From Craspedostauros australis (taxonomy: Eukaryota > Bacillariophyta > Bacillariophyceae > Mastogloiales > Achnanthaceae), in the NCBI GenBank assembly GCA_026770025.1, contig JAMXDE010000051.1, positions 248,001-312,000 of the forward strand: a stretch of 64,000 bases of DNA, in the 5' to 3' direction. Each line of letters begins with the position of its first letter. The stretch's first letter is position 1. Made by a program: the position numbers and the translations under genes. Under the pieces are notes generated by a model. It was not told the origin of the DNA, ran no database searches, and worked only from the letters and a program-made list of their open reading frames with translations. Shown here in pieces: positions 1-64,000 of this stretch.

Positions 1-1931
1 ACTCGTGCCTTGTTGTAGACTAGATCAGCAGAGTTGATTGAGTCAGGTCTTCGTGGTACGTTCGTGTGGAGGAGTAGTAGAGTTACGGCAATTAGCATCC
101 AGGCATTTGCTGCCGCGATGTACCACCCATACTCTACTCCGATAGTGATGACTTGGAGTGAGGCGAAGAGGAGAACCATTCCAACGATGCTACCGAAGTA
201 GTTGAAGGAGGTGAAGAGGTTCCAGACGAGAGACCACCAGGTGTCTTCGTCTTGACTGGAGGCGGCTGTGAAGCATGTCCACGCAGCCATGTCAATGGAG
301 AGGTTGTCCTGTTTGGGAGCTTGCTTGCCCTTTGCCTTCGCCTTGAACTTGAAGTTGTCCTGATGACTCTCAGTGTTGTGCGAGAGACGCCAGCGGCGGC
401 ACTTGGCGCACCACATGAAAGTCTTGTCGTTGACAAGCTTGCGCTGTGGTTCACCGGGCTTGGGAGCTTTGGACGACCAGCCCTGGCTGGCGTTGCGTTT
501 GGCGTCGCGTTCCTTGGGCTTCTTGAAGTTGTTTCTCCTTCCGTCGTTCTTGGAGAAACCCTTGTGTTGCTCGAGAACGTTGGCGCTTGGATTCTGGACG
601 GCGTTGTTGGCGTACGAGTACCTGGGCACGTTGCTGTCTCTGGTACGCCTGATGGCATGCCAGCGATTTCCGCGCACTTCGTTTTCGTACGACGCCTCGG
701 CCTTGTTGCAGATTGCCATCCATGTGAGATCTTTTGCGGCAAGCTGGGGGCGAGCGTACTCGTACGTGAAGACGGGGAGACGCATGAGGATTTCCTCAAG
801 GTTATCCTTCATCACATAGAGAGGACGTCGGTACTGTTCACCAGACCGGATCTGTCCTCCAGCCTGCAGGAAGGCGTCGAGGATCGTTCGGAGGAGACGA
901 AGGTCGAAGCGACCGGCGTCGTCGAGGCGCTTGCAAAGAGCACGGAGGTGGACTGCCATGAGACCAACGTTCTCGTTTGGAAAACGTCTGCAGTTGACTT
1001 CGCGGATCTTGGCTGCGAGGGCGTCTTGTTCATCCAAGGAGTTGGCCGAGTTGCTGTTCATGAACTCAACGAAGAGAGTGATGAAGTTATCGTGGAACTT
1101 CGGCTCGATTCGGTTCATGAGTTGGTCTTCGAGGGCTGGATCAAGACTGTCACGGAAGAACGCTGAGGCTGTCTCGTTGTTCTGGACGTCGTAGTGATCC
1201 CACTTCAGATGGAACTCGTCGAAGTGCTTGGTGGCATCTTCAAGAGTGAAGGCGGCTGGTGAGTCCAAGACGCAAGTCATTCCTGACTCTGCGTTGGCGT
1301 CAGCGATGTACGCCATGGTGAGGAGTCCGGTTCTTGCCATGTGGTTTCGCACCAGGCGAATGAACTGCTGGATGTTCCCTCCTTTCTTGAACTTGTCGGT
1401 GAGTCCTTGCTCTCGCTTGGACTGGTTGGTTGAGTCAGCACCGTTATGGAGGATTCTCTGTTGTTGAGAGTTGGTCCACCTGGTGTGTGACTCGTCTTGG
1501 AGGCCCGTCCAATGCCCGTTCGGCGCGCCTGCGGTCCAGGGCACCCAGTTGCGTCCTTGCTTGAGGATACCTCCCATGATGGGAACGGTTGGTTTCCCAG
1601 AGAGGTCGTGGTCGTCGTCTTCGCTGTCCTCTTCTGACTTTCTGCTCTTCTTGGGCATGGGGGTTTCCATGTCGAAGATGCTGTCGCCGAGGAAGGACTG
1701 TTCCGTTCGAGGTCTTGTGTCGCCAGCGGAGCGGCTGCGCTCGAGACCGGGACGGCTTGGGGTCGTGGTGGCTGTCGCCGCTGCTTGGGCAGTGGCTATG
1801 GCCGCGTTTGCTGCTTCTGCAGCGGCTTCGGCCGCCAACGTCGCCTGTGTGAGGCGAGCGTTCTCGACCGTGATCGCTTCGAGCTGCGCTTGCAGCTCTT
1901 CCAGCGTGGCAGGAGTTGTCTCTTCCGCCAT
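1..1931 (-). CDS. LTR-retrotransposon gag-like polyprotein, 5' part (runs off left edge)
   Basis: An open minus-strand frame runs from an ATG at 1931 to the window edge with no stop, giving at least 643 residues; the stop lies outside. Residues 1-110 are alanine/threonine-rich and acidic, with a short coiled-coil-like start (MAEETTPATLEELQ). The middle is helical and resembles retroelement gag. Residues 508-523 form a Cys/His knuckle-like motif, C-x2-C-x6-H-x4-H, within WCAKCRRW. Lys/Gln-rich sequence follows, then two strongly hydrophobic stretches at about 579-598 and 603-620. From family knowledge, diatom Copia-type elements have a long gag with a tryptophan-flanked Cys/His motif ahead of protease and integrase. 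Calling this such an element is an inference, because no protease, integrase or reverse transcriptase lies inside the window. It could instead be a Gypsy or other gag. Confidence 0.6.
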   Translation of the reverse strand, partial: MAEETTPATLEELQAQLEAITVENARLTQATLAAEAAAEAANAAIATAQAAATATTTPSRPGLERSRSAGDTRPRTEQSFLGDSIFDMETPMPKKSRKSEEDSEDDDHDLSGKPTVPIMGGILKQGRNWVPWTAGAPNGHWTGLQDESHTRWTNSQQQRILHNGADSTNQSKREQGLTDKFKKGGNIQQFIRLVRNHMARTGLLTMAYIADANAESGMTCVLDSPAAFTLEDATKHFDEFHLKWDHYDVQNNETASAFFRDSLDPALEDQLMNRIEPKFHDNFITLFVEFMNSNSANSLDEQDALAAKIREVNCRRFPNENVGLMAVHLRALCKRLDDAGRFDLRLLRTILDAFLQAGGQIRSGEQYRRPLYVMKDNLEEILMRLPVFTYEYARPQLAAKDLTWMAICNKAEASYENEVRGNRWHAIRRTRDSNVPRYSYANNAVQNPSANVLEQHKGFSKNDGRRNNFKKPKERDAKRNASQGWSSKAPKPGEPQRKLVNDKTFMWCAKCRRWRLSHNTESHQDNFKFKAKAKGKQAPKQDNLSIDMAAWTCFTAASSQDEDTWWSLVWNLFTSFNYFGSIVGMVLLFASLQVITIGVEYGWYIAAANAWMLIAVTLLLLHTNVPRRPDSINSADLVYNKAR

Positions 1932-3079
1932 GATGGATGACGGGGACTTCTCGAATAGTCTTCGGACTTCGAGGGGATCGATCTGTTTGCCTTCTCTTGC
2001 TCTTGCTCGACTTCACTTCGTTGGGAAGGTGTGCACTGAAGTTCGATGCAGGCTTGGAGGGGCTCGCACTCGGTCGGCGAGTGCGGTTATTGCTTGCTTT
2101 GGCAGAGGCTACTGAAGTTCGACCTTGGGTCGCTTACCTTCAGCTGGGACTTTTGTCCTCTTGAGTGGCTCGGTTTTCGAGCGGTGGGGATCTGATTTCA
2201 GATCAGATGCATGCGGTGAGGACGTGGTCCTTGTTGGAAGCTCGGTCTTCGAGCTGTGCCTTTTGGCTTCGTCTCAGAGAGACTCTTGCGATCGGTTGGC
2301 AGAGGAAGATGCTCGGTGGAGTTGATAAGAGAGTATTTGGCAACCACTCGCAGCTACCAGTTAGGATTCGTGCGTAGGCGTCGCGAATCGGTGGAGAATG
2401 CCTCGTGAATCTGCCGGCTTCGGGATAGCCGTGTGATGCAGTTCAAGAGAGGTGTGCTGTTTGAATAGTTATAACTTGTAACGATGAGAAGTAGAGTGCT
2501 TTGTAGCTAATCCTAGTCCGTTATTATGAGTTAGCTTATTGGTGTTAGTAGGGTGAAGAAACGATGCCACACAACTTGGCGAGACCCTGCACTGATGCAC
2601 TTGATTCAGTGCAACAGAGTAGACAGTCAATACAGTACCTTGCTCTCCGCACATGTAGTTACACTGCAGTGTAGGTCATGACAATCAGTGGTGACGGTCA
2701 TGAAGCAGTGGCTGTGGCTGAAGCTGACACTCGGATTCCATTGCTTGAGTTGAAGCAAGTTGGATACGCATGCTGAGACCACGGTGGTAGTGTGGTGGTC
2801 ATCAGCAATGAAGGAATCGAGATAAGTTTTAGTAAGGAGGATCTGAAGAGCATATAGTTCCCAGGTGGGGTGTGAGTCAGGTCGGTCAGGTTTGAGTCAT
2901 GATGGATTCGTGAATGGAGGAGAGAAAGGAGGAGAAAAAGGTTTGGTGGTCAATCAAGTCGGAAGATTTCGCGCCAAAACAGGAATTTCTCCCATCGGGT
3001 TGATACCGTGTTCGGTACTAGTCTGTCCCTCATTGAATCTCAACTCACTCCATCCACTCCTACAGCCCGTGACATTCTC
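1932..3079. other. Non-coding leader between two divergent mobile elements; possible 5' LTR
   Basis: No credible gene. For the minus-strand gag-like ORF this is the upstream side, so the 5' LTR and primer-binding site should lie here. I could not fix LTR ends, because the matching 3' LTR is outside the window. The stretch at about 2460-2700 is more AT-rich and contains short palindromic words such as CACTGCAGTG. The right part (about 2870-3079) leads into the DDE-like ORF; that frame is open from 2903 but has no ATG before 3080. Confidence 0.4.
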
Positions 3080-5893
3080 ATGGAGATGTACCGCATCATG
3101 AAGAGAGATCCATCTAAACTCCGCAACTTCCCACCAGATGGTTGGCATCACATCCCAGACAAAAGTCAACCTCGTGCCTGGAGAACCTACCGTGGCATTC
3201 AAATGGATGTCCACGACTTTGTATCGAAGACTCTGGTGTCACATCAAGTTGCTCCTGTTGACTTCAGGGATGCTTTTGACTACTGCCAAGAGGCACTGCC
3301 CATCTATCCTGTCCAGATGGCCAAGAATTGTGCTACCCTATGCTTCAACGCAACAGACCAAACCTCTCAATGCTTCAAGTTGGTGATGGGAGTGGCCAAG
3401 TCTGTCAAGGAGAGCAATAGGTTTCTACAAGCCTATAGCCATGCAATTTCACCACCCATTGCACACAACCATCATGCACAACATTGGGACACAACAGATC
3501 ATACTCATCGCAAACTGAAGAAGCTCAATGCTGTCCTTGCTGCTGGAAAGGATTTCCCAACAAGGAAGAACAGCTTCCGGATTGCTTCAGCAAAGCTGGA
3601 CAATGTCATTCAGTTCATCGCCCACAACACTCACTTCAAGCCTGGGTTGTGCCGGTCCATCAAGTTCCGGGGCGAGGACTTCCCTGATCTTCCTGTGTTC
3701 GAGTTGGGTGCTTGGAGCATTGACGAACTTTTCCGACAGTACAAAAAGTCCACCATTGATAATGTTGGGAGGCCAACCTTCTACGAATTGGCCAAATTGC
3801 TCACCCGGCATAGTCAATGTCATGCTGGCCTCTCATCCTACTACATCGACTTCTACAGGCCATCAGAGATATTCAAGGACATGCTCCATAGACTCAGCAG
3901 CATCCCAACACCCAGCAAGGAGAATACATATGAAGTCCCAATGGCTGACAAGGTGGATCCTGACAAGGTTCCAAAGCCTCCACCCCCACTGCCAATGTTG
4001 CTGTCGCCTGGGACTCGCGATGAAGTGCTGAAGCAATGGCACGCAATCTCAGTGTTTGTGCAGTGGGAGTATGGCTTCTCACACATGCAGAAGATGTGCT
4101 CTGAAGACGCATTCCACTGCGCTTCATTTGCTCTTGAGAAAAACAAGTGTTCCACTTGGAAGGGATTTTGTGACATATGTGGAAATACCATGTCATTCCT
4201 TCCTTTCATTGTGAAGCCTTGCATCACTGCCATCCTGAACAAAATGAAGGGCACAGCATACGAGCAAGAACTCGCAACCATGGTGGATGCCATTGACGAA
4301 TTGCAACTTCGCTTGCAGTCATTAATGGCTCACAAGATCCGGGCCAAGGTGCAATTCATCAAGCTTCGAGAGATCAGAGAGAGTCTGAAGCTGGAGGAAG
4401 GCAAGGTCCTTTGCATCCTTGACTTCAAACAGAAGATCTTACCTTCAGAGCGATTGGAGTCACAACAGGATTTCTTTGGGAAGAATGGCATGTCACTGCT
4501 TGGTGTCATGACCACAGCTTTCGAAGAAGGCGAATTTCACCATCGTTTCCTTGACCTCCTGGTCAAAGGTCACAAAGCTCAAGACCACAGGATGGTGGCA
4601 GCAGTGTTGACAGTTTTGCCAGGGCTTGTACAGGAGGTGCATCCAGGTGCCAAGACCCTTGTCATTGAGAGTGACAATGCGAGCTGCTTTGCAAGTCAAC
4701 AACTTGTCCCATTCATCTACCATGCACAGAACCAAGAGGCAATGGCACATCTACCAAAGATCACACAATGGGTGTATACTGAAGCTCAAACTGGCAAGTG
4801 CCCAATCGATACGCACTTCAGCTTTGTGAGTGGGCAACTACGCAAGGCGGTCAGGTCAGGTCACAAGGCAACAACGGAACAAGAGGTGTTTCAAAATATG
4901 TGTGACTTTCCGGTGCGATCTTCAGTTGCCTTCCTTCTGGATGCAAGCAAGGTTGAAATGGATGCCATTCTGCTTCATCCTACTGGCAAGGCCTTCACAA
5001 GTGGGACAGGGGTGCGATCCACCCACGAGGTGTGTTGGCTGAAGGAGGCTGTCTTGTTGTTTGCTTCCTCTGGTATCTCGAAGCCAGAGACAATCGCCAA
5101 GTCAGCTTTGGATAAGTATACTGTACGCAAGCTGGACATTACGATCTGTGGTGGTGATCGGAAACGCATACCTGGGCTAAAACCAGTCAAGGCAAGAAAG
5201 AAGAAGGTCAAAGAAGAGAAGCCAAGGAAGATTCATGCTAGCAAGGCTACAATCGACGTGAAGCACAGGACGAAGTTATCCGCCTACCACCAAGTGCTGG
5301 ACGACTTTTCTAGAGGCAAACCAGCTGCGAAATTTGGAGAGAAAGAAGCCCTCGCCAAAACCAAACCAACGCACCCAAGCAAAGTTGGAGATCTAGTGCC
5401 TCCCAGTGACAAAATTGGAGACCAAGAGCCCATGGTGAGGAGACCTCAGACATACATGATTAACAGTGGTTGGGCATTCTCGAGCACCCAGGGACGATCC
5501 AAGCTTGATCCAGAGGTAGCTGCAGCTTTGCTGGAATTGAAGCTTGAGGGTGAACGTGTCAAGGCTCATCAGCTGACTGCGTACACTGCATATGAAACCT
5601 TGTGCAACACCGGGCCCTTGCGAACCAACTGGCTCGCCAGGATGCAAACTAGTCGAACCAAGATCAAGACATTCTTCGCTGCAACGATCGACGCGAACAA
5701 GAGGCTCATTAGTTCAGGCGGAACCAAGAAGCGTAAGAGTGGCAGTACCATCACAACTGCAACCAACATAGGTGCAGACAAACGAGGCAAAAAGACCGCC
5801 AACGAGCGCGACAAGAAAGAGTATGTGCATATGTGTGACATGGATGCATGGACGCCAAAGGAGGGCACTTGTTCACAGACAATCGAAGAATAA
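3080..5893 (+). CDS. DDE-transposase-like protein of a DNA transposon
   Basis: A 937-residue ORF; the frame is open from 2903, but the first ATG is at 3080. No named family is recognised with certainty. Visible features are a Cys pair at 364/367 (CDIC), an acidic residue D448 in a hydrophobic strand (LCILDF), D532 in ESDNASC, and E568 in YTEAQTGKCPID. D532 and E568 are 35 residues apart, which fits the D35E spacing of RNase H-fold transposases and integrases. The C-terminal third is basic (KARKKKVKEEK near 710) and looks like a DNA-binding tail. A polyA-signal-like AATAAA lies about 110 bases after the stop. It neighbours a gag-like ORF and a tandem repeat, so this end is a transposon cluster. 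The triad is assigned by eye, and an unrelated nuclease or repeated host gene is possible. Confidence 0.55.
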   Translation: MEMYRIMKRDPSKLRNFPPDGWHHIPDKSQPRAWRTYRGIQMDVHDFVSKTLVSHQVAPVDFRDAFDYCQEALPIYPVQMAKNCATLCFNATDQTSQCFKLVMGVAKSVKESNRFLQAYSHAISPPIAHNHHAQHWDTTDHTHRKLKKLNAVLAAGKDFPTRKNSFRIASAKLDNVIQFIAHNTHFKPGLCRSIKFRGEDFPDLPVFELGAWSIDELFRQYKKSTIDNVGRPTFYELAKLLTRHSQCHAGLSSYYIDFYRPSEIFKDMLHRLSSIPTPSKENTYEVPMADKVDPDKVPKPPPPLPMLLSPGTRDEVLKQWHAISVFVQWEYGFSHMQKMCSEDAFHCASFALEKNKCSTWKGFCDICGNTMSFLPFIVKPCITAILNKMKGTAYEQELATMVDAIDELQLRLQSLMAHKIRAKVQFIKLREIRESLKLEEGKVLCILDFKQKILPSERLESQQDFFGKNGMSLLGVMTTAFEEGEFHHRFLDLLVKGHKAQDHRMVAAVLTVLPGLVQEVHPGAKTLVIESDNASCFASQQLVPFIYHAQNQEAMAHLPKITQWVYTEAQTGKCPIDTHFSFVSGQLRKAVRSGHKATTEQEVFQNMCDFPVRSSVAFLLDASKVEMDAILLHPTGKAFTSGTGVRSTHEVCWLKEAVLLFASSGISKPETIAKSALDKYTVRKLDITICGGDRKRIPGLKPVKARKKKVKEEKPRKIHASKATIDVKHRTKLSAYHQVLDDFSRGKPAAKFGEKEALAKTKPTHPSKVGDLVPPSDKIGDQEPMVRRPQTYMINSGWAFSSTQGRSKLDPEVAAALLELKLEGERVKAHQLTAYTAYETLCNTGPLRTNWLARMQTSRTKIKTFFAATIDANKRLISSGGTKKRKSGSTITTATNIGADKRGKKTANERDKKEYVHMCDMDAWTPKEGTCSQTIEE

Positions 5894-6052
5894 GGTGCTC
5901 TTCAATGTCCGGTGGCATGTCCAAGGCACGATGTTCAGCCCAAGGTTGGGATCGAAAATACTGAATGGCATCGATAATGCACCACGGGAAGTTCATAAAA
6001 ATAAATGTTTGCACTATAAAAGAAAAGAGTGAGTCTGCGAAAGATAGGATGT

Positions 6053-6285
6053 TGCGGTTGCAGATGGTTGACTTGTCGTGGAGCTGCGAATGATCTCCTG
6101 CTGCACATCAACAATCACTGTGGATTGGACGGTGCGGCTGTGGATGGTTGACTTGTCGTGGAGTCGCGAATGATCTCCTGCCTATCGACCATCACTGTGG
6201 ATTGGATGGTGCGGCTGTGGATGGTTGACTTGTCGTGGAGCTGCGAATGATCTCCTGCTGCCTATGGACGATGCCTGTGCATTGG
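6053..6285 (+). repeat. Three tandem repeats of about 77-80 bp
   Basis: Units start at 6053, 6133 and 6210, with lengths 80, 77 and about 76. Each carries the shared words GATGGTTGACTTGTCGTGGA and GCGAATGATCTCCTGC, and units end near GTGGATTGGA. Copies differ by a few substitutions and small indels. The array lies 160 bases after the stop of the DDE-like ORF and may be the subterminal repeat of that element. Confidence 0.85.
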
Positions 6286-7945
6286 CTCACTCACGCCTCC
6301 AGCATGGATGTGTTCGATGTTGCACGGTTTGCACTTTCATCACCTGTTTCGATTCAATTGGTCTTGTTGTTGACAGAGGTTGTTCGGGCTGTTCTTGATT
6401 CTATGTGACTTGATTGTTTATCGATTGCATGTCGTTGTCAAGGAGTGCGCTGTTGCTTTTTGTGTCTTTACTGTTGTCTGCAACAATGATGCTTGATGCT
6501 GTTGTCACTCTGGTTGTCTCTTTTCTGCCTGTTGGTTGTGATTGTGTTTGAGTTGTTTGGGGTTGCGGAGGTGGACTGTTGTTGTTGCTGCACTGATTTT
6601 TGGGAGGCCGAACGGAACCTCCTCCGTTGTCCCGACGCTCCGAAAGCCGCTGGAGCAACCCCAACCAACAATTTCCCACACGATCGTCAATTCATTCTGG
6701 TGCTATGTACATGGCAGAAGATCCGTCTGTACGCATGACCTCTTATCTGTCGAACGGTTGGAAACTCATCGATTGGATCAAAATAATTCAAAACTGTTTC
6801 CAGCACAAGTCAAGCACACAACGCCCGAATGAAGCACATGCCAAGGACGATTCTTGTTTAACTGTGATGTTCTCTGGTTGTCCAAAAAAGATCAATGTTG
6901 TCTTTTTTGACATTTTTGAAGACAAACGAACAGGGTTCAAGGCTTCTCTTTACTTAGCGCTAGCGTCTCTCTTTGGAATCCCTCCAGGGTTCCACGTCCT
7001 TTCTGGAGACCACCAGAAACCACCAGTTGGCAACTGTGATGCTGTATTTCTCGTCGATCCGAAGCCCCATCAACGAAATCGTGTTCTGACACTATTCGTT
7101 CGTCTTCACTTCGTGCGTGCCTACAAGGAGTCTACCTGAAACCCACAGCAGCCCATAACTTATCTAATATAATGATGATCCACCTCGGATATTTTTTTAT
7201 ATATACTTCACAACACGCTGCATAATATTCTGCAATAACCTGAAAACGCATATAGACTGCTCCCCCCGCGACTCGTTGGTTTGTGACTGAATGGGCTCTT
7301 AGAGCTATTGTGTGTTTGCTCTCGCTGATCCGTCTTCTACGTCACATGGAACGTATTCCACGTCATGAAAAACGAGTCACAACAGAGGAAGAGACATCGT
7401 GTGACTCTTCCTCCGCAAGACAACATGATGACTGCGTGCGGCAACAACAGAATGTGCCAGGCCAGGACAGCCAACAACACTCCACGTTGACCAGTCTCAC
7501 AATGGAAACCAGCAACATCCAATCGTCTCGGAATACGACGAAGCGCATTGGCGATCTGTACGACGCAGACGACAGTGCTTCGCCAATCACCACGACATCG
7601 TCTTCACCTCGGCTGCCAATCCTGTGAATGATGCATGCACAGCTCAGCCAATCCACATTCTTGCCACTGTTGCTGTTTCCATTTTTCTTCTCCGATAACA
7701 TGCGGTGCGCACATGATCAACGTGGTACGGTATGCATCCTGCGCAACCGTGCAGCACGATCCTCCTGCAAGAACGCCAAGGCGCAAGGGACGACATCAAC
7801 ACAACCGAAAGTACCGATCCAGCCACGAGTGTGAAGGAGCCTCGAAGCAAATACGAGCAATAGTAAACCGCTCGTCCAAATTCGAGAGGAAAGAAACAGC
7901 ATTCCAGCAAACCACAGCCAAGCAAAGATCACGTGGAAACCGAAG
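6286..7945. other. Intergenic, no supported gene
   Basis: Frames here are short, begin at non-ATG codons or lack recognisable sequence. The plus-strand frame at 6600-7139 starts at TTG and the one at 7283-7627 at GTG. AT-rich sequence near 7165-7215 (TATATATAC) separates the transposon cluster from the next gene. I see no RNA gene or repeat. Confidence 0.4.
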
Positions 7946-9700
7946 ATGCTCAACTTCAAGGCAGCGACCATCACGGCGATCTTGCTCGCCGAATGCAAGA
8001 CAATCGATGCCATCCTTCGCGGCTGTAGATTGGTTGACCCAACCGACGAACTTTATGTCGCGATGCAGGCAACCAGACTGCTGAAGGCCGACGGTGGTTT
8101 CATCCCTAAGAACTTCAAGGGTAACAAACAGACGGGAGCACCGTCCAACAATCCGAGCAGCAATCCCAGTGTGGCACCAACCAGTTTGCCTACCAGCTCT
8201 CCTACATTGGCACCAACTGCGTTGGCCAGAATAATGACAACAACACCGACTTCTACACCAACCTTGCCACCAACTGGGGCACCAACTTCAAGGCCAACTG
8301 GGCGGCCAGTTGCCTCACCGACCAGCAATCCAACCTTGAGGCCTACCTCATCACCGACCGATCAGCCAACAGGTGGAGCAACCAGCATGCCGACGCGAGA
8401 TCCAACTTCCATGCCGACATCGGGGCCTACATCTGCATCAACTACCGCCTCGTTTGTATTTGATTCCAGCATCTCCGTGGCCTGCGAGCCAGATGTTGTG
8501 CCGCCATGCTTTCCGCCTGATGCATTCGACCCAAATGCCATCATCTGCAATCCATCCAAGACTTCGTGCCGCGAGGCCGTCACTGCTGTTCGAAGCACAC
8601 CAGGATTGCAGAATTACTTCGCATGCGCTGGCCTCTTGACCAAGGGGGATGTGCGCAAGCTATTCAACCGATATGCATCCAACCCCTTGCTAGCTGAGGA
8701 ACTGACGCTATTGTCCGTCGCCGGCACCACTCTGCTCACAGCTCTCGGTGGCGAGGACATCTACTACGCGTGCCAGGACGCCGGGGCTCCATGCTATGCA
8801 GAGGAGTATCACTGTACCAGCGCCGACGGTTACAGTTTCATGACCATTGCCACCACTGCCTGCATTGGGTCTGGATCTTGCGACAGGATGGGACTAAACC
8901 CATTGGTCCTGGATTCATCCTGTACCAGCAAAGGGGCATGCGCCGGCATGAACTCTCTTTATGTTTCCGATTGCTATGGTCCTCACCCAACGTACGGTGT
9001 CACCTTCATTGGTCAACTGGCCTGCACTGATTATCTTTCCTGCACCGTCGCTGATGAATATTCCTACGGAGACGCCATCACACAAAGCGGCGCCTGCGTT
9101 GGGCCCTACGCCCGTGCGGGCGTTGGCTTCCGCATTGAACAGAACGGGGCCAGCCACTCCCGGAGCCACGTCAGAATTGGGTCCAACGCATGCCTTGGTG
9201 ATCATGCATACGGCGGAGCACATGCGAGCTTTTACTACGACTGCGCATGCACACCGTCGCCGTCAGCTGGGAAGATTCAGGGCAGCTTGATCATCAGCGA
9301 CAATGCCTGCGCCGCAGCCTACGCTTGCGCAGGATTGGGATTCGGTGACTCAGCGACGACTGACATCATTGTGCCAGAATATGGCTGTGACAGCGGCGGC
9401 GCGTGCTACGAATGCATGACAAAAACCAACTGCGACAGCAACGAAGTCTTCATTATCTACGATGCTGCCGTCGCCTGCCCCAAAGACGTGGATGGTTATG
9501 TAAGGGGCGAAAGGGTCGATCAATTCTGCATCAACAAAGATCAACGCCCAACAGATTGCCCGACTTTCGCCCCCTTCTCCGCTGGCAAGCGATACCCCAA
9601 CGATGATTCCGACAGAGCAGCCATCCAATCTGGCAACTTTTGTTCGAACAAACTCCCCAACCATCAACAAGACCACCCTGCAGACCCTTTGCTTGAATGA
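7946..9700 (+). CDS. Cysteine-rich PT-repeat protein, N-terminal part before a frameshift
   Basis: ATG at 7946; the same frame is closed by TGA at 7832-7834. The 584-residue reading starts with a weakly hydrophobic N-terminus (ATITAILLAEC). Residues about 65-168 are PT-rich, with a PTxxPT period typical of diatom extracellular or wall-associated stalks. Next come a region with CREAVTAVRSTPG and then a series of short beta-strand units ending in paired Cys motifs such as TTACIGSGSC, SSCTSKGAC, GSNACLG and SDNACAAAYAC. The series closes with a Cys cluster, CYECMTKTNC, and a second PT start (CPTFAP). The frame then runs into unrelated residues and stops at 9700. Sequence of the same type continues in the next frame, so the true product probably shifted frame at 9560-9600. 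The function is unknown; it looks secreted or surface-bound. Confidence 0.6.
   Translation: MLNFKAATITAILLAECKTIDAILRGCRLVDPTDELYVAMQATRLLKADGGFIPKNFKGNKQTGAPSNNPSSNPSVAPTSLPTSSPTLAPTALARIMTTTPTSTPTLPPTGAPTSRPTGRPVASPTSNPTLRPTSSPTDQPTGGATSMPTRDPTSMPTSGPTSASTTASFVFDSSISVACEPDVVPPCFPPDAFDPNAIICNPSKTSCREAVTAVRSTPGLQNYFACAGLLTKGDVRKLFNRYASNPLLAEELTLLSVAGTTLLTALGGEDIYYACQDAGAPCYAEEYHCTSADGYSFMTIATTACIGSGSCDRMGLNPLVLDSSCTSKGACAGMNSLYVSDCYGPHPTYGVTFIGQLACTDYLSCTVADEYSYGDAITQSGACVGPYARAGVGFRIEQNGASHSRSHVRIGSNACLGDHAYGGAHASFYYDCACTPSPSAGKIQGSLIISDNACAAAYACAGLGFGDSATTDIIVPEYGCDSGGACYECMTKTNCDSNEVFIIYDAAVACPKDVDGYVRGERVDQFCINKDQRPTDCPTFAPFSAGKRYPNDDSDRAAIQSGNFCSNKLPNHQQDHPADPLLE
8138..8450 (+). repeat. 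PTxxPT-encoding low-complexity stalk
   Basis: About 100 codons encode spaced Pro-Thr pairs (PTSLPTSSPTLAPT and similar), with a period of four residues. This is the linker between the N-terminus and the cysteine-rich units. Such stalks are common in diatom secreted proteins and are likely O-glycosylated. Confidence 0.8.
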
Positions 9701-10691
9701 GGCTGGGGAGGTTGCTGCAGGCTTCACCTCCGGACCAATCGTCCTCTGCGATGATGATGTGGGCACATGCGCACAATTCGTCAACGACATCGAGTCTCTC
9801 CCAACGAACAAGGACAGGTTCGTGAAAAGCATCTTCGGATGCGATGACGACCAAGGCAGCCAGGCATCGCAGCAACAGGCGCAGGTGCGATTCGATCGCA
9901 TTAAGAATGACCCCCAAGCAATCGCAGCCATCCTCACTGCTCTTGACGGCGATGGCATCCTTCTCACTGCGAACGCCGCAAGCCTATCCACGAGATGCGG
10001 TGCTGTGGGCGGGGCCTGCCGCCGAGGAACTCTCGGTTGGACTCTCAGGAGCGACATCACCATCACCCTGGACTCATGTGCAAGCGATAGTTCCTGCAAA
10101 GAGGTTTCGAAGGATGCCATCATCCTCAGCAGCTGTCTGGGACCAAAATCCTGCAAGAATATTGGATCTTTTTCCAGCCCTCCCAGCGCCACGGCCACCA
10201 TTGGCTACCAGATCATCGGGCCAGTCGCATGCACCAGCACAAACAGCTGCAAGAATCTTGGGCAGAACATCTACGGCAACATCCGGATGAAAAGCGGAGG
10301 ACGCAATGGCGTGGATGGCTGCAAAGGCCATGGAATTTGCGCTGCCCAGTCTGCCAGTATCTCCACGCCTACGCTTGCCAACATCGACGTGGGGACGAAC
10401 GCTTGTCAGGGACAACGCGCTAGTCAGAATGTTCACGCTGGCCCGTTCAAGACTCTCGGTGGTATCACCATCGGCAGTGGCGCATGCTTGTCACGAGACA
10501 GCTGAAATGGTGTTGCCAACTCCAACTTGGCGGTTGATGATGTGGTCGTGGCGGCGAACACCTGCGCGGCTCCAAGCAACTGTCAGGACTGCGTGGCGAC
10601 AGACATATGCAGCGGCTCTCCTGGCCGGACCTACACCATCAACAGCCCATCCAACGACTGCCCTGGACAAAATAACGATGCATGCTCTTGA
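9589..10691 (+). pseudogene. C-terminal half of the cysteine-rich PT protein, in a shifted frame and interrupted by TGA
   Basis: The frame entered near 9589 reads SDTPTMIPTEQPSN, which continues the PT stalk begun in the previous frame, so the join is a one- or two-base shift and not a new gene. It then repeats the layout of the first half: an alpha-rich segment (LCLNEAGEV... RIKNDPQAIAAILTAL) followed by Cys-pair strand units (LDSCASDSSC, SSCLGPKSC, GPVACTSTNSC, TNACQG). An in-frame TGA at 10503-10505 interrupts SGACLSRDS. The same frame continues for 61 codons with NGVANSNLAVDD and the expected closing cluster CQDCVATDIC, and stops at 10689-10691. The repeated architecture shows that the two halves are one duplicated-domain protein. 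A decayed gene is the simplest reading; a sequencing error or recoding are the alternatives. Confidence 0.6.
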
Positions 10692-11034
10692 AAAATGAAA
10701 TGGCAGACCGCACTCTCAGGGCGCGAACAGGAGTGGGAGTACAAACATCACGACATGTCCACATGTACGCCCATGCTCATACGGTCGCATCTTCCGCAGC
10801 GGCAAGACAGCACGGATGCGATCCATATTCAGAACGAATGGCTCAACTCAACTCCATCGTTGCATATGGCACGATGATCGAAGAATAGAATACATGTTAC
10901 AATACGGTCGTGGCACAATCGTTTGCATCCTGTGCTGCGCCGCGCCTTGCCAGTTGTGCATTCTCGTACTTCCATGTACTAGTATAGCATGATATGGTAC
11001 CTTCCCCCACGACTTCAAGGGATCATATCCGAAG
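10692..11034. other. Short intergenic spacer, nothing recognised
   Basis: No supported gene or repeat. If the TGA at 10503 were recoded as selenocysteine, a SECIS hairpin would be expected in or just after this stretch. I could not identify a convincing one by eye. Confidence 0.4.
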
Positions 11035-11436
11035 ATGAACCACACAACTTGGCTGCAGTCTCAACCACTCTGTCCAGAAGTTCATACGAAGGCACTGGCG
11101 TTCTCGCCGTACAACTCGCCGAGTACTTCAAACTTGTCCTGTCCGAGGCCAGCTCATCGAGGAAACGTTACGTGCGAACTAAAACGAAGACTCGGTGATG
11201 CCATGCTTGGCTATCTGGAACGTCTGTGTCTGCAGGAGGGGGCGTCCTGCATGTTTGTCTTCAGCATGCAGACGACGGAATGGTTCATCGAATGTGGACT
11301 TGACGAGGTCGATGTCAGCTGGCTGTCACCCAGCCATCACACCACGTACGATACCAAGCGCAACAACATGATTTGCCTGAAGAAGATCACCAACGTTCAT
11401 CATCTGGATGCCTCCGAACTGTGGTGGAATAGATAG
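11035..11436 (+). pseudogene. N-acetylglutamate synthase-like GNAT domain fragment
   Basis: A 133-codon frame with ATG at 11035; it is open back to a TGA at 10990-10992. The C-terminal half resembles the acetyltransferase domain of N-acetylglutamate synthases: RRLGDAMLGYLERL in the acetyl-CoA loop and helix region, then the pattern TTEWFIECGLDEVD that matches the family's TT.T.HWF.ERGF block, and finally TYDTKRNNMICLKKI, matching the family's YN..R.SK...K. Upstream, NLSCPRPAHRGN resembles the ELxCLxVxPxxRG strand, but with a seven-residue insertion before the loop. The amino-acid-kinase-like half of a full enzyme, which makes the first intermediate of arginine synthesis, is absent from the upstream sequence. 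It is probably a gene relic or duplicated piece; a lone GNAT enzyme or a missed exon is possible. Confidence 0.45.
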
Positions 11437-12177
11437 ATTACACAAGAAAGGTACAGCAGGTGCAATGGGCACAATACATAGTCGCATGTAACGTATTATA
11501 GGAGCTGCACTAGCACATCACAACATAGCATAGTATAGCATACGAGCATTGTATGGTGTGTATTCATTGCGCTCTACTCTACTCTGCTCTGCTCTACCAA
11601 TACATGGCGATTGTGCCAGTGGCCATGCCGCTGACAGGGCACGAGCAGAGATGAATGATCACAGGATGCATCGTTGGTGCTCCAGTGACGAGTACAGACG
11701 CGTGGACTTGATGGCAGCAAAGATCGCGAGGGTTGCACATGTGTGATGAAAAGGAAGTGGAGTACTGGCATGGTGCGATGTGGTACAGACGTACGAGTGC
11801 GGTACCAACAAAGAGGAGCCTTTGCCATTCGATTGGTTTGTGCAACACACACCGATTGTGCTGGCGCTCCGATCGACGCAGTTGAGGCCTTGGAGCGTTT
11901 TTGTGTGTGGTTCGGCTGGAATTTTCCGATCAGAGCAGCACAACACAACGCGATGGCTCCACAACGCACACCATTCACGACACAAAAATAACGGTCCTCG
12001 TCACAAAAATCACATCACTCATCACAAAACACAGAACACAGAACACAAAACACAAAAACAACTCAAACACAACACATCACATCACAATCCTCCATGCCAT
12101 CAAGCAGACGATGCGCACACCACCATTCGAACCACAGGTGTACCTCCAACATATAGTTCTACTACTACGATTTGCAG
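11437..12177. other. Intergenic with A/C-rich simple sequence
   Basis: No gene is supported. From about 11985 to 12090 the plus strand is a degenerate A/C-rich simple repeat built from CACAAAA, CATCA and AACACA words. Short AT palindromic words such as TAGCATAGTATAGCATA occur near 11526. The inverted terminal repeats expected for the adjoining transposase were looked for here and not found. Confidence 0.45.
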
Positions 12178-14724
12178 TTACATCTCTGCTGTGTTGGTAT
12201 CCTGCTCTGCTTTGCTGTGATGCTCGTCCTTGCCAACGAACATGGCCACTTCGAATGTGTTCATGGTGGGTGCTGCTTCGGCTTTGCTGTTGTTGTTGCG
12301 AGGCTCAATGATGTGGGCTTTGCTCTTGCTGGGTTGCTTCTTTCTCTTCTCGTCTTTCTTCTGTTGCTCAGCCTCCTCATTGGCTCTGGTTGTCGCAACG
12401 ATTTGCTTCTCCAGCAACGGAATGAGGCTGCTGGTTGTTGGCAGATTCGTTTTCAGACACTGCAGTCCACTGACAGCCATCACCTTGAGCGCATCATTGT
12501 ACATACCTTTGATGTCGGGCTTGGCGTATTTGAAGCCAGCTGATTTGCCTTTGTTGCCTGTTGCAGTTGGTTTCTTGGTGGTCGCGTGGGTTGCCTCATC
12601 CTCCTCCAACACGAAGTCCGTGTGAGACACGGTAACGCCGATCTCGTTGCCCTCCTTGTCGAATTCAGTGGATGTTTGTTTCCGCACATTCATGTGCAGT
12701 CCCTTGCGCTCCGTCACAAATTCGTCACCTCCTTCCGCAGCACAAATTGCGTAGGCGATCTGATGGTGGCGAACATACGCGCTAGCCACCTTGTCCAGCC
12801 CAAATTGCTCCCAACAGGTTTCACAAGCACCCCACAACGCCTCGGTGGTAAGCAATCGGCTTCCGTGGTGCTCACCTTGATATGATGACACATGTTTTGA
12901 CATCGCTGGGAATATCGCATCGTCTTTCACATTCGTGATGGGAGAATTTGGTGGTTGCAGTCGTAAGTGCCATCCACGACTGTCGAACTCCTCCTTGATG
13001 AATCTAAGTAGCTCTGTGTCTCTGTGTGGCCCTGCGCCATCCATCTGGTACCGAATCACCACGTTCTTGCCCGTTTCGGCCTTGATTTTGCTGGCGAGCG
13101 AATCCAGTGCAGGGATTTCTTTTTCGCGGAAGAATTTCTTGAGGCTGTACTTCGGCTTGGGCTTAACACGATGACCATCTGTTTCCTTGCTGCCCGTGAT
13201 TTCCAGTGGTTGGAAGTACAGTTCACCCTTCTTGCGAGAGATTTTCTCGGGATCAGGAAGGTGCTTGTACTTGGTCGGCGAGACCCAAGTTCGCTTGTAC
13301 GTGGTCTTCTGCGCTCGGACCATGCGCCCAACACGTTCGAAGTTCACCTTATACGCCTTTCCTCCTTTCGCAAAACAGTTATTTGTTGGGGCAAATGCTG
13401 TTGATGCAATTGCCATGGTCTTGTCAATGTGACACTTGTGATGCACAGTCTGCTTCACAGGCTTAACTCCCATCTGGGGCACATGTTTCAGATGCTTGCA
13501 AGCGACAATGGAGTAGAACCACTTTTCGTCCATGTGGACAACAACAACTTGTGTATTCTCGAACTGCTCGGCTGCTTCCCAGAACACACAGAAGTCCTTG
13601 GCCCAGATGTCGCGCTTTGCTGTTGTGGTGCCATTGATCAGAGGGAGTATTGTTGTAGAACGGTACTCACTGCCTTCCAATCCCATGACGAATTTGCGGA
13701 TACACTTCGGACCAACAACTTGCGGGTTTCCGCTGCCTGCCAGTTTCCATGCAATTCTGTCCCACGAGATTGCGCCATTGCACCGTCGCAACACATCCTG
13801 GAGCTCAAATTGCAGGAAGGGACCACGCTCCAACCACAAATCAGCCAGTGCTTTTGCGGATGCCAGCTCTTCCGGCGAAGCAGAGGCATAGGCAGAAGCG
13901 ATTTCGTCATTCTTCAACTGTTGCTCTGGATGTCGAAGACGTAGTTGTTTCTCGAAGGCTGCGCGTGGCGTGAAGTACTGTCGTTGCTTGATGGGGCAGG
14001 TGAAGATGCTGCTGCCTGCGTCACTTCGCTTCTTGCATTCGAGCGTCTCCGTTTGGAATTTCACAATGTTGCGCCCTACTGTGGTGCGGTCGATACCCCA
14101 TGCATGGGCAATCAATTTCGTGTTGGCTGGAATCCCACCCAGATTGAAATAGAGAACAGTGTAGTTCCGATTGTCTTCTTTGTCAAGGCGCTTGCAAGGA
14201 TCACCAGGCTTAGCAATACTACGCCCTCCATCCTTTCGCAACCATCCTTTTGTTTTCGCGCCTTTCTTCATCTGCTTCGTGAGCTGGGCGATTGCTGTTG
14301 CTTTCTGACACCGCGAGACCTCGAGAAAAGCGGCGATTTTGGCTTCTTGCGATTCTGTGGTAGTTGGGGATGGTGTGGGGGGCTTAGCCTTGTTGTTGAC
14401 ACGCGTGGCAGCGACGGAGTGATGCTGGGGAGAAAGGAGGGAAGGTTTAGCAAGGCCTCCAGCAGTGCGAGTCCGTGCGAAGGTAGCGAGGCTGTGTGGT
14501 GTGCACAGATCCTCGCGAACAACATACATTCGGCTCTGCCCCATCACTGGGGTCACCATGACCATTGCCACCTCTCCTGGTGCAAGAGGCCCATCACATT
14601 TGACTGTAGCGCTGTCCGTGGTCTGCTTCATTGCAAAATCAACATGACATACGCCCAGGTCATGGACCCTGCCGCTTGAGCTCTGGTGGGATGCCACCTT
14701 CACACAGTCACCAGCGCGCAGCAT
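12178..14724 (-). CDS. Tc1/mariner-superfamily-like DDE transposase
   Basis: An 848-residue ORF with ATG at 14724 and TAA at 12178. Order of parts: an N-terminal beta-rich region (1-75), a Ser/Thr/Pro linker, a helix-turn-helix-like stretch near 206-235 (AHAWGIDRTTVGRNIVKF), and an RNase H-like catalytic region. Candidate catalytic residues are D399 in HMDEKWFY, D562 in YQMDGAGPH, and D601 or D602 in NVKDDAIF after the motif PPNSPITN. Tc1/mariner and IS630 enzymes share the same landmarks: an aspartate beside an aromatic patch, DNAPxH, and a PPYSPDLNPIE-like third acidic motif. About 130 residues sit between the first and second motifs beyond the usual length. The C-terminus is lysine-rich (KKPTATGNKGK). 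The ORF is intact, so the element may be recent, but no terminal repeats were recognised. Confidence 0.7.
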   Translation of the reverse strand: MLRAGDCVKVASHQSSSGRVHDLGVCHVDFAMKQTTDSATVKCDGPLAPGEVAMVMVTPVMGQSRMYVVREDLCTPHSLATFARTRTAGGLAKPSLLSPQHHSVAATRVNNKAKPPTPSPTTTESQEAKIAAFLEVSRCQKATAIAQLTKQMKKGAKTKGWLRKDGGRSIAKPGDPCKRLDKEDNRNYTVLYFNLGGIPANTKLIAHAWGIDRTTVGRNIVKFQTETLECKKRSDAGSSIFTCPIKQRQYFTPRAAFEKQLRLRHPEQQLKNDEIASAYASASPEELASAKALADLWLERGPFLQFELQDVLRRCNGAISWDRIAWKLAGSGNPQVVGPKCIRKFVMGLEGSEYRSTTILPLINGTTTAKRDIWAKDFCVFWEAAEQFENTQVVVVHMDEKWFYSIVACKHLKHVPQMGVKPVKQTVHHKCHIDKTMAIASTAFAPTNNCFAKGGKAYKVNFERVGRMVRAQKTTYKRTWVSPTKYKHLPDPEKISRKKGELYFQPLEITGSKETDGHRVKPKPKYSLKKFFREKEIPALDSLASKIKAETGKNVVIRYQMDGAGPHRDTELLRFIKEEFDSRGWHLRLQPPNSPITNVKDDAIFPAMSKHVSSYQGEHHGSRLLTTEALWGACETCWEQFGLDKVASAYVRHHQIAYAICAAEGGDEFVTERKGLHMNVRKQTSTEFDKEGNEIGVTVSHTDFVLEEDEATHATTKKPTATGNKGKSAGFKYAKPDIKGMYNDALKVMAVSGLQCLKTNLPTTSSLIPLLEKQIVATTRANEEAEQQKKDEKRKKQPSKSKAHIIEPRNNNSKAEAAPTMNTFEVAMFVGKDEHHSKAEQDTNTAEM

Positions 14725-14991
14725 GCTTGCAAGGTGAAGAGTTCAGTGGTTGCGGGATGATACAACTACGTCCAATGTTGGTGAAGGTTGATAGAACTGT
14801 GTTATTGTGTGTGCTTGTTTGAAGTGATGGTTTACAAAGTTAAGTTTGTTGAGATTATGAGCTCATCAATAAGAGCTCATCATCTTCCTGTTTTCTACTT
14901 CTTGGCTCCACTAATGGTGCTATTCACCATTGTCCATCGTGTTGTAACCATGCCAAACTGCTGGTTACTCCTGCTAATTAGTGTATCTGCG

Positions 14992-15021
14992 TCCAAACAT
15001 GTGCTATGACACATGTTTGGA
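14992..15021. other. Perfect 12-bp inverted repeat (hairpin)
   Basis: TCCAAACATGTG at 14992-15003 and its exact complement CACATGTTTGGA at 15010-15021 flank the six-base loop CTATGA. It lies about 270 bases upstream of the transposase start on the minus strand. It may be a transposase-binding or structural element, or chance. Confidence 0.6.
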
Positions 15022-15310
15022 GGTCGAATAGAGTCTCTTTGATCCTCTTGGATCATCTTCCTAATTTTGTCTTGGGTCTGAAACCCGCATCACATTTTCC
15101 GAATTCTTTCGAGTAGTTTTCTTGGATCTTTCGAATCGAAGTGTGATTGACACAAAGGACTCAAAACTCGAACAACGATTGGATTGATTCAGCACACATG
15201 GTCTAACAACAAGGGAACTCATGGTGAATACTAGCTGTGTGCCAATAGAGGTTGCAAGCTGATTGTACGAGATTGGCTGGTCATGACACACACCAGGCAC
15301 ACAAGGAGAA

Positions 15311-15340
15311 CAGCACAGCACAGCACAGCACAGCACAGCG
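15311..15340 (+). repeat. CAGCA pentanucleotide microsatellite
   Basis: Six uninterrupted or near-perfect copies of CAGCA lie in the non-coding stretch; a related loose copy begins upstream in CACACCAGGCACACA. Confidence 0.85.
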
Positions 15341-16916
15341 CATCACCAGTCATCGACGTGCAGCATGGCGCAGCACACCACAGAATGGCATGGACAACAC
15401 AGGAGGATGGTCACAAGGTGCCTTGTACCATCCACTCTTTCCTTTGTGGGAAGGTCACAGTCATTCTACATTCTGTGTAAGCTATGACTACAAGCAGCAG
15501 AGAAACAGGAGGAACTCGTTTGAGATGTGCTGTGTTTCCTCTGTCGACTTTGTGAGGAGGATTTTGTGCCTCCGCTGTGTCGTTGTGGAATGGATTCGCA
15601 ATTCGGGACTCGCAAAGTGTTCTCATTGGTTGGCGCATTCGGCAGAATTGTGGTTAATTTCCATGGCCCCCAACAGCAAAAACTGTTTGAGAACACCAAA
15701 CACAACACAACAACACGACAATGGAGAAACACAACAAAACTCCACAAGCGCTGTCGAACGGCATCGACGGCACTGCCACAACCAGCGGTCCAGTGCAAGA
15801 TCTGAGGGCATAGGCGGAACCGCCATGGAAAGTTTGGTGGATGAGCGAGAGGGGGTTGCCGGAGTGGTTGATTTGGGGCCGTCGCAGGCCCACGCGCAAA
15901 CGATACGATTCGGAGGAACATCAGCTCGTTGGATATGGTCTCTGCCTGGAATGCACAGGCCATTCCAACGACCATGGATGGGCAAGACGTATCCAAGAGG
16001 ATCCGGTGAAGATGCACACGAAGTTTGAGGGTCGGGGGTGGCCTGGAAGGTGCCCTCCGCAAGAAACAAGTGGCGGGCAAGAGTTTTTTGGCGGGTGGCG
16101 GCGGACACATCACGTGACTTCGCTGGTGATGGGTGCCATTGAAAAGTCACCCATATCGCCAAGCCACCCATTCAAGATGTGTTAAAAATCAACTCAAGAT
16201 GGCCATGGCGAAGTATCCTGCGCAGATACGGTCTGGAAGAGGCTGCAGCCTGGGATGCAAACGAAAGGGATTTTTTTGGGTGTCGGAAAAACATCATGAT
16301 GGCATCATCACATGGAGGTGCACCTTTGGAGGTATGAGCGCCCCACCCATTCTGAACACATCAGTGTGTCGCCAGAGAATGTGGGAACGCATGAGGGGCA
16401 TGTGAAGGAGCTGCAAGGATCGTATCGACGAGATACGGATCCAAATCCGAACGGCATCCGTGTCGGAATCGGGTGTTCGAAAATTCTGCGTTTCAGTGCA
16501 GGGACAGTTTGGAGTATGAGATGCGGCTATCTGCGCAGGATCTTCATGGAGTGGATAGATGGGGGGCATCCGGAGCCAGTGTGGTGCGCAGATTGTGAAA
16601 ATGCCAGGGATGATAATGATGATCATGGGTGCTGAAGGTAGGGCAGCATGGTGCCATCGAGAATTTTTTGCACCCACCACCTGACAGACAGCAAGCCAAA
16701 ACGACATTAAAAATAAAGTTCATACAAATTTAACTGAGATATTCAGAATAAGCGATAGCCAAGCGTCCGAATGAACTGTCTAGTTTTAATTTTAAATGGT
16801 GCGTTGTTGAGATATAACATCATAAGCAGTAATTTGGATGGTTTGGGGCGTGCTCTATTTTAGTCTACTTTATCACGACTCATCACGAGTAAAACTCAAA
16901 AAACACTCCACAACTA

Positions 16917-17875
16917 GTGCCTCGAAGAGCCGGCTGTAACCAATTTTTTTGGTTACAGTTGGTTACAAGAAAAATGTCGTGTAGATCGTGGTACGATTTC
17001 TACGTAAGTCCCGAACAAAAACAGGCCAAAAACAGCATCAACCAAAGTTAAACTCTCCGGACTTAGCTCATGTGAGTGTTCCTGTACTCGTCTTGCTATT
17101 GTAGCATCATATAGCGTTTATATATACAATCCTGAAGCTTGGTGTCTGTTGCTCTCTTTCTCGGTGAGCACTGATGTGATCCGTCAAGCACCCCCATCAT
17201 TCACGGACGTTTTTGGCTTCTGGTTGGCATGATTTCTTGTTCTGATTGGTCAAAACAAGTGTTTCAACCATCGATGACGTCACGGTGACGCAAGCATTGC
17301 ACCCAGAAATCCCAAAACTTGCTGCCGAAATTGAGGATCCGAGTGGTCAAATATCACTCCGACCTCCATGGGAGCACTAAACGCAAGCATACCTCCATAC
17401 CATCGCACTCAAACACAATATAGACCATATGGTTGTGACCGCCTCGGAGAGAGGATTCTTAAATGATATCTATTGTACAGATTGAGCCAAAGACCGCTAA
17501 GTCCGGAGACTTCAAAGATGGAGAGTCGAATTTCTCGAACAAAAGAGGCATGATCCTACCGGACTCCTGTAGAATTCTACGTGTAACCAACTGTAACCAA
17601 CGAGATCCAAAAAAATCCCGGTCTGTCCGTCGTCCGATGGAAAAACCACACCAATGGGGTCAACAAACAGATAAAGATCGACAAGATGGTAGTAACAACA
17701 AGATAATGTTATTACTTACCTGGATAGCCCTTTCTCTTAAGTTTAGGTAGATGCAAAGAGATGTTCGATTGAGTGTCTATAACTTTAAGTCTGAGATCGG
17801 GAAAATTGGATCCAAAATCTGTAACCAATTGTAACCAATTGTAACCAATTTTTGGGGTCCGGCTCTTTGAGGCAC
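16917..17875. mobile_element. Non-autonomous DNA transposon (MITE-like) with TA flanks
   Basis: The left end GTGCCTCGAAGAGCCGG (16917-16933) matches the complement of the right end, GTGCCTCAAAGAGCCGG, at 17859-17875 with one mismatch. Both ends are directly flanked by TA (16915-16916 and 17876-17877), the target duplication of Tc1/mariner-type elements. Inside are many TGTAACCAA words, inverted at the left (hairpin 16935-16942 with 16950-16957; 16949-16967) and direct at 17581-17599 and 17820-17850. A 13-bp inner inverted repeat CTCCGGACTTAGC lies at 17055-17067 and 17496-17508. No transposase is encoded within about 959 bases, so mobility would need an enzyme supplied elsewhere. The TGTAACCAA array could be the binding site. 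Confidence 0.75.
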
Positions 17876-18012
17876 TAGTGTTATCGTGAGTGCATCAACT
17901 GCGACCTGGAGCTCGTACTCATCTTTCTTTCTCTCTCTTGTTCCATCGTCCTCTCTGCCAATTGGCGTGAGTGGAGAGAGAGACTCGCATTATCGCAGAC
18001 GACACTGACATC

Positions 18013-19734
18013 ATGACGGAGACAGACGCGCAGCAGCAACCGAATCAGAAGAACAAGGAGAATCGGACGAAGAGGCCAACGAACAAGCAGAAGCAGGAGA
18101 AGAATGAAGTCCCAAAGCGCACCACGAGGCATGCCAGTACGAGTTGTGGCAGGATGAATATGCGGCAGCTGGCGCTGTGGATCGCGATCTTCGTGTTCGT
18201 GGCATGCAACATCGTGATGATGGCCTCGAGCAATGGGATGATCTCACAATGGGCCGAGGATTCCGTTGCTGCGATGATGCCGTCCTTGTCGGGCGCTCCG
18301 TCGGAGTACCACAGAATAGAACCGGTCTTCGAAACGACGCATGACTTTCGGATGGACGGTCCTCGGCAGCAACGCGGCACCTTCGAAGCTCTTCCCATCA
18401 CCAACGATGGTCTTTTCGAATTTATGGAGGATACCATGCAGGCGCTTGGCATGGCTGGTTCTCCGGATGCTGCTAGCAATCCAACGCGTTCAGGAATGCT
18501 GCGAGGAGGTACGCGTAGTTCGATGCCGGGCGCGACCTTTGCGACGAGCAGCAGCGTCGCGAACAGCAGCAACAGTAGCAACAGCACTCGCAGCGACAAC
18601 AGCAGCAACGCTACGATCGTGGTGGACACCATCCACTCCTTTTCGGGTGTTTGCGCGGAGCAGAAGAGCAGCGGGCAGGCATATGCTGCCGCGTGGATGT
18701 GCAGTGTGAACACGTTGCTGCAAAATAGCAGACTGCAAGAGGAGAACCTTTACGATCCGACTCGCAAGTACAATCTGGAGGCGGGTGTGTTCGCCGTGAT
18801 GTCTGGCGTTCAGAAGCTGTACAGCACCATCGACATGTTCGACTTCATGGTGCATCACTTGTCGAATTACGCCAAGATCGAAGGATTCCATGGTGGCAGG
18901 GGTCCGGTCGTGATGGACGAGACGACGAGAAGGACGCAGGAGATGATCGTCGATTACACGGAGCTGGGATACAACAACCCCAGCAACATCCGCGCGGACA
19001 ACGTGCTGGTGATCCTGCCGTACTACGCATCCGAGACGGCGCGGGCCAAGACAAGCAAATCGCACCGGCAGCTGTTCCTGGAGCTGATTGTGAAGACGAT
19101 GTCCAACATCTTTCCGAACATCGTGGTGTTCACGGCCACTCAATCGGATTTCGATTACGTGGTGGATGCGGATACCGGGCTGAACGAGTACCTGTACGAC
19201 GTGCAGCTGATACCCGATCTGGTCCATCCCACCTGGTTGCCGATCGGCAGCAGCATCCGCACCAGGACGCTGTTCCTGAACGGCACGTACAGCCAGGACG
19301 ACTTCCAGTACGTGTACTACACGGAGCCGGACCAGATCCTGCACGTCCGCAATGTGGAGCACATCCTGGGGGTTCTGGCGGATGAGCCGAGGAACGGGAC
19401 GGTGATTGCGCCGCATCGTGGTCAGCCGTACCCGCGGTGGGAGGACTTCGACGTGGACAACGCCAACGTGACGACGGGACTGCCGAGGGGTCTGAAAAAG
19501 TTCCTGGGCGCGACAACGCCGCTGCCCATGTTGGACGTGCCCAACCTGCTGACGTCCAGCTGTTGCTTCTCCCGACCGTGCCAGCAGAAGAAGGACCGGT
19601 CGATGCACAAGCCCTCGTCCACCTTTCCCTTGTTCCGACAGCACATGAGCCTTGCCCACATCACGGGCACCGGCAATATCTTCAAGGAGGAGTACATCCA
19701 GTGCAACTTCAGCGATGTCCGGGTGGAGTGCTGA
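18013..19734 (+). CDS. Type II membrane protein, possible Golgi glycosyltransferase-like enzyme
   Basis: 573 residues. The frame opens with a GTG 14 codons upstream, but the first ATG is at 18013. A basic, Lys/Gln-rich cytosolic tail of about 50 residues precedes one membrane anchor at about 52-72 (ALWIAIFVFVACNIVMM). A Ser/Asn-rich stem follows, with several NSS/NST sequons near 185-205. The large lumenal domain has alternating strands such as VLVILPYYA and NIVVFTAT, and the stretch FQYVYYTEPDQILHVR. The last resembles the acidic metal/nucleotide-sugar site of glycosyltransferases that act in the Golgi (YYTE.D). Cys residues cluster at the C-terminus (CCFSRPC; terminal VEC). The topology is seen in the sequence; the glycosyltransferase function is inference. 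The start codon is 136 bases right of the MITE, so the promoter probably abuts or lies within that insertion. Confidence 0.7.
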   Translation: MTETDAQQQPNQKNKENRTKRPTNKQKQEKNEVPKRTTRHASTSCGRMNMRQLALWIAIFVFVACNIVMMASSNGMISQWAEDSVAAMMPSLSGAPSEYHRIEPVFETTHDFRMDGPRQQRGTFEALPITNDGLFEFMEDTMQALGMAGSPDAASNPTRSGMLRGGTRSSMPGATFATSSSVANSSNSSNSTRSDNSSNATIVVDTIHSFSGVCAEQKSSGQAYAAAWMCSVNTLLQNSRLQEENLYDPTRKYNLEAGVFAVMSGVQKLYSTIDMFDFMVHHLSNYAKIEGFHGGRGPVVMDETTRRTQEMIVDYTELGYNNPSNIRADNVLVILPYYASETARAKTSKSHRQLFLELIVKTMSNIFPNIVVFTATQSDFDYVVDADTGLNEYLYDVQLIPDLVHPTWLPIGSSIRTRTLFLNGTYSQDDFQYVYYTEPDQILHVRNVEHILGVLADEPRNGTVIAPHRGQPYPRWEDFDVDNANVTTGLPRGLKKFLGATTPLPMLDVPNLLTSSCCFSRPCQQKKDRSMHKPSSTFPLFRQHMSLAHITGTGNIFKEEYIQCNFSDVRVEC

Positions 19735-20705
19735 TGGCTTATGGGTGATGGCTGATGGGCGTGCTGACGAAGAAGTGTGGACACATGCATCGCCTGCAAG
19801 TTGAGTTGAGTTGGGTTGGGTTGAGTTGGGTTGAGTTGAGTTGCGTAAAGCAATGCTCTCTGGAGCGATGATGGCATGGTACTTCATGACCCATCAATAC
19901 TTCGCCGATACTCGTACCAGCACCATTGCTCGGCCTTGCTCTCTGGTCTCCAGAAACTGTGTCTTCCACATCTAGACTGACTAGTTAGACTTTCTGTAAG
20001 AAGCGAAAAGAGTACTTATAAAGTTTCACATGTTGTTTCGACAAATTATGACGGCTGGCTCGGGTGGGACTCCAACGTTGAGTCTTACAGTCACGTAGAA
20101 CTGGTACAACGGATGGCAGGGAGATGGATTTGAATTGTCCGGAATGAGCGTGCCGTGTCTCTGAGACATTATATACATATTCAGGATTGTATGACATTCA
20201 TACGATTTGGAGGGAGAGTTGCTGTGCCGATTGGCGTGCTCTTCTTGCGTGACGGTGGGCGCAGGACAAGAACAGTGCGGCACCCTGGGGAAAAATTCAC
20301 CATGGTGCTCTGCGCGTTGTCGACTGCAACACGGGGCGAAGGACAAGGAAGCACAGTACCACGGTCAATGTTTACGAGAGGCTCCAGACAGAGAGCACCA
20401 CATCACGGCAACGACCGACGCACTATACCACTTCAGGAAGCATCCTGTCTCAGGCAAAGGCAGCCATCACCATCATCATTGTCATTGTCACTGCCATTGC
20501 CATTGCTACACAAAGCCCAACTGAGTACGAGCATTGATGAACGAGAGCCAAACAGGGAAATAGACAGAACCAAGGAGATACCGATACAAAGAGCATCAGT
20601 CGGGCGCAAGTTCGAAGACCAGAAACGCCGTTCAATCAACACTCACAATCACTCACAAACACTCACAAACACAGGCACAGCTAGGGAGGGGACAAGAGAG
20701 CAACG
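19735..20705. other. Intergenic, with two simple repeats
   Basis: No supported gene. It contains a GTTGA/GTTGG array just after the type II membrane protein gene and a CAT/CATTGC-type tract (20464-20507). The final 100 bases before 20706 are A/C-rich (CACTCACAAACAC words), as in other leaders in this window, and are probably the 5' untranslated region of the Q/M-rich gene. Confidence 0.4.
19800..19844 (+). repeat. GTTGA/GTTGG pentanucleotide array
   Basis: Nine five-base units of GTTGA or GTTGG, in mixed order, lie about 65 bases after the stop codon of the preceding gene, probably in its 3' untranslated region. Confidence 0.85.
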
Positions 20706-22292
20706 ATGTACGGCACAGGAAGACCGACCAACAGCGCGAGAAACGGAGCGAACTCCAGCATGCGACGACGCACGGAGAACGACCAGGATGAGACCGATAG
20801 CCTGTTTGCATCGCCTGAATCGACCACCAGCATGGCGGACTTCACCTACCCACCGTACTCCGACGCTGCCTTCACCTCCATGCGCAGACGGAAGCGCATG
20901 CAGCGCAGCGGCAACGACCTGGTCAAGCTGGTCATGAAGGGCGTCTTCCTGTCGCCGTTGCTGGTGTTGGTCGTCTGGAGCGTCTTCGCAGTCATGTTCT
21001 CGCACAAGCACAAGAACGGCGCCCACACCAACTCCGCCCAGAAGCAATCTCGGAGGCAGGCGGTCCTCAATGCCAATGTCAACGGCAACGCCATGACGCA
21101 GAAGATGCAGGCGTTCCCGCAGCAGCAGATGCCCTTCCTCGACGCCACCAACAACGGGAACAAAGGAAGCAACGGAAACAACGGCAGATTCCCCTTCCTC
21201 AGAGGATCCTTCGGAGGCAACCAAATGCCGCAGCAATTGGCCTTCGGCTACGCCTTCCCTGGCCAGAACATGCAGAGCAACCGCATGTCCCTGCCACAGC
21301 AACAAATGCAGCAGCAAATGCAGGCGCAGATGCACCAGTTCCAGCAACCTCAACAGCTGCCGCAGTACTCTGACCAGCAACTCATGCAGGCACAAGCACA
21401 AGCTCAGGCGCAGATGAACATGCAGATGCAACTGCCGATGAACGCGCAGATGCAGATGCCCGTTCCCAACAATGCCAATGCAGTCTATCAGATGCCACCT
21501 GCGCAGCAACAACAGATGCAGATGAACATGCAGCAACAGATGAACATGCAACAAATGGACCCCAACGCCATGTCCAACACCGACCTTGCGGGTGTGCCAC
21601 CGCAGCAGCATATCGTCTCCTTCGATCGCAACTCGCACACAGTCAGTCACGAACGCCGGCAGCAGATGGGGGAGCCTGACCAGAATGCCAACAATGCCAA
21701 CGTCGACGGAAACGCGCTCAGCATGCCACTTATGGGAGCAGTCAACGACTACAAGCGAGTCTACTACTACGATCCAACCGAAACGACCAACTCCAACGGA
21801 ATGCAGATGCCAAGGACCGTGTATGATCCTCAAGGCAGACCAGTCTCCATGGACTCGCTGCAAGGCACCCAGGTTCACATGAGGACTCCGCTCCAAATGC
21901 CACTTCAAGCACCCATGCACCAGGCCGTCCAACCGGGTCCACCGCAGCTCAACGCAACGCTCAACGACGCACAGCAGCCAGCCATGGAGATGGCAATCAA
22001 CATCCCCTCCATGCCAGCAGCCGCGGATGTCTGGGGCACTTCGCCAGCGCAGCAGAACTACATCATCGTCTGCACCGTCGCCATCATGGCCCTGCTCGTT
22101 GGTGCCAGATCCGCCAAGCGACTTCGCAACGGAGGCGTCCTCTCCATGTGCATCGAGAACGAGGCCATCGAAAACGAGATCGCCTACGATGAGGCCTACA
22201 CAACGCAGCATTCGACAGCCGATTCCTACAATACCTTCGGCAACGGCACACCGGCTGCATGGAACGGCGATCTGGAAAAGTTTGATGTCTGA
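20706..22292 (+). CDS. Q/M-rich protein with two membrane segments, unknown function
   Basis: 528 residues from ATG at 20706. An N-terminal tail with an Arg/Lys cluster (MRRRKRMQR, 59-67) leads to a membrane segment at about 77-98 (SPLLVLVVWSVFAVMF). Residues about 130-300 are very rich in Gln, Met and Asn, in QMQ/QQMQ/MNMQ words. A more mixed region follows (residues about 305-435, with KRVYYYD). A second membrane segment lies near 459-473 (YIIVCTVAIMALLV), followed by a short tail (ENEAIENEIAYDEAY). The strand between the two anchors would be exposed on one side. Diatom silica-associated membrane proteins can have NQ-rich lumenal regions, but I see no homology that fixes this role. The Q/M tract could also support self-assembly or metal binding. 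Confidence 0.7.
   Translation: MYGTGRPTNSARNGANSSMRRRTENDQDETDSLFASPESTTSMADFTYPPYSDAAFTSMRRRKRMQRSGNDLVKLVMKGVFLSPLLVLVVWSVFAVMFSHKHKNGAHTNSAQKQSRRQAVLNANVNGNAMTQKMQAFPQQQMPFLDATNNGNKGSNGNNGRFPFLRGSFGGNQMPQQLAFGYAFPGQNMQSNRMSLPQQQMQQQMQAQMHQFQQPQQLPQYSDQQLMQAQAQAQAQMNMQMQLPMNAQMQMPVPNNANAVYQMPPAQQQQMQMNMQQQMNMQQMDPNAMSNTDLAGVPPQQHIVSFDRNSHTVSHERRQQMGEPDQNANNANVDGNALSMPLMGAVNDYKRVYYYDPTETTNSNGMQMPRTVYDPQGRPVSMDSLQGTQVHMRTPLQMPLQAPMHQAVQPGPPQLNATLNDAQQPAMEMAINIPSMPAAADVWGTSPAQQNYIIVCTVAIMALLVGARSAKRLRNGGVLSMCIENEAIENEIAYDEAYTTQHSTADSYNTFGNGTPAAWNGDLEKFDV
21280..21560 (+). repeat. Q/M low-complexity coding tract
   Basis: Codons CAG/CAA and ATG alternate in runs (QQMQ, MQAQM, QMNMQ) through about 90 residues of the two-anchor membrane protein. 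Both Gln codons are mixed, so the tract is kept at the protein level rather than being a pure microsatellite. Confidence 0.75.
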
Positions 22293-23247
22293 TGGGTCGA
22301 AAGGCGAAGGCACGAAGGGGCGAAAGAGGGGCCGCCATCAACTGTCATCAACCACCGTCAAAGCTTCCACTCTGCTCTGTTCTGCTCCATTCACTGCATC
22401 AGGTCAAAGAAACTCGGCTTCCTTGGAGGAACGTCGAGGTATTCCGTCGTGACATCAGCAGATTTGTGTCGGCACATACTTGTGCCATGGCTCGTATTCG
22501 ATGATACATCCCGGCCTCATGAGCAACAAGCAGCGGTAGCTCACTGACATGCGCAGGGACCAACCCCCGCATCGTCGCACCGCTGGATCAAGTAGCACAT
22601 AGTCATACGAGTGAAAAAGATGCAAGCACAGGGAAAGTCAAGGGTGTGATGCGGAACAACCGGGAGAGGGGTGGATAATCGAAGTGCGATGTGCAAGGTA
22701 GAGTGAAGTATTATAATAGGAGAATATAATAATAGTATGATAGGTGAAACTCGGCAGAACATCAACGGCATGGAGTGGAGTGGAGTGGAGCAGATAGGCT
22801 CACCTCGTCTTTCTCGCTAACGTCGACCCTCGAAAGCGATGCTCGTTGTCTGCACTCGTCAGCTCAGATCAAGTCCCAAATGACCGTGAATCGATCACCT
22901 CGACCAAACCATTCCGGATTGTCTGATCATATCTTTTTCGAGTCAGTCATTTGTGGGCAAGATGACCATGATTTGATCTTGTTTTGCGCCGACCCAGCCA
23001 CCGACGCTTTTCTTCCATGTTCAGCTTTCCGTCGTTGATGTGGGTGGAAAGTCTTCCTGATGCAACTGGGTGGAACGGAACCAGGAGATGTTGGTGCGCA
23101 GGAATAGGCATCGGACAAGAACAATTGTCATAAAACACAAGCAAGGAGGGAGGAAGACACCATCGGTTCATCTCCACTCAACTCAACCTACACCAACCCA
23201 ATCTACACCAATACCAATACACGCGCAAGCGCAAGAAGAACGCAAAG
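22293..23247. other. Intergenic, nothing recognised
   Basis: No gene is supported. An AT-rich palindromic patch (TATTATAATAGGAGAATATAATA) lies at 22709-22731, and similar AT patches recur downstream of other genes here. GGAGT repeats three times near 22773-22789. The last 60 bases (CTACACCAA words) look like a 5' leader for the next gene. Confidence 0.4.
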
Positions 23248-23787
23248 ATGGCTGAATTGATGTTCGGACTTGGGCAGACCAAGAAGAAAAAGGAGACGAA
23301 CGCCAAGGTCGCACAGACCAAGAAGAACCTGAAGGATGTGACCATCACGGAGACTGTAGAAGGTAATGTTCGAAATCAGCAATTCAGCCGCGAGCAGACT
23401 GCGAAATCCGTGCAAAAGAATACACTGAAGGCTAACGCTGATGTCACTGTCTCTGAAACCGTTGAAGGCCAAGTACGGAACCAACAGTTCAACCGCGAAC
23501 AGACCGCCAAGGCCACGGCCAAGAAGACCCTCAAGGACAACGCCGACGTCGTCATCACCGAGACCGTCGAAGGACAGGTGCGCAACGAGCAGTTCAACAG
23601 AGACCAGGACTTCAAGAAGATGCAGAAGGAGACCATCACCAACCTCCGCGACATCAACATCACCGACACCGTCGAGGGAGACGTCCGCAAGGAGCAGCAC
23701 ACGCGCGAGAAGGACTGGAAGGCCGCCGGCGCCAACCAGAAGAAGGAGAACACCAGCTTCGACATGGCCAAGGCTCTCTTCAGCTAG
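23248..23787 (+). CDS. Small protein of four 35-residue repeats, unknown function
   Basis: 179 residues; ATG at 23248 is preceded by a short A/C-rich leader. After a lysine-rich start (MFGLGQTKKKKE), residues 31-65, 66-100, 101-135 and 136-170 are four tandem copies of a unit of the form VxITETVEGxVRNQQFNREQ followed by a Lys-rich helix. The tail is FDMAKALFS. There are no Cys residues, signal peptide or membrane segment. The units look like strand-helix or amphipathic helical repeats with a constant TVEG turn. Codon choice shifts within the ORF: copies 3 and 4 are strongly GC-ending, copies 1 and 2 less so. I do not recognise a family. A cytoskeletal or scaffold role would be a guess. Confidence 0.75.
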   Translation: MAELMFGLGQTKKKKETNAKVAQTKKNLKDVTITETVEGNVRNQQFSREQTAKSVQKNTLKANADVTVSETVEGQVRNQQFNREQTAKATAKKTLKDNADVVITETVEGQVRNEQFNRDQDFKKMQKETITNLRDINITDTVEGDVRKEQHTREKDWKAAGANQKKENTSFDMAKALFS

Positions 23788-24574
23788 GCACCACGTGCGA
23801 GGACATACCACATGCATACTCGTACAAGCTTTGCCTTCCTCTCCTTCTTTCGGGCCCCATGCGATGCGCGGCTTCCGTTGCGCTGCCCTCCGGCGTCGTT
23901 CTCCTAAGTCTCTGCATCCCATGTACCCACAAGTCCGTCCCATCATCTCCTGTTGATGCCCTGTCGTCGGGGTCGCAGATTCATCGCCTGGTCGATCAAT
24001 TGTGGATCATCTCCAGCGATAGCCACAACAACAACAACAACAACAATCGCGAGACATGAACTCCTGGTTATGTTGGGTCTTCGATTCATCACACACCGTA
24101 CTTGAACTTGACGCACATGCACACCATGCATGCAACGGATCTCTCTTTTTCTTCTTCTTCACTGCAATTAAAAACAAACCATCCCCGAGCCGCACTCTTT
24201 GTGCACCGTTCATACAACAACAACAACAGCAACTCCACAAACATACAACCACTATATACGTAAAACGCACTTTATGATCATAAACAACGCTTCAATTACC
24301 ACAAGGATGTATCGCAATTGCTCTCTGTTGGTGGCGTCCCAAGTATTTTCGGGATGCCAATGACGTAATTTGTGTTGCAAATAGTGATGGCTCGTATTCG
24401 TGCGCACCAGTAATCGTGGTTGAAACTGACAGAGGCGTATCCGAGTGGCGTGCTCGTCCTATTTCATGTTATGAGCGTCAAAGTTCCAAGAACGCAAACC
24501 CAAGGTGTGTTCGCTAATATTATATAACAGCATGCACTCCATCGTCTCTGCCTGAGGAGACACACCCTCGCTGA
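23788..24574. other. Intergenic between convergent genes, nothing recognised
   Basis: No gene. It includes CAA trinucleotide runs at 24026-24046 and 24211-24231. It separates the ends of a plus-strand and a minus-strand gene, so it should contain both 3' untranslated regions and polyadenylation sites. Confidence 0.4.
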
Positions 24575-26860
24575 CTAATCTTGATTGCGAACGGGCTGCG
24601 GGACGGTCACCACGTAATCCCCCTCGTTGGGGGTTGCCAGCTTAGACATGGAGAACTCGCCGATCTCCTCCTTGTTCTTACCTGTCACAGCATCTTCCAT
24701 GTGCACCTTTCCATGGCAGTAGATCACATCCTCGCCGCTCTTGGCGCTCTTGGCGCGTTCCTCCACGATGGGGATGCCGAAGGCGTTCATTGTCATGCCG
24801 CTTCTCACCCGCGTCACGGTGCCCTCCATCACCAGGATGCGTTGCTTCTGGGGCGGCACCACCAACCGGATGCGGAGATGCGCGGGACCGCCCTGCGGAT
24901 TGCTCTCATCCACCAGCAGCTTCCACGTCCCACCCGACGAGCGCTGCTTCGTCTCCCTGTCAAGGATGGGACCACCGGCAGTCCTGCCATCGACACGCAA
25001 GATGATATTCTCGCAGTCCATCGACGACGTGAATCCTGTCGGGCTGGACAGGAATTCCCAGAAACCCACAAAGTGCTCGCGGCTCGGGTACGGTGGCAGA
25101 TTGCTGCTGGCTGACGACGATGACGATGCTGTGCTGCTGGTCGGTTCCGCCATGGCTGACAATTTGCCTTCCTTGTATTTCTGGAAGACGGGGTTCTCCT
25201 CGATCGGTGGCATGTCCTTAACCTCGTCGACCTGCTTGCGTGTGGCTTCTCGGGCCTCCATGATGAGCCGGATACGTTGCTTCGTCCAATCCTCAATGAA
25301 ATCGTCGCCGGATGCCGTCTGTGGTCTGCGGGTTGGAAGAAGTATCTCTTCGTCCTCTTCGTCCTCGTCGTCCTCGTCGTCCTCGTCATCAACGTTGCTA
25401 TCGCTAGTGTGTTCTCCTGTGATTTGCTCGTTGACAACCGCTGCATCTTGAACGGTTTCAGTGTTCGGATCATCTCCCACTCCCACAAGGCCCTCCGATG
25501 CCGATTCCTGATACAGCTTCTCCAATCGCTGCCTTGTCTTCTTCATGAGCACATCCGGCGTTTCGTTGGGGTTTGACGAGGAAATAGGATTGTTGGACGG
25601 TGCCGAATTGGAGGTCTCCTTCAGCAGCTCCGCCTCCTGCTTCTGACGTTCCTCCTCCAGACGTTGCATCTGGTACTCCTCGAACTTTGTCTCCTGCGCC
25701 TTCAGGGTCGCATTCTCTGTATGTGGCAGGGCTACCATCTCGTGCGGGAAGAGGAACATGTCATGGTCCTGCAGGATGCGATCCTCGGCAGTGCGCGGGT
25801 AGATGGCGATCTCACACATGCGCACGCTGCGTCCGAAGGTGTCGTCCCACCAGTTTGCCCAAAAGAGGGGTGAGATGCCGTTGCCACCCTGGTCGGAGGT
25901 GAGAAATTGGAACTCCTCATCCGTGATTTCTTCCTTTTCGTGCTTGAAGCGGTTGATGTTGTCGTTAAACTCTTTCGGCAACTGCATGAATGGGATACGC
26001 GGGCGGTAGGTTGTGTCGGCCACACCGTCCATCTGGGCCACCGCCTCGATTGCTTGCGGATGCGGATCGTTTGGCAGGAAAACCTTGAATCCGTTCTGCT
26101 CGAACGCCACCTGAAGCGCGCTAACCAGAGAACACAGACGCCGCGTTCCCTCGTTTTCTGGATCGCCAACTGTGTTGAGAATCTCGTGGTTCTCGCCATC
26201 GATCTCCAACGTCGCGAACGTCATGAGCAAAGGGCGTGTGCCATCGGCGTTGGTGAAATCCATGTTGCTGCTTTTGTCGTTTTCGTTGCTGTTATCGTTC
26301 TCATCATCATCACTCCCACTCTTCATTTCTTTGGTCTTGGAAGCTTCGTCAAGATGATCGAAGAACTGCTGCTGCACAACGCCGCGGACGATCTTTTTGA
26401 TCTCGGATGTGACGCGGTGGGGCGCCTTCGACGATGCACCCCGCACGTACAGCAAGGGCAGTCGCGTCACGGCGGGCACGATGCAGGCATCGGCCAGGAT
26501 GGGGCAGTGGTACAGAATGGCACGCTGCACCGATTCCAGCTCGATCATCAGTTCGTGACAGTCGCCAACCGGGATGGCGATCATGTGCGTGGCGTCGCTC
26601 ACATCTAACTTGGAACCATCAGCTTCCTGCGGCTGCGCAGCGTCCTCCGATGCGATGCTGTCCAAGAAGTCCGCGACGAACTCGTTCATGCGGCTGCTTT
26701 CGGGGCCGACATCGTCAACTCCGAAGGAACCGATCTGCGTTGCCCTGCTGACGCGTATTGGCGTCGATTGCATCATGAAGGAATGCACCATGGGAGATCC
26801 CAGCAAGGCATGCTGGGCAACGGCCAGCACAGACGCAACGGCACCTGCGGTCGACCTCAT
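24575..26860 (-). CDS. Plastid-type leader protein of unknown function with a C-terminal beta-rich domain
   Basis: 761 residues, ATG at 26860. The N-terminus is signal-like (VASVLAVAQHALLGSPMVHSFMMQS), with a Phe-containing HSF site as in plastid preproteins of diatoms. Residues about 95-290 alternate strands and helices: HMIAIPVGDCHELM, then TRLPLLYVRG, then LLMTFATLEIDG. This loosely recalls the 2H phosphoesterase/LigT layout, but the expected H-x-T motifs are not present, so the resemblance is weak. The middle is charged, with helical Glu/Gln-rich and acidic Asp/Glu runs. The last 160 residues form a compact domain (FVGFWEFLSSP, LRVDGRTAGGPI, SGGTWKLLVDE, RILVMEGTV) that looks lipocalin- or barrel-like. 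The location is inferred from the leader; the function is unknown. Confidence 0.7.
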   Translation of the reverse strand: MRSTAGAVASVLAVAQHALLGSPMVHSFMMQSTPIRVSRATQIGSFGVDDVGPESSRMNEFVADFLDSIASEDAAQPQEADGSKLDVSDATHMIAIPVGDCHELMIELESVQRAILYHCPILADACIVPAVTRLPLLYVRGASSKAPHRVTSEIKKIVRGVVQQQFFDHLDEASKTKEMKSGSDDDENDNSNENDKSSNMDFTNADGTRPLLMTFATLEIDGENHEILNTVGDPENEGTRRLCSLVSALQVAFEQNGFKVFLPNDPHPQAIEAVAQMDGVADTTYRPRIPFMQLPKEFNDNINRFKHEKEEITDEEFQFLTSDQGGNGISPLFWANWWDDTFGRSVRMCEIAIYPRTAEDRILQDHDMFLFPHEMVALPHTENATLKAQETKFEEYQMQRLEEERQKQEAELLKETSNSAPSNNPISSSNPNETPDVLMKKTRQRLEKLYQESASEGLVGVGDDPNTETVQDAAVVNEQITGEHTSDSNVDDEDDEDDEDEEDEEILLPTRRPQTASGDDFIEDWTKQRIRLIMEAREATRKQVDEVKDMPPIEENPVFQKYKEGKLSAMAEPTSSTASSSSSASSNLPPYPSREHFVGFWEFLSSPTGFTSSMDCENIILRVDGRTAGGPILDRETKQRSSGGTWKLLVDESNPQGGPAHLRIRLVVPPQKQRILVMEGTVTRVRSGMTMNAFGIPIVEERAKSAKSGEDVIYCHGKVHMEDAVTGKNKEEIGEFSMSKLATPNEGDYVVTVPQPVRNQD

Positions 26861-28210
26861 CTTGCGTGGTGCGTCTTGTTTGTCAGAACGTTGGTATGAT
26901 TCTCGTTTGTTGTCTCGCTGGCTCGTTCTGTGTTGCGTCGCTTCTGTATTATGTGTTTGGATATTGTATGCTATTATATCCTATTGTATTCTGTGGTATG
27001 ATATTTCTCAATTGCCAGTGCACTTGCGCCTGATCACTCCGCACGCTGTAGAAATGGAGAATCGTCCAGCGAGTGTTCTCGCATGTTGCGCTTGTTCGGA
27101 TGATGTCCTCTGCGAAGAAACGATGATTCATCGAGAGGATGGATTGGGTGATTGTGACGAGAACAGGTTCCACTTGTTTTTGTGGCGCCAAAAGCGCCAA
27201 CACATCATTGGCGCGTGATGTGCAAACCAACTGATATACGGACAGACCGTTATCATGTCATGCATTTGATTGGATTTTTTTTGGAAATCTTTATTAAAGT
27301 CTGTCATTTCTACGTTTGGTGTAGACGCACGAGTCGAAATATTCTAGATTAAACATGACTGTGGATACTATTTTCAACCAATCACAACTCGTCACGCCAA
27401 CAACAAACACAAAAACAACAACAACGACAACGAAAAGGCACCCACAAAAGACCACACATCCGACGTGAAGACCATCGAGCACAGAGCACATGATGGAGGC
27501 ACATCATCACTTCCACAACGCCGGTTGCACTCCTGCCTCATGTCCGTACTCATGTCATGAGGTGATGCCACACCACCATTTGAAGTTGATGGCTGTTTCC
27601 CTCCTAGAGGGGGTCAGAGAACAGTATCATATGCAGTGTTCCGTGGACGAGTTCGCGGCCAGAAGACAGTCTCCATGTGCAGGAACACAGAGAGGCTGAT
27701 TTACTGTGTGGCGTACCTCTCTTCATGAGTAAGTGCACGGAAAGAAACATGTCATAGTCGTCAACTGTGAAGCAAAATGTGGATCAGGCCTGGTCGGAGT
27801 TGTGTTTGGGCGTGGTGTTTGATGTCGATGTTGGGTGTGTGCGTTGAAGTGAGGAGTTGCACATGCCAGCGCAAGCTGAAATCTAACCAGGCCCGATCCG
27901 GTGACACGTGCAGGTTTCTTTCCCAAGCGCTCTCTCGATTTTGCATGAGAGCTTGTCCATGACACAGGGTCTCTCTGCAGGGTGCGAGGACGACATGGCT
28001 GTGAAAGGGTTGGAGCACAGGCGCAAAAGGAGGACGGCCTTCGTTCGTTCGTCTTTCGATGCCACATTGCTCCATTCCATTCTACGAGTCCTATGGTGTT
28101 GTCTGGTACGTACGTACATTGATACTATGTGCTGCATTATTGTGCTACAATATTGTGCTATGTGCATTTGTGGACAGCCAGCGGAAAGCTGGCGAAGATC
28201 GACCAATCGA
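26861..28210. other. Intergenic, no supported gene
   Basis: Frames are short and overlapping. The plus-strand frame at 27490-27699 begins at ATG but shows no recognisable domain. A CAACAACAACGACAACG tract lies at about 27416-27434. The region includes the promoter side of the plastid-type gene (26861 onward) and the 3' side of the protease gene (up to 28210). Confidence 0.4.
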
Positions 28211-31200
28211 TCAACATCCGTCCCCGAAGTAGAGAGATCCGCCGGATCCGAACTCGCGGCCTTCGTACTCGACGTAAGAGTCGTACGTGATCCGGACGCC
28301 TCGGCCCTCTCCGAGAATGCCGTCCCCGTAGGCATCTCGCAACCGCAGTCTCCAGCATTTGGACGAGTCGACCTTGGCGGAGTCTGTCCTGTCGGCGAAG
28401 TTGGGCAATGTGTTTTGGACCGAGAACAGTGGTTTGCCAACTTTCTTCTTGGTCTCGGGGTCCCATTGGACCAAGGAATACGATGTGTCGGACCCGTATT
28501 GATCGGTGAGGACTCGGATCTCGACCACCTTGTACAGGATGGGGCAGTACCCAATCTGGAGCGTCACTCCTTCTGGGTTGCTCTCGTCATCTTCCACTAC
28601 CTTAGGAGTTGACTGCATCTCCTGTCCGTCTAACGACAGCTTGACCTTCTCGGTGATGACGTCAAGGTCGGTCTCATCGAGAAATTGAAGATGGTAGCAG
28701 CGGGTCTTGGAGATGCAGTAGGCTGGATCAGAGATATCAACTCGGTCGTTGCCAGCCACCACACCTCCGGTCTTGCGGTCGATGAGCTTCCATTGAATGT
28801 CCACAGTCGAAGATGTTGGGACACTCGTTGGCAGCAATGATGGTGTGCCTGTTGGCAAGGCTGTTGGAGTCGATGTTGGAGACTTCGTTGGCAAGGCTGT
28901 TGGGGAGTTTGTGGGAAAGCCTGTTGGAGAGGCGGTCGGAAGATCCGTTGGGGAGTCCGTGGGCGAGTCCGTTGGAGAGGGGGTCGGAAGATCCGTTGGA
29001 TACGGTGTGGGTGAGTCCGTGGGAAAGCCGGTTGGAGAGCTTGTCGGGGATCCCGTTGGAGGGCTGTTGGTTGGAGCCGCCGTTGGAGAGTTTGTTGGGG
29101 ATCCTGTTGGAGGGCTGTTGGTTGGAGCCGACGTGGGAGAGTTCGTCGGGGATCCTGTTGGAGGGCTGTTGGTTGGAGTCGACGTGGGAGAATTTGTTGG
29201 GGATGCCGTTGGATCATCTGTCGAGTAGATTGTCGGGGATGCCGTTGGAGAGTTCGACGAGAGTGATGTTGGGACAGCCGAAGAGTAGCTTGTCGGAGCG
29301 ACAGTTGGAGATGCCGATGGCAAGTTGGTTGGAGAATGTGTCGGAACTATTGTCGGAGCGACAGTTGGAGATGCTGATGGCAAGCTGGTTGGAGCATGCG
29401 TGGGAGATCCCGTTGGAGATCCCGTTGGTGAGTTTGTGGGAGAGAGTGTTGGAGATTCTGTTGGTGAATTTGTGGGAGAGTTCGTAGGTTGCTCTGACGA
29501 CATGAACGATGGAGGGTCCGATGACAGTCTCGATGGTGACGACGTTGGCGAGACCGAAGGTTGGTGTTCGTCATCACTTTTTGATGGCTCTACAGAATTG
29601 ACGGCAACGATGGTGTAAGGGCTGTCGACGAGCACCCTCCGGGCGCCCGCGCCTTGAGCGGACAGGGCTGGAAGGAGCGCCAGATGCTGACCTCCGGCCG
29701 TGAGGCAGTCTGCTTGGAGAACGACGTTCATGGCATCGGTGGCCTGAATGAGGCCGTGACCGAAGGAATCATCTCGGGTGAGATCATCTGCTCGGTATGC
29801 TGTTTCCTGGATGGTGTCCAACAGGAAGTCCCTGGATGCGTATGGGGCGAATGAGAGGAGTAGAGCCAGGATGCCCGAAACGAAGGGCGCGGACATGCTC
29901 GTGCCGGACCATGTTGCGTAAGCGTCCACAGTTTCGCCTGTGCCCTCGTCTATGATATGAGGGATCGTGCTGAGGATGTCAACGCCTGTTTGACACATGG
30001 AGAAGGAGGAGCAGTGAGTGGGTGAGAGAGAGAGAGGATGCAATGTTTAGCATGAAAGTGGATGTAGAATAGGTGCAAGTCGATGTGGATGCGAATACTA
30101 ATCTGGACGTACCTGGTGCAACAACGTTGACCTGATTGTTTCTGGTGGAGAAGACGGCCAAATCACCGTTGGAGTCGACGGCCCCGACTGAAATGACGGA
30201 GTCGTAGTTGGCAGGATAGTTGGGTACGTTGCCGTCCTCGGGCCTGCCGGTGTTGCCAGCCGAAGCTACGATGAGCACGCCTTCCTTTTGCAGCTCATCG
30301 AAGTAGACATTTTCCTCTATGTCGAACTTGGTGCCTCCGAGGCTGAGGTGGATGATGTCGGCCTTGGCTTCGGATCGGCACAATCGAGCTGCGGCGACGA
30401 GGTCGCTTCCGAACAACGTCCTGTCCTGATCGAAGACCCGAACGATGTGGTAGTTGGCGTCGGGCGCGATGCCTTGCAGGATCTCCGACTTGGCCGACAT
30501 CATTCCGGCGACGAAGGTTCCGTGGCCCACGAAATCGTAGTTCCACGGCGAGACGACCTGCGGATTGGAGGAGCCCGTCATCTTGGCTTCCTTGATGTCC
30601 GCGTGCTGATACGCTCCTGAATCGATGATGCAAACCGTGACACCGGAGCCCGTGGCGCCGTACATGTCGCGGATCGTTGGAAGCTGGACCTGGTCGGCTC
30701 CGGTGACCAAGTCGGATTCGGAGACGAGTCTGCGGTCAGCGGCGTCGTTGCCGTCCTTGACATCGTTGGAGCGTGATGGGGGCTCGACCATCTTTAGGGA
30801 ACCCGGAAGATGCTGCATCTCTCGCAGTGGGTCGTCCTGGATGGAGAGGCCGTTGACGCTGACGATCTTGTCTATGTCCTGGACGTGCACCAGTGCCGAG
30901 AATGCGTATAGATCGGCAACCGCCAGGGCGTGCAGGATGTGGATGGGTGCGACAGGGTGCATGGTGGTGATTTCATCAAGTGCATCGTAGCACTCATCTG
31001 GCATCTGTGAGGTTCCATCGTCGCGGAGGACAGGCTCCGAGTCCTGCTGCGATTGCTGCTGTCCCTCCTGCTGTTGCTGAAGCCAATGTGGGTCGCAAAT
31101 GATGACGAGGCGCATGAGAGCGTTGGCAGAGCCTCCGGTGGCAGCCTCACGCAAGCTGGCTTGGAGGATCTCATCGTCGGAAGGGTCCATGATGGTGTCC

Positions 31201-32171
31201 GAGTACGTTCCATCGTCATTCTGCTTGTGTCTCAGTGCGACAGATGGGATCGATGGCTTGGGAAGGAGAGTGTCAGTATCAGCATCAGTGTCAGCATCCA
31301 GTTCTCTGGCTGCTTGCAAACGCCCAGCTCCCGTCCTAAGCTCAGGTTCATCCCGAGTTTGTGTTTGAGCTGGCGTGGGCGATGACGCATTGCTCGCCCG
31401 TGGTGGCTGTCCCCGTCGGTGCCTCAGCCTGCGCCGAGAAGCCGATGGCAAGGATGATGAGGCATCATGAGGCTCAGTCGATGACGAAAGGTGGGATTCT
31501 GCTTGGAAGATGGAGGCGGCAGACGCATTGGCAACGCAGCACAGCAACATAGCGAGGGTGATCATGATGGTTGCTCTCGTTCGAAATGTCGGAAGACCAA
31601 GGGATGATGCTCTCCAATGCTCGTGCGCCGTACTTGTGGACGACGTCCTTCGCTTTGTCGTTGATGCCATTGCTGGATTTGTGATGGTATTGCTGGATGT
31701 GCTCTGCAATGCGCTTTGCGATGTGCTCTGCAATACGCCTGATCTGTGTATTGTGGTCTCGCTGCGGACTGCCTCTGGTGCTCCGGGTTGCCGTTGTGGC
31801 GACTTTGGCGACTGCGATAGTTGTGAGGAGTGCTCGAGCAACGAGTGAAGCGGTTGTGATGGTTGTGATGATTGGGATGATTGATTCAATGGAGATGATC
31901 GCGATGTCATGATGGTGGCTTTGCTGGACCTTCGATCGACCCACTTGTTCTTGTGCTGGCAAGTGATGGTTGGGGTGCACTGGGATTGATGCAGCTGGTG
32001 GCCAGAGTCGTCGTCACTGTCGTCGCTCGTACCTGCACGAGCACTCGTGTTCTTGCGCTTACTCGGATTTGGACCCCTGATTGTAGTATGTGGTTGCATT
32101 GGGGCTTGCGCGTCCGGCTTTAACGGCGCCTGTGGCTTCACAACCACGAGTATCGGTGTCTGTGTGGACAT
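28211..32171 (-). CDS. Subtilisin-like serine protease (S8) with PT stalk, two exons
   Basis: Exon 1 is 32171-30113, the intron 30112-29986 (127 bases; GTACGT donor, AAACAG acceptor), and exon 2 29985-28211; 1277 residues. The splice restores VAPGVDILST across the junction. The long open frame starts at a TTG at 32330; the first ATG is 32171. An ATG at 31670 just ahead of a signal-like segment ([17 protein letters not shown]) is an alternative start that would drop 167 low-complexity residues. The catalytic residues are all present: D517 (CIIDSG), H550 (GHGTF), N640 (SAGNTG) and S716 (GTSMSAP). A pro-region precedes the catalytic domain. After it come about 220 residues of PTxxPT stalk and a beta-rich C-terminal domain with Cys pairs ([20 protein letters not shown]). 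It is probably secreted or wall-anchored. Confidence 0.85.
28830..29515 (-). repeat. PTxxPT-encoding stalk of the protease
   Basis: About 220 codons in exon 2 encode serial NSPTxxPT units. Several 60-base blocks (for example about 29049-29108, 29109-29168 and 29169-29220) are nearly identical, including GATCCTGTTGGAGGGCTGTT. This shows recent tandem expansion within the stalk. Confidence 0.85.
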
Positions 32172-35100
32172 GATGCTCGATTGGCAAGGGCGACCTCGGG
32201 AGATGGCGTTGACACTGATCGTGAGGCCCAGAGGGAGAGAGAGACGCAAGGGAGGTGGTGATGATCTCCTTCGTCTCGGCGAGACTCGGAAAGAGCTGAC
32301 CAGCCAGCGGTTCGTCTTCAATCGGTTCAAATTAGAGGTGGGAGCCTCTCAGCCACACGCAGGAGGCGGTTCCAGAGGTAGTGCTGCTGCTGCTGGTAGT
32401 GCTGGTTGTGCTGGTTGTGCTTGTCTTGGCGCGGTATTCAAAGCTTCTCGCAGCCAACGGCGCGAAGTCCGTGCTCGGGTGGAACACGAACAAGCAGCGC
32501 CCCGCGAGCAAAAGTACCTGTGCTCTTCCTTCTTGGTCCTGCTGGTTTTGCTCGTGTCGTGGTGGTTTCTTGTCACGGGAGCCGTTGCTGCTCCCTTCGG
32601 TGCGGCGTTTGTACCAATCGTTCGTCGTTGGTCGCTGACGAAATTGTCCCTGGGACGTAACGGCAAAATGTGTATCGCGGTCATTTCTCGTTGTCTTCCG
32701 TGTGTGTTGCTCTGTTTGAATTTACGAGGCGGTGCACAATGAGCACGACATCTTCCATGTGCCATGCGTCACGAATGAACAGTGTGTCACGTCGGACAAG
32801 AAAAACACATAAATTTAGTCATGTCTACGCGCCAGCCAGACCAATGATAGTCAACACACCAACTCCACCGCTCCGAAGAAACATCTTCGGGCTACTTTGT
32901 TGTGCAGTCCACACGAACTCACGAACTCAGAAAGCCGCAAGGGCAAGCACGCACCACACCACTTCCTCCTTCAACACCTCTGCCCCATCCACAACCATCA
33001 CGATGATGAATGGCCCTGCCGAAGTTCCACGAGCACCGCGCACCGCTTCGTATTCGAGCACCACTCAACAAGGGACCACCGTGTGTTCATCTATCGTCGG
33101 TATTGCCTCGGAGAGTGTCATGGATCGTAGTATATAATAGAATACCATACTCTACTGATATATCCTTGTAGAATACATCCCATCATGTTCCAAGAGCCGT
33201 AACATGTTGCATTCGCCAAGCCTATCATGGGAACATGTTTCTGAATCAGAGTACGACTCAAGAACGATGCCCTGCAAGTCTCCAGCACCTCCAACTTCAT
33301 GTGTTGGGCTGGGCCATCTCTTGCACACCAAACCACCAGCTATGAGAGCTGCTATATTCCAAACGAGAATAGAGCGGACACCACGTCATTTGCTGCCGCC
33401 GGCGGGTGGTCGTCGGTTCTGGGTTCGGCCCATGGCCGATGTAAGAACCAAATCAAGCGAAACAGGAACAAAGGCGATGTGGGATTGTCAATTCCACATG
33501 ACCTCGGGAAGCTTCCGTGTCACACAGGAGCATGATGGAGTCGCGGAGTATAAATGATGGGTCTGCCGATCAATTGCTTCAGTTCCTTGGCTCCAGCGTT
33601 CCAATGCTGCTGCGTACTGGCAAGGCTGTCCATCATGCCTCGTGCTTGTTTACACACAACTACCCCAACCATGCTACTCAGAGACCGTCCTCTTGCTTCA
33701 CAAATGGGTACTCAGTGGTGTAGCGTCACCTACTTGTCCATCGACGCGTAGTCGACTCGTGTTTGTGCGATTGTCAGAATCGGCACACAGGGCTGACACT
33801 TGTTGTTGAAATTACAGGACACAATATAGAGTGTCCGTTTTGTACTATCAATGTTGTTGTGTTGATTCACGACCGTTTCATGTTGACGTTATAGTTGATC
33901 GAGACGTTAACTCAATTTGAGTTTGCAATAAATATATCTCATGTTACGTCCGTACGGCCATCATGTGAAACCCATACAATCCGATGAGTCGTCCGTGGCC
34001 TCGACAGAGAACCGTGATGAGACAAGAGGATGACAAATCACGACTGGAAACCGACGTCACCGCGTTCCCCAAATCGGACAACAACAACAGGATGGCTCTT
34101 GTCGCTTGTGGACACACCCGATCAAGCCACGATGGAAGCAAAAGACAAAGGTAGAAATTGGCGCGAAGCTGCCACAGAGCGCAAAATAGACGTGCCTGCT
34201 GTACTCTGCTCTATTTATTGTCCGCTGGGGTATAGTCCATGCTCGTCGCATCCCACTGTGCCTCCCCTGTTTCCTGGTCCATCTTGCGTCGGCAATAAAT
34301 CCGATCCTTGTGCGTGGTATGACCATGATGTGCTTCCTCTCCATCCGCACCTTGAGTCGTACTATACTGTGGCACCTACAATACCTACGAGCTACGTGTA
34401 CGATAGACTCCTCCTGCGTGCGGATAGATCAGTGGCAAAGCTGGATACCATGCAACTCTCACGAGCACTTTCAGAAACCTTCCTTGATCCAGCAGCAGCA
34501 TCTCAGCCGAGGACTTCTGTCCCAGTCCCAGGACAGCAATGGAGGATCCATAAGAACGAGGAGGCTAAACGAAGATTCATCCGTTGGAACTTATTGGGAA
34601 GGATGAACATCGCGTTGCTAGCGGGCCGGATCTTGTTTCCCGCGGCTTCAAGGAGGGAACAGATCGTGGTTGAGGGTGGTGAGATGGACATGACGAAATG
34701 TGTATGCGGACGCATGGTATGTACCACTGGCTGAGAATCCATCTGTCCATGCTCTTGCTCTCTCATGCTCTTCCTTTTGAGTCGGTGTTACGTTTCGTAC
34801 CTTGCATGCAGGATGTGTCAACTCCTTGTCCCGGCCAACAGAGAGGATGACACCCACGGTCATGGGACACTGTAATTCCCGCCGGTTTTTGTGAAGTTTG
34901 TTTCTGAGAGTTTCGCTTCGTTCGCTCTTGTGCTGGGACTTGAGGCGCGGAATGGTCTGGAAATTATGGGACTGCGACATCAAAAAGTGAGGAGAGATTT
35001 ATTGGGCGAAGGTGAACAACGGCGAATGTCGAAACGTCCTCTGCGGATCTTCTGCGGAATCCGCCCTTCACCTCATGGTACAATTTATGGTCAACGGGCG

Positions 35101-35649
35101 GAATCAGTTCCTGTCAAGGTTGAAGGCAGCACATCCACCAGGATCGCGACACACACACAGACACGTGAGGAAAGATGAGAACCAGGATCGGGAACTCTGG
35201 GCAAAGACCGCACGCAGCATTCGTTCGTCGACATCACCAACCTCCCCCAGGCACTCCCGTCATTGCAGAGAGGGCCTGTTTCCTGCATTTGTACTCGTAT
35301 CCAGAGCAACAGCTGCCGTTGTCGCCGCCAGTGTCACTGTTCGGAGAGGGTTGTCATCTTCGTCGCTCGTCGCAGGTGCGCAATTGCAGATCCTGCTTTC
35401 GCTGCCATCACACATGCGAACCACACCAAAAGGCGAAGAATCCAAGGAACACGAAGCGAAAGAACGTGGTGGATCTGTGAGAAAGCGCGCAAAACGGAAG
35501 ATGGATACACGTACCCACTCTGGCGGAATGAGGAACTATGTTCTGGTCATAAAGCGACAGTTTGCAAAAGGAAAAGCAAAAGCCAAATCAATCGCAGACA
35601 CCCAAGCAACACCAGCAACACCAGCTTCCACAAACAACCCGACGTCACC
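32172..35649. other. Long intergenic region, at most one doubtful small gene
   Basis: Overlapping frames occur on both strands but have no recognisable domains. Only the frame at 34030-34734 is listed separately as a doubtful gene. AT-rich patches appear near 33130 (GTATATAATAGAATACC) and 33926-33940. The last 100 bases before 35650 are A/C-rich (CACCAGCAACACCAGC) and look like the lipoxygenase leader. Confidence 0.4.
34030..34734 (+). CDS. Doubtful hypothetical protein
   Basis: A 234-codon frame with a true ATG at 34030 and TGA at 34732-34734. The product has a Pro/Ser-rich first half, with the short segment YDHDVLPLHPHLESYYT, and a more helical second half with KRRFIRWNLLGRMN. It has no signal peptide, membrane segment or known motif. 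It lies in a stretch otherwise without genes, between the start of the protease gene and the lipoxygenase leader. It may simply be a chance open frame; transcription data would be needed to keep it. Confidence 0.25.
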   Translation: MTNHDWKPTSPRSPNRTTTTGWLLSLVDTPDQATMEAKDKGRNWREAATERKIDVPAVLCSIYCPLGYSPCSSHPTVPPLFPGPSCVGNKSDPCAWYDHDVLPLHPHLESYYTVAPTIPTSYVYDRLLLRADRSVAKLDTMQLSRALSETFLDPAAASQPRTSVPVPGQQWRIHKNEEAKRRFIRWNLLGRMNIALLAGRILFPAASRREQIVVEGGEMDMTKCVCGRMVCTTG

Positions 35650-38600
35650 ATGAAGTTCGCCTCAGCCGCGGCTACTGCCCTCTCCCTGGCATGCATGGGC
35701 ACAACGTCCGCCTTCACCTTGCCGTCCCCATCCGCGGCCGTCGCCCAGAGCCGTCCTGCAGGACCGCTCTTCGCCATCCAGAACCCTCCGGAGACGGAAG
35801 AGGCCACCGCCGACATGGCCAAGACCAACGGCCCCAGCAACAACATCTCCAACCCGGTCAACCCCTACGCGACCACCCCCATGATCTCCTTGACGATCCA
35901 GGCCATCTTCAAGATGATCTTCTCCGGACAGATCGGAGTTCCGCTGCTCCTTCTCATCGTCCTCTCCCCCATCGTGAGCATCGTCCTCCCTCTCCTCAAC
36001 CTCCTTGGGAACAACACCATCTCGCTCGTTTACAACATCATTCGGACCAGCTTGCAGGAGGTCGTTGGCGCACCGATGCAGTATGCCACCTACCCAAAAC
36101 ACCTCGAGGTAAGCAATTCGTGTGTTGCAGTTGCGCATTCCAGCTCAGAGCTGAAAACTTGCATAATGTCTTCGTGCGAGAATGTTCGTACCGCCCTGCC
36201 TCGAGAACAATGCAGCAGGACCCGCACCAGCAGCACCAACTCGCGATCTCCCTTCGACTTGCCGCGTCCATCACTTTTTGGACGCTGATTGTTTATGCAA
36301 AACGCATATGACGTAAATGCCATGTATGGCAGCGTCTTCAATGCTCTGCGCAATGCCACACACGATTCTCACATGGTTGCCCAACAACTGCGCGCCGTGC
36401 TATGCACACCATGCCGCACCACCGCGCTTTGCTCTACCGACAGTATCCGAATGTCCCTCTCGATGACATCATGAGAAAGATCGACGGCGTGCCACCGCTG
36501 AACTACTGGTTCAAGTTCTCCAAGATCCTTGGTGTTGTCGGAGCCGTCACTGACACAGCTGCTGGTCTCGAAGCATCCGGAGTCAAGGATACCGATCCCA
36601 GCACCTACGACAACTACAACAAGCTCTTCACGGACAACGGCACCGCACCAAACTCAAAGTACCCCACTCCACCGTACGTTCCTGATCATTGGGAGGAGGA
36701 TGCCGAATTCGCTCGCCAGTTCCTCAACGGAGTCAACCCCGTCATGGTCGAGGTCGTCAGCGACGTCTCTGGCCAGCTCAGCAACGAGATCGTCAGCTTC
36801 TTCAAGACCACCAAGGTTGCCGGTGAGTCGGTCGACCTTGGTGCACTTGCCAAGGCCAACCGCCTCCTCTACGTCGACTACGAGGGCCTTGACGCCCTCA
36901 ACAAGCACCCGCACCAGGCGTACCCCCAGGCATACAACAACAAAAATTTCACTGACGACGAGACAGTTCTCAGCCGTGTCGGAAAGGAGCCACGTTACTT
37001 CGAGTCTCCGATCATCGTGCTCCAGCTCGACGAAAAGCGCGAGAAGCTTCAGGTCCTCGGTGTCCAGCTCGAGCGTACGCCAGGCGCCCAGATCTACACC
37101 AGCGAGAACACCGAGGCAAACAAGTGGTTGTTCATCAAGACTGCAGTCGCGGCAGCTGATTCCCAATACCACGAGGTACGTACGCACATATACGAATGCA
37201 CACATTCATGCACACACAAACGCACACATGTGTATCGTATAATACCTGCCGCAATCCGTGGTTGCGGTTTTCATCCTCGTACCGTATGCATTCGCTTTGC
37301 TACATTCGACGCACACTGTGCACATTGTATAAACTGCGTGTCTTTGCGCAATGATATGATTCTCCTGCGTCGATCTCACCAGGCGATTCTCTCGTTCTCT
37401 GATTCCACCTTTCACATCATTTCGCTTCCTTGCGCCCGCACCTGCACCTGCACCCACTCATGATTGCAATCCGCAGTGGGTCACGCATCTTGGCAAGACC
37501 CATTACACCATGGAGCCACACATCGTCGCCATCCACAACACCCTCCGAAAGACCAACCACAAGATTTACCCATTCCTCGCACCGATGTGCCGTGACACCC
37601 TCCTCCTCAACTGGGCCGCCCGTCTCACACTGGCCGAATTTGGGCCAGACAGTTTCGGTGACAAGATGACTTCCGTCGGAGTCGGCCAATACATGCAGCT
37701 TATCAAGAAGTACTGGGAGGACTACGACTTCTTCAAGTCCGGTGCCGCTGACGAGGAATTGGAGGGGCGCGGCTTCTCTCCTGATGTGGAATTCCCAGGT
37801 TACCGTTACCGCACCGATTCGCTGAAGCTGTGGGACATCTACGGCACCTTCGCCACCGACTACGTGAACGAGGTGTACGCGAGCGATGCCGAGGTCGCTG
37901 CCGACGCCGACCTTCAGAGCTGGGCCACCGAGACCTCCGATCCAACCCGCGGGGCCGTGAAGGGATTCCCAACAAAATTCACCGACAAGAAGATCCTCGT
38001 CAAGACCCTCCAGACCTTGTTCTGGATTTGCAGCGGTTTCCACGCTGCCGTGAACTTCTCCCAGTACGACGTAAGTATTGCACGGTGTTCCGTTCTTTGC
38101 CAGTGCTCTGCTTCGTCGGCGACGGCGATGTCAACAACAGAGATGGCAGAAATGACGCATGATAGAGGCAGCAGCAGTAGCAGCAGCAACAAGTGCAAGG
38201 AAGCGACAAGCATGTTGCAGCTCGATCATCAATCTCACCTTCTTTTCTCCTTTCTCTCCCTTTTGTAATACCATTTGCATCCTCTTACTTTGTGTCTGGC
38301 TATTGGCCGATTCACGCTGCGTTGCCTTTGCTCACACTCACGCTCACACCCACTCCCGTATCGAACAAAAAAAAACAGTTCTACGCTTACCAGGCCAACA
38401 AGCCACTCGGTTTCCGCGCACCAGTCAGCGACTGGCCGGACGCCACCGGCGACAAGGACTGGATCTTCGAGAATGGCATGCCGCACATGGCGGAGGCCAA
38501 GCAAGGCATCGCTACTGCCCGCGTCCTCACTTACCAATCCCACCAGACCATCGACCGCCTGGATGAGTTCTTCGGCGAGACCGGATCGCAGGCATACAAC

Positions 38601-38729
38601 ACCTTCAAGGAGAACCTCCAGGTCATGTCCGACGAGATCGACGCTCGCAGCGCCAATGACCTCGCCGCGAACGGCCCAGTCTACGAGTACCTGAAGCCAT
38701 GCAACGTCCCGTCTTCCATCGACATCTAA
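35650..38729 (+). CDS. Lipoxygenase, probably plastid-targeted, four exons
   Basis: Exons 35650-36108, 36444-37175, 37477-38070 and 38379-38729; the introns (335, 301 and 308 bases) are all GT-AG and phase 0; 711 residues. The N-terminus is a signal peptide ending in SAF at 20-22, a plastid-type leader. Lipoxygenases oxygenate polyunsaturated fatty acids to hydroperoxides using non-haem iron. The ligands can be read: H401 and H406 in the H-x4-H-x4-H block (H396, H401, H406; THLGKTH), H586 and N590 in HAAVNFSQY, and the terminal Ile711 (SSIDI). The EP after the third His and an AAR after it also match the family. No PLAT beta-barrel is evident; instead a hydrophobic stretch at 97-119 may bind membrane. 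In diatoms such enzymes start oxylipin synthesis. The His block is split by intron 2. Family call sure, splice sites good. Confidence 0.9.
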
Positions 38730-39944
38730 GCGTGGCCGTAATCCACAACCCCCCACGGTGCGTGGCATGCCGCTGCACTGTGTTGCATAGCGATACAAGT
38801 ATTACATAATATTATACATGGCATGCAACGGGATGACGACAGCAGGCAAGTATTATACATCACATTACATTCTATTATATAGAATAGTATAAGAAGAGAG
38901 GTCGTATCCCACACTCCACTGTCATACTGTGACCGTCCCGTAGCTGTGATTTGCGTCTGTGGCACGCATGTGACGAACTGTAGCAAGCCGTGCCTAGCAT
39001 CAGATACGCGTCTCATGGCATACCAACCAGCACCAAAGCATTCGGCAACATCAGATAACGACCGCTCGATTCGTATCTTTCCGATCTCGTCGCGATGTGG
39101 GTGCACATCTGACAAGCGAGAATGCGGTGTGCACAAGTTTTGGCGCCAACCCGATTCTGTTCTTCTCATGACAGGCAAGGTTGTGGTGATGTGTCAGGTC
39201 GGCTGATTCGAAGGTGGTATCTTTGCGAGAATGACCCTGTTGTGCCTCGATGGGACATGGTGCGTGGGTTCGGGTATCTTTGGTGGACCGACATGTGACA
39301 TGACTGCGACGATGACAAGGGAGGAAAAGGTCTCAAACCAAGACCGGAATGTGTTCTGTTTCGTCCTTTGTGGTACACAATGGCTGGTTTGCGTTGGTGG
39401 CGACTGTCGATGAGACACATCGGTATTGTGTTTAGTATGGTGACTCGTGACACAGAAGCAAGATCAATGGAGTTGGAGAGAGGTGACAAAAGAAGCCCAT
39501 CGCAGGGGGTATTGATGGCCTGGACGAGCGCTCTGTGGTAACAGGTGGCTGCGAGATGCGGGAGACGTGCGATGATGGCAGAGAGCAGTCGTACGCACCA
39601 GTAGTAGTACCAGCCATGAGTACGAGTACAAACCACACTTCGCTGGTATGTCTGATGTGTGGGCATGCAAACATGCGAACATGAGAGGAAGGAGCCTCTT
39701 CTCTGTGTCTCAGAACTTGGCAACAACCACTCACCAATGATGTTGATTGCGCACAAATCTTGGAAATCAGAACAGCCGCACCAAACTATCCATCCAACTC
39801 GCATCGATTGCACCTAGTGTGGGTAGGTTGTCCGAATACGAATACGGATACGAATAGGAAGAGGTAACGAAGTGGAGACAGACAGTCCAGACAAGAGAGC
39901 GAGGAAGACGAGAGAGAGAGAGAGAGAGCTAGTGATTGACGAAG
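38730..39944. other. Intergenic with AT palindromes
   Basis: No supported gene. About 140 bases after the lipoxygenase stop is ATTCTAT-TAT-ATAGAAT (38869-38885), a perfect 7-bp stem, next to TATTACATAATATTATAC (38799-38816). It may belong to the 3' end. An (AG)n run at 39911-39927 and GAATACG repeats near 39835-39855 immediately precede the next gene and probably belong to its promoter or leader. Confidence 0.45.
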
Positions 39945-42900
39945 ATGAGCACCCCAGTCACCCCGAAGAGCAGCAAGCAGAGCATCGGCAGAGGCTCGTT
40001 CAAGTCACCGAGGACGCCGAAGACACCGAAGACACCAAAGACACCACGCAACGCAGGTGGCTTCCGGGCTCCCAAGACGCCCAAGACTCCGAAGACCCCA
40101 AAGACGCCAGGGGGTTCCCATTTCAAGGTCCCCGATCACTGGGAAAAGCAGTCGGCCTTGGTCTTCCACAAGCGCGATGACAACGTGAACAATCCAGACA
40201 TCTCGGGCACCAAGGACTGCAAGCGCAAAGGCGTGTGGACCGGCGAGTACAACGTCAAGTCCCCGTCGGAGCTCTGGGTATTCCCGTACGGTCAGGAACC
40301 CATCGAGATCCACCACTCCAAGTACGAGGCCTTCGGCGTATGGGGCTACAAGCCTGGCGTCACGGAACAGGACTGCACGACTCCCAAGCACTTCTGGTTC
40401 TACCCGCCCAAGGCCAGGGTGCCGTCCTTCTTCCAGGCCCTGGGAATATGGACCTTCCCCTACGTCAAGCCGGAGACGGCGCACATCGCACCGGACTCGG
40501 CGGGCTTCGTGGACGTCGGTCTCGAGTCGGTTAAGAGGAAGAAGCTCGACGTGGGCGGCCAATGGAAGCTGCTCTACCAGAAGGACGGCCTTCCGGTCGT
40601 CACGAAGAAGAAGCTAAACCTCAAGATCCGGACGTGGAAGAATGAGATCATCCCGCTCGACGACTGCCGCACGACCGACAGCATCGACGCCATCAAGAAG
40701 CGCGTTCAGGATTTGCGTCCGGATCTGCCCAAGACCACCCAGAACATGTTCCACGACGGCGAGTTCCTTGAGAGCGCCGCCACCGTGCATGACTACGGCA
40801 TCCCCAACAACGGCATCATCGACCTGGAGGGTATGCAGGTTTACGTGCAGCTGCCTGACAATGGCAAGCGCCTGCTGCTGGCCGTCGACGGGCCTGCGAC
40901 CACCATCCAGCGCGTCAAGGAGATGGTCGAGAAGCAGGAGAAGATCCCACCATCGCAGCAGAAGCTCTCCTTCGGCGGTCAGTCTCTCGAGCAGTCACCC
41001 AAAACCAGGACGCTCAAGGATTACAAGATCAAGCATCTGTCGACGTTGGATCTGGACCTCGACGACCCAAAAATGACGCTCTACGCCCAGGAGTATGGCA
41101 CCGAGCACCAGCTGCCAATCGCTGGCGTCAAGCCCGCGCAGACGGTCGATGAGACCAAGGCGCAGATCGAGCAGCAGCACGGCATCCCCAAGCGCGACCA
41201 GCGTCTCGTGTACAAGGGCAAACCTCTCAAGGACAAGGACAAGACGCTCAAAGACTACAAAATCCCCAACGGCGCGGTGCTCGATCTGCTGCCGATGAAG
41301 GTCACCGTCGTCACGCCCGATGGCAAGAAGAAGATCGACCTGGTCGGCGTCAAGCCAAACTCCACCATCCAGCAAATCAAGCAGATGGTCAATGACAAGG
41401 TCGCCTCCATCCCAGTCGATGAGCAGCGTCTCGAGTACCAGGGCAAGCCCCTCGACAAGGACAGGAAGACGTTGGACGACTACGACATTCCCAACGGTGC
41501 CACCCTCGACTTGTCTCCGATGCAGCTCTTCGTCAAGAACGAACAAACGGGCAAGACCTTCCCCGTGCACGATCCGTCGCTCTCCCCCCGCACGACGGTG
41601 CAGGAGCTGAAGAACATCATCCAGGATCAGGAGAACATCCCGCCGAAGGAACAAAAGCTGATCGCGCCGAACGGAAAGGAGATGAAGGACGACAAGAAAC
41701 CGCTGTCAAAGTACGGGGTTGCCAACGGCGACACCCTCAACTTGTCCAACGCAGGCATGGAAATCACCGTCGTCGACTGGATGAGGAACAGATACGAACT
41801 CAAAGATCTGCAACCGACAACGACCATCGACGAAGTTAAAGAGATGGTGGAAACCATGAAGCCCACGTCGAAGGGCACCAAGCCTCACAAGCCGGTCCCC
41901 AAGCAGCACCAGCGATTGTTGTACCAAGGCAAGGAGCTGTCCGATAACAGCAAGTCGCTTGAGGCATACAAAATTCCAAACAAGGCGCAGCTGAATTTGG
42001 AGGGCATGGAAGTCGTGGTCCGTGATGCCGACAGCAACACGAAGACGCCCATCTCCAACCTCCACCCAAGCGATACCGTGGACGACATCAAGTCGCAGGT
42101 CGAGAAGAAGCTGGGCACGCCGAAGGACCAGCAGCGCCTCATCCACAGGGGCAAGGAGCTCAAGGACAATTCATCGACGTTGCAAGACAACCGGATCAAG
42201 CACGGTGATAAGTTGGATCTGGAGGGAATGAAGATCCACGTGCGGACGCCAACAGGAAAGAAGCTGACATTGAATGTCAAGCCAACCGATACTGTCGATG
42301 ACGTCAAGGGGCAAATCGAAGGCCAGACCAAGACGCCGAAGAAAGAGCAGCGCCTGCTGTTCAAGAAGAAGGAGCTGGACGATGGCCGGCCGACGTTGGA
42401 TGAATGCAACATCAAGCACGGAGACACGTTGAACTTGGAGGGCACGCAGATCCATGTCAAGACTCCAAGCGGCGAGACCTTGACGCTTGACGTCAGACCG
42501 AGCGATACGATCGACAGTGTGAAGGAGCAAATCAAGGATCAAACCAAGACCCCGAAGAAGGAGCAGAGGCTGCTATTCAAGGGCAAGGAATTGAGCAACG
42601 GTCGACCAACCTTGAACGACAGCAACATCAAGCACGGGGATACGCTGGACTTGGAGGGCATGCAGATCCACGTCAAGACTCCAAGCGGTAAGAACTTGAC
42701 GTTGGATGTTAAGCCAACTGATACGATCGATAGCGTGAAGGATCAGGTGGAGGGCAGAACCAAGACTCCGAAGGATGAGCAGCGTCTCATCTACAAAAAG
42801 AAGGAACTCAACGACGACGCAGCAACGCTGGAGGACAACAAGATTCCCCATGGTGCCACGCTCAATTTGGAGGGCATGCAGATCCACGTCACTCCGGCCA

Positions 42901-44036
42901 GCGGCAAGGGCAAGCCCATGACGCTGGACGTCAAGCCCTCCAACACTGTCGACGATGTCAAGAACAAGCTCGAGAAAGAGCACGGCATCCCGAAGGACGA
43001 CCAGCGTCTCAACTTCAAGGGCAAGTCCTTGGACGATGATAGTCCCACAACAAAGACGTTGGATGACCACGGCATCGAGCATGGTTCGACGTTGGACCTG
43101 CAGGGAATGCAGATCGTCGTGAAGGACTGGAAGAGCAACAAGCTGACGCTGGATGTCTCCCCGACCGACACCATCGCTGACATCAAGCAACAGGTGTCAA
43201 AGAAGAAGAAAATCCCGACCGACGTCCAGTTCCTCTCGTACGATCGCAAGAGCCTCAGCGACGACGACAAGACGTTGTCCGACTACAAGATCAAGCACAT
43301 GTCGGTGCTTGATTTGGAACGCATGAAGATCTACGTCAAGACGTGGAACGGGAAGACATTCCCGCTGGATGTGGAACCGAAGAACGCGATCTCCGAGATC
43401 AAGGGCAAGATCGAGGCCAAGGAGAAGATCTCGCCAGACAATCAGTACCTCATCCATGGAGGCAAGCTGCTGGAGGACGAGCCGACCTTGAAGGATTACA
43501 ACATCCGGCACAAGGCGACGGTGAACCTGGAGCGAATGAAGGTCTACGTCAGAACCTGGAACGGCAAGACGTTCACCCTCGAGGTGAATCCGGACGACAC
43601 GATATCCGACATCAAGGGCATGGTGGCCACGAAGGAGAGCATTCACCCCAAGGAGCAGCTGCTGCGGTTCAACGACGAGGTGCTGAAGGACGAACCGACG
43701 TTGCGGGACTACGGTATCAAGTACAAATCCACTATCAACCTCGATCAGATGCCGAAGGAGGAGCCGGCGAAATCGCCAAAGGCCAGCAAGGCGCCAGTCG
43801 AAGCCGTCGAGGCCGAGGAGGAAGACTTTGAGGAAGTGCCGACCTTCCGCGTCCGCATGGACGATTGGCAGGATCCATTCGCCTTCAGCCCGAAGACCAA
43901 GGCCAAGAAGGATGGAGTGCGCGCGAGGAAGCATTACAGCGGTTTGTACGACTTCTACGGAACCGCAACGAACACGCAGACCGCTCCATTCAAGCCGGTC
44001 CTGCAGGACGATGATTCTGGCGGCGATGCGAAGTAG
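39945..44036 (+). CDS. Poly-ubiquitin-like protein: 14 tandem non-cleavable ubiquitin-like domains
   Basis: 1363 residues; the open frame begins at TTG (39936) and the first ATG is 39945. An N-terminal tail carries two TPK-TPK-TPK runs. Residues about 45-220 form an aromatic-rich domain (WGYKPGVTEQ, HFWFYPPK, GIWTFPYVKP) that I do not recognise. Residues about 224-1272 are 14 head-to-tail ubiquitin-like domains of about 70-83 residues. Several are close to ubiquitin: MQIHVKTPSGK, DTIDSVK, EQRLLFKGKEL, PTL.D.NIKHG.TL.LEG. Every domain ends in a short LEG, LQG, LER or similar form instead of LRLRGG, so the usual deubiquitinase cut and conjugation ends are missing. The tail is acidic (VEAEEEDFEE) and then basic. 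There is no signal peptide; a cytosolic or nuclear scaffold is likely, but this is inferred. Confidence 0.85.
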   Translation: MSTPVTPKSSKQSIGRGSFKSPRTPKTPKTPKTPRNAGGFRAPKTPKTPKTPKTPGGSHFKVPDHWEKQSALVFHKRDDNVNNPDISGTKDCKRKGVWTGEYNVKSPSELWVFPYGQEPIEIHHSKYEAFGVWGYKPGVTEQDCTTPKHFWFYPPKARVPSFFQALGIWTFPYVKPETAHIAPDSAGFVDVGLESVKRKKLDVGGQWKLLYQKDGLPVVTKKKLNLKIRTWKNEIIPLDDCRTTDSIDAIKKRVQDLRPDLPKTTQNMFHDGEFLESAATVHDYGIPNNGIIDLEGMQVYVQLPDNGKRLLLAVDGPATTIQRVKEMVEKQEKIPPSQQKLSFGGQSLEQSPKTRTLKDYKIKHLSTLDLDLDDPKMTLYAQEYGTEHQLPIAGVKPAQTVDETKAQIEQQHGIPKRDQRLVYKGKPLKDKDKTLKDYKIPNGAVLDLLPMKVTVVTPDGKKKIDLVGVKPNSTIQQIKQMVNDKVASIPVDEQRLEYQGKPLDKDRKTLDDYDIPNGATLDLSPMQLFVKNEQTGKTFPVHDPSLSPRTTVQELKNIIQDQENIPPKEQKLIAPNGKEMKDDKKPLSKYGVANGDTLNLSNAGMEITVVDWMRNRYELKDLQPTTTIDEVKEMVETMKPTSKGTKPHKPVPKQHQRLLYQGKELSDNSKSLEAYKIPNKAQLNLEGMEVVVRDADSNTKTPISNLHPSDTVDDIKSQVEKKLGTPKDQQRLIHRGKELKDNSSTLQDNRIKHGDKLDLEGMKIHVRTPTGKKLTLNVKPTDTVDDVKGQIEGQTKTPKKEQRLLFKKKELDDGRPTLDECNIKHGDTLNLEGTQIHVKTPSGETLTLDVRPSDTIDSVKEQIKDQTKTPKKEQRLLFKGKELSNGRPTLNDSNIKHGDTLDLEGMQIHVKTPSGKNLTLDVKPTDTIDSVKDQVEGRTKTPKDEQRLIYKKKELNDDAATLEDNKIPHGATLNLEGMQIHVTPASGKGKPMTLDVKPSNTVDDVKNKLEKEHGIPKDDQRLNFKGKSLDDDSPTTKTLDDHGIEHGSTLDLQGMQIVVKDWKSNKLTLDVSPTDTIADIKQQVSKKKKIPTDVQFLSYDRKSLSDDDKTLSDYKIKHMSVLDLERMKIYVKTWNGKTFPLDVEPKNAISEIKGKIEAKEKISPDNQYLIHGGKLLEDEPTLKDYNIRHKATVNLERMKVYVRTWNGKTFTLEVNPDDTISDIKGMVATKESIHPKEQLLRFNDEVLKDEPTLRDYGIKYKSTINLDQMPKEEPAKSPKASKAPVEAVEAEEEDFEEVPTFRVRMDDWQDPFAFSPKTKAKKDGVRARKHYSGLYDFYGTATNTQTAPFKPVLQDDDSGGDAK
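40615..43761 (+). repeat. Fourteen ubiquitin-like coding modules
   Basis: Modules begin near residues 224 (divergent), then at the Met/Thr starts MQVYV, MTLYA, MKVTV, MQLFV, MEITV, MEVVV, MKIHV, TQIHV, MQIHV, MQIHV, MQIVV, MKIYV and MKVYV. Modules 8-10 are most alike in DNA (GATCCA(C/T)GTCAAGACTCCAAGC shared by 9 and 10), so the array expanded recently in the middle; outer modules are more diverged and carry insertions (module 6 has a KPTSKGTKPHKP insert). Confidence 0.8.
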
Positions 44037-44435
44037 GGCAGGAGCCGTGCAATTCCAGGACGAGGGCTTCCGTCGTGCTTCGATTTTGTCGATTGCGATC
44101 AAATGGAAGCACTGTGTGTGGTACTACGGACGAGTATGGTACATTGCGACAAATTGGAATAGAGTAAACTAATCTCTATTATCAGACTCCCCGTACTACG
44201 GACATGGAGTAGAGCAATGCAAAAATGGGGGCATGCATACGGAGTATGTATTCTTGTGATGTGTGGCACGATCCACTCGGGCGCGGGTGCAGCAGCGCAA
44301 ATGTTGCGCTGCCCGCATTCCAATCCGTTCAAAAAGAGATCATTGTTTGTGCAATTGCACAGCCCGACCGCCGTTGTCGCCAAGATCACCGGCGACAAAG
44401 GAAAGCGAAGGAGAGCAAAACCACTTGCCGTTCGC
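44037..44435. other. Spacer between convergent genes
   Basis: About 400 bases between the stops of the ubiquitin-like gene (plus) and the first kinase (minus). No gene; it must hold both 3' ends. Words ACGGACGAGTATGG and ACGGAGTATG occur near 44127 and 44239. Confidence 0.45.
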
Positions 44436-46022
44436 TCACAGCAGCATGGCGCTGTCAACCTTGATTTGATCCGGCAGCTTCAGGCTATTTCTCCCAAAGA
44501 TCCGGCGCAGCAACCTCCCCGTCGGACTCGTGGTGAGGGCATCCTCCGTCAGCCTCTGGTGATGCTCCTCCACATCCGGCACCGACTTGCGGATGCGCCG
44601 CTCAATCTCGTGAAAGTTGGGACGCAGGTCGGGATCTTCCTGCCAGCAGTCCTCCAGGAGTGTGCGGATGCAGAAGGGAAGATCGGGATGGCACCTGGGA
44701 CGCACACGCAGCTTGGCGACGGCCTCGACCAATGTGGACTGGGTCTTGTGCTTGCCGTACGGCTTCTCACCGTGGCAGATCTCCCACAGCACGAGAGCGA
44801 AGGTGTAGACGTCGGACGCGTACGACACGCCTTCCGTGCCCGTCAAGACCTCTGGCGCCATGTACCGCATCGTGCCGCATACGTTGGGGGCGGTCTGATC
44901 AATGTCCTGCTGCGACGCCGCGTTGTCCTCATCGTCTTCCACGCCGCTCGATCGGTTGGGGATGACGATGTTACGCTTCTCTCGCACGCGGCGCACCATG
45001 CCAAAATCAAAGAGCTTGACGGTGTTCGTGTGCTTCTCGTAGCCGATGTTGGAAGGCTTGAGATCGCCAAAGATGAACTGCTTGGAGTGCAGGTAGTCCA
45101 TGGCCCGGGCGATGCCGAGCGCATCCTGCAGGTAGATCTCCAAGTTGAGCGGATTCCTGGGATTGTAGCTGCGATGGACGGCGCGGCTTCCCGGCGATGC
45201 CCTGTGCTTGAGGGCCGCCAACCGTGATGAAAGATCCAGCTTCTTCTTGTGAAGCTTCGGCGAGACGGGCAGGTCCTCATGATTCTGCTGCTTGAGCTTG
45301 GCCTCCAGAGTTTGCTTCTGCAGAATCTCCATGACGAGGAACAGCGTGCCGTGTCCGTAATACTTGACGATATTGGGATGCCTGAGCTTGGAGAGGATGG
45401 CGCCCTCCATGGCAAGATCGACGACCGCGACGGTGGCGTGAGTGGGGCACTTGGCTGTTTTCTGGCTGTTGACGCACTTGACTGCGTACTCCTGATCGCG
45501 TTGCTGTTGTTGTTGCTGTTGTTGTTGCTGTTGTTGTTGCTGGGTGGAAGAGCTGCAGGACTTGGTGCGATCGTGGGCCGAGACTGCGCTGATGGTGCTG
45601 GCACAGATGCTGCCTGGCGAGGAGAGGCTCGCGCAGGTGGTGGAGCTGGCTGTGGTCACCGTATCGCCATCGCAGGGGCAGGCGTTCATCTCGTGGGTCA
45701 GGAAACCGCTGCTGCTGCTGCTACTGCTGGTGTGGTTGCTGCTGGCGTCTAAGCCATCACCAAAGACGTCCGGATTGGAGATCCTGGCTCTGTAAACATG
45801 CCCGTAAGCACCGCTTCCTAGCAGCTCGAGGATGTCGAGATCATTGAGGTCGATGCGCAGCTTTGGCGACAGCCTGCGCATGGAAGGCTGGCGGCTGCCC
45901 ACATCCTCCGTCAGACTGACGAAGGATCCGTAGTAGCGCTTGTGGAAGGAACCGACCTCCTCGCGTGCTTTCTCCTGAGCTGATGCACAGAATCGGTTGT
46001 TGCTGGGGTCCTCGAGCTTCAT
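44436..46022 (-). CDS. TKL-like protein kinase with FGD in place of HRD (copy 1)
   Basis: 528 residues; the frame opens at TTG (46067) and the first ATG is 46022. Residues 1-60 are shared with the downstream copy (NRFCASAQ, RYYGSF, RIDLNDLD). The glycine loop LGSGAYGHVYRA spans 68-79. A Ser-rich insert of more than 80 residues follows, ending in about 15 glutamines, before the ATP lysine (YAVKCVN). The catalytic loop reads FIFGDLKPSN: the aspartate, lysine and asparagine are kept, but His-Arg of HRD is Phe-Gly. DFG (LFDFGMVRR), the GTMRYMAPE loop and DVYTFALVLWEICHGEKPYG are normal, so phosphotransfer to Ser/Thr/Tyr is plausible. With no RD arginine, control by activation-loop phosphorylation should differ. 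It is probably a soluble signalling enzyme. It lies tandem with the second copy, 1.7 kb apart, same strand. Confidence 0.85.
   Translation of the reverse strand: MKLEDPSNNRFCASAQEKAREEVGSFHKRYYGSFVSLTEDVGSRQPSMRRLSPKLRIDLNDLDILELLGSGAYGHVYRARISNPDVFGDGLDASSNHTSSSSSSSGFLTHEMNACPCDGDTVTTASSTTCASLSSPGSICASTISAVSAHDRTKSCSSSTQQQQQQQQQQQQQQRDQEYAVKCVNSQKTAKCPTHATVAVVDLAMEGAILSKLRHPNIVKYYGHGTLFLVMEILQKQTLEAKLKQQNHEDLPVSPKLHKKKLDLSSRLAALKHRASPGSRAVHRSYNPRNPLNLEIYLQDALGIARAMDYLHSKQFIFGDLKPSNIGYEKHTNTVKLFDFGMVRRVREKRNIVIPNRSSGVEDDEDNAASQQDIDQTAPNVCGTMRYMAPEVLTGTEGVSYASDVYTFALVLWEICHGEKPYGKHKTQSTLVEAVAKLRVRPRCHPDLPFCIRTLLEDCWQEDPDLRPNFHEIERRIRKSVPDVEEHHQRLTEDALTTSPTGRLLRRIFGRNSLKLPDQIKVDSAMLL
45501..45542 (-). 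repeat. Polyglutamine-encoding CAA/CAG tract in kinase copy 1
   Basis: Forty-two bases of alternating TTG and CTG on the plus strand encode about 14-15 glutamines in the insert between the glycine loop and the ATP lysine. The second kinase copy lacks it. Confidence 0.9.
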
Positions 46023-47705
46023 CGTTGGTTGGTTGTTCCAATTGGTTGTTCCAATTGATTGTTGCAATTGATTGGTGCGTGTTCTGTGATTATGAGCACA
46101 AAGTGACCCAAGTCAGCTCTCTTCGATTGCGCTTCGATTGCGCTTGAATTCCACTGTAACTGCGTCTGAGATGGAGACGCTCGTGCTGATAGCGTTCGTT
46201 GATGGTTTGATGGTGTTGGAAGAGGGGAACGGTGGTGCCATGTGGAAGAAGATAAGCCTCCAACACAACCCGTTTTATCGCTCTATCACTCTATCACTCT
46301 ATCACTGTGTCGCTCTGTCGCTCTGTCGATACAGATGCACATCCAGATGCTCCTGCGATTGTTGCAGATAGTTGTATGCATGCCCTCAATCGCGTGATGC
46401 TGTTCTTGCACAGTTGGCGATCCTTCCTGTTGATGGGGATGAGTCGAGCAGGTGCGAGCACCAACAGAGTGGTTGTGGACGTGTGCTGTTCGACCTGGAT
46501 CATCAACAGTGGATGGTCGCATTGGGTTCCAATTTGGTCGTCTGCTTGTTGTGTTGGTTGTGTTTGTTGTTGGCTGGGAATTGGTGATCTGTTTTCGCAC
46601 TTTGTTCCGGCGTTTTTGGTTCGTGATGCGCGCAAAGAACGTGAGACGAAGCGAATGGAAAAGGGTTCGAAAATATTGAACCTTCTGTCACAAGCTCGTA
46701 ATCTTTGTCGATTGTGACATGCGCCTTATGTGTCAAATATATCATTTATCTGAAACGTCTTCAGAGAATCGACTTTACGAGCAATCGTCGCGTCGCCAAT
46801 GCCACAAGTTGGTCGTGCCTTGGGGCATTATTTGACCTATCGCCTCATTTTGTCCCCGTGAATTTGTATTCGTGCCTGTCTTCGTGTTCGCGCCACAAGT
46901 TCTGGAGTCACGTTGTCGAGGACCAACTCGACAAAGCTGGGAGCAAATGGACCGTGCAATGTGTCATCGCGTTCTGTGGTGGCACTACTCCGTCCAGACA
47001 CGTAACATTCAGAGGCACAACAACGCAAGAGATGGCTTCAAAAATGTCCAAACACGTTTCTTGTTGTTGCACGTGACTCATTCGTGAATCAGACAACTCC
47101 ATATCATTCAACAGTATTCAGTCCTGAATACAATAAAAGATCATCAGAACCGAATGCGGGACTTCCAGAAGACATCAAAATCGGTCCATCAGACGTGTAT
47201 GCTGCACACGCCACAACATCACGCAGTTCGGAGAAACAACCCGTTGTCAAAGTTTTGTCCGTTTCGGAGGTTCTCTGCTTCGCTCGAATGCTGGACAAGT
47301 TCGTCTATTGTATTTATTGGTTGACATGGATATCGTTCGTCATGTGTGCGTCGGTTGGTCGATTCAGTCGTTTTGGAACAGGCTACGCTGTACTCGTAGA
47401 GGGTCTATCGATACATATCTGTAGAGAGGATACGAATGCAACAAGGTGTGGGGTCACTCCGGACTGGCGCATCGAACTATGATACTCTTTTGGCGTCAAG
47501 ACTCGTGCGAGTATGATACAAGTGATAGCCATGGGTGTTGCGCCCTTCGCACGCACGTAGCAATGCATCATAATCCGCATTAGTGTGTTATTATATGTCT
47601 CAACAACAAAGAGATTCAGATATTCTTATTAGAACCGTTTTGTTCTAATGTATGTATGGTACTCGTAAAACTCTTACGAGGAAGAAATGGCTGCTGCGGG
47701 CCACC
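46023..47705. other. Intergenic between tandem kinase copies, no gene supported
   Basis: About 1.7 kb. A CTCTATCA/CTCTGTCG array lies at about 46279-46327. AATAAA occurs at 47131. Several short frames (such as 46307-46717 plus) have no domain. The promoter of kinase copy 1 is at the left end and the 3' end of copy 2 at the right. The sequence TATTAT(A)TG near 47590 is AT-rich like other gene ends. Confidence 0.4.
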
Positions 47706-49151
47706 TCACGACAGCATGACGCTGTCCACCTTGATCTGATCCGACGAGTCGCGGCCAAAGATGCGGCGCAGCAGCTTCCCCGGCGACGGCTTCGGACTCG
47801 ATTTTTCCCAGTCATGACATTCCTCCACCGACTTGCGAATGCGGCGTTCGATCTCGACGAAGTTGGGACGCAGATCCGGATCGTGCTGCCAGCAATCCTG
47901 AAGCAGCGTGCGGATGCAGAACGGCAGATCGGAGTGGCACTTGGGGCGCACCTGGTCCTTCTCGACGGCCTGGCGCAACATCGCCGGCGTCCGGTACTGC
48001 CCGAAAGGCTTCTCGCCGTGGCAGATCTCCCACAGAACGAGCGCGAAAGTGTAGACATCGGAGGCGTACGACACGCCCTGGCTTCCTGTCATCACCTCGG
48101 GCGCCATGTACCGCATCGTGCCGCAGATGTTGAGAGATTCGGTCTTCTCGAGGTGCTGCGGCGTGGATTGCGTGTTGGTCTGCTTCGCTGGAGCGACCTT
48201 ATCGGGCACAACGACGTTGCGCTTTTGTTGGACCCTGCGCGCCATGCCGAAATCAAAGAGCTTGACGGCACCCGTGTGCTGGTCGTATCCGATATTGGAG
48301 GGCTTGAGATCGCCAAAGACGAATTGCTTGGAATGCAGATAGTCCATGGCCTGGGCGATGCCGAGCGCATCCTGTTTGTAGAGTTGGAGATTGAGGGGCT
48401 TCCTGTGATTCTGATTTCTACCAAGGAGGCCGCCGCCGCCGATGCCGATCGTCTTTGATTTGTTCTTGGTTTTGCTCTTGTTGTTGGCCTTTGGTTTGAT
48501 GGAGGATATCAACGACGCACCGGGACGGTCGTCTCTGTTTGCATTCCCGCTGTGTGAGTATGGGAGCTGCGATTGGTCCTGCTGCTTGATCCTATCCTCC
48601 AGGGTTTGCTTTTGCAGGATTTCCATGATGAGGAACAGCGTGCCATGCCCGTAGTACTTGACGATGTTGGGGTGCCTGAGCTTGGAGAGGATGGCGCCTT
48701 CCATGGCGAGATCGACAGTGGCGACGGTTGCATGGTCCGGTGATTTTGCCGTCTGCTGCGAGTTGATGCACTTGACGGCGTACTCTTTGTGTGAGTCTTT
48801 GCTGTTATTAGCGTTTGTATTGTCGCCGTTGCCATCAACGATTCGAGCACTGAGGACGTCCGGGTTCGATATCCTGGCCCTGTAGACACTGCCGTACGCA
48901 CCGCTGCCCAAACGCTCGATGGCATCAAGGTCGTTGAGATCGATGCGCATCTTGGAGGAGAGACGGCAGACCGACGGCTGACGGCTGCCTAGATCTCTGG
49001 TCGTTGTGACGAAGGAACCGTAGTAGCGCCTATTGAATGTGCCCACCTCCTTGCGCGCCTGCGTCTGAGCCGATGCACAGAAGCGGTTGTATGCTGTGGG
49101 ATCCTCCAGCTTGGCCCCTCTCGATCTGGTTTGCGCATATTGGTTGGTCAT
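47706..49151 (-). CDS. TKL-like protein kinase with FGD in place of HRD (copy 2)
   Basis: 481 residues, ATG at 49151. It is paralogous with copy 1 along its whole length: N-terminus NRFCASAQTQ and RYYGSF, glycine loop LGSGAYGSVYRA (near 82-93), ATP lysine YAVKCIN, KYYGHGTLFLIMEILQKQTLE, catalytic loop FVFGDLKPSN, DFG in LFDFGMARR, GTMRYMAPEVMTG and C-terminal helices with LRRIFGRD. The insert before the ATP lysine is short and has no polyglutamine. A different low-complexity insert (KPKANNKSKTKNKSKT) lies between the N- and C-lobes. The same His-Arg loss at HRD shows the change predates the duplication. Both copies end with QIKVDSxML, a shared C-terminal tail outside the kinase fold that may bind a common partner. 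Confidence 0.85.
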   Translation of the reverse strand: MTNQYAQTRSRGAKLEDPTAYNRFCASAQTQARKEVGTFNRRYYGSFVTTTRDLGSRQPSVCRLSSKMRIDLNDLDAIERLGSGAYGSVYRARISNPDVLSARIVDGNGDNTNANNSKDSHKEYAVKCINSQQTAKSPDHATVATVDLAMEGAILSKLRHPNIVKYYGHGTLFLIMEILQKQTLEDRIKQQDQSQLPYSHSGNANRDDRPGASLISSIKPKANNKSKTKNKSKTIGIGGGGLLGRNQNHRKPLNLQLYKQDALGIAQAMDYLHSKQFVFGDLKPSNIGYDQHTGAVKLFDFGMARRVQQKRNVVVPDKVAPAKQTNTQSTPQHLEKTESLNICGTMRYMAPEVMTGSQGVSYASDVYTFALVLWEICHGEKPFGQYRTPAMLRQAVEKDQVRPKCHSDLPFCIRTLLQDCWQHDPDLRPNFVEIERRIRKSVEECHDWEKSSPKPSPGKLLRRIFGRDSSDQIKVDSVMLS

Positions 49152-50843
49152 GGTCTGTTTGTTTTGCTTTGTTCTGCTTGTACTGTTTGTTCTGTTTGGT
49201 TTCTGATGAAAGGATGCTGATGGGAGGGGAAGACGGTGATGGGAGGACGCAGTTTATGACCCTCTCATTTCATGCACGTTGTGATGGGCAACGAGAATGA
49301 AAGAGAGAGAGAGATGGGTGGCAATGGGTGGACGGATGATTTGATGTGATTTGATGTGATGTGATGTGAACAAGGGGATCATCCACGGAACTTTGTGATC
49401 ATCTGCACCACCCCGTGCTGTTCATGATTGTGATGTTGCTCCTTCTGGAAGTTTGTTCTCATGTTGCTCTTGTTGATGGTGTCCAATGTTTCCGCGAAGA
49501 TCGTGCCGTTCTGCGTGCGTGAACCGTACTGGTATTAGTGCACACGACGCGAGCATGGCATGGCGAAGACACACTGGTAAAAATGTGGGAGGGAATGTCG
49601 TGTGGGCACTTGTTGTCTCACATTTCTTGTCGTATAGGACATGTTTGTGACAGCAGCTGATAAGTATGGACATGGCTTAAGTCTTGTGCGAGAGAGCTTT
49701 TGGTTTGATTCGTGCGACAGTTTGGTCTTGGCACCATGAACTTCGCCGCTTTTTGTATTTCGCCAAACGGGTCGTGGACATCCGGGACAGAGGTACTGCT
49801 ACAACGTTATGTGGGAGTGCTTGGATTCTCTTTGGTTCACGGATCATTATCTGGGAACCGTGACGTGACGCAAGTCGTTCGTGCCTGATCGGGACAGAAA
49901 AGATGCCTGAAAAGACCGAACGAACAGAGATGTGGACAAAGGGAGACACATCAAGCGACAGACCATGACATGTTTGTCTTGTGTCCCTTGTGTCTTTGTG
50001 TTGCGCCGCGGTCGTGTTGGTGTTCGGTGATGGGGAGAAGGAGGGTGGCGGCATTTGCGAAGACGCCTCACACACCCACCCACCCACACTCTCTGCATCG
50101 CAGCTCACCTCTCATTCGCACTCGCACTTGCATTCGAACAAAGTTGGGCAGCTCGTGACTCGTGGCGTGTAGGAGTATCACCTGGCGAAGAAAGGAGAGC
50201 ATCATCTGCATCCTCCATCCAGACCAGTACTCGCATCGGAGTGTCCACGAAGGCATCCAAGGGGATCCAACGAACCAGCGGAAGAAGCAAGTGCACTGGA
50301 GCGAGGACAGAAGGTGGAGCTGATAGTGGAGCTGGAGCTGATAGTGAAGTCAAGGGAGAGACGCCTCGCAACACAACAAGGAGAAAACGAACGACGAACA
50401 ACAGACGAACTGAGCAAGGAGTATCGAAGCAGGAGAAAGAGAAAGCGCTTTCCATCCTTCTACTATCTGCGCTCCTTCCGCAGATCGTACTCGTGCGAGT
50501 TGGATCGGCCTTGTGACGCCAACGAACCACAGAACCACAGAACCAACCGAAGCATAGATCGTTCTATTGGGACTAGTCGTACGACTACGCTTACCACAAA
50601 GCATCAAAGCGTCAAAGCACCAGCAGATTCCTCTCAGATTGAGAGAGAGAGAGAGAGACTGTGAGACATCACCATACGAGCTATTATACGAGGAGAGTAA
50701 CTGTACGTGCGCACCCATACCTTTGACAGGCAAACGTAGTCAGACGCAACCATCTCCATACGTATTATACCATACAAGCGTGCCACACAAGCGTGCCACA
50801 CAAACTAATACGCACCCGGCCTTCATCAAAACAACGTCACAAG
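49152..50843. other. Intergenic upstream of the giant repeat gene; no gene supported
   Basis: It holds the promoter of kinase copy 2 and, at the right, the promoter and leader of the giant gene. Frames at 50055-50516 and 50567-51043 overlap that leader and have no domains. Simple sequence: GATTTGATGTGATGTGATGTG (49348-49368), (GA)n at 50643-50658 and CACCCACCCACCCAC near 50072. A duplicated 11-mer GCGTGCCACAC occurs at 50779 and 50791, just upstream of the start codon. Confidence 0.4.
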
Positions 50844-53800
50844 ATGGCAACGGGCGGAGACGAGGATGCTGCCGTGGCAAAGTACAAGGCCATGCGCCGA
50901 TCATCGGACGCGTACGACAACATGAACAGCGCATCCATGGGCTTCCTGGGTGCTTCCAACACCAGGCAGCAGAAGGAGAAGCAAAACAAGAAGGCTGCCA
51001 ACAAGTGGAGGCCCAGCAAGGGCAGGGAGGAACGTCCCAGTGATTGGCTGGGATCTCCTTCCGCGAAGAAGAGGCCTAGCTACAGGATCAAGGCGGTCAT
51101 CGCTGCTCCAACTCTCGATGATAGCAACAGTGACAGCGACAGTAACAACGACAATGGCAACGGCAACGACAATGGCGATGACAATGGCGATGACAATGGC
51201 AATGATGCTGACAGTAATAGCAGTGATGGCAACCCAACCAAAGATAGGAAGGCCAACAGCAACAGCGGCAGCAATATCGGCAGCAACAATAACAGGAACA
51301 ACGGCAGCAACGGCAGCTCAACTTCGCGATATGGCTCCGCTCGTCAATCAAAACCCAAGTCCACTGCCAAGCCCAATTCGTTGTCGGCATCGCCCAGGCC
51401 CACACGATGGCTGGGAGGTAGTGGCGGTGGAGAGACCATGACGCCAGGTCGCAAGTCATATCGCATCAAGAACGCCTCGAAGAACAGGCCCACAATCCCC
51501 AACTTGGATGACACGTCTGCGCCAGCAACGACAACAGCAACAACCAACCTGCCGTCTGCATCGTCATCATCCAACAACAGCAGAAGAAGGGCATCATGGC
51601 AACCGCAACCGCAACAACCACCAGCAACAACCACCACATTGGATGCCCTGCTCTCTCCCGCCATGATGCCACACTCACAGCGAAAGCTAACACCCTCCAA
51701 CCATTCCAGGGCGAGTTTATCGACAGCTGGCAGCGTCTCCAACAGGGCCAGACGCACACCGCCATTGCCACCACCGCCACCGGTTCATGCGCCCGCCCGA
51801 ACATCCATCACCACACCTGTGGCACCGCCCAAACGAGTCATCGGTCAGAGGAGGCAGAGCGAGAGCAACATCAGCAACTCCAGCAATCACAGCGCGCTCG
51901 GTTCCTCATGGTCGTCCTCGATCATGGCATCGCCCATTCACAACCATGCGAAGCGGGCATCCATCGCAACCTCCTCACCCACCACCTCGCAATCTCCAAG
52001 GCGGACCCACAGTCTGCAAATTGAAGCCAAGCGCAAGGAGGCCATCCGCTCCAAGCTTCTGCAGCAGCCAGACGCCAAGGTCACCCTCTCGTCGACCGTC
52101 AAGAAAAAGGAAAAGATGAACAGAACCAAATTCGTCGCTGCGTACGCTGCCTTCGAAGACAAGCCGAATCCCTTGTCCTCCAGCAGCCACCATCGCCATC
52201 ATTCCGTGCCAATCCAGAGCTCGCTGCCATCGGCATTCGCCCACCTTGCTCCCATCACCAACCTCAAATCCTCCATGCCGACAGGCAGCGCGCATTCGGA
52301 CAGGACGCCGCCTCCACCTCAAATCCCATCGCCGCGCATGCCACCACGTCAACGACCGTCGCCCTCCGACCACGACGCGCCCGTGACGCCTGTTCCCAGA
52401 CCAAAGAACACGGTGGGCAGGAACGCGAAACAGCAGTCCTACCTCAAGGGCGCCCCATCCCCGCACCGCATCATCTCCCCACGACCGGGTGCGCCGAGAT
52501 CCTTCTACATACCGGCCAACTTCCAGGAGCTCCGCAAGAGGCTGCGGCAGCGTAAATCAAACGAAGCAGAGCTGTCGCAACTCACAGACATCATCGACAA
52601 CCTCCGCAAGGTCCCCGACCTCGCGGCCATGATGTCCCTGTCGCATCATTCCCTGTCCTCCATCACCGAACCATCCAAATCGCGCGAGCAGGCATCCGAG
52701 ATCCTAGAGATCATCCGCAAGCTGCGGCACGTCGAGCTCAACCCACCCAAGAAACGTCGCTCTTCTTCTGTCAAGCGCGTCACCAGGACCATCAGCGACT
52801 CCACCTTGGACACTGACGACGATGACGATGATGACATCTCCATGACGGTCCTCAAATCGCTCGAGTCTGGTACCGTCGACAGATCGTCTCGCAGTTCCAA
52901 CAGAAACAACGACAACAACAACAACACCTCCGACGACAGCGCCGACAACGATGGTGGCGAGGCCCTGCTTTCCGACGGAACATCCGGAAATCTCCAAACG
53001 CACGTCAAGGAACTGGCTGGTATCGTCGGCAATCTGCGCAAGGTCGGGGCGCTCGAATCCATGACGGACACAGAGCTGGGGCAGATGCAGAATATCGTCG
53101 ATCAGCTCGATTCCGTTCAACAGCGGCTGGACGACCGTCTCTACGAGGCCAAGCAGCTCTCCAAGGTCTCCACCAAGCTACACAGCATCAAAACCTCCAA
53201 GTCACCCGCCATCGATGAGATCATCGCCGAGGCGCTGCGCAAGCTCAAGCGCATTCGCCCCAAGCTCTGCGATCAGGATGAGGACGACACCATGAAGTGC
53301 ATCAAGATGCTGCGGAAGCTCCAGGCGGCCATGAACAAGCGCGAAGAGGAAGAATTGGCAATGCTCATTGGACAGCTTCCAGCCTACACGGCAGGTGGAG
53401 GTGACGACGATGATGACGACGATGACAATGACAATGAGGTTGATGAATTCCATGGCGACAGCCATGACGACAATGGGCCTTCCTCAAATGATGCAGCCGG
53501 CACGGGAGGTTCCAAGCTGCGCAGATCGGATGTTCGTGAATTGGCACATGTCCTGGCCGAACTCAAGATGATGGGACAGGCACCACCCAACACTTTCTAT
53601 CACGGTCGCGTGGACAGCAACCTCAGCAACGACAACAGCGCTGCTGGTGGAAACGAGGGTGGCCGTGTGGGCGGAAGCACGTTGAACACGAAGCATTCTG
53701 ACTTTTTGACCAACGCCATCCGCCGTCTCAAGCGCATTCAGATGACCAAGCGGCAGGCGAAGGAGACTGCCAACGTCGTGCGCAAGATGGGCATCGCGGA

Positions 53801-56483
53801 CGATGACGATGACAACAGCAGCACGGCAACCGATGAGGACATACACCAGCTGCGCGATGTCATCCTCAACCCGCGCGATGCCAAGGAGGTCATGCACATC
53901 CTGCGCGGGTTGCGTCGCAGCATCCAAATGAACCAGAAGGAGGCCAATGATCTCGCCGACATCATCGACACGCTGGTCGGCAAGGCGACCCAGAACTACC
54001 AGGATGACATCGCCGACGCCATCGGTCGGTTGAAAAAGGCAAAGCTGTTGCCACGCGAGGCCAGTGAGGTTGCGAAGATCTTTGTGGACCTGCGCAACCT
54101 GAGGAAGCCAGGCAGCAGCAAGCGCGTCACTTTCAAGGACACTCCAGAATACCGCTACTTGACGGAGTACGTCGAAGATGATGACAAGATGGAAGAAATC
54201 TCGGACACATTGGAGACCCTTGCCAACGTGGATGGACTTCCCGACAATGTCCTCGGTCAGTACGGCGACATGGTGGCAGACTTGGGGCACGACCCGGATG
54301 AAGACGATGATGGCGCAGAAAGCGCTGCATCTGGGCGACATGGCAGAGGGCAACGTCCCCAAACCATCGCCGATGCCATCGCGTCGCTTCGCAAAGCCAG
54401 CATCAACGCCAAGCAGACCAAGGAGGTTGCCAAGATCATGGTCAACCTACGCAAAACGAAGAAGCCGCCACAGGGCAACCGGCGCTTCCAAGACACTCCG
54501 GAATATCACCATCTGCTGGACGTCGTCAAGGATGATGACACTGCCGATGATATCGCGGAGATTCTGGAGGCCTTGGATGACGACGACACGGCGGATATGG
54601 AGGAGTGCGCGGCAGAACTGTTGAAGGTCCAAACGGTGCCGGAGGCCATCGATCGCATCCAGTCCAACGATCTGACACCAAAGCAGATTAAGGGAGTCGC
54701 TGGGCTCGTTTCCAGCTTGCGCGCCACTGATGACGACGCTGGCGGCGATGACGACGATGACGACGATGACGATGGCAACAACATCGTCAATGGCAATGGC
54801 AACGGCAATATCAATGGTAGAACGCCATCAGGCAAGCGCGTGCGATTCCGCGACACTCCCGACTACCACTACATGTACGAAGCGCTGGCAGACGGCGACG
54901 ACGAGGTTGCGGATGATCTCAATCAAGTGATGGAATCGTTGCAAGATGAGGACCGTTTCGACGATGACGATCTGCAGCAGTGCGCCCGCGGATTGCTGGA
55001 TGGCATTCCTGCCATCATTACCATCCCGAGCGCAGTCGGACGCATGTTGCAGAACGACATGAACCCAAGGCAGAAACGCGACGTGGCTGGCATCATCGCC
55101 AACCTACCCCCCATCAAGAAAGGCAAGAAAAAGAAAAAGAAACGCGTGCGATTCAGCGACACCATCGAATGCCGCTACATCCAGGAGGAGCTATTTGCAG
55201 ACGATCCGGCCGCCGCTGATGACTTGGGTGACATCATCGGCGAGATTCAGAGCCGCTTCGGCAGAGACGATCTGCGCGAGTGCGCCAATTCCTTGTTGGG
55301 CATTCCTGAGATCATCACCATCCCTCAGGCGGTGAGCAGCATCCAAAGGGCGGATCTGACTCCAGAAGAAACACGCAAGGTCGCAAACATCATTGTCGGA
55401 CTTCGTGACGACGACGACGAGAATGACGGTGGCAAATCCAGTGGTACGAGCACCGATATGCATGATGACGACAGCAAGTCCAAATCCAAGAAGAAGAAGA
55501 AGTCAAAGTCAAAGAAGCGAGTGCGATTCCGTGACACGCCCGAATACCGATATCTGTACGAAGCCTTCGACGATGGCAACAACAAGACTAGCAATGGGAA
55601 TGGAAAGAAACCATCGCACACGGAAGAACAGCAGGAAGAACGCATTGAAGGTATTGCGGATATTCTGGAGGGCCTCAAGAGCAACGACAAGTTCAAGGGC
55701 GACGACATGAAGGAATGCGCCGACATCCTGACGGGGTTGCTGGGCGCAAAGTCGTTTGAAGATGACAGCGACGAGAGCGACGCGCCGCTGGTGGAGGTTG
55801 AATACGAGAAGGGCAAGCCGAGGATGGTGCTGAATGTGCCAAAAGGAGCGAAGGCAAAGTCCATCGACACCCTGTCGGTCGACGACAGCGTGGAAATATC
55901 CGACGTCGAGGATTACGAAGTCGCCAGCAGCGACGATGACGACGATGACTACGTCGCGGAGTTGGTGGACACCCCGAAGGATCGTACTTTCGATGGTGGT
56001 GACAGCATCGACACGAGCGTGGAGTCGCCGCTTCCGGAGTCACCGAAGAAGAAGTCGCATCGCAAGTACCACTACCGCCGATTCGGCAGCCACGACGACA
56101 CCAACAACGACGGCTCATCATCCAACGATGACGATGGCGAGGATGAGGACTCCGATGAGGAGGAGACAGAGGAGCGCCGCATCGTGTTCGTCCAACGTCA
56201 CCATTGGAAGCACAAGAAGCACAACAAGACGGTGCTGGGAGACCGGCGGTATTGGAAGGCGAACGCGTTCGGCGCGGACGAGGTGATCTACAGCCCCCTG
56301 ACGATGGAGCAGGTGGGACGCCGCAAGAAGGTGAACCAGGCCTTGCTGAGGTCCATGGCGAGCCTGGACGATGACGATGAGGATCAGCGGATTGACGAGA
56401 TGGAAGAGAAGGCGTCGGAGAAGATGGATATATTGGATCGCAGCAACCACAGCTCGTCGAAGGTCCGGTATCGACGCGCATGA
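50844..56483 (+). CDS. Giant acidic repeat protein with RVxF-type motifs
   Basis: 1879 residues from ATG 50844; the open frame starts at a GTG at 50793. Residues 1-560 are disordered, basic and Ser/Asn/Pro-rich. From about 570 a 35-residue helical unit recurs, of the form IADAIxxLRKAxLxPKQxKEVAxIIxxLR (for example near 1060, 1170, 1270, 1390 and 1510). Between these, from 1093 on, a larger unit recurs about every 100-125 residues. It begins KRV[TR]F-x-DTPEYRYL at 1093, 1331, 1433 (DTIECRY here) and 1558, with a diverged RRFQDTPEYHHL at 1212. Long Asp runs separate units. KRVRF fits the [KR]-x(0,1)-[VI]-x-[FW] docking motif of protein phosphatase 1, and tandem copies suggest a PP1-binding scaffold, but this is inference. 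The tail has an RRIVFVQRHHWK stretch. It lacks a signal or membrane segment. No known family recognised. Confidence 0.75.
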   Translation: MATGGDEDAAVAKYKAMRRSSDAYDNMNSASMGFLGASNTRQQKEKQNKKAANKWRPSKGREERPSDWLGSPSAKKRPSYRIKAVIAAPTLDDSNSDSDSNNDNGNGNDNGDDNGDDNGNDADSNSSDGNPTKDRKANSNSGSNIGSNNNRNNGSNGSSTSRYGSARQSKPKSTAKPNSLSASPRPTRWLGGSGGGETMTPGRKSYRIKNASKNRPTIPNLDDTSAPATTTATTNLPSASSSSNNSRRRASWQPQPQQPPATTTTLDALLSPAMMPHSQRKLTPSNHSRASLSTAGSVSNRARRTPPLPPPPPVHAPARTSITTPVAPPKRVIGQRRQSESNISNSSNHSALGSSWSSSIMASPIHNHAKRASIATSSPTTSQSPRRTHSLQIEAKRKEAIRSKLLQQPDAKVTLSSTVKKKEKMNRTKFVAAYAAFEDKPNPLSSSSHHRHHSVPIQSSLPSAFAHLAPITNLKSSMPTGSAHSDRTPPPPQIPSPRMPPRQRPSPSDHDAPVTPVPRPKNTVGRNAKQQSYLKGAPSPHRIISPRPGAPRSFYIPANFQELRKRLRQRKSNEAELSQLTDIIDNLRKVPDLAAMMSLSHHSLSSITEPSKSREQASEILEIIRKLRHVELNPPKKRRSSSVKRVTRTISDSTLDTDDDDDDDISMTVLKSLESGTVDRSSRSSNRNNDNNNNTSDDSADNDGGEALLSDGTSGNLQTHVKELAGIVGNLRKVGALESMTDTELGQMQNIVDQLDSVQQRLDDRLYEAKQLSKVSTKLHSIKTSKSPAIDEIIAEALRKLKRIRPKLCDQDEDDTMKCIKMLRKLQAAMNKREEEELAMLIGQLPAYTAGGGDDDDDDDDNDNEVDEFHGDSHDDNGPSSNDAAGTGGSKLRRSDVRELAHVLAELKMMGQAPPNTFYHGRVDSNLSNDNSAAGGNEGGRVGGSTLNTKHSDFLTNAIRRLKRIQMTKRQAKETANVVRKMGIADDDDDNSSTATDEDIHQLRDVILNPRDAKEVMHILRGLRRSIQMNQKEANDLADIIDTLVGKATQNYQDDIADAIGRLKKAKLLPREASEVAKIFVDLRNLRKPGSSKRVTFKDTPEYRYLTEYVEDDDKMEEISDTLETLANVDGLPDNVLGQYGDMVADLGHDPDEDDDGAESAASGRHGRGQRPQTIADAIASLRKASINAKQTKEVAKIMVNLRKTKKPPQGNRRFQDTPEYHHLLDVVKDDDTADDIAEILEALDDDDTADMEECAAELLKVQTVPEAIDRIQSNDLTPKQIKGVAGLVSSLRATDDDAGGDDDDDDDDDGNNIVNGNGNGNINGRTPSGKRVRFRDTPDYHYMYEALADGDDEVADDLNQVMESLQDEDRFDDDDLQQCARGLLDGIPAIITIPSAVGRMLQNDMNPRQKRDVAGIIANLPPIKKGKKKKKKRVRFSDTIECRYIQEELFADDPAAADDLGDIIGEIQSRFGRDDLRECANSLLGIPEIITIPQAVSSIQRADLTPEETRKVANIIVGLRDDDDENDGGKSSGTSTDMHDDDSKSKSKKKKKSKSKKRVRFRDTPEYRYLYEAFDDGNNKTSNGNGKKPSHTEEQQEERIEGIADILEGLKSNDKFKGDDMKECADILTGLLGAKSFEDDSDESDAPLVEVEYEKGKPRMVLNVPKGAKAKSIDTLSVDDSVEISDVEDYEVASSDDDDDDYVAELVDTPKDRTFDGGDSIDTSVESPLPESPKKKSHRKYHYRRFGSHDDTNNDGSSSNDDDGEDEDSDEEETEERRIVFVQRHHWKHKKHNKTVLGDRRYWKANAFGADEVIYSPLTMEQVGRRKKVNQALLRSMASLDDDDEDQRIDEMEEKASEKMDILDRSNHSSSKVRYRRA
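54118..55720 (+). repeat. Five long tandem coding repeats with KRV[TR]F-DTPEYRY
   Basis: Units begin at about 54120, 54477, 54834, 55140 and 55515 (residues 1093, 1212, 1331, 1433 and 1558). Each has the opening motif, an acidic helical stretch with the form DDxxExxDxLExL, an ECAxxLL stretch, and an IxxAIxxI..LTPxQxxxVA segment. The second copy replaces KRV with NRR. The copies differ at DNA level, so the array is old and maintained. Confidence 0.8.
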
Positions 56484-57016
56484 GGACCAACGGCTGCACG
56501 GGAACGCCGTTACTCTACTCTCCATTGCACTCTATGTGATTTAATGTTATGGCATGGCGTGGATGTAACGTGGATGTAACGTGGATATAAAGTTGAACAG
56601 ATGAACACGTGAACAGACGAATAGAGAGTTGTGACTGGTGTGTTCTGTTGGGAGAGTATCTGTATTCTTACCCAAGAAAGGCGATGAGCTGTTCGATCCT
56701 GGACTTCAGGTGCACGGTAGTGCATGGTATTGTTCGCTCTGCTAGCTGTAGAATACGGTGATTTTCCTATTGAATGCACTTGTTCTAAGCGTGCTTGCAT
56801 GCAGTTCTCTATGGCATGTTGTATGGCGTGCGTGTTCACCATGATACTGCGTAGGAGAATAGAATGTATGAGTGGTCTAGTACTCCTCATGTAATTTGTC
56901 GAGCCTGTTACCATAACATTTGTTCATCTTTGTTGTAAAGTCTGGGATGCCAAGTCTGGGATGACAGAGTAATGATCGCTTTGCCCCCGGTGATGCATCG
57001 CACGGAGGGATGCAGC
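56484..57016. other. Spacer between convergent genes
   Basis: No gene. GTGGATGTAAC occurs twice at 56559-56581, followed by GTGGATATAA. Nothing else recognised; both 3' ends should lie here. Confidence 0.45.
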
Positions 57017-58258
57017 TCATCCGGATGTGCGCTTGCGTTCTGGCTTGGACAATGGCCTTGGGCGCGCGATGGGGTGCCTTGGATTCCATCGATTCGCGTC
57101 GGAGTTGGTCTCTTCCGTCCCAGTGTCGCTGTCCGTGGCATCACGATGCTGCCGCGGCTGGTGGTTGGAGGGGAGGTTGATGGTGAGATCGTTGATACTC
57201 TCCTGTCGGATCTCCAGCGCTCTCAAGCGCCTGTGCAACGCCGAGGATCGCTGCTGTTGCTGCTGTTGCTGGTATTGTTGATGGTGATGATCGCTGTCAT
57301 CGAAGGAAGTGTCCTGCTCGTCCATGAGCGTCAACTCGACGGGCAGGGTGAGCTCGGAGACTGCCGATTGTATGCTCCATGTCGAGTCGTACTGCGGAAG
57401 CGTGACGTTGGAACCGCGTCGTTTGGGTTGCTGCGGGGTTGTGCTGTTGACGCGGTAGGATGGAGGGCGGGTGGCGAGCGTGGGCCTGTTGGGAGGCGTC
57501 ACGAGCGATCTGGCGTTTGCGCTTGCATTTGCGCTGTGTCTGGCATCTCGTGTGCCGCGCATGGTGGCGTGTGGCGTTCGTTCCCTGCTGTCGTCGTTGG
57601 TGAGGGTGTCACAGTCATCCTTATCGTCAGTATCGTCGTCGCAATCATAGTCTTCCTCATCGATTGCCTCCTCGAGCTGATCGAGGACCTGCTCGTAAGA
57701 TGAGCTGGTGATGCTGTAACGGATGGACGCCTGCCTTCTGCTTGGTCTGGGCACTTCGTCGCGCTTGACGTGTTTGTTATTGTTGCTGCTGCCTTGGAGG
57801 TTGAACGAGTTGTGATTGGCGTTGATGTTGTTGCCATCGTTGTTGCTGATGTTGTTGACGATTGCTGTGTCTCCCGAGTTCTCTCCCGAGCTGGCTGATC
57901 TTGCAACGTGAGAAGACGTGAGAGGGCGAAGGGAATTGCTGCTGCTGTTGTTGTTGTTGTTGTTGTTGGATGAGGCGGAGGCGGATGTGGAGGATCCAAA
58001 GCTCCATCTATCAGCGACGATGGGAGCATCTAGCGCCTCGTCGGCATCATGGACATCATGTACATCCGGGTATTTGCCTTGGGCCTTGTGATGGCGCAAG
58101 GCCGTTGAGGGAGTGGAGGAAAGAGTGGAGGTGGAAGAGCTGATTGTTGTTGTGGTCGCCGTAGCCGTTGCCGCACTCATGGTGGTCGTCGCACTGGAAC
58201 GATCGCGGGGTTGGATGGTTGCCGCTGCTTCTGTGATTGTCATAGTTGTTGCCGTCAT
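57017..58258 (-). CDS. Low-complexity Ser/Thr/Asn-rich protein of unknown function
   Basis: 413 residues, ATG at 58258. There is no globular domain: Thr/Ala-rich start, Ser/Asn runs (SSNNNNNNNSSS), an acidic helix LEEAIDEEDYDCDDDTDD, a basic-proline part (KRRGSNVTLP), a Gln run, then RRLRALEIRQESIND and an Arg/Pro-rich end (RPRPLSKPERKR). KRRGSN fits a basophilic kinase site, and several RRxS sites occur (RRQAS). It looks disordered and phosphorylated, perhaps a scaffold; no family is recognised. Its only strong order is the QQRSSALHRRLRALEIRQ helix near 340-360. Confidence 0.55.
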   Translation of the reverse strand: MTATTMTITEAAATIQPRDRSSATTTMSAATATATTTTISSSTSTLSSTPSTALRHHKAQGKYPDVHDVHDADEALDAPIVADRWSFGSSTSASASSNNNNNNNSSSNSLRPLTSSHVARSASSGENSGDTAIVNNISNNDGNNINANHNSFNLQGSSNNNKHVKRDEVPRPSRRQASIRYSITSSSYEQVLDQLEEAIDEEDYDCDDDTDDKDDCDTLTNDDSRERTPHATMRGTRDARHSANASANARSLVTPPNRPTLATRPPSYRVNSTTPQQPKRRGSNVTLPQYDSTWSIQSAVSELTLPVELTLMDEQDTSFDDSDHHHQQYQQQQQQQRSSALHRRLRALEIRQESINDLTINLPSNHQPRQHRDATDSDTGTEETNSDANRWNPRHPIARPRPLSKPERKRTSG

Positions 58259-58728
58259 GTCTTTCTGGGAGTTGCTAGCTCCGTAAACGTTGCTGACTGT
58301 GCGATTGATGATGATGTTGGGCTGTTGTTTTCAACTTTGATGATGTGAGATGCACTTGTTGCGATGCTCTGGTGTTCTGTTCAACTTTGTGGTGAGAAAG
58401 TGTTGTGATGTGGTGTACTGTGATGTATTGTGATGTATTGAGCCCCGATAAATGTTGAAGAGCGATGGGGAATGATGTGTACGAAGTGATGAAACTTGAC
58501 GGGCTCGTTGAAGCAGTTGATGAAGCTTATGACGAAGCTTATGACGAAGCTGATGCAATGGAGATGGTCTCCCTTGAAGAACGATTCCCAATGCAAGTGT
58601 ATGGTGGTATCTGCAAGGTGGAGGGATACGTGGTTGATCTGTTGTTGATCTGCTGATGATGTGATGTTGATGTGCCCCTGCACAATTGCTCCACCTTCCC
58701 CTCTTTCCTTGCTTCTTCTTTGGGTGTG

Positions 58729-58785
58729 TTGTGACTGTTGTGACTGTGGTGACTGTTGTGACTGTGTTGTGGCTGTGTTGTGGCT
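58729..58785 (+). repeat. Degenerate TGTGACTGT/TGTGGCTGT tandem repeat
   Basis: About six copies of a 9-10 base unit TGTGACTGT or TGTGGCTGT run together in the intergenic region. Confidence 0.7.
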
Positions 58786-59100
58786 GCGGATCTGGAGTGC
58801 TTTGACTTCCTGCTTGATCTGTGCTCCTGGTGCTGGTCTGCGATGTTATTATTGATCTGCAGGTGTGATTGATGTGGAGTAAAAGCTACTCTATCCTCTA
58901 TCGGTTGTCGCTGCTGGAACTATCGCTGTGATGATGTGTGATGTTGTTCTGTTTGGCGCTTCTGTCGACAGTTGCACTGCTCTGCTGCGCTGCTCTGTTG
59001 TGGTGGGTTCCGATCTTTTGCCCTGTTGTGACGGTGCTTGTGTTGCTACTATCGCAGAGTGGAGGTGCTGTGCAGTGTTCCTGCGAAGATGGGCTGATGT

Positions 59101-59140
59101 GATGAATCGATGGATGAATCGATGGACGAATCGATGGATG
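59101..59140 (+). repeat. GATGAATCGATG tandem repeat
   Basis: Three copies of a 12-base unit of the form GATGAATCGATG, one with GAC for GAT, at 59101-59140. Confidence 0.75.
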
Positions 59141-60024
59141 CGTGAGGTTCTGCCCAAAACAAATCTTTAGTTTGGTGTGGGTTGTTCTGTTTCGTCTCTT
59201 TTCTTTTCTGCAACTCCTCACGTGTGGTAACGGCGACGTCTCACTCGCTGCTTTGGTAGTCGTCGTGCGTCGTTCAACTATTCTCGTTTGTCGTCGATTT
59301 ATGCGAACTGTCGCATCGCGCGAGGAAGGCCCAAAACAATCAGACACGTCGTGGGTAGTACCTCACACCGATACGGCATTCGTCCTTCCATGCCACCTTT
59401 GCTCCATGCAATCTTGCATCGCCACCACATCGTACTACCTTGTATTCCGTGTTGTTGCGGCATCCATTTTTGTCGTTGCGCTGAGTGAACGCAACCAATC
59501 GTGTCCAAGACACAGCGTGGGATCACCTCATGCCACGACCAACACGCCGCTTTCCACGAATTTGGATGGGGGCTTATCTTCCAGTTCGTGAATGCCCGTT
59601 GGGACTTCTCCCACATCGATACTTTGTTGGAATATCACCATCGTCGACCACCTCGAATGCTTGGAGATGTCGTATTTCGTGTCTGTCGCCAAAAAGATAC
59701 CTCCAAGCGGTCGTCTGGGTCGAGCCTATCTTGGTCTTGTCAAGAACAGTTTCGATCTTTGCGAGGCGAACATGTTCAACCCTTTTCCCTCTTCTCCACC
59801 ACCACCTGGCACAACACATCACAGGATCGTGGACGCTGTCGAAGAACGGCTGCGGCAATGGCGATCATGCCACTCTGGGATACTGAGTACTCTCCCTCTT
59901 GCTCTGCTTTGGAGCTTTGGCAAGACGGACATGCAAGACGTCTGATCCGACACACCTAAAGCCACACTCAATCCAACTGCTGCCTCCAAGCTTTCCAGCC
60001 AACACACCGGCGTCAGCGATCACA

Positions 60025-61263
60025 ATGAGGGCATCAAGCCACCAGCAGAAGCAGCAGAAGCAGCAGCGCCAGCAGCAGAATGGACTGCGAGTAGTATCTC
60101 GAGGCCGTTCGATTGCGCTTCCCGTGACAGTGGCCGTCGCTTGCCTCTGCTGCGCCTCATCTGCCGTTCTTGCGGAGGCATTCGCACCATCGGCGCTCAA
60201 TTCCGTGGCCTTTGGTTGTGCCTCCTTCAACGCAGGAAGTTCCACGCGTCAATGGATGGCCTTTGGTCTGCCAGATGAGTTGCCGCCAACGTCCGCATCA
60301 ACGTCTGCATCAGTGACTGAAACATCAACGACTGACACATCAACGACTGAGGCAGATGCAACATCATCAATTGCGGATGAAACGCTGGAGTCGCTGACGA
60401 AGAAGCTGGATCGATCTGCCACAACAGGCAAAACATCCCCCAAGCCACCCAAGGACAACAAGGCCATGCAGTTCCTCAAGAAGATCGGCAAGGTGGGCGG
60501 CGCTGCCAACAAGAGCTTCGTCAACGCGGTGGGATCTGACGAGGGCTCCACCGGAAGGCAGCCGGCTGCAGCTCGCGGCAAGAACCAACCGGAATCCGAG
60601 ATTGGCGCCGGCATCCAGAAATCAAAGCTGGCCTACATCGAATGCACCAAATCCGGCATCATCGACGACCTCACGCAGCCCTTCCCCGTCACGACATGCG
60701 GCAGGGAGTGGAGGGGCATCTCCGATCGCGTCATGGGAGGGGTCTCCAATGGCGTCATCCGTCGCGAGCCCGATCTCCATGGCCGTCCTGCCAACATCCT
60801 CACGGGGCAGGTGTCGCTGGAGAACAACGGCGGCTTCCTGCAGATGGTCACCGATCTGGCCCTCGATCCTTCCACCAACTCCGTCGATGCATCCGACTAC
60901 GATGGCATTGAGATCGATGTCCTCTACCGTCCACCTGTTGACAGCGACAGCGACATTGAAAATGGCGGTGAGAGTGACAACAGCAGCGCGAAGAAACTGC
61001 AGAATTCCTTCAACGTCCACCTCCGCACCCCGGGCACACTGCAGCAGGCATCCTATCGCCACACGTTCCAAATTGACGAGCCGGATGCCTGGGAGACCAT
61101 CCGCATTCCGTTCTCCTCCTTTCAGGGATACAGCGGCAGATCGGGCATGCCCTTGCCACCCCTGGATATCTCGCAGTTGCGCCGCATCGGCATCGTGGCC
61201 ATCGGCCAGCAGATGGAGTTATTTCTGGCTGTGGGTGGTGCCAGGTTCTATTCTGTCATCTGA
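60025..61263 (+). CDS. CIA30-domain protein with plastid-type leader
   Basis: 412 residues; the frame starts earlier at a non-ATG codon and the first ATG is 60025. The N-terminus has a Gln-rich stretch, then a hydrophobic signal (VTVAVACLCCASSAVLA, 34-50) followed by EAFAP, a close match to the ASAFAP site of plastid precursors. A Thr/Ser-rich acidic linker follows. From about 229 the domain resembles CIA30 (NDUFAF1-like) proteins: WRGISDRVMGGVSNG, LENNGGFLQM, the YDGIEIDVLYR strand, W..IRIPFSSFQG, and the C-terminal IGIVAIGQQMELFLAVGGARF. CIA30 proteins bind or assemble membrane complexes, and NDUFAF1 assists mitochondrial complex I. Here the leader suggests plastid import, so the partner may be a plastid complex. 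An acidic insert (DSDSDIENGGESDN) interrupts the domain. Confidence 0.8.
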   Translation: MRASSHQQKQQKQQRQQQNGLRVVSRGRSIALPVTVAVACLCCASSAVLAEAFAPSALNSVAFGCASFNAGSSTRQWMAFGLPDELPPTSASTSASVTETSTTDTSTTEADATSSIADETLESLTKKLDRSATTGKTSPKPPKDNKAMQFLKKIGKVGGAANKSFVNAVGSDEGSTGRQPAAARGKNQPESEIGAGIQKSKLAYIECTKSGIIDDLTQPFPVTTCGREWRGISDRVMGGVSNGVIRREPDLHGRPANILTGQVSLENNGGFLQMVTDLALDPSTNSVDASDYDGIEIDVLYRPPVDSDSDIENGGESDNSSAKKLQNSFNVHLRTPGTLQQASYRHTFQIDEPDAWETIRIPFSSFQGYSGRSGMPLPPLDISQLRRIGIVAIGQQMELFLAVGGARFYSVI

Positions 61264-62013
61264 TCATATCTCCGAGACGACTATTGTACGCATACCCGAA
61301 ACGAGCAACTTCGACTGATCTCGATCAGATTTCATGCAATTGGATTTGGAGGAACTTTGCGACATCGTCGTCATCAGCATCATTTTATCACGGAATGTAT
61401 TATGTATCAGTCAAGTGGATTATGGTATGGTATGGTACGTACCAGAGCATTGCACTCATTACACTCTAATGTTGGCAAGTACGGTACTCTACCTTCATAC
61501 TCTCTCTCTCTCTCTCTCTGTGAAGAGAACGATTACCATTGCTGCGCTCTTCACTTTCCATTCAGTCTAGTCGCCGCGGTTCTTTGTACTCAATGCGCAA
61601 GGTTGATGAGAAGACGTATTTCAGTCACGAGTGTTTTTCGTGACACCTTTTCATTGGGTCATTTGTTGACAACCACCCAACAACAAAAGGTATCCAGTCA
61701 ACATCAACCACAACGTCGCTGTTGGTACCTACGAGCTATGACCTGTGTGTTGTGCACTGTGTGGTGATCGTTTGGTCTGTGCTCTCTCTACCATGTCTTC
61801 TACTGTGACCATGGATTGGATCGTTGGGTGACGACCTCCTTCACCTCCTCTGGTTCTCCCCTCCTCCTGAACCTGTTTCGTCATAGTCTTGATTGCGATC
61901 AAGGGCCTTTGGTACCCTTTCTACCTTGCATCGTTCTTGTGGAGCTTCACGTCCACATCATCATCTATCCATTGGTCAATCCATTGATCAACACATACGT
62001 TGAGTAGCTTGAG
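61264..62013. other. Intergenic, nothing recognised beyond a CT run
   Basis: A (CT)n tract at 61500-61519 and no gene. It contains the 3' end of the CIA30 gene and the leader of the SsuA/THI5-like gene. Confidence 0.45.
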
Positions 62014-63243
62014 ATGTGGCGCGTTGCATCCATTTTGCGAGAAAGGTCCACAGTTGCTTCTGCAACTGCAACTGCAACTGCAGCAAAGGCAAGGGCAAGG
62101 GCAGCCTCGACTGCCACTGCTGGTGGTGTCAGCAATCCAGCCTCCTTCCTTCGCTCTCCCTTGAAATCCTCCCCACGAGCTTGCGCCCATCTGCCATTCT
62201 CAACCGCAGCCGCAACCACGGGCCCAACCGACTCCATCACTGTGCAGCTGGACTACTACCTCTCACCACAATTCGCAGGAGTCGCATCTGCGGTTGTCAA
62301 CGATCTGTACGCAAAGCACGGCATCCACCACCTCAACCTCCTCCCAACATGCCTTCCAGGTGAAGAGCAAGGCAGAGTGCGACAGCATCTCAACGACAAT
62401 CCATCCCATGTGGCGGTTGGAACCGTGGAACAGAACATCTTCACGCCAACCCTCGCGGCCAATCCCCACCTCCGCACCACCGCTGTGGCAGCCATGTTCC
62501 ATCATTCGCCGTTGTGCGTGGCCTTTCTCAAGGATGCACCATCTCCACGTGTGATCGGAGCTCATGAGGACACCGTGGAGCTTCTGCAGAGGCTGTTCCC
62601 CAACGACAAGGTCATCGCCAGTCCACGAGCCAGCAAACTGACCGATCTTCTCATCAACGGTTCTGTGACGGGCATCCAGGCCTACACCACCACCGAGGTG
62701 CCGACCATCGAGCGCATGCTGCGCGATGATCCTGCTTTGGCAGGCAAGAAGCTGGAGGTGACAGTGTTGGAAGGTATGGCAAGTGGCAGTGCAGGTGGCG
62801 GCGTTGCTGGTGGAGCCACAAAGCTTGGATACGGTCAGATGGTGTTCACTGGCGACGAGTGCCTGAGCGGTGATGATGATCGACGCGATGTGGTGAAGGC
62901 GTTCTTGCAGGCCACGTTCGAAGGCTGGGAGCATGCCATCCGTCATCCTGAGCTTGCCGCCGAGCAGGTCCTCGAGGCTCAGAAGCGTTTGCTGGATGTG
63001 AACAGCACGGCCGACGGCGAGCTCGGTGATGTGGATCACTGGTATCGTGGATCGTCGAACGAGACACAGCGCGAGTACGATGTGGAGATGACGCGTCTGT
63101 GCAACGATCAGGTGAAGGGCACGTTTCAGGCAGATCGATACGGAGTGATTGATGTTGATCGTTGGGACGAGGCGAATCGTTGGTTGCTCGGAGATGGGTA
63201 CAAGGGCGATAACTATGCCATCGATCCGGCCGTCTGGAAGTAG
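62014..63243 (+). CDS. SsuA/THI5-like (NMT1) domain protein with organellar leader
   Basis: 409 residues, ATG 62014. The first 70 residues are rich in Ala, Arg and Ser/Thr without acidic residues (after MWRVASILRER), like a mitochondrial or plastid transit peptide. The core from about 75 begins VQLDYYLSPQFAG and ...YAKHGIHHLNLL, the start typical of SsuA/THI5-like periplasmic-binding folds, in which a substrate-binding fold recognises small molecules. The segment VAVGTVEQN.. and the C-terminal helices (VVKAFLQATFEGWEHAIRHPELA) match the family layout. THI5 enzymes, which make the pyrimidine of thiamine, have a cysteine cluster CCCFC; no such motif is here, so HMP synthase activity is doubtful. 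The substrate is unknown. A plastid or mitochondrial ligand-binding protein is more likely than an ABC-transporter part. Confidence 0.75.
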   Translation: MWRVASILRERSTVASATATATAAKARARAASTATAGGVSNPASFLRSPLKSSPRACAHLPFSTAAATTGPTDSITVQLDYYLSPQFAGVASAVVNDLYAKHGIHHLNLLPTCLPGEEQGRVRQHLNDNPSHVAVGTVEQNIFTPTLAANPHLRTTAVAAMFHHSPLCVAFLKDAPSPRVIGAHEDTVELLQRLFPNDKVIASPRASKLTDLLINGSVTGIQAYTTTEVPTIERMLRDDPALAGKKLEVTVLEGMASGSAGGGVAGGATKLGYGQMVFTGDECLSGDDDRRDVVKAFLQATFEGWEHAIRHPELAAEQVLEAQKRLLDVNSTADGELGDVDHWYRGSSNETQREYDVEMTRLCNDQVKGTFQADRYGVIDVDRWDEANRWLLGDGYKGDNYAIDPAVWK

Positions 63244-63738
63244 ATTTGCTGCATACCAAGGACATGAGGGAAGGCCAGCAGGCTGGCCAGTGTGCCTTCG
63301 CTCGAAGACTCCACTGTGCCGCAGCTGCCCTGGAGATGTTCTGCACTACACTTGGTATCATACGCACTCGTGCCATACATTTGTACCCCCAGAAAACGTC
63401 TCCCCATAGCCGAAGACTGAGTGTGTGCATCCATCCTCGAACGATGTCGGAACAAAGTAACCAACCATCCAACGCTGAGCCATGCCGATAGACAGCGCAG
63501 AAGCGAGATAGCCATGCCCTCGAGAGAGAACCATTTCAATGAGCTTGACTCAATCGAGGAATACTCCATACTGATAGTGCTCTGAGGAAGGGTTCGCACC
63601 AAATCCACAGCCAGCCATAAATCTTATATAATGTTATATTAATATTTTAGTAGTATTCCTATCGATATCTGGTGCGTTGCTTGGGGTCGCTTGTCACCCT
63701 ACTAGTATTTATACGATGCCGCGGTCCAGCCGCCAACT
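63244..63738. other. Spacer between convergent genes
   Basis: No gene. The AT-rich stretch ATAATGTTATATTAATATT (63628-63646) lies between the two stop codons and may contain polyadenylation signals for either. Confidence 0.45.
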
Positions 63739-64000
63739 CTACTTCGATTCTGGTTTGGAGAAGAGGCAAACGTCTCCGTACGAAAGGAATCGGTATCCGT
63801 TCTCCTGGGCATCCTCGTAGATCTGGCGGATCTTGTTGCCCTTGGAGTCCTTCAGAAAGCCGGAGACCAACAGCATGAGCGTCGAGTCCGGAGCATGGAA
63901 GTTCGTGACGAGGTTGTCCACAACTTGGAAGTCGTACATGGGTGGGAAGATCATCAGCGAGGTCTTTCCGCTAAGGACCTCCGCATCGTCCCGGCCCTCG
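63739..64000 (-). CDS. queA: QueA-like S-adenosylmethionine:tRNA ribosyltransferase-isomerase, C-terminus (runs off right edge)
   Basis: An open minus-strand frame of 86 codons from the window edge to the stop at 63739, so only the C-terminus is present. It matches the end of bacterial QueA: an aromatic strand FPPMYDFQVVDNLVTNFH, then the invariant-type TNFHAPDSTLMLLVS, and the tail YEDAQENGYRFLSYGD. QueA builds epoxyqueuosine on tRNA by adding a ribosyl group from S-adenosylmethionine, next to last in bacterial queuosine synthesis. An extra KDSKGNK insert and SKPESK tail are seen. Most eukaryotes lack this pathway and salvage queuine, so its presence here suggests endosymbiotic or horizontal origin. 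The N-terminal part and any transit peptide lie outside the window. Confidence 0.85.
   Translation of the reverse strand, partial: EGRDDAEVLSGKTSLMIFPPMYDFQVVDNLVTNFHAPDSTLMLLVSGFLKDSKGNKIRQIYEDAQENGYRFLSYGDVCLFSKPESK

Follow-up and report, generated by a model that had tools for sequence, protein, structure and literature searches.

A fourteen-module ubiquitin-like array without polyubiquitin cleavage ends in the diatom Craspedostauros australis

What kind of protein carries a long tandem array of ubiquitin-like domains (UBLs), none of which ends as ubiquitin does? The question is raised by a single intronless reading frame on the forward strand of the window, the whole 64,000-nucleotide stretch of Craspedostauros australis DNA analyzed here. 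Silicon transporters encoded in the same genome point to a diatom as the likely host. The frame (39945 to 44036, stop included) begins at the first ATG of a stop-free stretch (39936 to 44036) and encodes a 1,363-residue protein with a mass of 153.8 kDa and a pI of 8.9. Its 1,363 codons compare with 264 for the longest stop-free stretch found in the three forward frames of 200 base shuffles of the ORF, and its GC3 is 0.82. Mean hydropathy over 19 residues reaches at most 0.99 along the protein, which is below the requirement for a membrane segment.

A Pfam search of the protein matched the ubiquitin family (PF00240) at an E value of 9.2e-200 over 14 stretches, and when the genome was searched independently in six frames, all 14 modules exceeded the curated PF00240 cut-off (E = 2.1e-19 to 3.0e-5). 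In the PDB the array matches linear polyubiquitin chains best (among the best 60 of 361), and the PDB matches of a module profile are ubiquitin or ubiquitin-based (among the best 60 of 338). By these sequence and profile comparisons the modules are members of the ubiquitin family and of ubiquitin descent. A first-pass annotation of the window had described a continuous 14-domain array at 40615 to 43761 and proposed profile searches of its modules; those searches assign the ubiquitin family, and the one intact frame and 14 matches bear the array out. Profile searches and alignment place it at 40614 to about 43745 (aa 224 to 1267; the 3' limit is approximate), within some 16 bases of the earlier limits.

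The modules, all on the forward strand and all delimited by profile search, are 70 to 83 residues long (72 in four of them). UBL 1 (40614 to 40832) is the most divergent, with 28% identity to the genome's own ubiquitin, and is followed by UBL 2 (40833 to 41072), whose identity was also scored, UBL 3 (41073 to 41294), UBL 4 (41295 to 41519), UBL 5 (41520 to 41756), UBL 6 (41757 to 42005, with a 10-residue insert after the helix), and UBL 7 (42006 to 42227). UBL 8 (42228 to 42443), UBL 9 (42444 to 42659; 55% identical to own ubiquitin), and UBL 10 (42660 to 42875) form a local duplicate group by identity and alignment, with the tree also used for UBL 8. UBL 11 (42876 to 43106) and UBL 12 (43107 to 43322) precede UBL 13 (43323 to 43535; 54% identical to own ubiquitin), which pairs with UBL 14 (43536 to 43745) by identity and tree, UBL 13 having also been aligned. 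The beta-grasp core is hydrophobic in 189 of 196 cells of the alignment, at the core positions known for the fold. Short motifs close to ubiquitin had been singled out earlier and do occur, in modules 9 (EQRLLFKGKEL and DTIDSVK) and 10 (MQIHVKTPSGK and DTIDSVK), but the accompanying impression of near-identity does not extend to whole domains, since the modules are only 28 to 55% identical to the genome's own ubiquitin. A tree that combines the 14 modules and nine further UBLs of this genome has one well-supported inner branch out of 20, its bootstrap not having settled, and a single clade of modules is neither rejected nor demonstrated (p-AU = 0.17).

The genome's own polyubiquitin (C3:2241768-2242895) encodes five repeats of 76 residues that differ from each other by 0 to 1 residue and end in LRLRGG. 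The array resembles such precursors in its ubiquitin descent and in the head-to-tail arrangement of ubiquitin-fold modules in one frame; it differs in the divergence and variable length of its modules, in its unique flanking ends, and in lacking two traits of a precursor, near-identical repeats (its modules share 18 to 71% identity) and GG at the joints. Neither LRLRGG nor GG occurs at any of the 13 joints, and the only GG pairs within the array (aa 344 and aa 1172) lie inside modules 2 and 13. Modules instead end in LEG (1 and 6 to 10), LQG (11), LER (12 and 13), LDLDLDDPK (2), LLP (3), LSP (4), LSNAG (5), or LDQ (14), much as the first-pass annotation had it. From the equivalent of L69 to the start of the next module there are two residues in 11 of 13 joints, six between UBLs 2 and 3, and four between UBLs 5 and 6, compared to seven residues after L69 in ubiquitin; alignment columns 72 to 76 are empty except where modules 2 and 5 contribute joint residues. 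Deubiquitinases and E1 enzymes require the C-terminal residues of ubiquitin, and because the array is without them, it is expected to remain one chain that is not conjugated through its modules, as had been proposed. Tight joints of this kind could still bend.

Three regions flank the array, two of them upstream. The basic N-terminal tail (39945 to 40115, aa 1 to 57) has a net charge of +14, seven TPK motifs, and 11 S/T-P sites, and may be disordered and targeted by kinases. It is followed by an aromatic W-repeat region (40116 to 40613, aa 58 to 223) with the pattern GVWGYKPG...P..FWFYPP...GIWTFPY and a basic KRKK patch. Both regions had been recognized previously as fused to the array, and both precede it; on its C-terminal side lies an additional, acidic 96-residue tail (43746 to 44033, aa 1268 to 1363), which carries DWQDPFAFSPKTK with the motif DWxxPFx[FY]xPK. 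The sole other frame found in the genome with similar ends encodes a W-repeat protein (C25:674310-677900, L024), here called the C25 protein; it too carries DWxxPFx[FY]xPK at its C-terminus along with W-repeat units, a resemblance that is weak by E value, and it differs in having more W-repeat units and no Pfam ubiquitin match. The W-repeat region matches the C25 protein at E values of 0.006 and 0.013 in the forward search and 0.001 in the reverse, though a direct comparison scored 37.8 bits, not above the composition bias of 40.3. The best domain of the C-terminal tail against the C25 protein scored 7.4 bits, short of the inclusion threshold, and the tail used as a protein query returned only itself; the DNA pattern for the tail motif was composed after both sequences had been seen. 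These sequence similarities suggest a weak link between the ends of the two proteins. The W regions of both have no Pfam match, and as single sequences no PDB match (E up to 10); an alignment of the W repeats gave two PDB rows (E = 1.5 and 7.7) that we take as chance. A calreticulin-like kind, which we considered for the W repeats, was dropped on the same lack of a Pfam match and chance-level PDB rows.

We consider it reasonably probable that the array protein is a permanent, non-cleaved tandem-domain protein of ubiquitin descent that works inside the cell as a rod or docking scaffold. It consists of fourteen beta-grasp beads strung nearly linker-free, and at most joints the last strand of one bead would reach the first strand of the next within two residues; joint length is the one feature that suggests a rod. 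The tail required by proteases and E1 has been lost and the face bound by receptors largely replaced, with the folding core held. Because the beads have diverged from each other, they probably offer several docking faces, or mere length, and not one signal repeated fourteen times. At the two ends of the rod, the W-repeat region and the tail with DWxxPFx[FY]xPK may anchor it to a partner common with the C25 protein, and the TPK tail may act as a tether controlled by phosphorylation.

Whether such a rod would also bear load is a separate matter. A titin-like spring, with beads that unfold reversibly under tension in a rigid-walled cell, has a small chance of being right: the account in PMC3349725 describes ubiquitin strands 1 and 5 as a force clamp that resists pulling at both ends, short joints would set adjacent clamps close together, and the distinct ends are potential anchors, but those ends contain no known cytoskeleton-binding domain. 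We give a similarly small chance to the fuller proposal of a load-bearing or length-setting titin-like rod that would reuse polyubiquitin architecture with mostly two-residue joints from strand 5 to strand 1, a new acidic and aromatic face replacing the one for receptors, and anchors shared with the C25 protein.

Somewhat less probable is the interpretation offered in the first-pass annotation, a built-in linear ubiquitin mimic that would recruit and scaffold ubiquitin-binding proteins without an enzymatic step. Head-to-tail order, ubiquitin descent, and the PDB matches to linear chains are consistent with a mimic, as are the retention of K27 in 14 of 14 modules and K48 in 11 of 14 and a hydrophobic residue at position 44 in nine. 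Most ubiquitin receptors bind the face formed by L8, I44, H68, and V70, however, and the ubiquitin residue is kept there in only 4 of 56 cells of the 14-module alignment, so that the receptor face of a linear (M1) ubiquitin chain is not kept: all four cells are at position 44 (I44 in 4 of 14 modules), and L8, H68, and V70 are each kept in none, nor is K63. The modules instead have a new feature in common, with D or N at position 68 in all 14 and an acidic residue at position 70 in 10. Eight modules have W, Y, or A at position 8, in columns that are less certain because loop lengths differ. The hydrophobic residues at position 44 make a partial receptor face possible, and together with those at position 8 they may leave part of the face greasy in some modules. 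OTULIN and UBAN (CC2-LZ) gave no match in this genome, and control genomes likewise gave none. It is the changed face, together with joints shortened from seven residues to two in 11 of 13 cases, that leads us to reject the mimic as the best reading in favor of the permanent rod or docking scaffold.

A proteasome shuttle or regulator, acting in the way that Rad23 and Dsk2 do through their UBL domains, is improbable. The UBLs of these proteins likewise belong to the ubiquitin family, and the NCBIfam rad23 model scores the array protein at 266.2 bits, above its cut-off of 207.3. That score is a sum over 12 stretches, the best of which covers only profile positions 1 to 69 of 381, the UBL part, and we therefore rejected a Rad23 identity. 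Unlike the shuttle proteins, the array protein has 14 UBLs and no UBA or STI1 among 24 Pfam families (E up to 1). Leu8 and Val70 belong to a patch that, according to PMC3349725, K48-linked chains need in order to bind the proteasome, and this face is mostly gone from the array. Less probable still is a polyprotein from which another protease would release diverse free UBL peptides by cutting at the joints; nothing favors it directly beyond LEG preceding the next module in six cases, and the joints differ (LEG, LQG, LER, LLP, LSP, SNAG, and DDPK) and leave little exposed chain. A functionless polyubiquitin copy, decaying or mis-assembled, is very improbable despite the strong divergence of the modules from ubiquitin and the absence of a dS excess over dN between modules 3 and 4 (dN and dS about equal, at 0.64 and 0.66), given the 1,363 open codons, the conserved core, the GC3 value, and the closest duplicates, modules 8 to 10, where low dN (0.19 to 0.24) against high dS (1.4 to 2.4) indicates constraint.

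Tandem ubiquitin-like domains as such are also found in USP7 and USP47 (tandem HUBL), OASL, ISG15, and FAT10. These proteins have two to five modules, compared to fourteen in the array; the modules of OASL and USP7 stay joined, and ISG15 and FAT10 terminate in GG. No USP or OAS enzyme domain was found in the array protein among 24 Pfam families (E up to 1), and the same holds for the Hint family; ciliate BUBL proteins carry an intein-like BIL/Hint domain beside their UBLs. Bacterial PolyUbl/Bil proteins resemble the array in their tandem ubiquitin-like domains, and BilA, with two such modules, is described as encoded in operons with E1, E2, and JAB genes (PMC11354881). The array differs in belonging to a eukaryote gene with no Bil-type gene (E1, E2, or JAB) among the ten neighboring frames scanned. 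Three scans for viral relatives gave 5, 45, and 33 pattern matches, none confirmed and none an array, and a prokaryote scan reduced 82 pattern matches to four loci with a relative, each a single UBL rather than an array. By title or abstract start, no such diatom array appears among the matches listed from the open-licence literature.

Long ubiquitin arrays are usually read as ubiquitin storage. The array described here shows that this architecture can retain the fold in all fourteen modules after losing both its cleavable tail and most of its receptor face. If the protein acts as a rod or spring, it would put ubiquitin's clamp between strands 1 and 5 to mechanical use in nature; the clamp is known from laboratory pulling experiments, which are cited in PMC3349725. 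The array protein and the C25 protein may be a pair that shares its ends, which would make a common anchor partner testable.

The ubiquitin-like array lies in a single stop-free frame on the + strand (39936-44036) whose first ATG, at 39945, opens a predicted protein of 1363 aa (153.8 kDa, pI 8.9); in 200 shuffles of the same bases, read in the three forward frames, the longest stop-free run was 264 codons. Pfam matched PF00240 to this protein in 14 stretches (E = 9.2e-200), and when the entire genome was searched separately in all six frames, 14 ubiquitin matches fell within this frame, every one above the curated cut-off. The protein comprises a basic tail (aa 1-57; net charge +14, with 7 TPK and 11 S/T-P sites), a W-rich region (aa 58-223), the 14 modules (aa 224-1267), and an acidic C-terminal tail (aa 1268-1363) that carries an aromatic motif. 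Its 19-residue mean hydropathy peaks at 0.99, short of the threshold for a membrane segment, and therefore no such segment is seen; we infer that the protein is located inside the cell. Its SVKRKKLDV stretch contains KRKK, which we take to resemble a basic import signal and consider a candidate.

Individual modules are 28 to 55% identical to the genome's own ubiquitin and 18 to 71% identical to one another (figures involving modules 5 and 6 being approximate). A profile of all 14 retrieved 338 PDB sequences at E values up to 1e-10, and the best 60 of these are ubiquitin, polyubiquitin, or ubiquitin-based binders. At 14 fold-core positions, picked from general knowledge of the ubiquitin fold, a hydrophobic residue occupies 189 of 196 cells (14 positions by 14 modules). 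On the receptor face, H68 and V70 are retained in no module, being replaced by D (8) or N (6) and by E (8), D (2), S (2), Q (1), or L (1), respectively; L8 is likewise retained in 0 of 14 (W in 5, P in 5, A in 2, Y in 1, E in 1), this column being the least certain, as the modules vary in loop length near position 8. I44 persists in four modules, with position 44 hydrophobic in nine, and I36 in eight; among lysines, K27 is kept in all 14, K48 in 11, and K63 in none. From the core and face counts, therefore, the ubiquitin fold has been kept and much of the module surface remade, and positions 68 to 70 carry a new feature common to the modules.

The joints between modules are also altered. Ubiquitin has seven residues between L69 and the next module; here two residues follow the L69 equivalent at 11 of 13 joints, the longer ones having six (joint 2-3) and four (joint 5-6). 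How linear chains are shaped and recognized depends on a flexible segment, which this shortening removes. GG occurs at none of the 13 joints, the two GG pairs in the array sitting inside modules 2 and 13; since deubiquitinases and E1 require LRLRGG, neither deubiquitinase cleavage nor E1 activation is expected. The genome has six matches to OTU proteases and none to the OTULIN and UBAN families, for which control genomes likewise gave none. The first-pass annotation had proposed a linear ubiquitin mimic that gathers ubiquitin-binding proteins without an enzymatic step, a role that requires the receptor face and the linker; with both largely lost from the array, we do not favor it.

The five repeats of the genome's own polyubiquitin (C3:2241768-2242895) differ from one another by 17 to 28 of 228 bases and by 0 to 1 aa. 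The array modules show an older, separate divergence. Nei-Gojobori estimates for nine module pairs, rough because dS is near saturation, gave dN of 0.19 to 0.24 and dS of 1.4 to 2.4 among modules 8, 9, and 10, dN of 0.36 and dS of 1.04 for modules 13-14, and dN of 0.64 and dS of 0.66 for modules 3-4. The estimates establish constraint in the recent duplicates, but not in every pair of modules. In the module tree, 8-10 (91/88), 13-14 (96/89), and 3-4 (80/72) each form a group, with little resolution beyond these.

The W-rich region had no match in Pfam or PDB, and the only related sequence that the genome yielded was a 1196-aa frame on contig C25 (forward searches, E = 0.006 and 0.013; reverse search, E = 0.001). 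When the two were compared directly, the score of 37.8 bits did not exceed the bias of 40.3 bits, and common composition therefore accounts for part of the likeness. In an alignment of seven hand-cut repeat units, two overlapping ones from the array protein and five from the C25 protein, six columns are invariant (G, W, P, W, G, W). The C25 protein carries DWKSPFEYKPKLK near its end, compared with DWQDPFAFSPKTK in the array protein. As a protein query the C-terminal tail matched nothing beyond itself, and in C25 its highest-scoring domain reached 7.4 bits. At the DNA level, a pattern for DWxxPFx[FY]xPK occurs at exactly two places in 74.8 Mb, these two proteins, with 0 for the backwards control and about 0.02 chance matches expected under equal base use; drawn up with both sequences in view, it measures rarity rather than independent discovery. 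The C25 protein (L024:2311-5901, C25:674310-677900) has no ubiquitin match in Pfam; it bears SPKK-like basic stretches and KPxDxWVFxP-like units. Considered jointly, the two ends may be a reusable pair that received the array, which we offer as a lead.

The window holds 63 frames of at least 200 aa, and ten neighbors of the array frame were scanned with Pfam. A lipoxygenase fragment lies upstream; downstream are two adjacent protein kinases (44436-46022 and 47706-49151, - strand) that resemble each other on visual inspection, the first bearing a long run of glutamines. The ten also include two subtilase pieces, a CIA30 match, an NMT1 match, one PT-repeat protein, and two frames without a Pfam match, and show no sign of a ubiquitin operon. 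Two long frames (2903-5893 + and 12178-14742 -) have no Pfam match at 0.001 and look mobile-element-like by eye; in a further frame (50727-56483 +, 1918 aa), with no confident Pfam match, visual inspection shows acidic stretches and repeats of an RVxFxDTPxYxY-like unit.

Scans for relatives elsewhere rest on short exact peptide patterns, which distant arrays could escape: three scans of viral contigs confirmed no relative, and among 82 prokaryote pattern matches four contained one, each a single ubiquitin-like domain. These four domains, in records L034 to L037 (titled Ohessyouella blattaphilus, Microcystis aeruginosa, Clostridia bacterium, and Oscillospiraceae bacterium), are 47 to 52% identical to the query. 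In L034 to L036 the domain follows, by eye, a signal-peptide-like start, which suggests secreted bacterial ubiquitin-like proteins. The genome under study is most likely that of a diatom, judging by the silicon transporter family PF03842, which also occurs in some other silicified algae. This family is greatly expanded (88 matches on many contigs, L013 to L015 and others; best E = 4.2e-249); 32 matches are near full length, four of them with in-frame stops. To our knowledge, most diatoms have far fewer, and a search of 14 control genomes gave one match-bearing genome, below the cut-off. A 429-aa frame (L018:726-2012, C12:1790725 on) has, after a hydrophobic leader-like stretch, two like-reading ubiquitin domains that each end in LRLRGG; it could be a plastid-associated, PUBL-type ubiquitin.

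A shuttle would need a UBA or STI1 domain together with a proteasome face, and Pfam shows no UBA or STI1 in the array protein, whose NCBIfam rad23 assignment amounts to summed UBL scores. Passages from two studies describe strands 1 and 5 as the force clamp of ubiquitin pulled from its ends (PMC3349725) and faithful folding of ubiquitin tandems, with linker length among the named reasons (PMC4862688). Because the requirements of mimic and shuttle are largely missing, and in light of these passages, the protein is probably best read as a rod or scaffold; the boldest version, a load-bearing rod, seems to us improbable. In that role it would form a permanently joined string of stable beads, flanked by distinctive ends.
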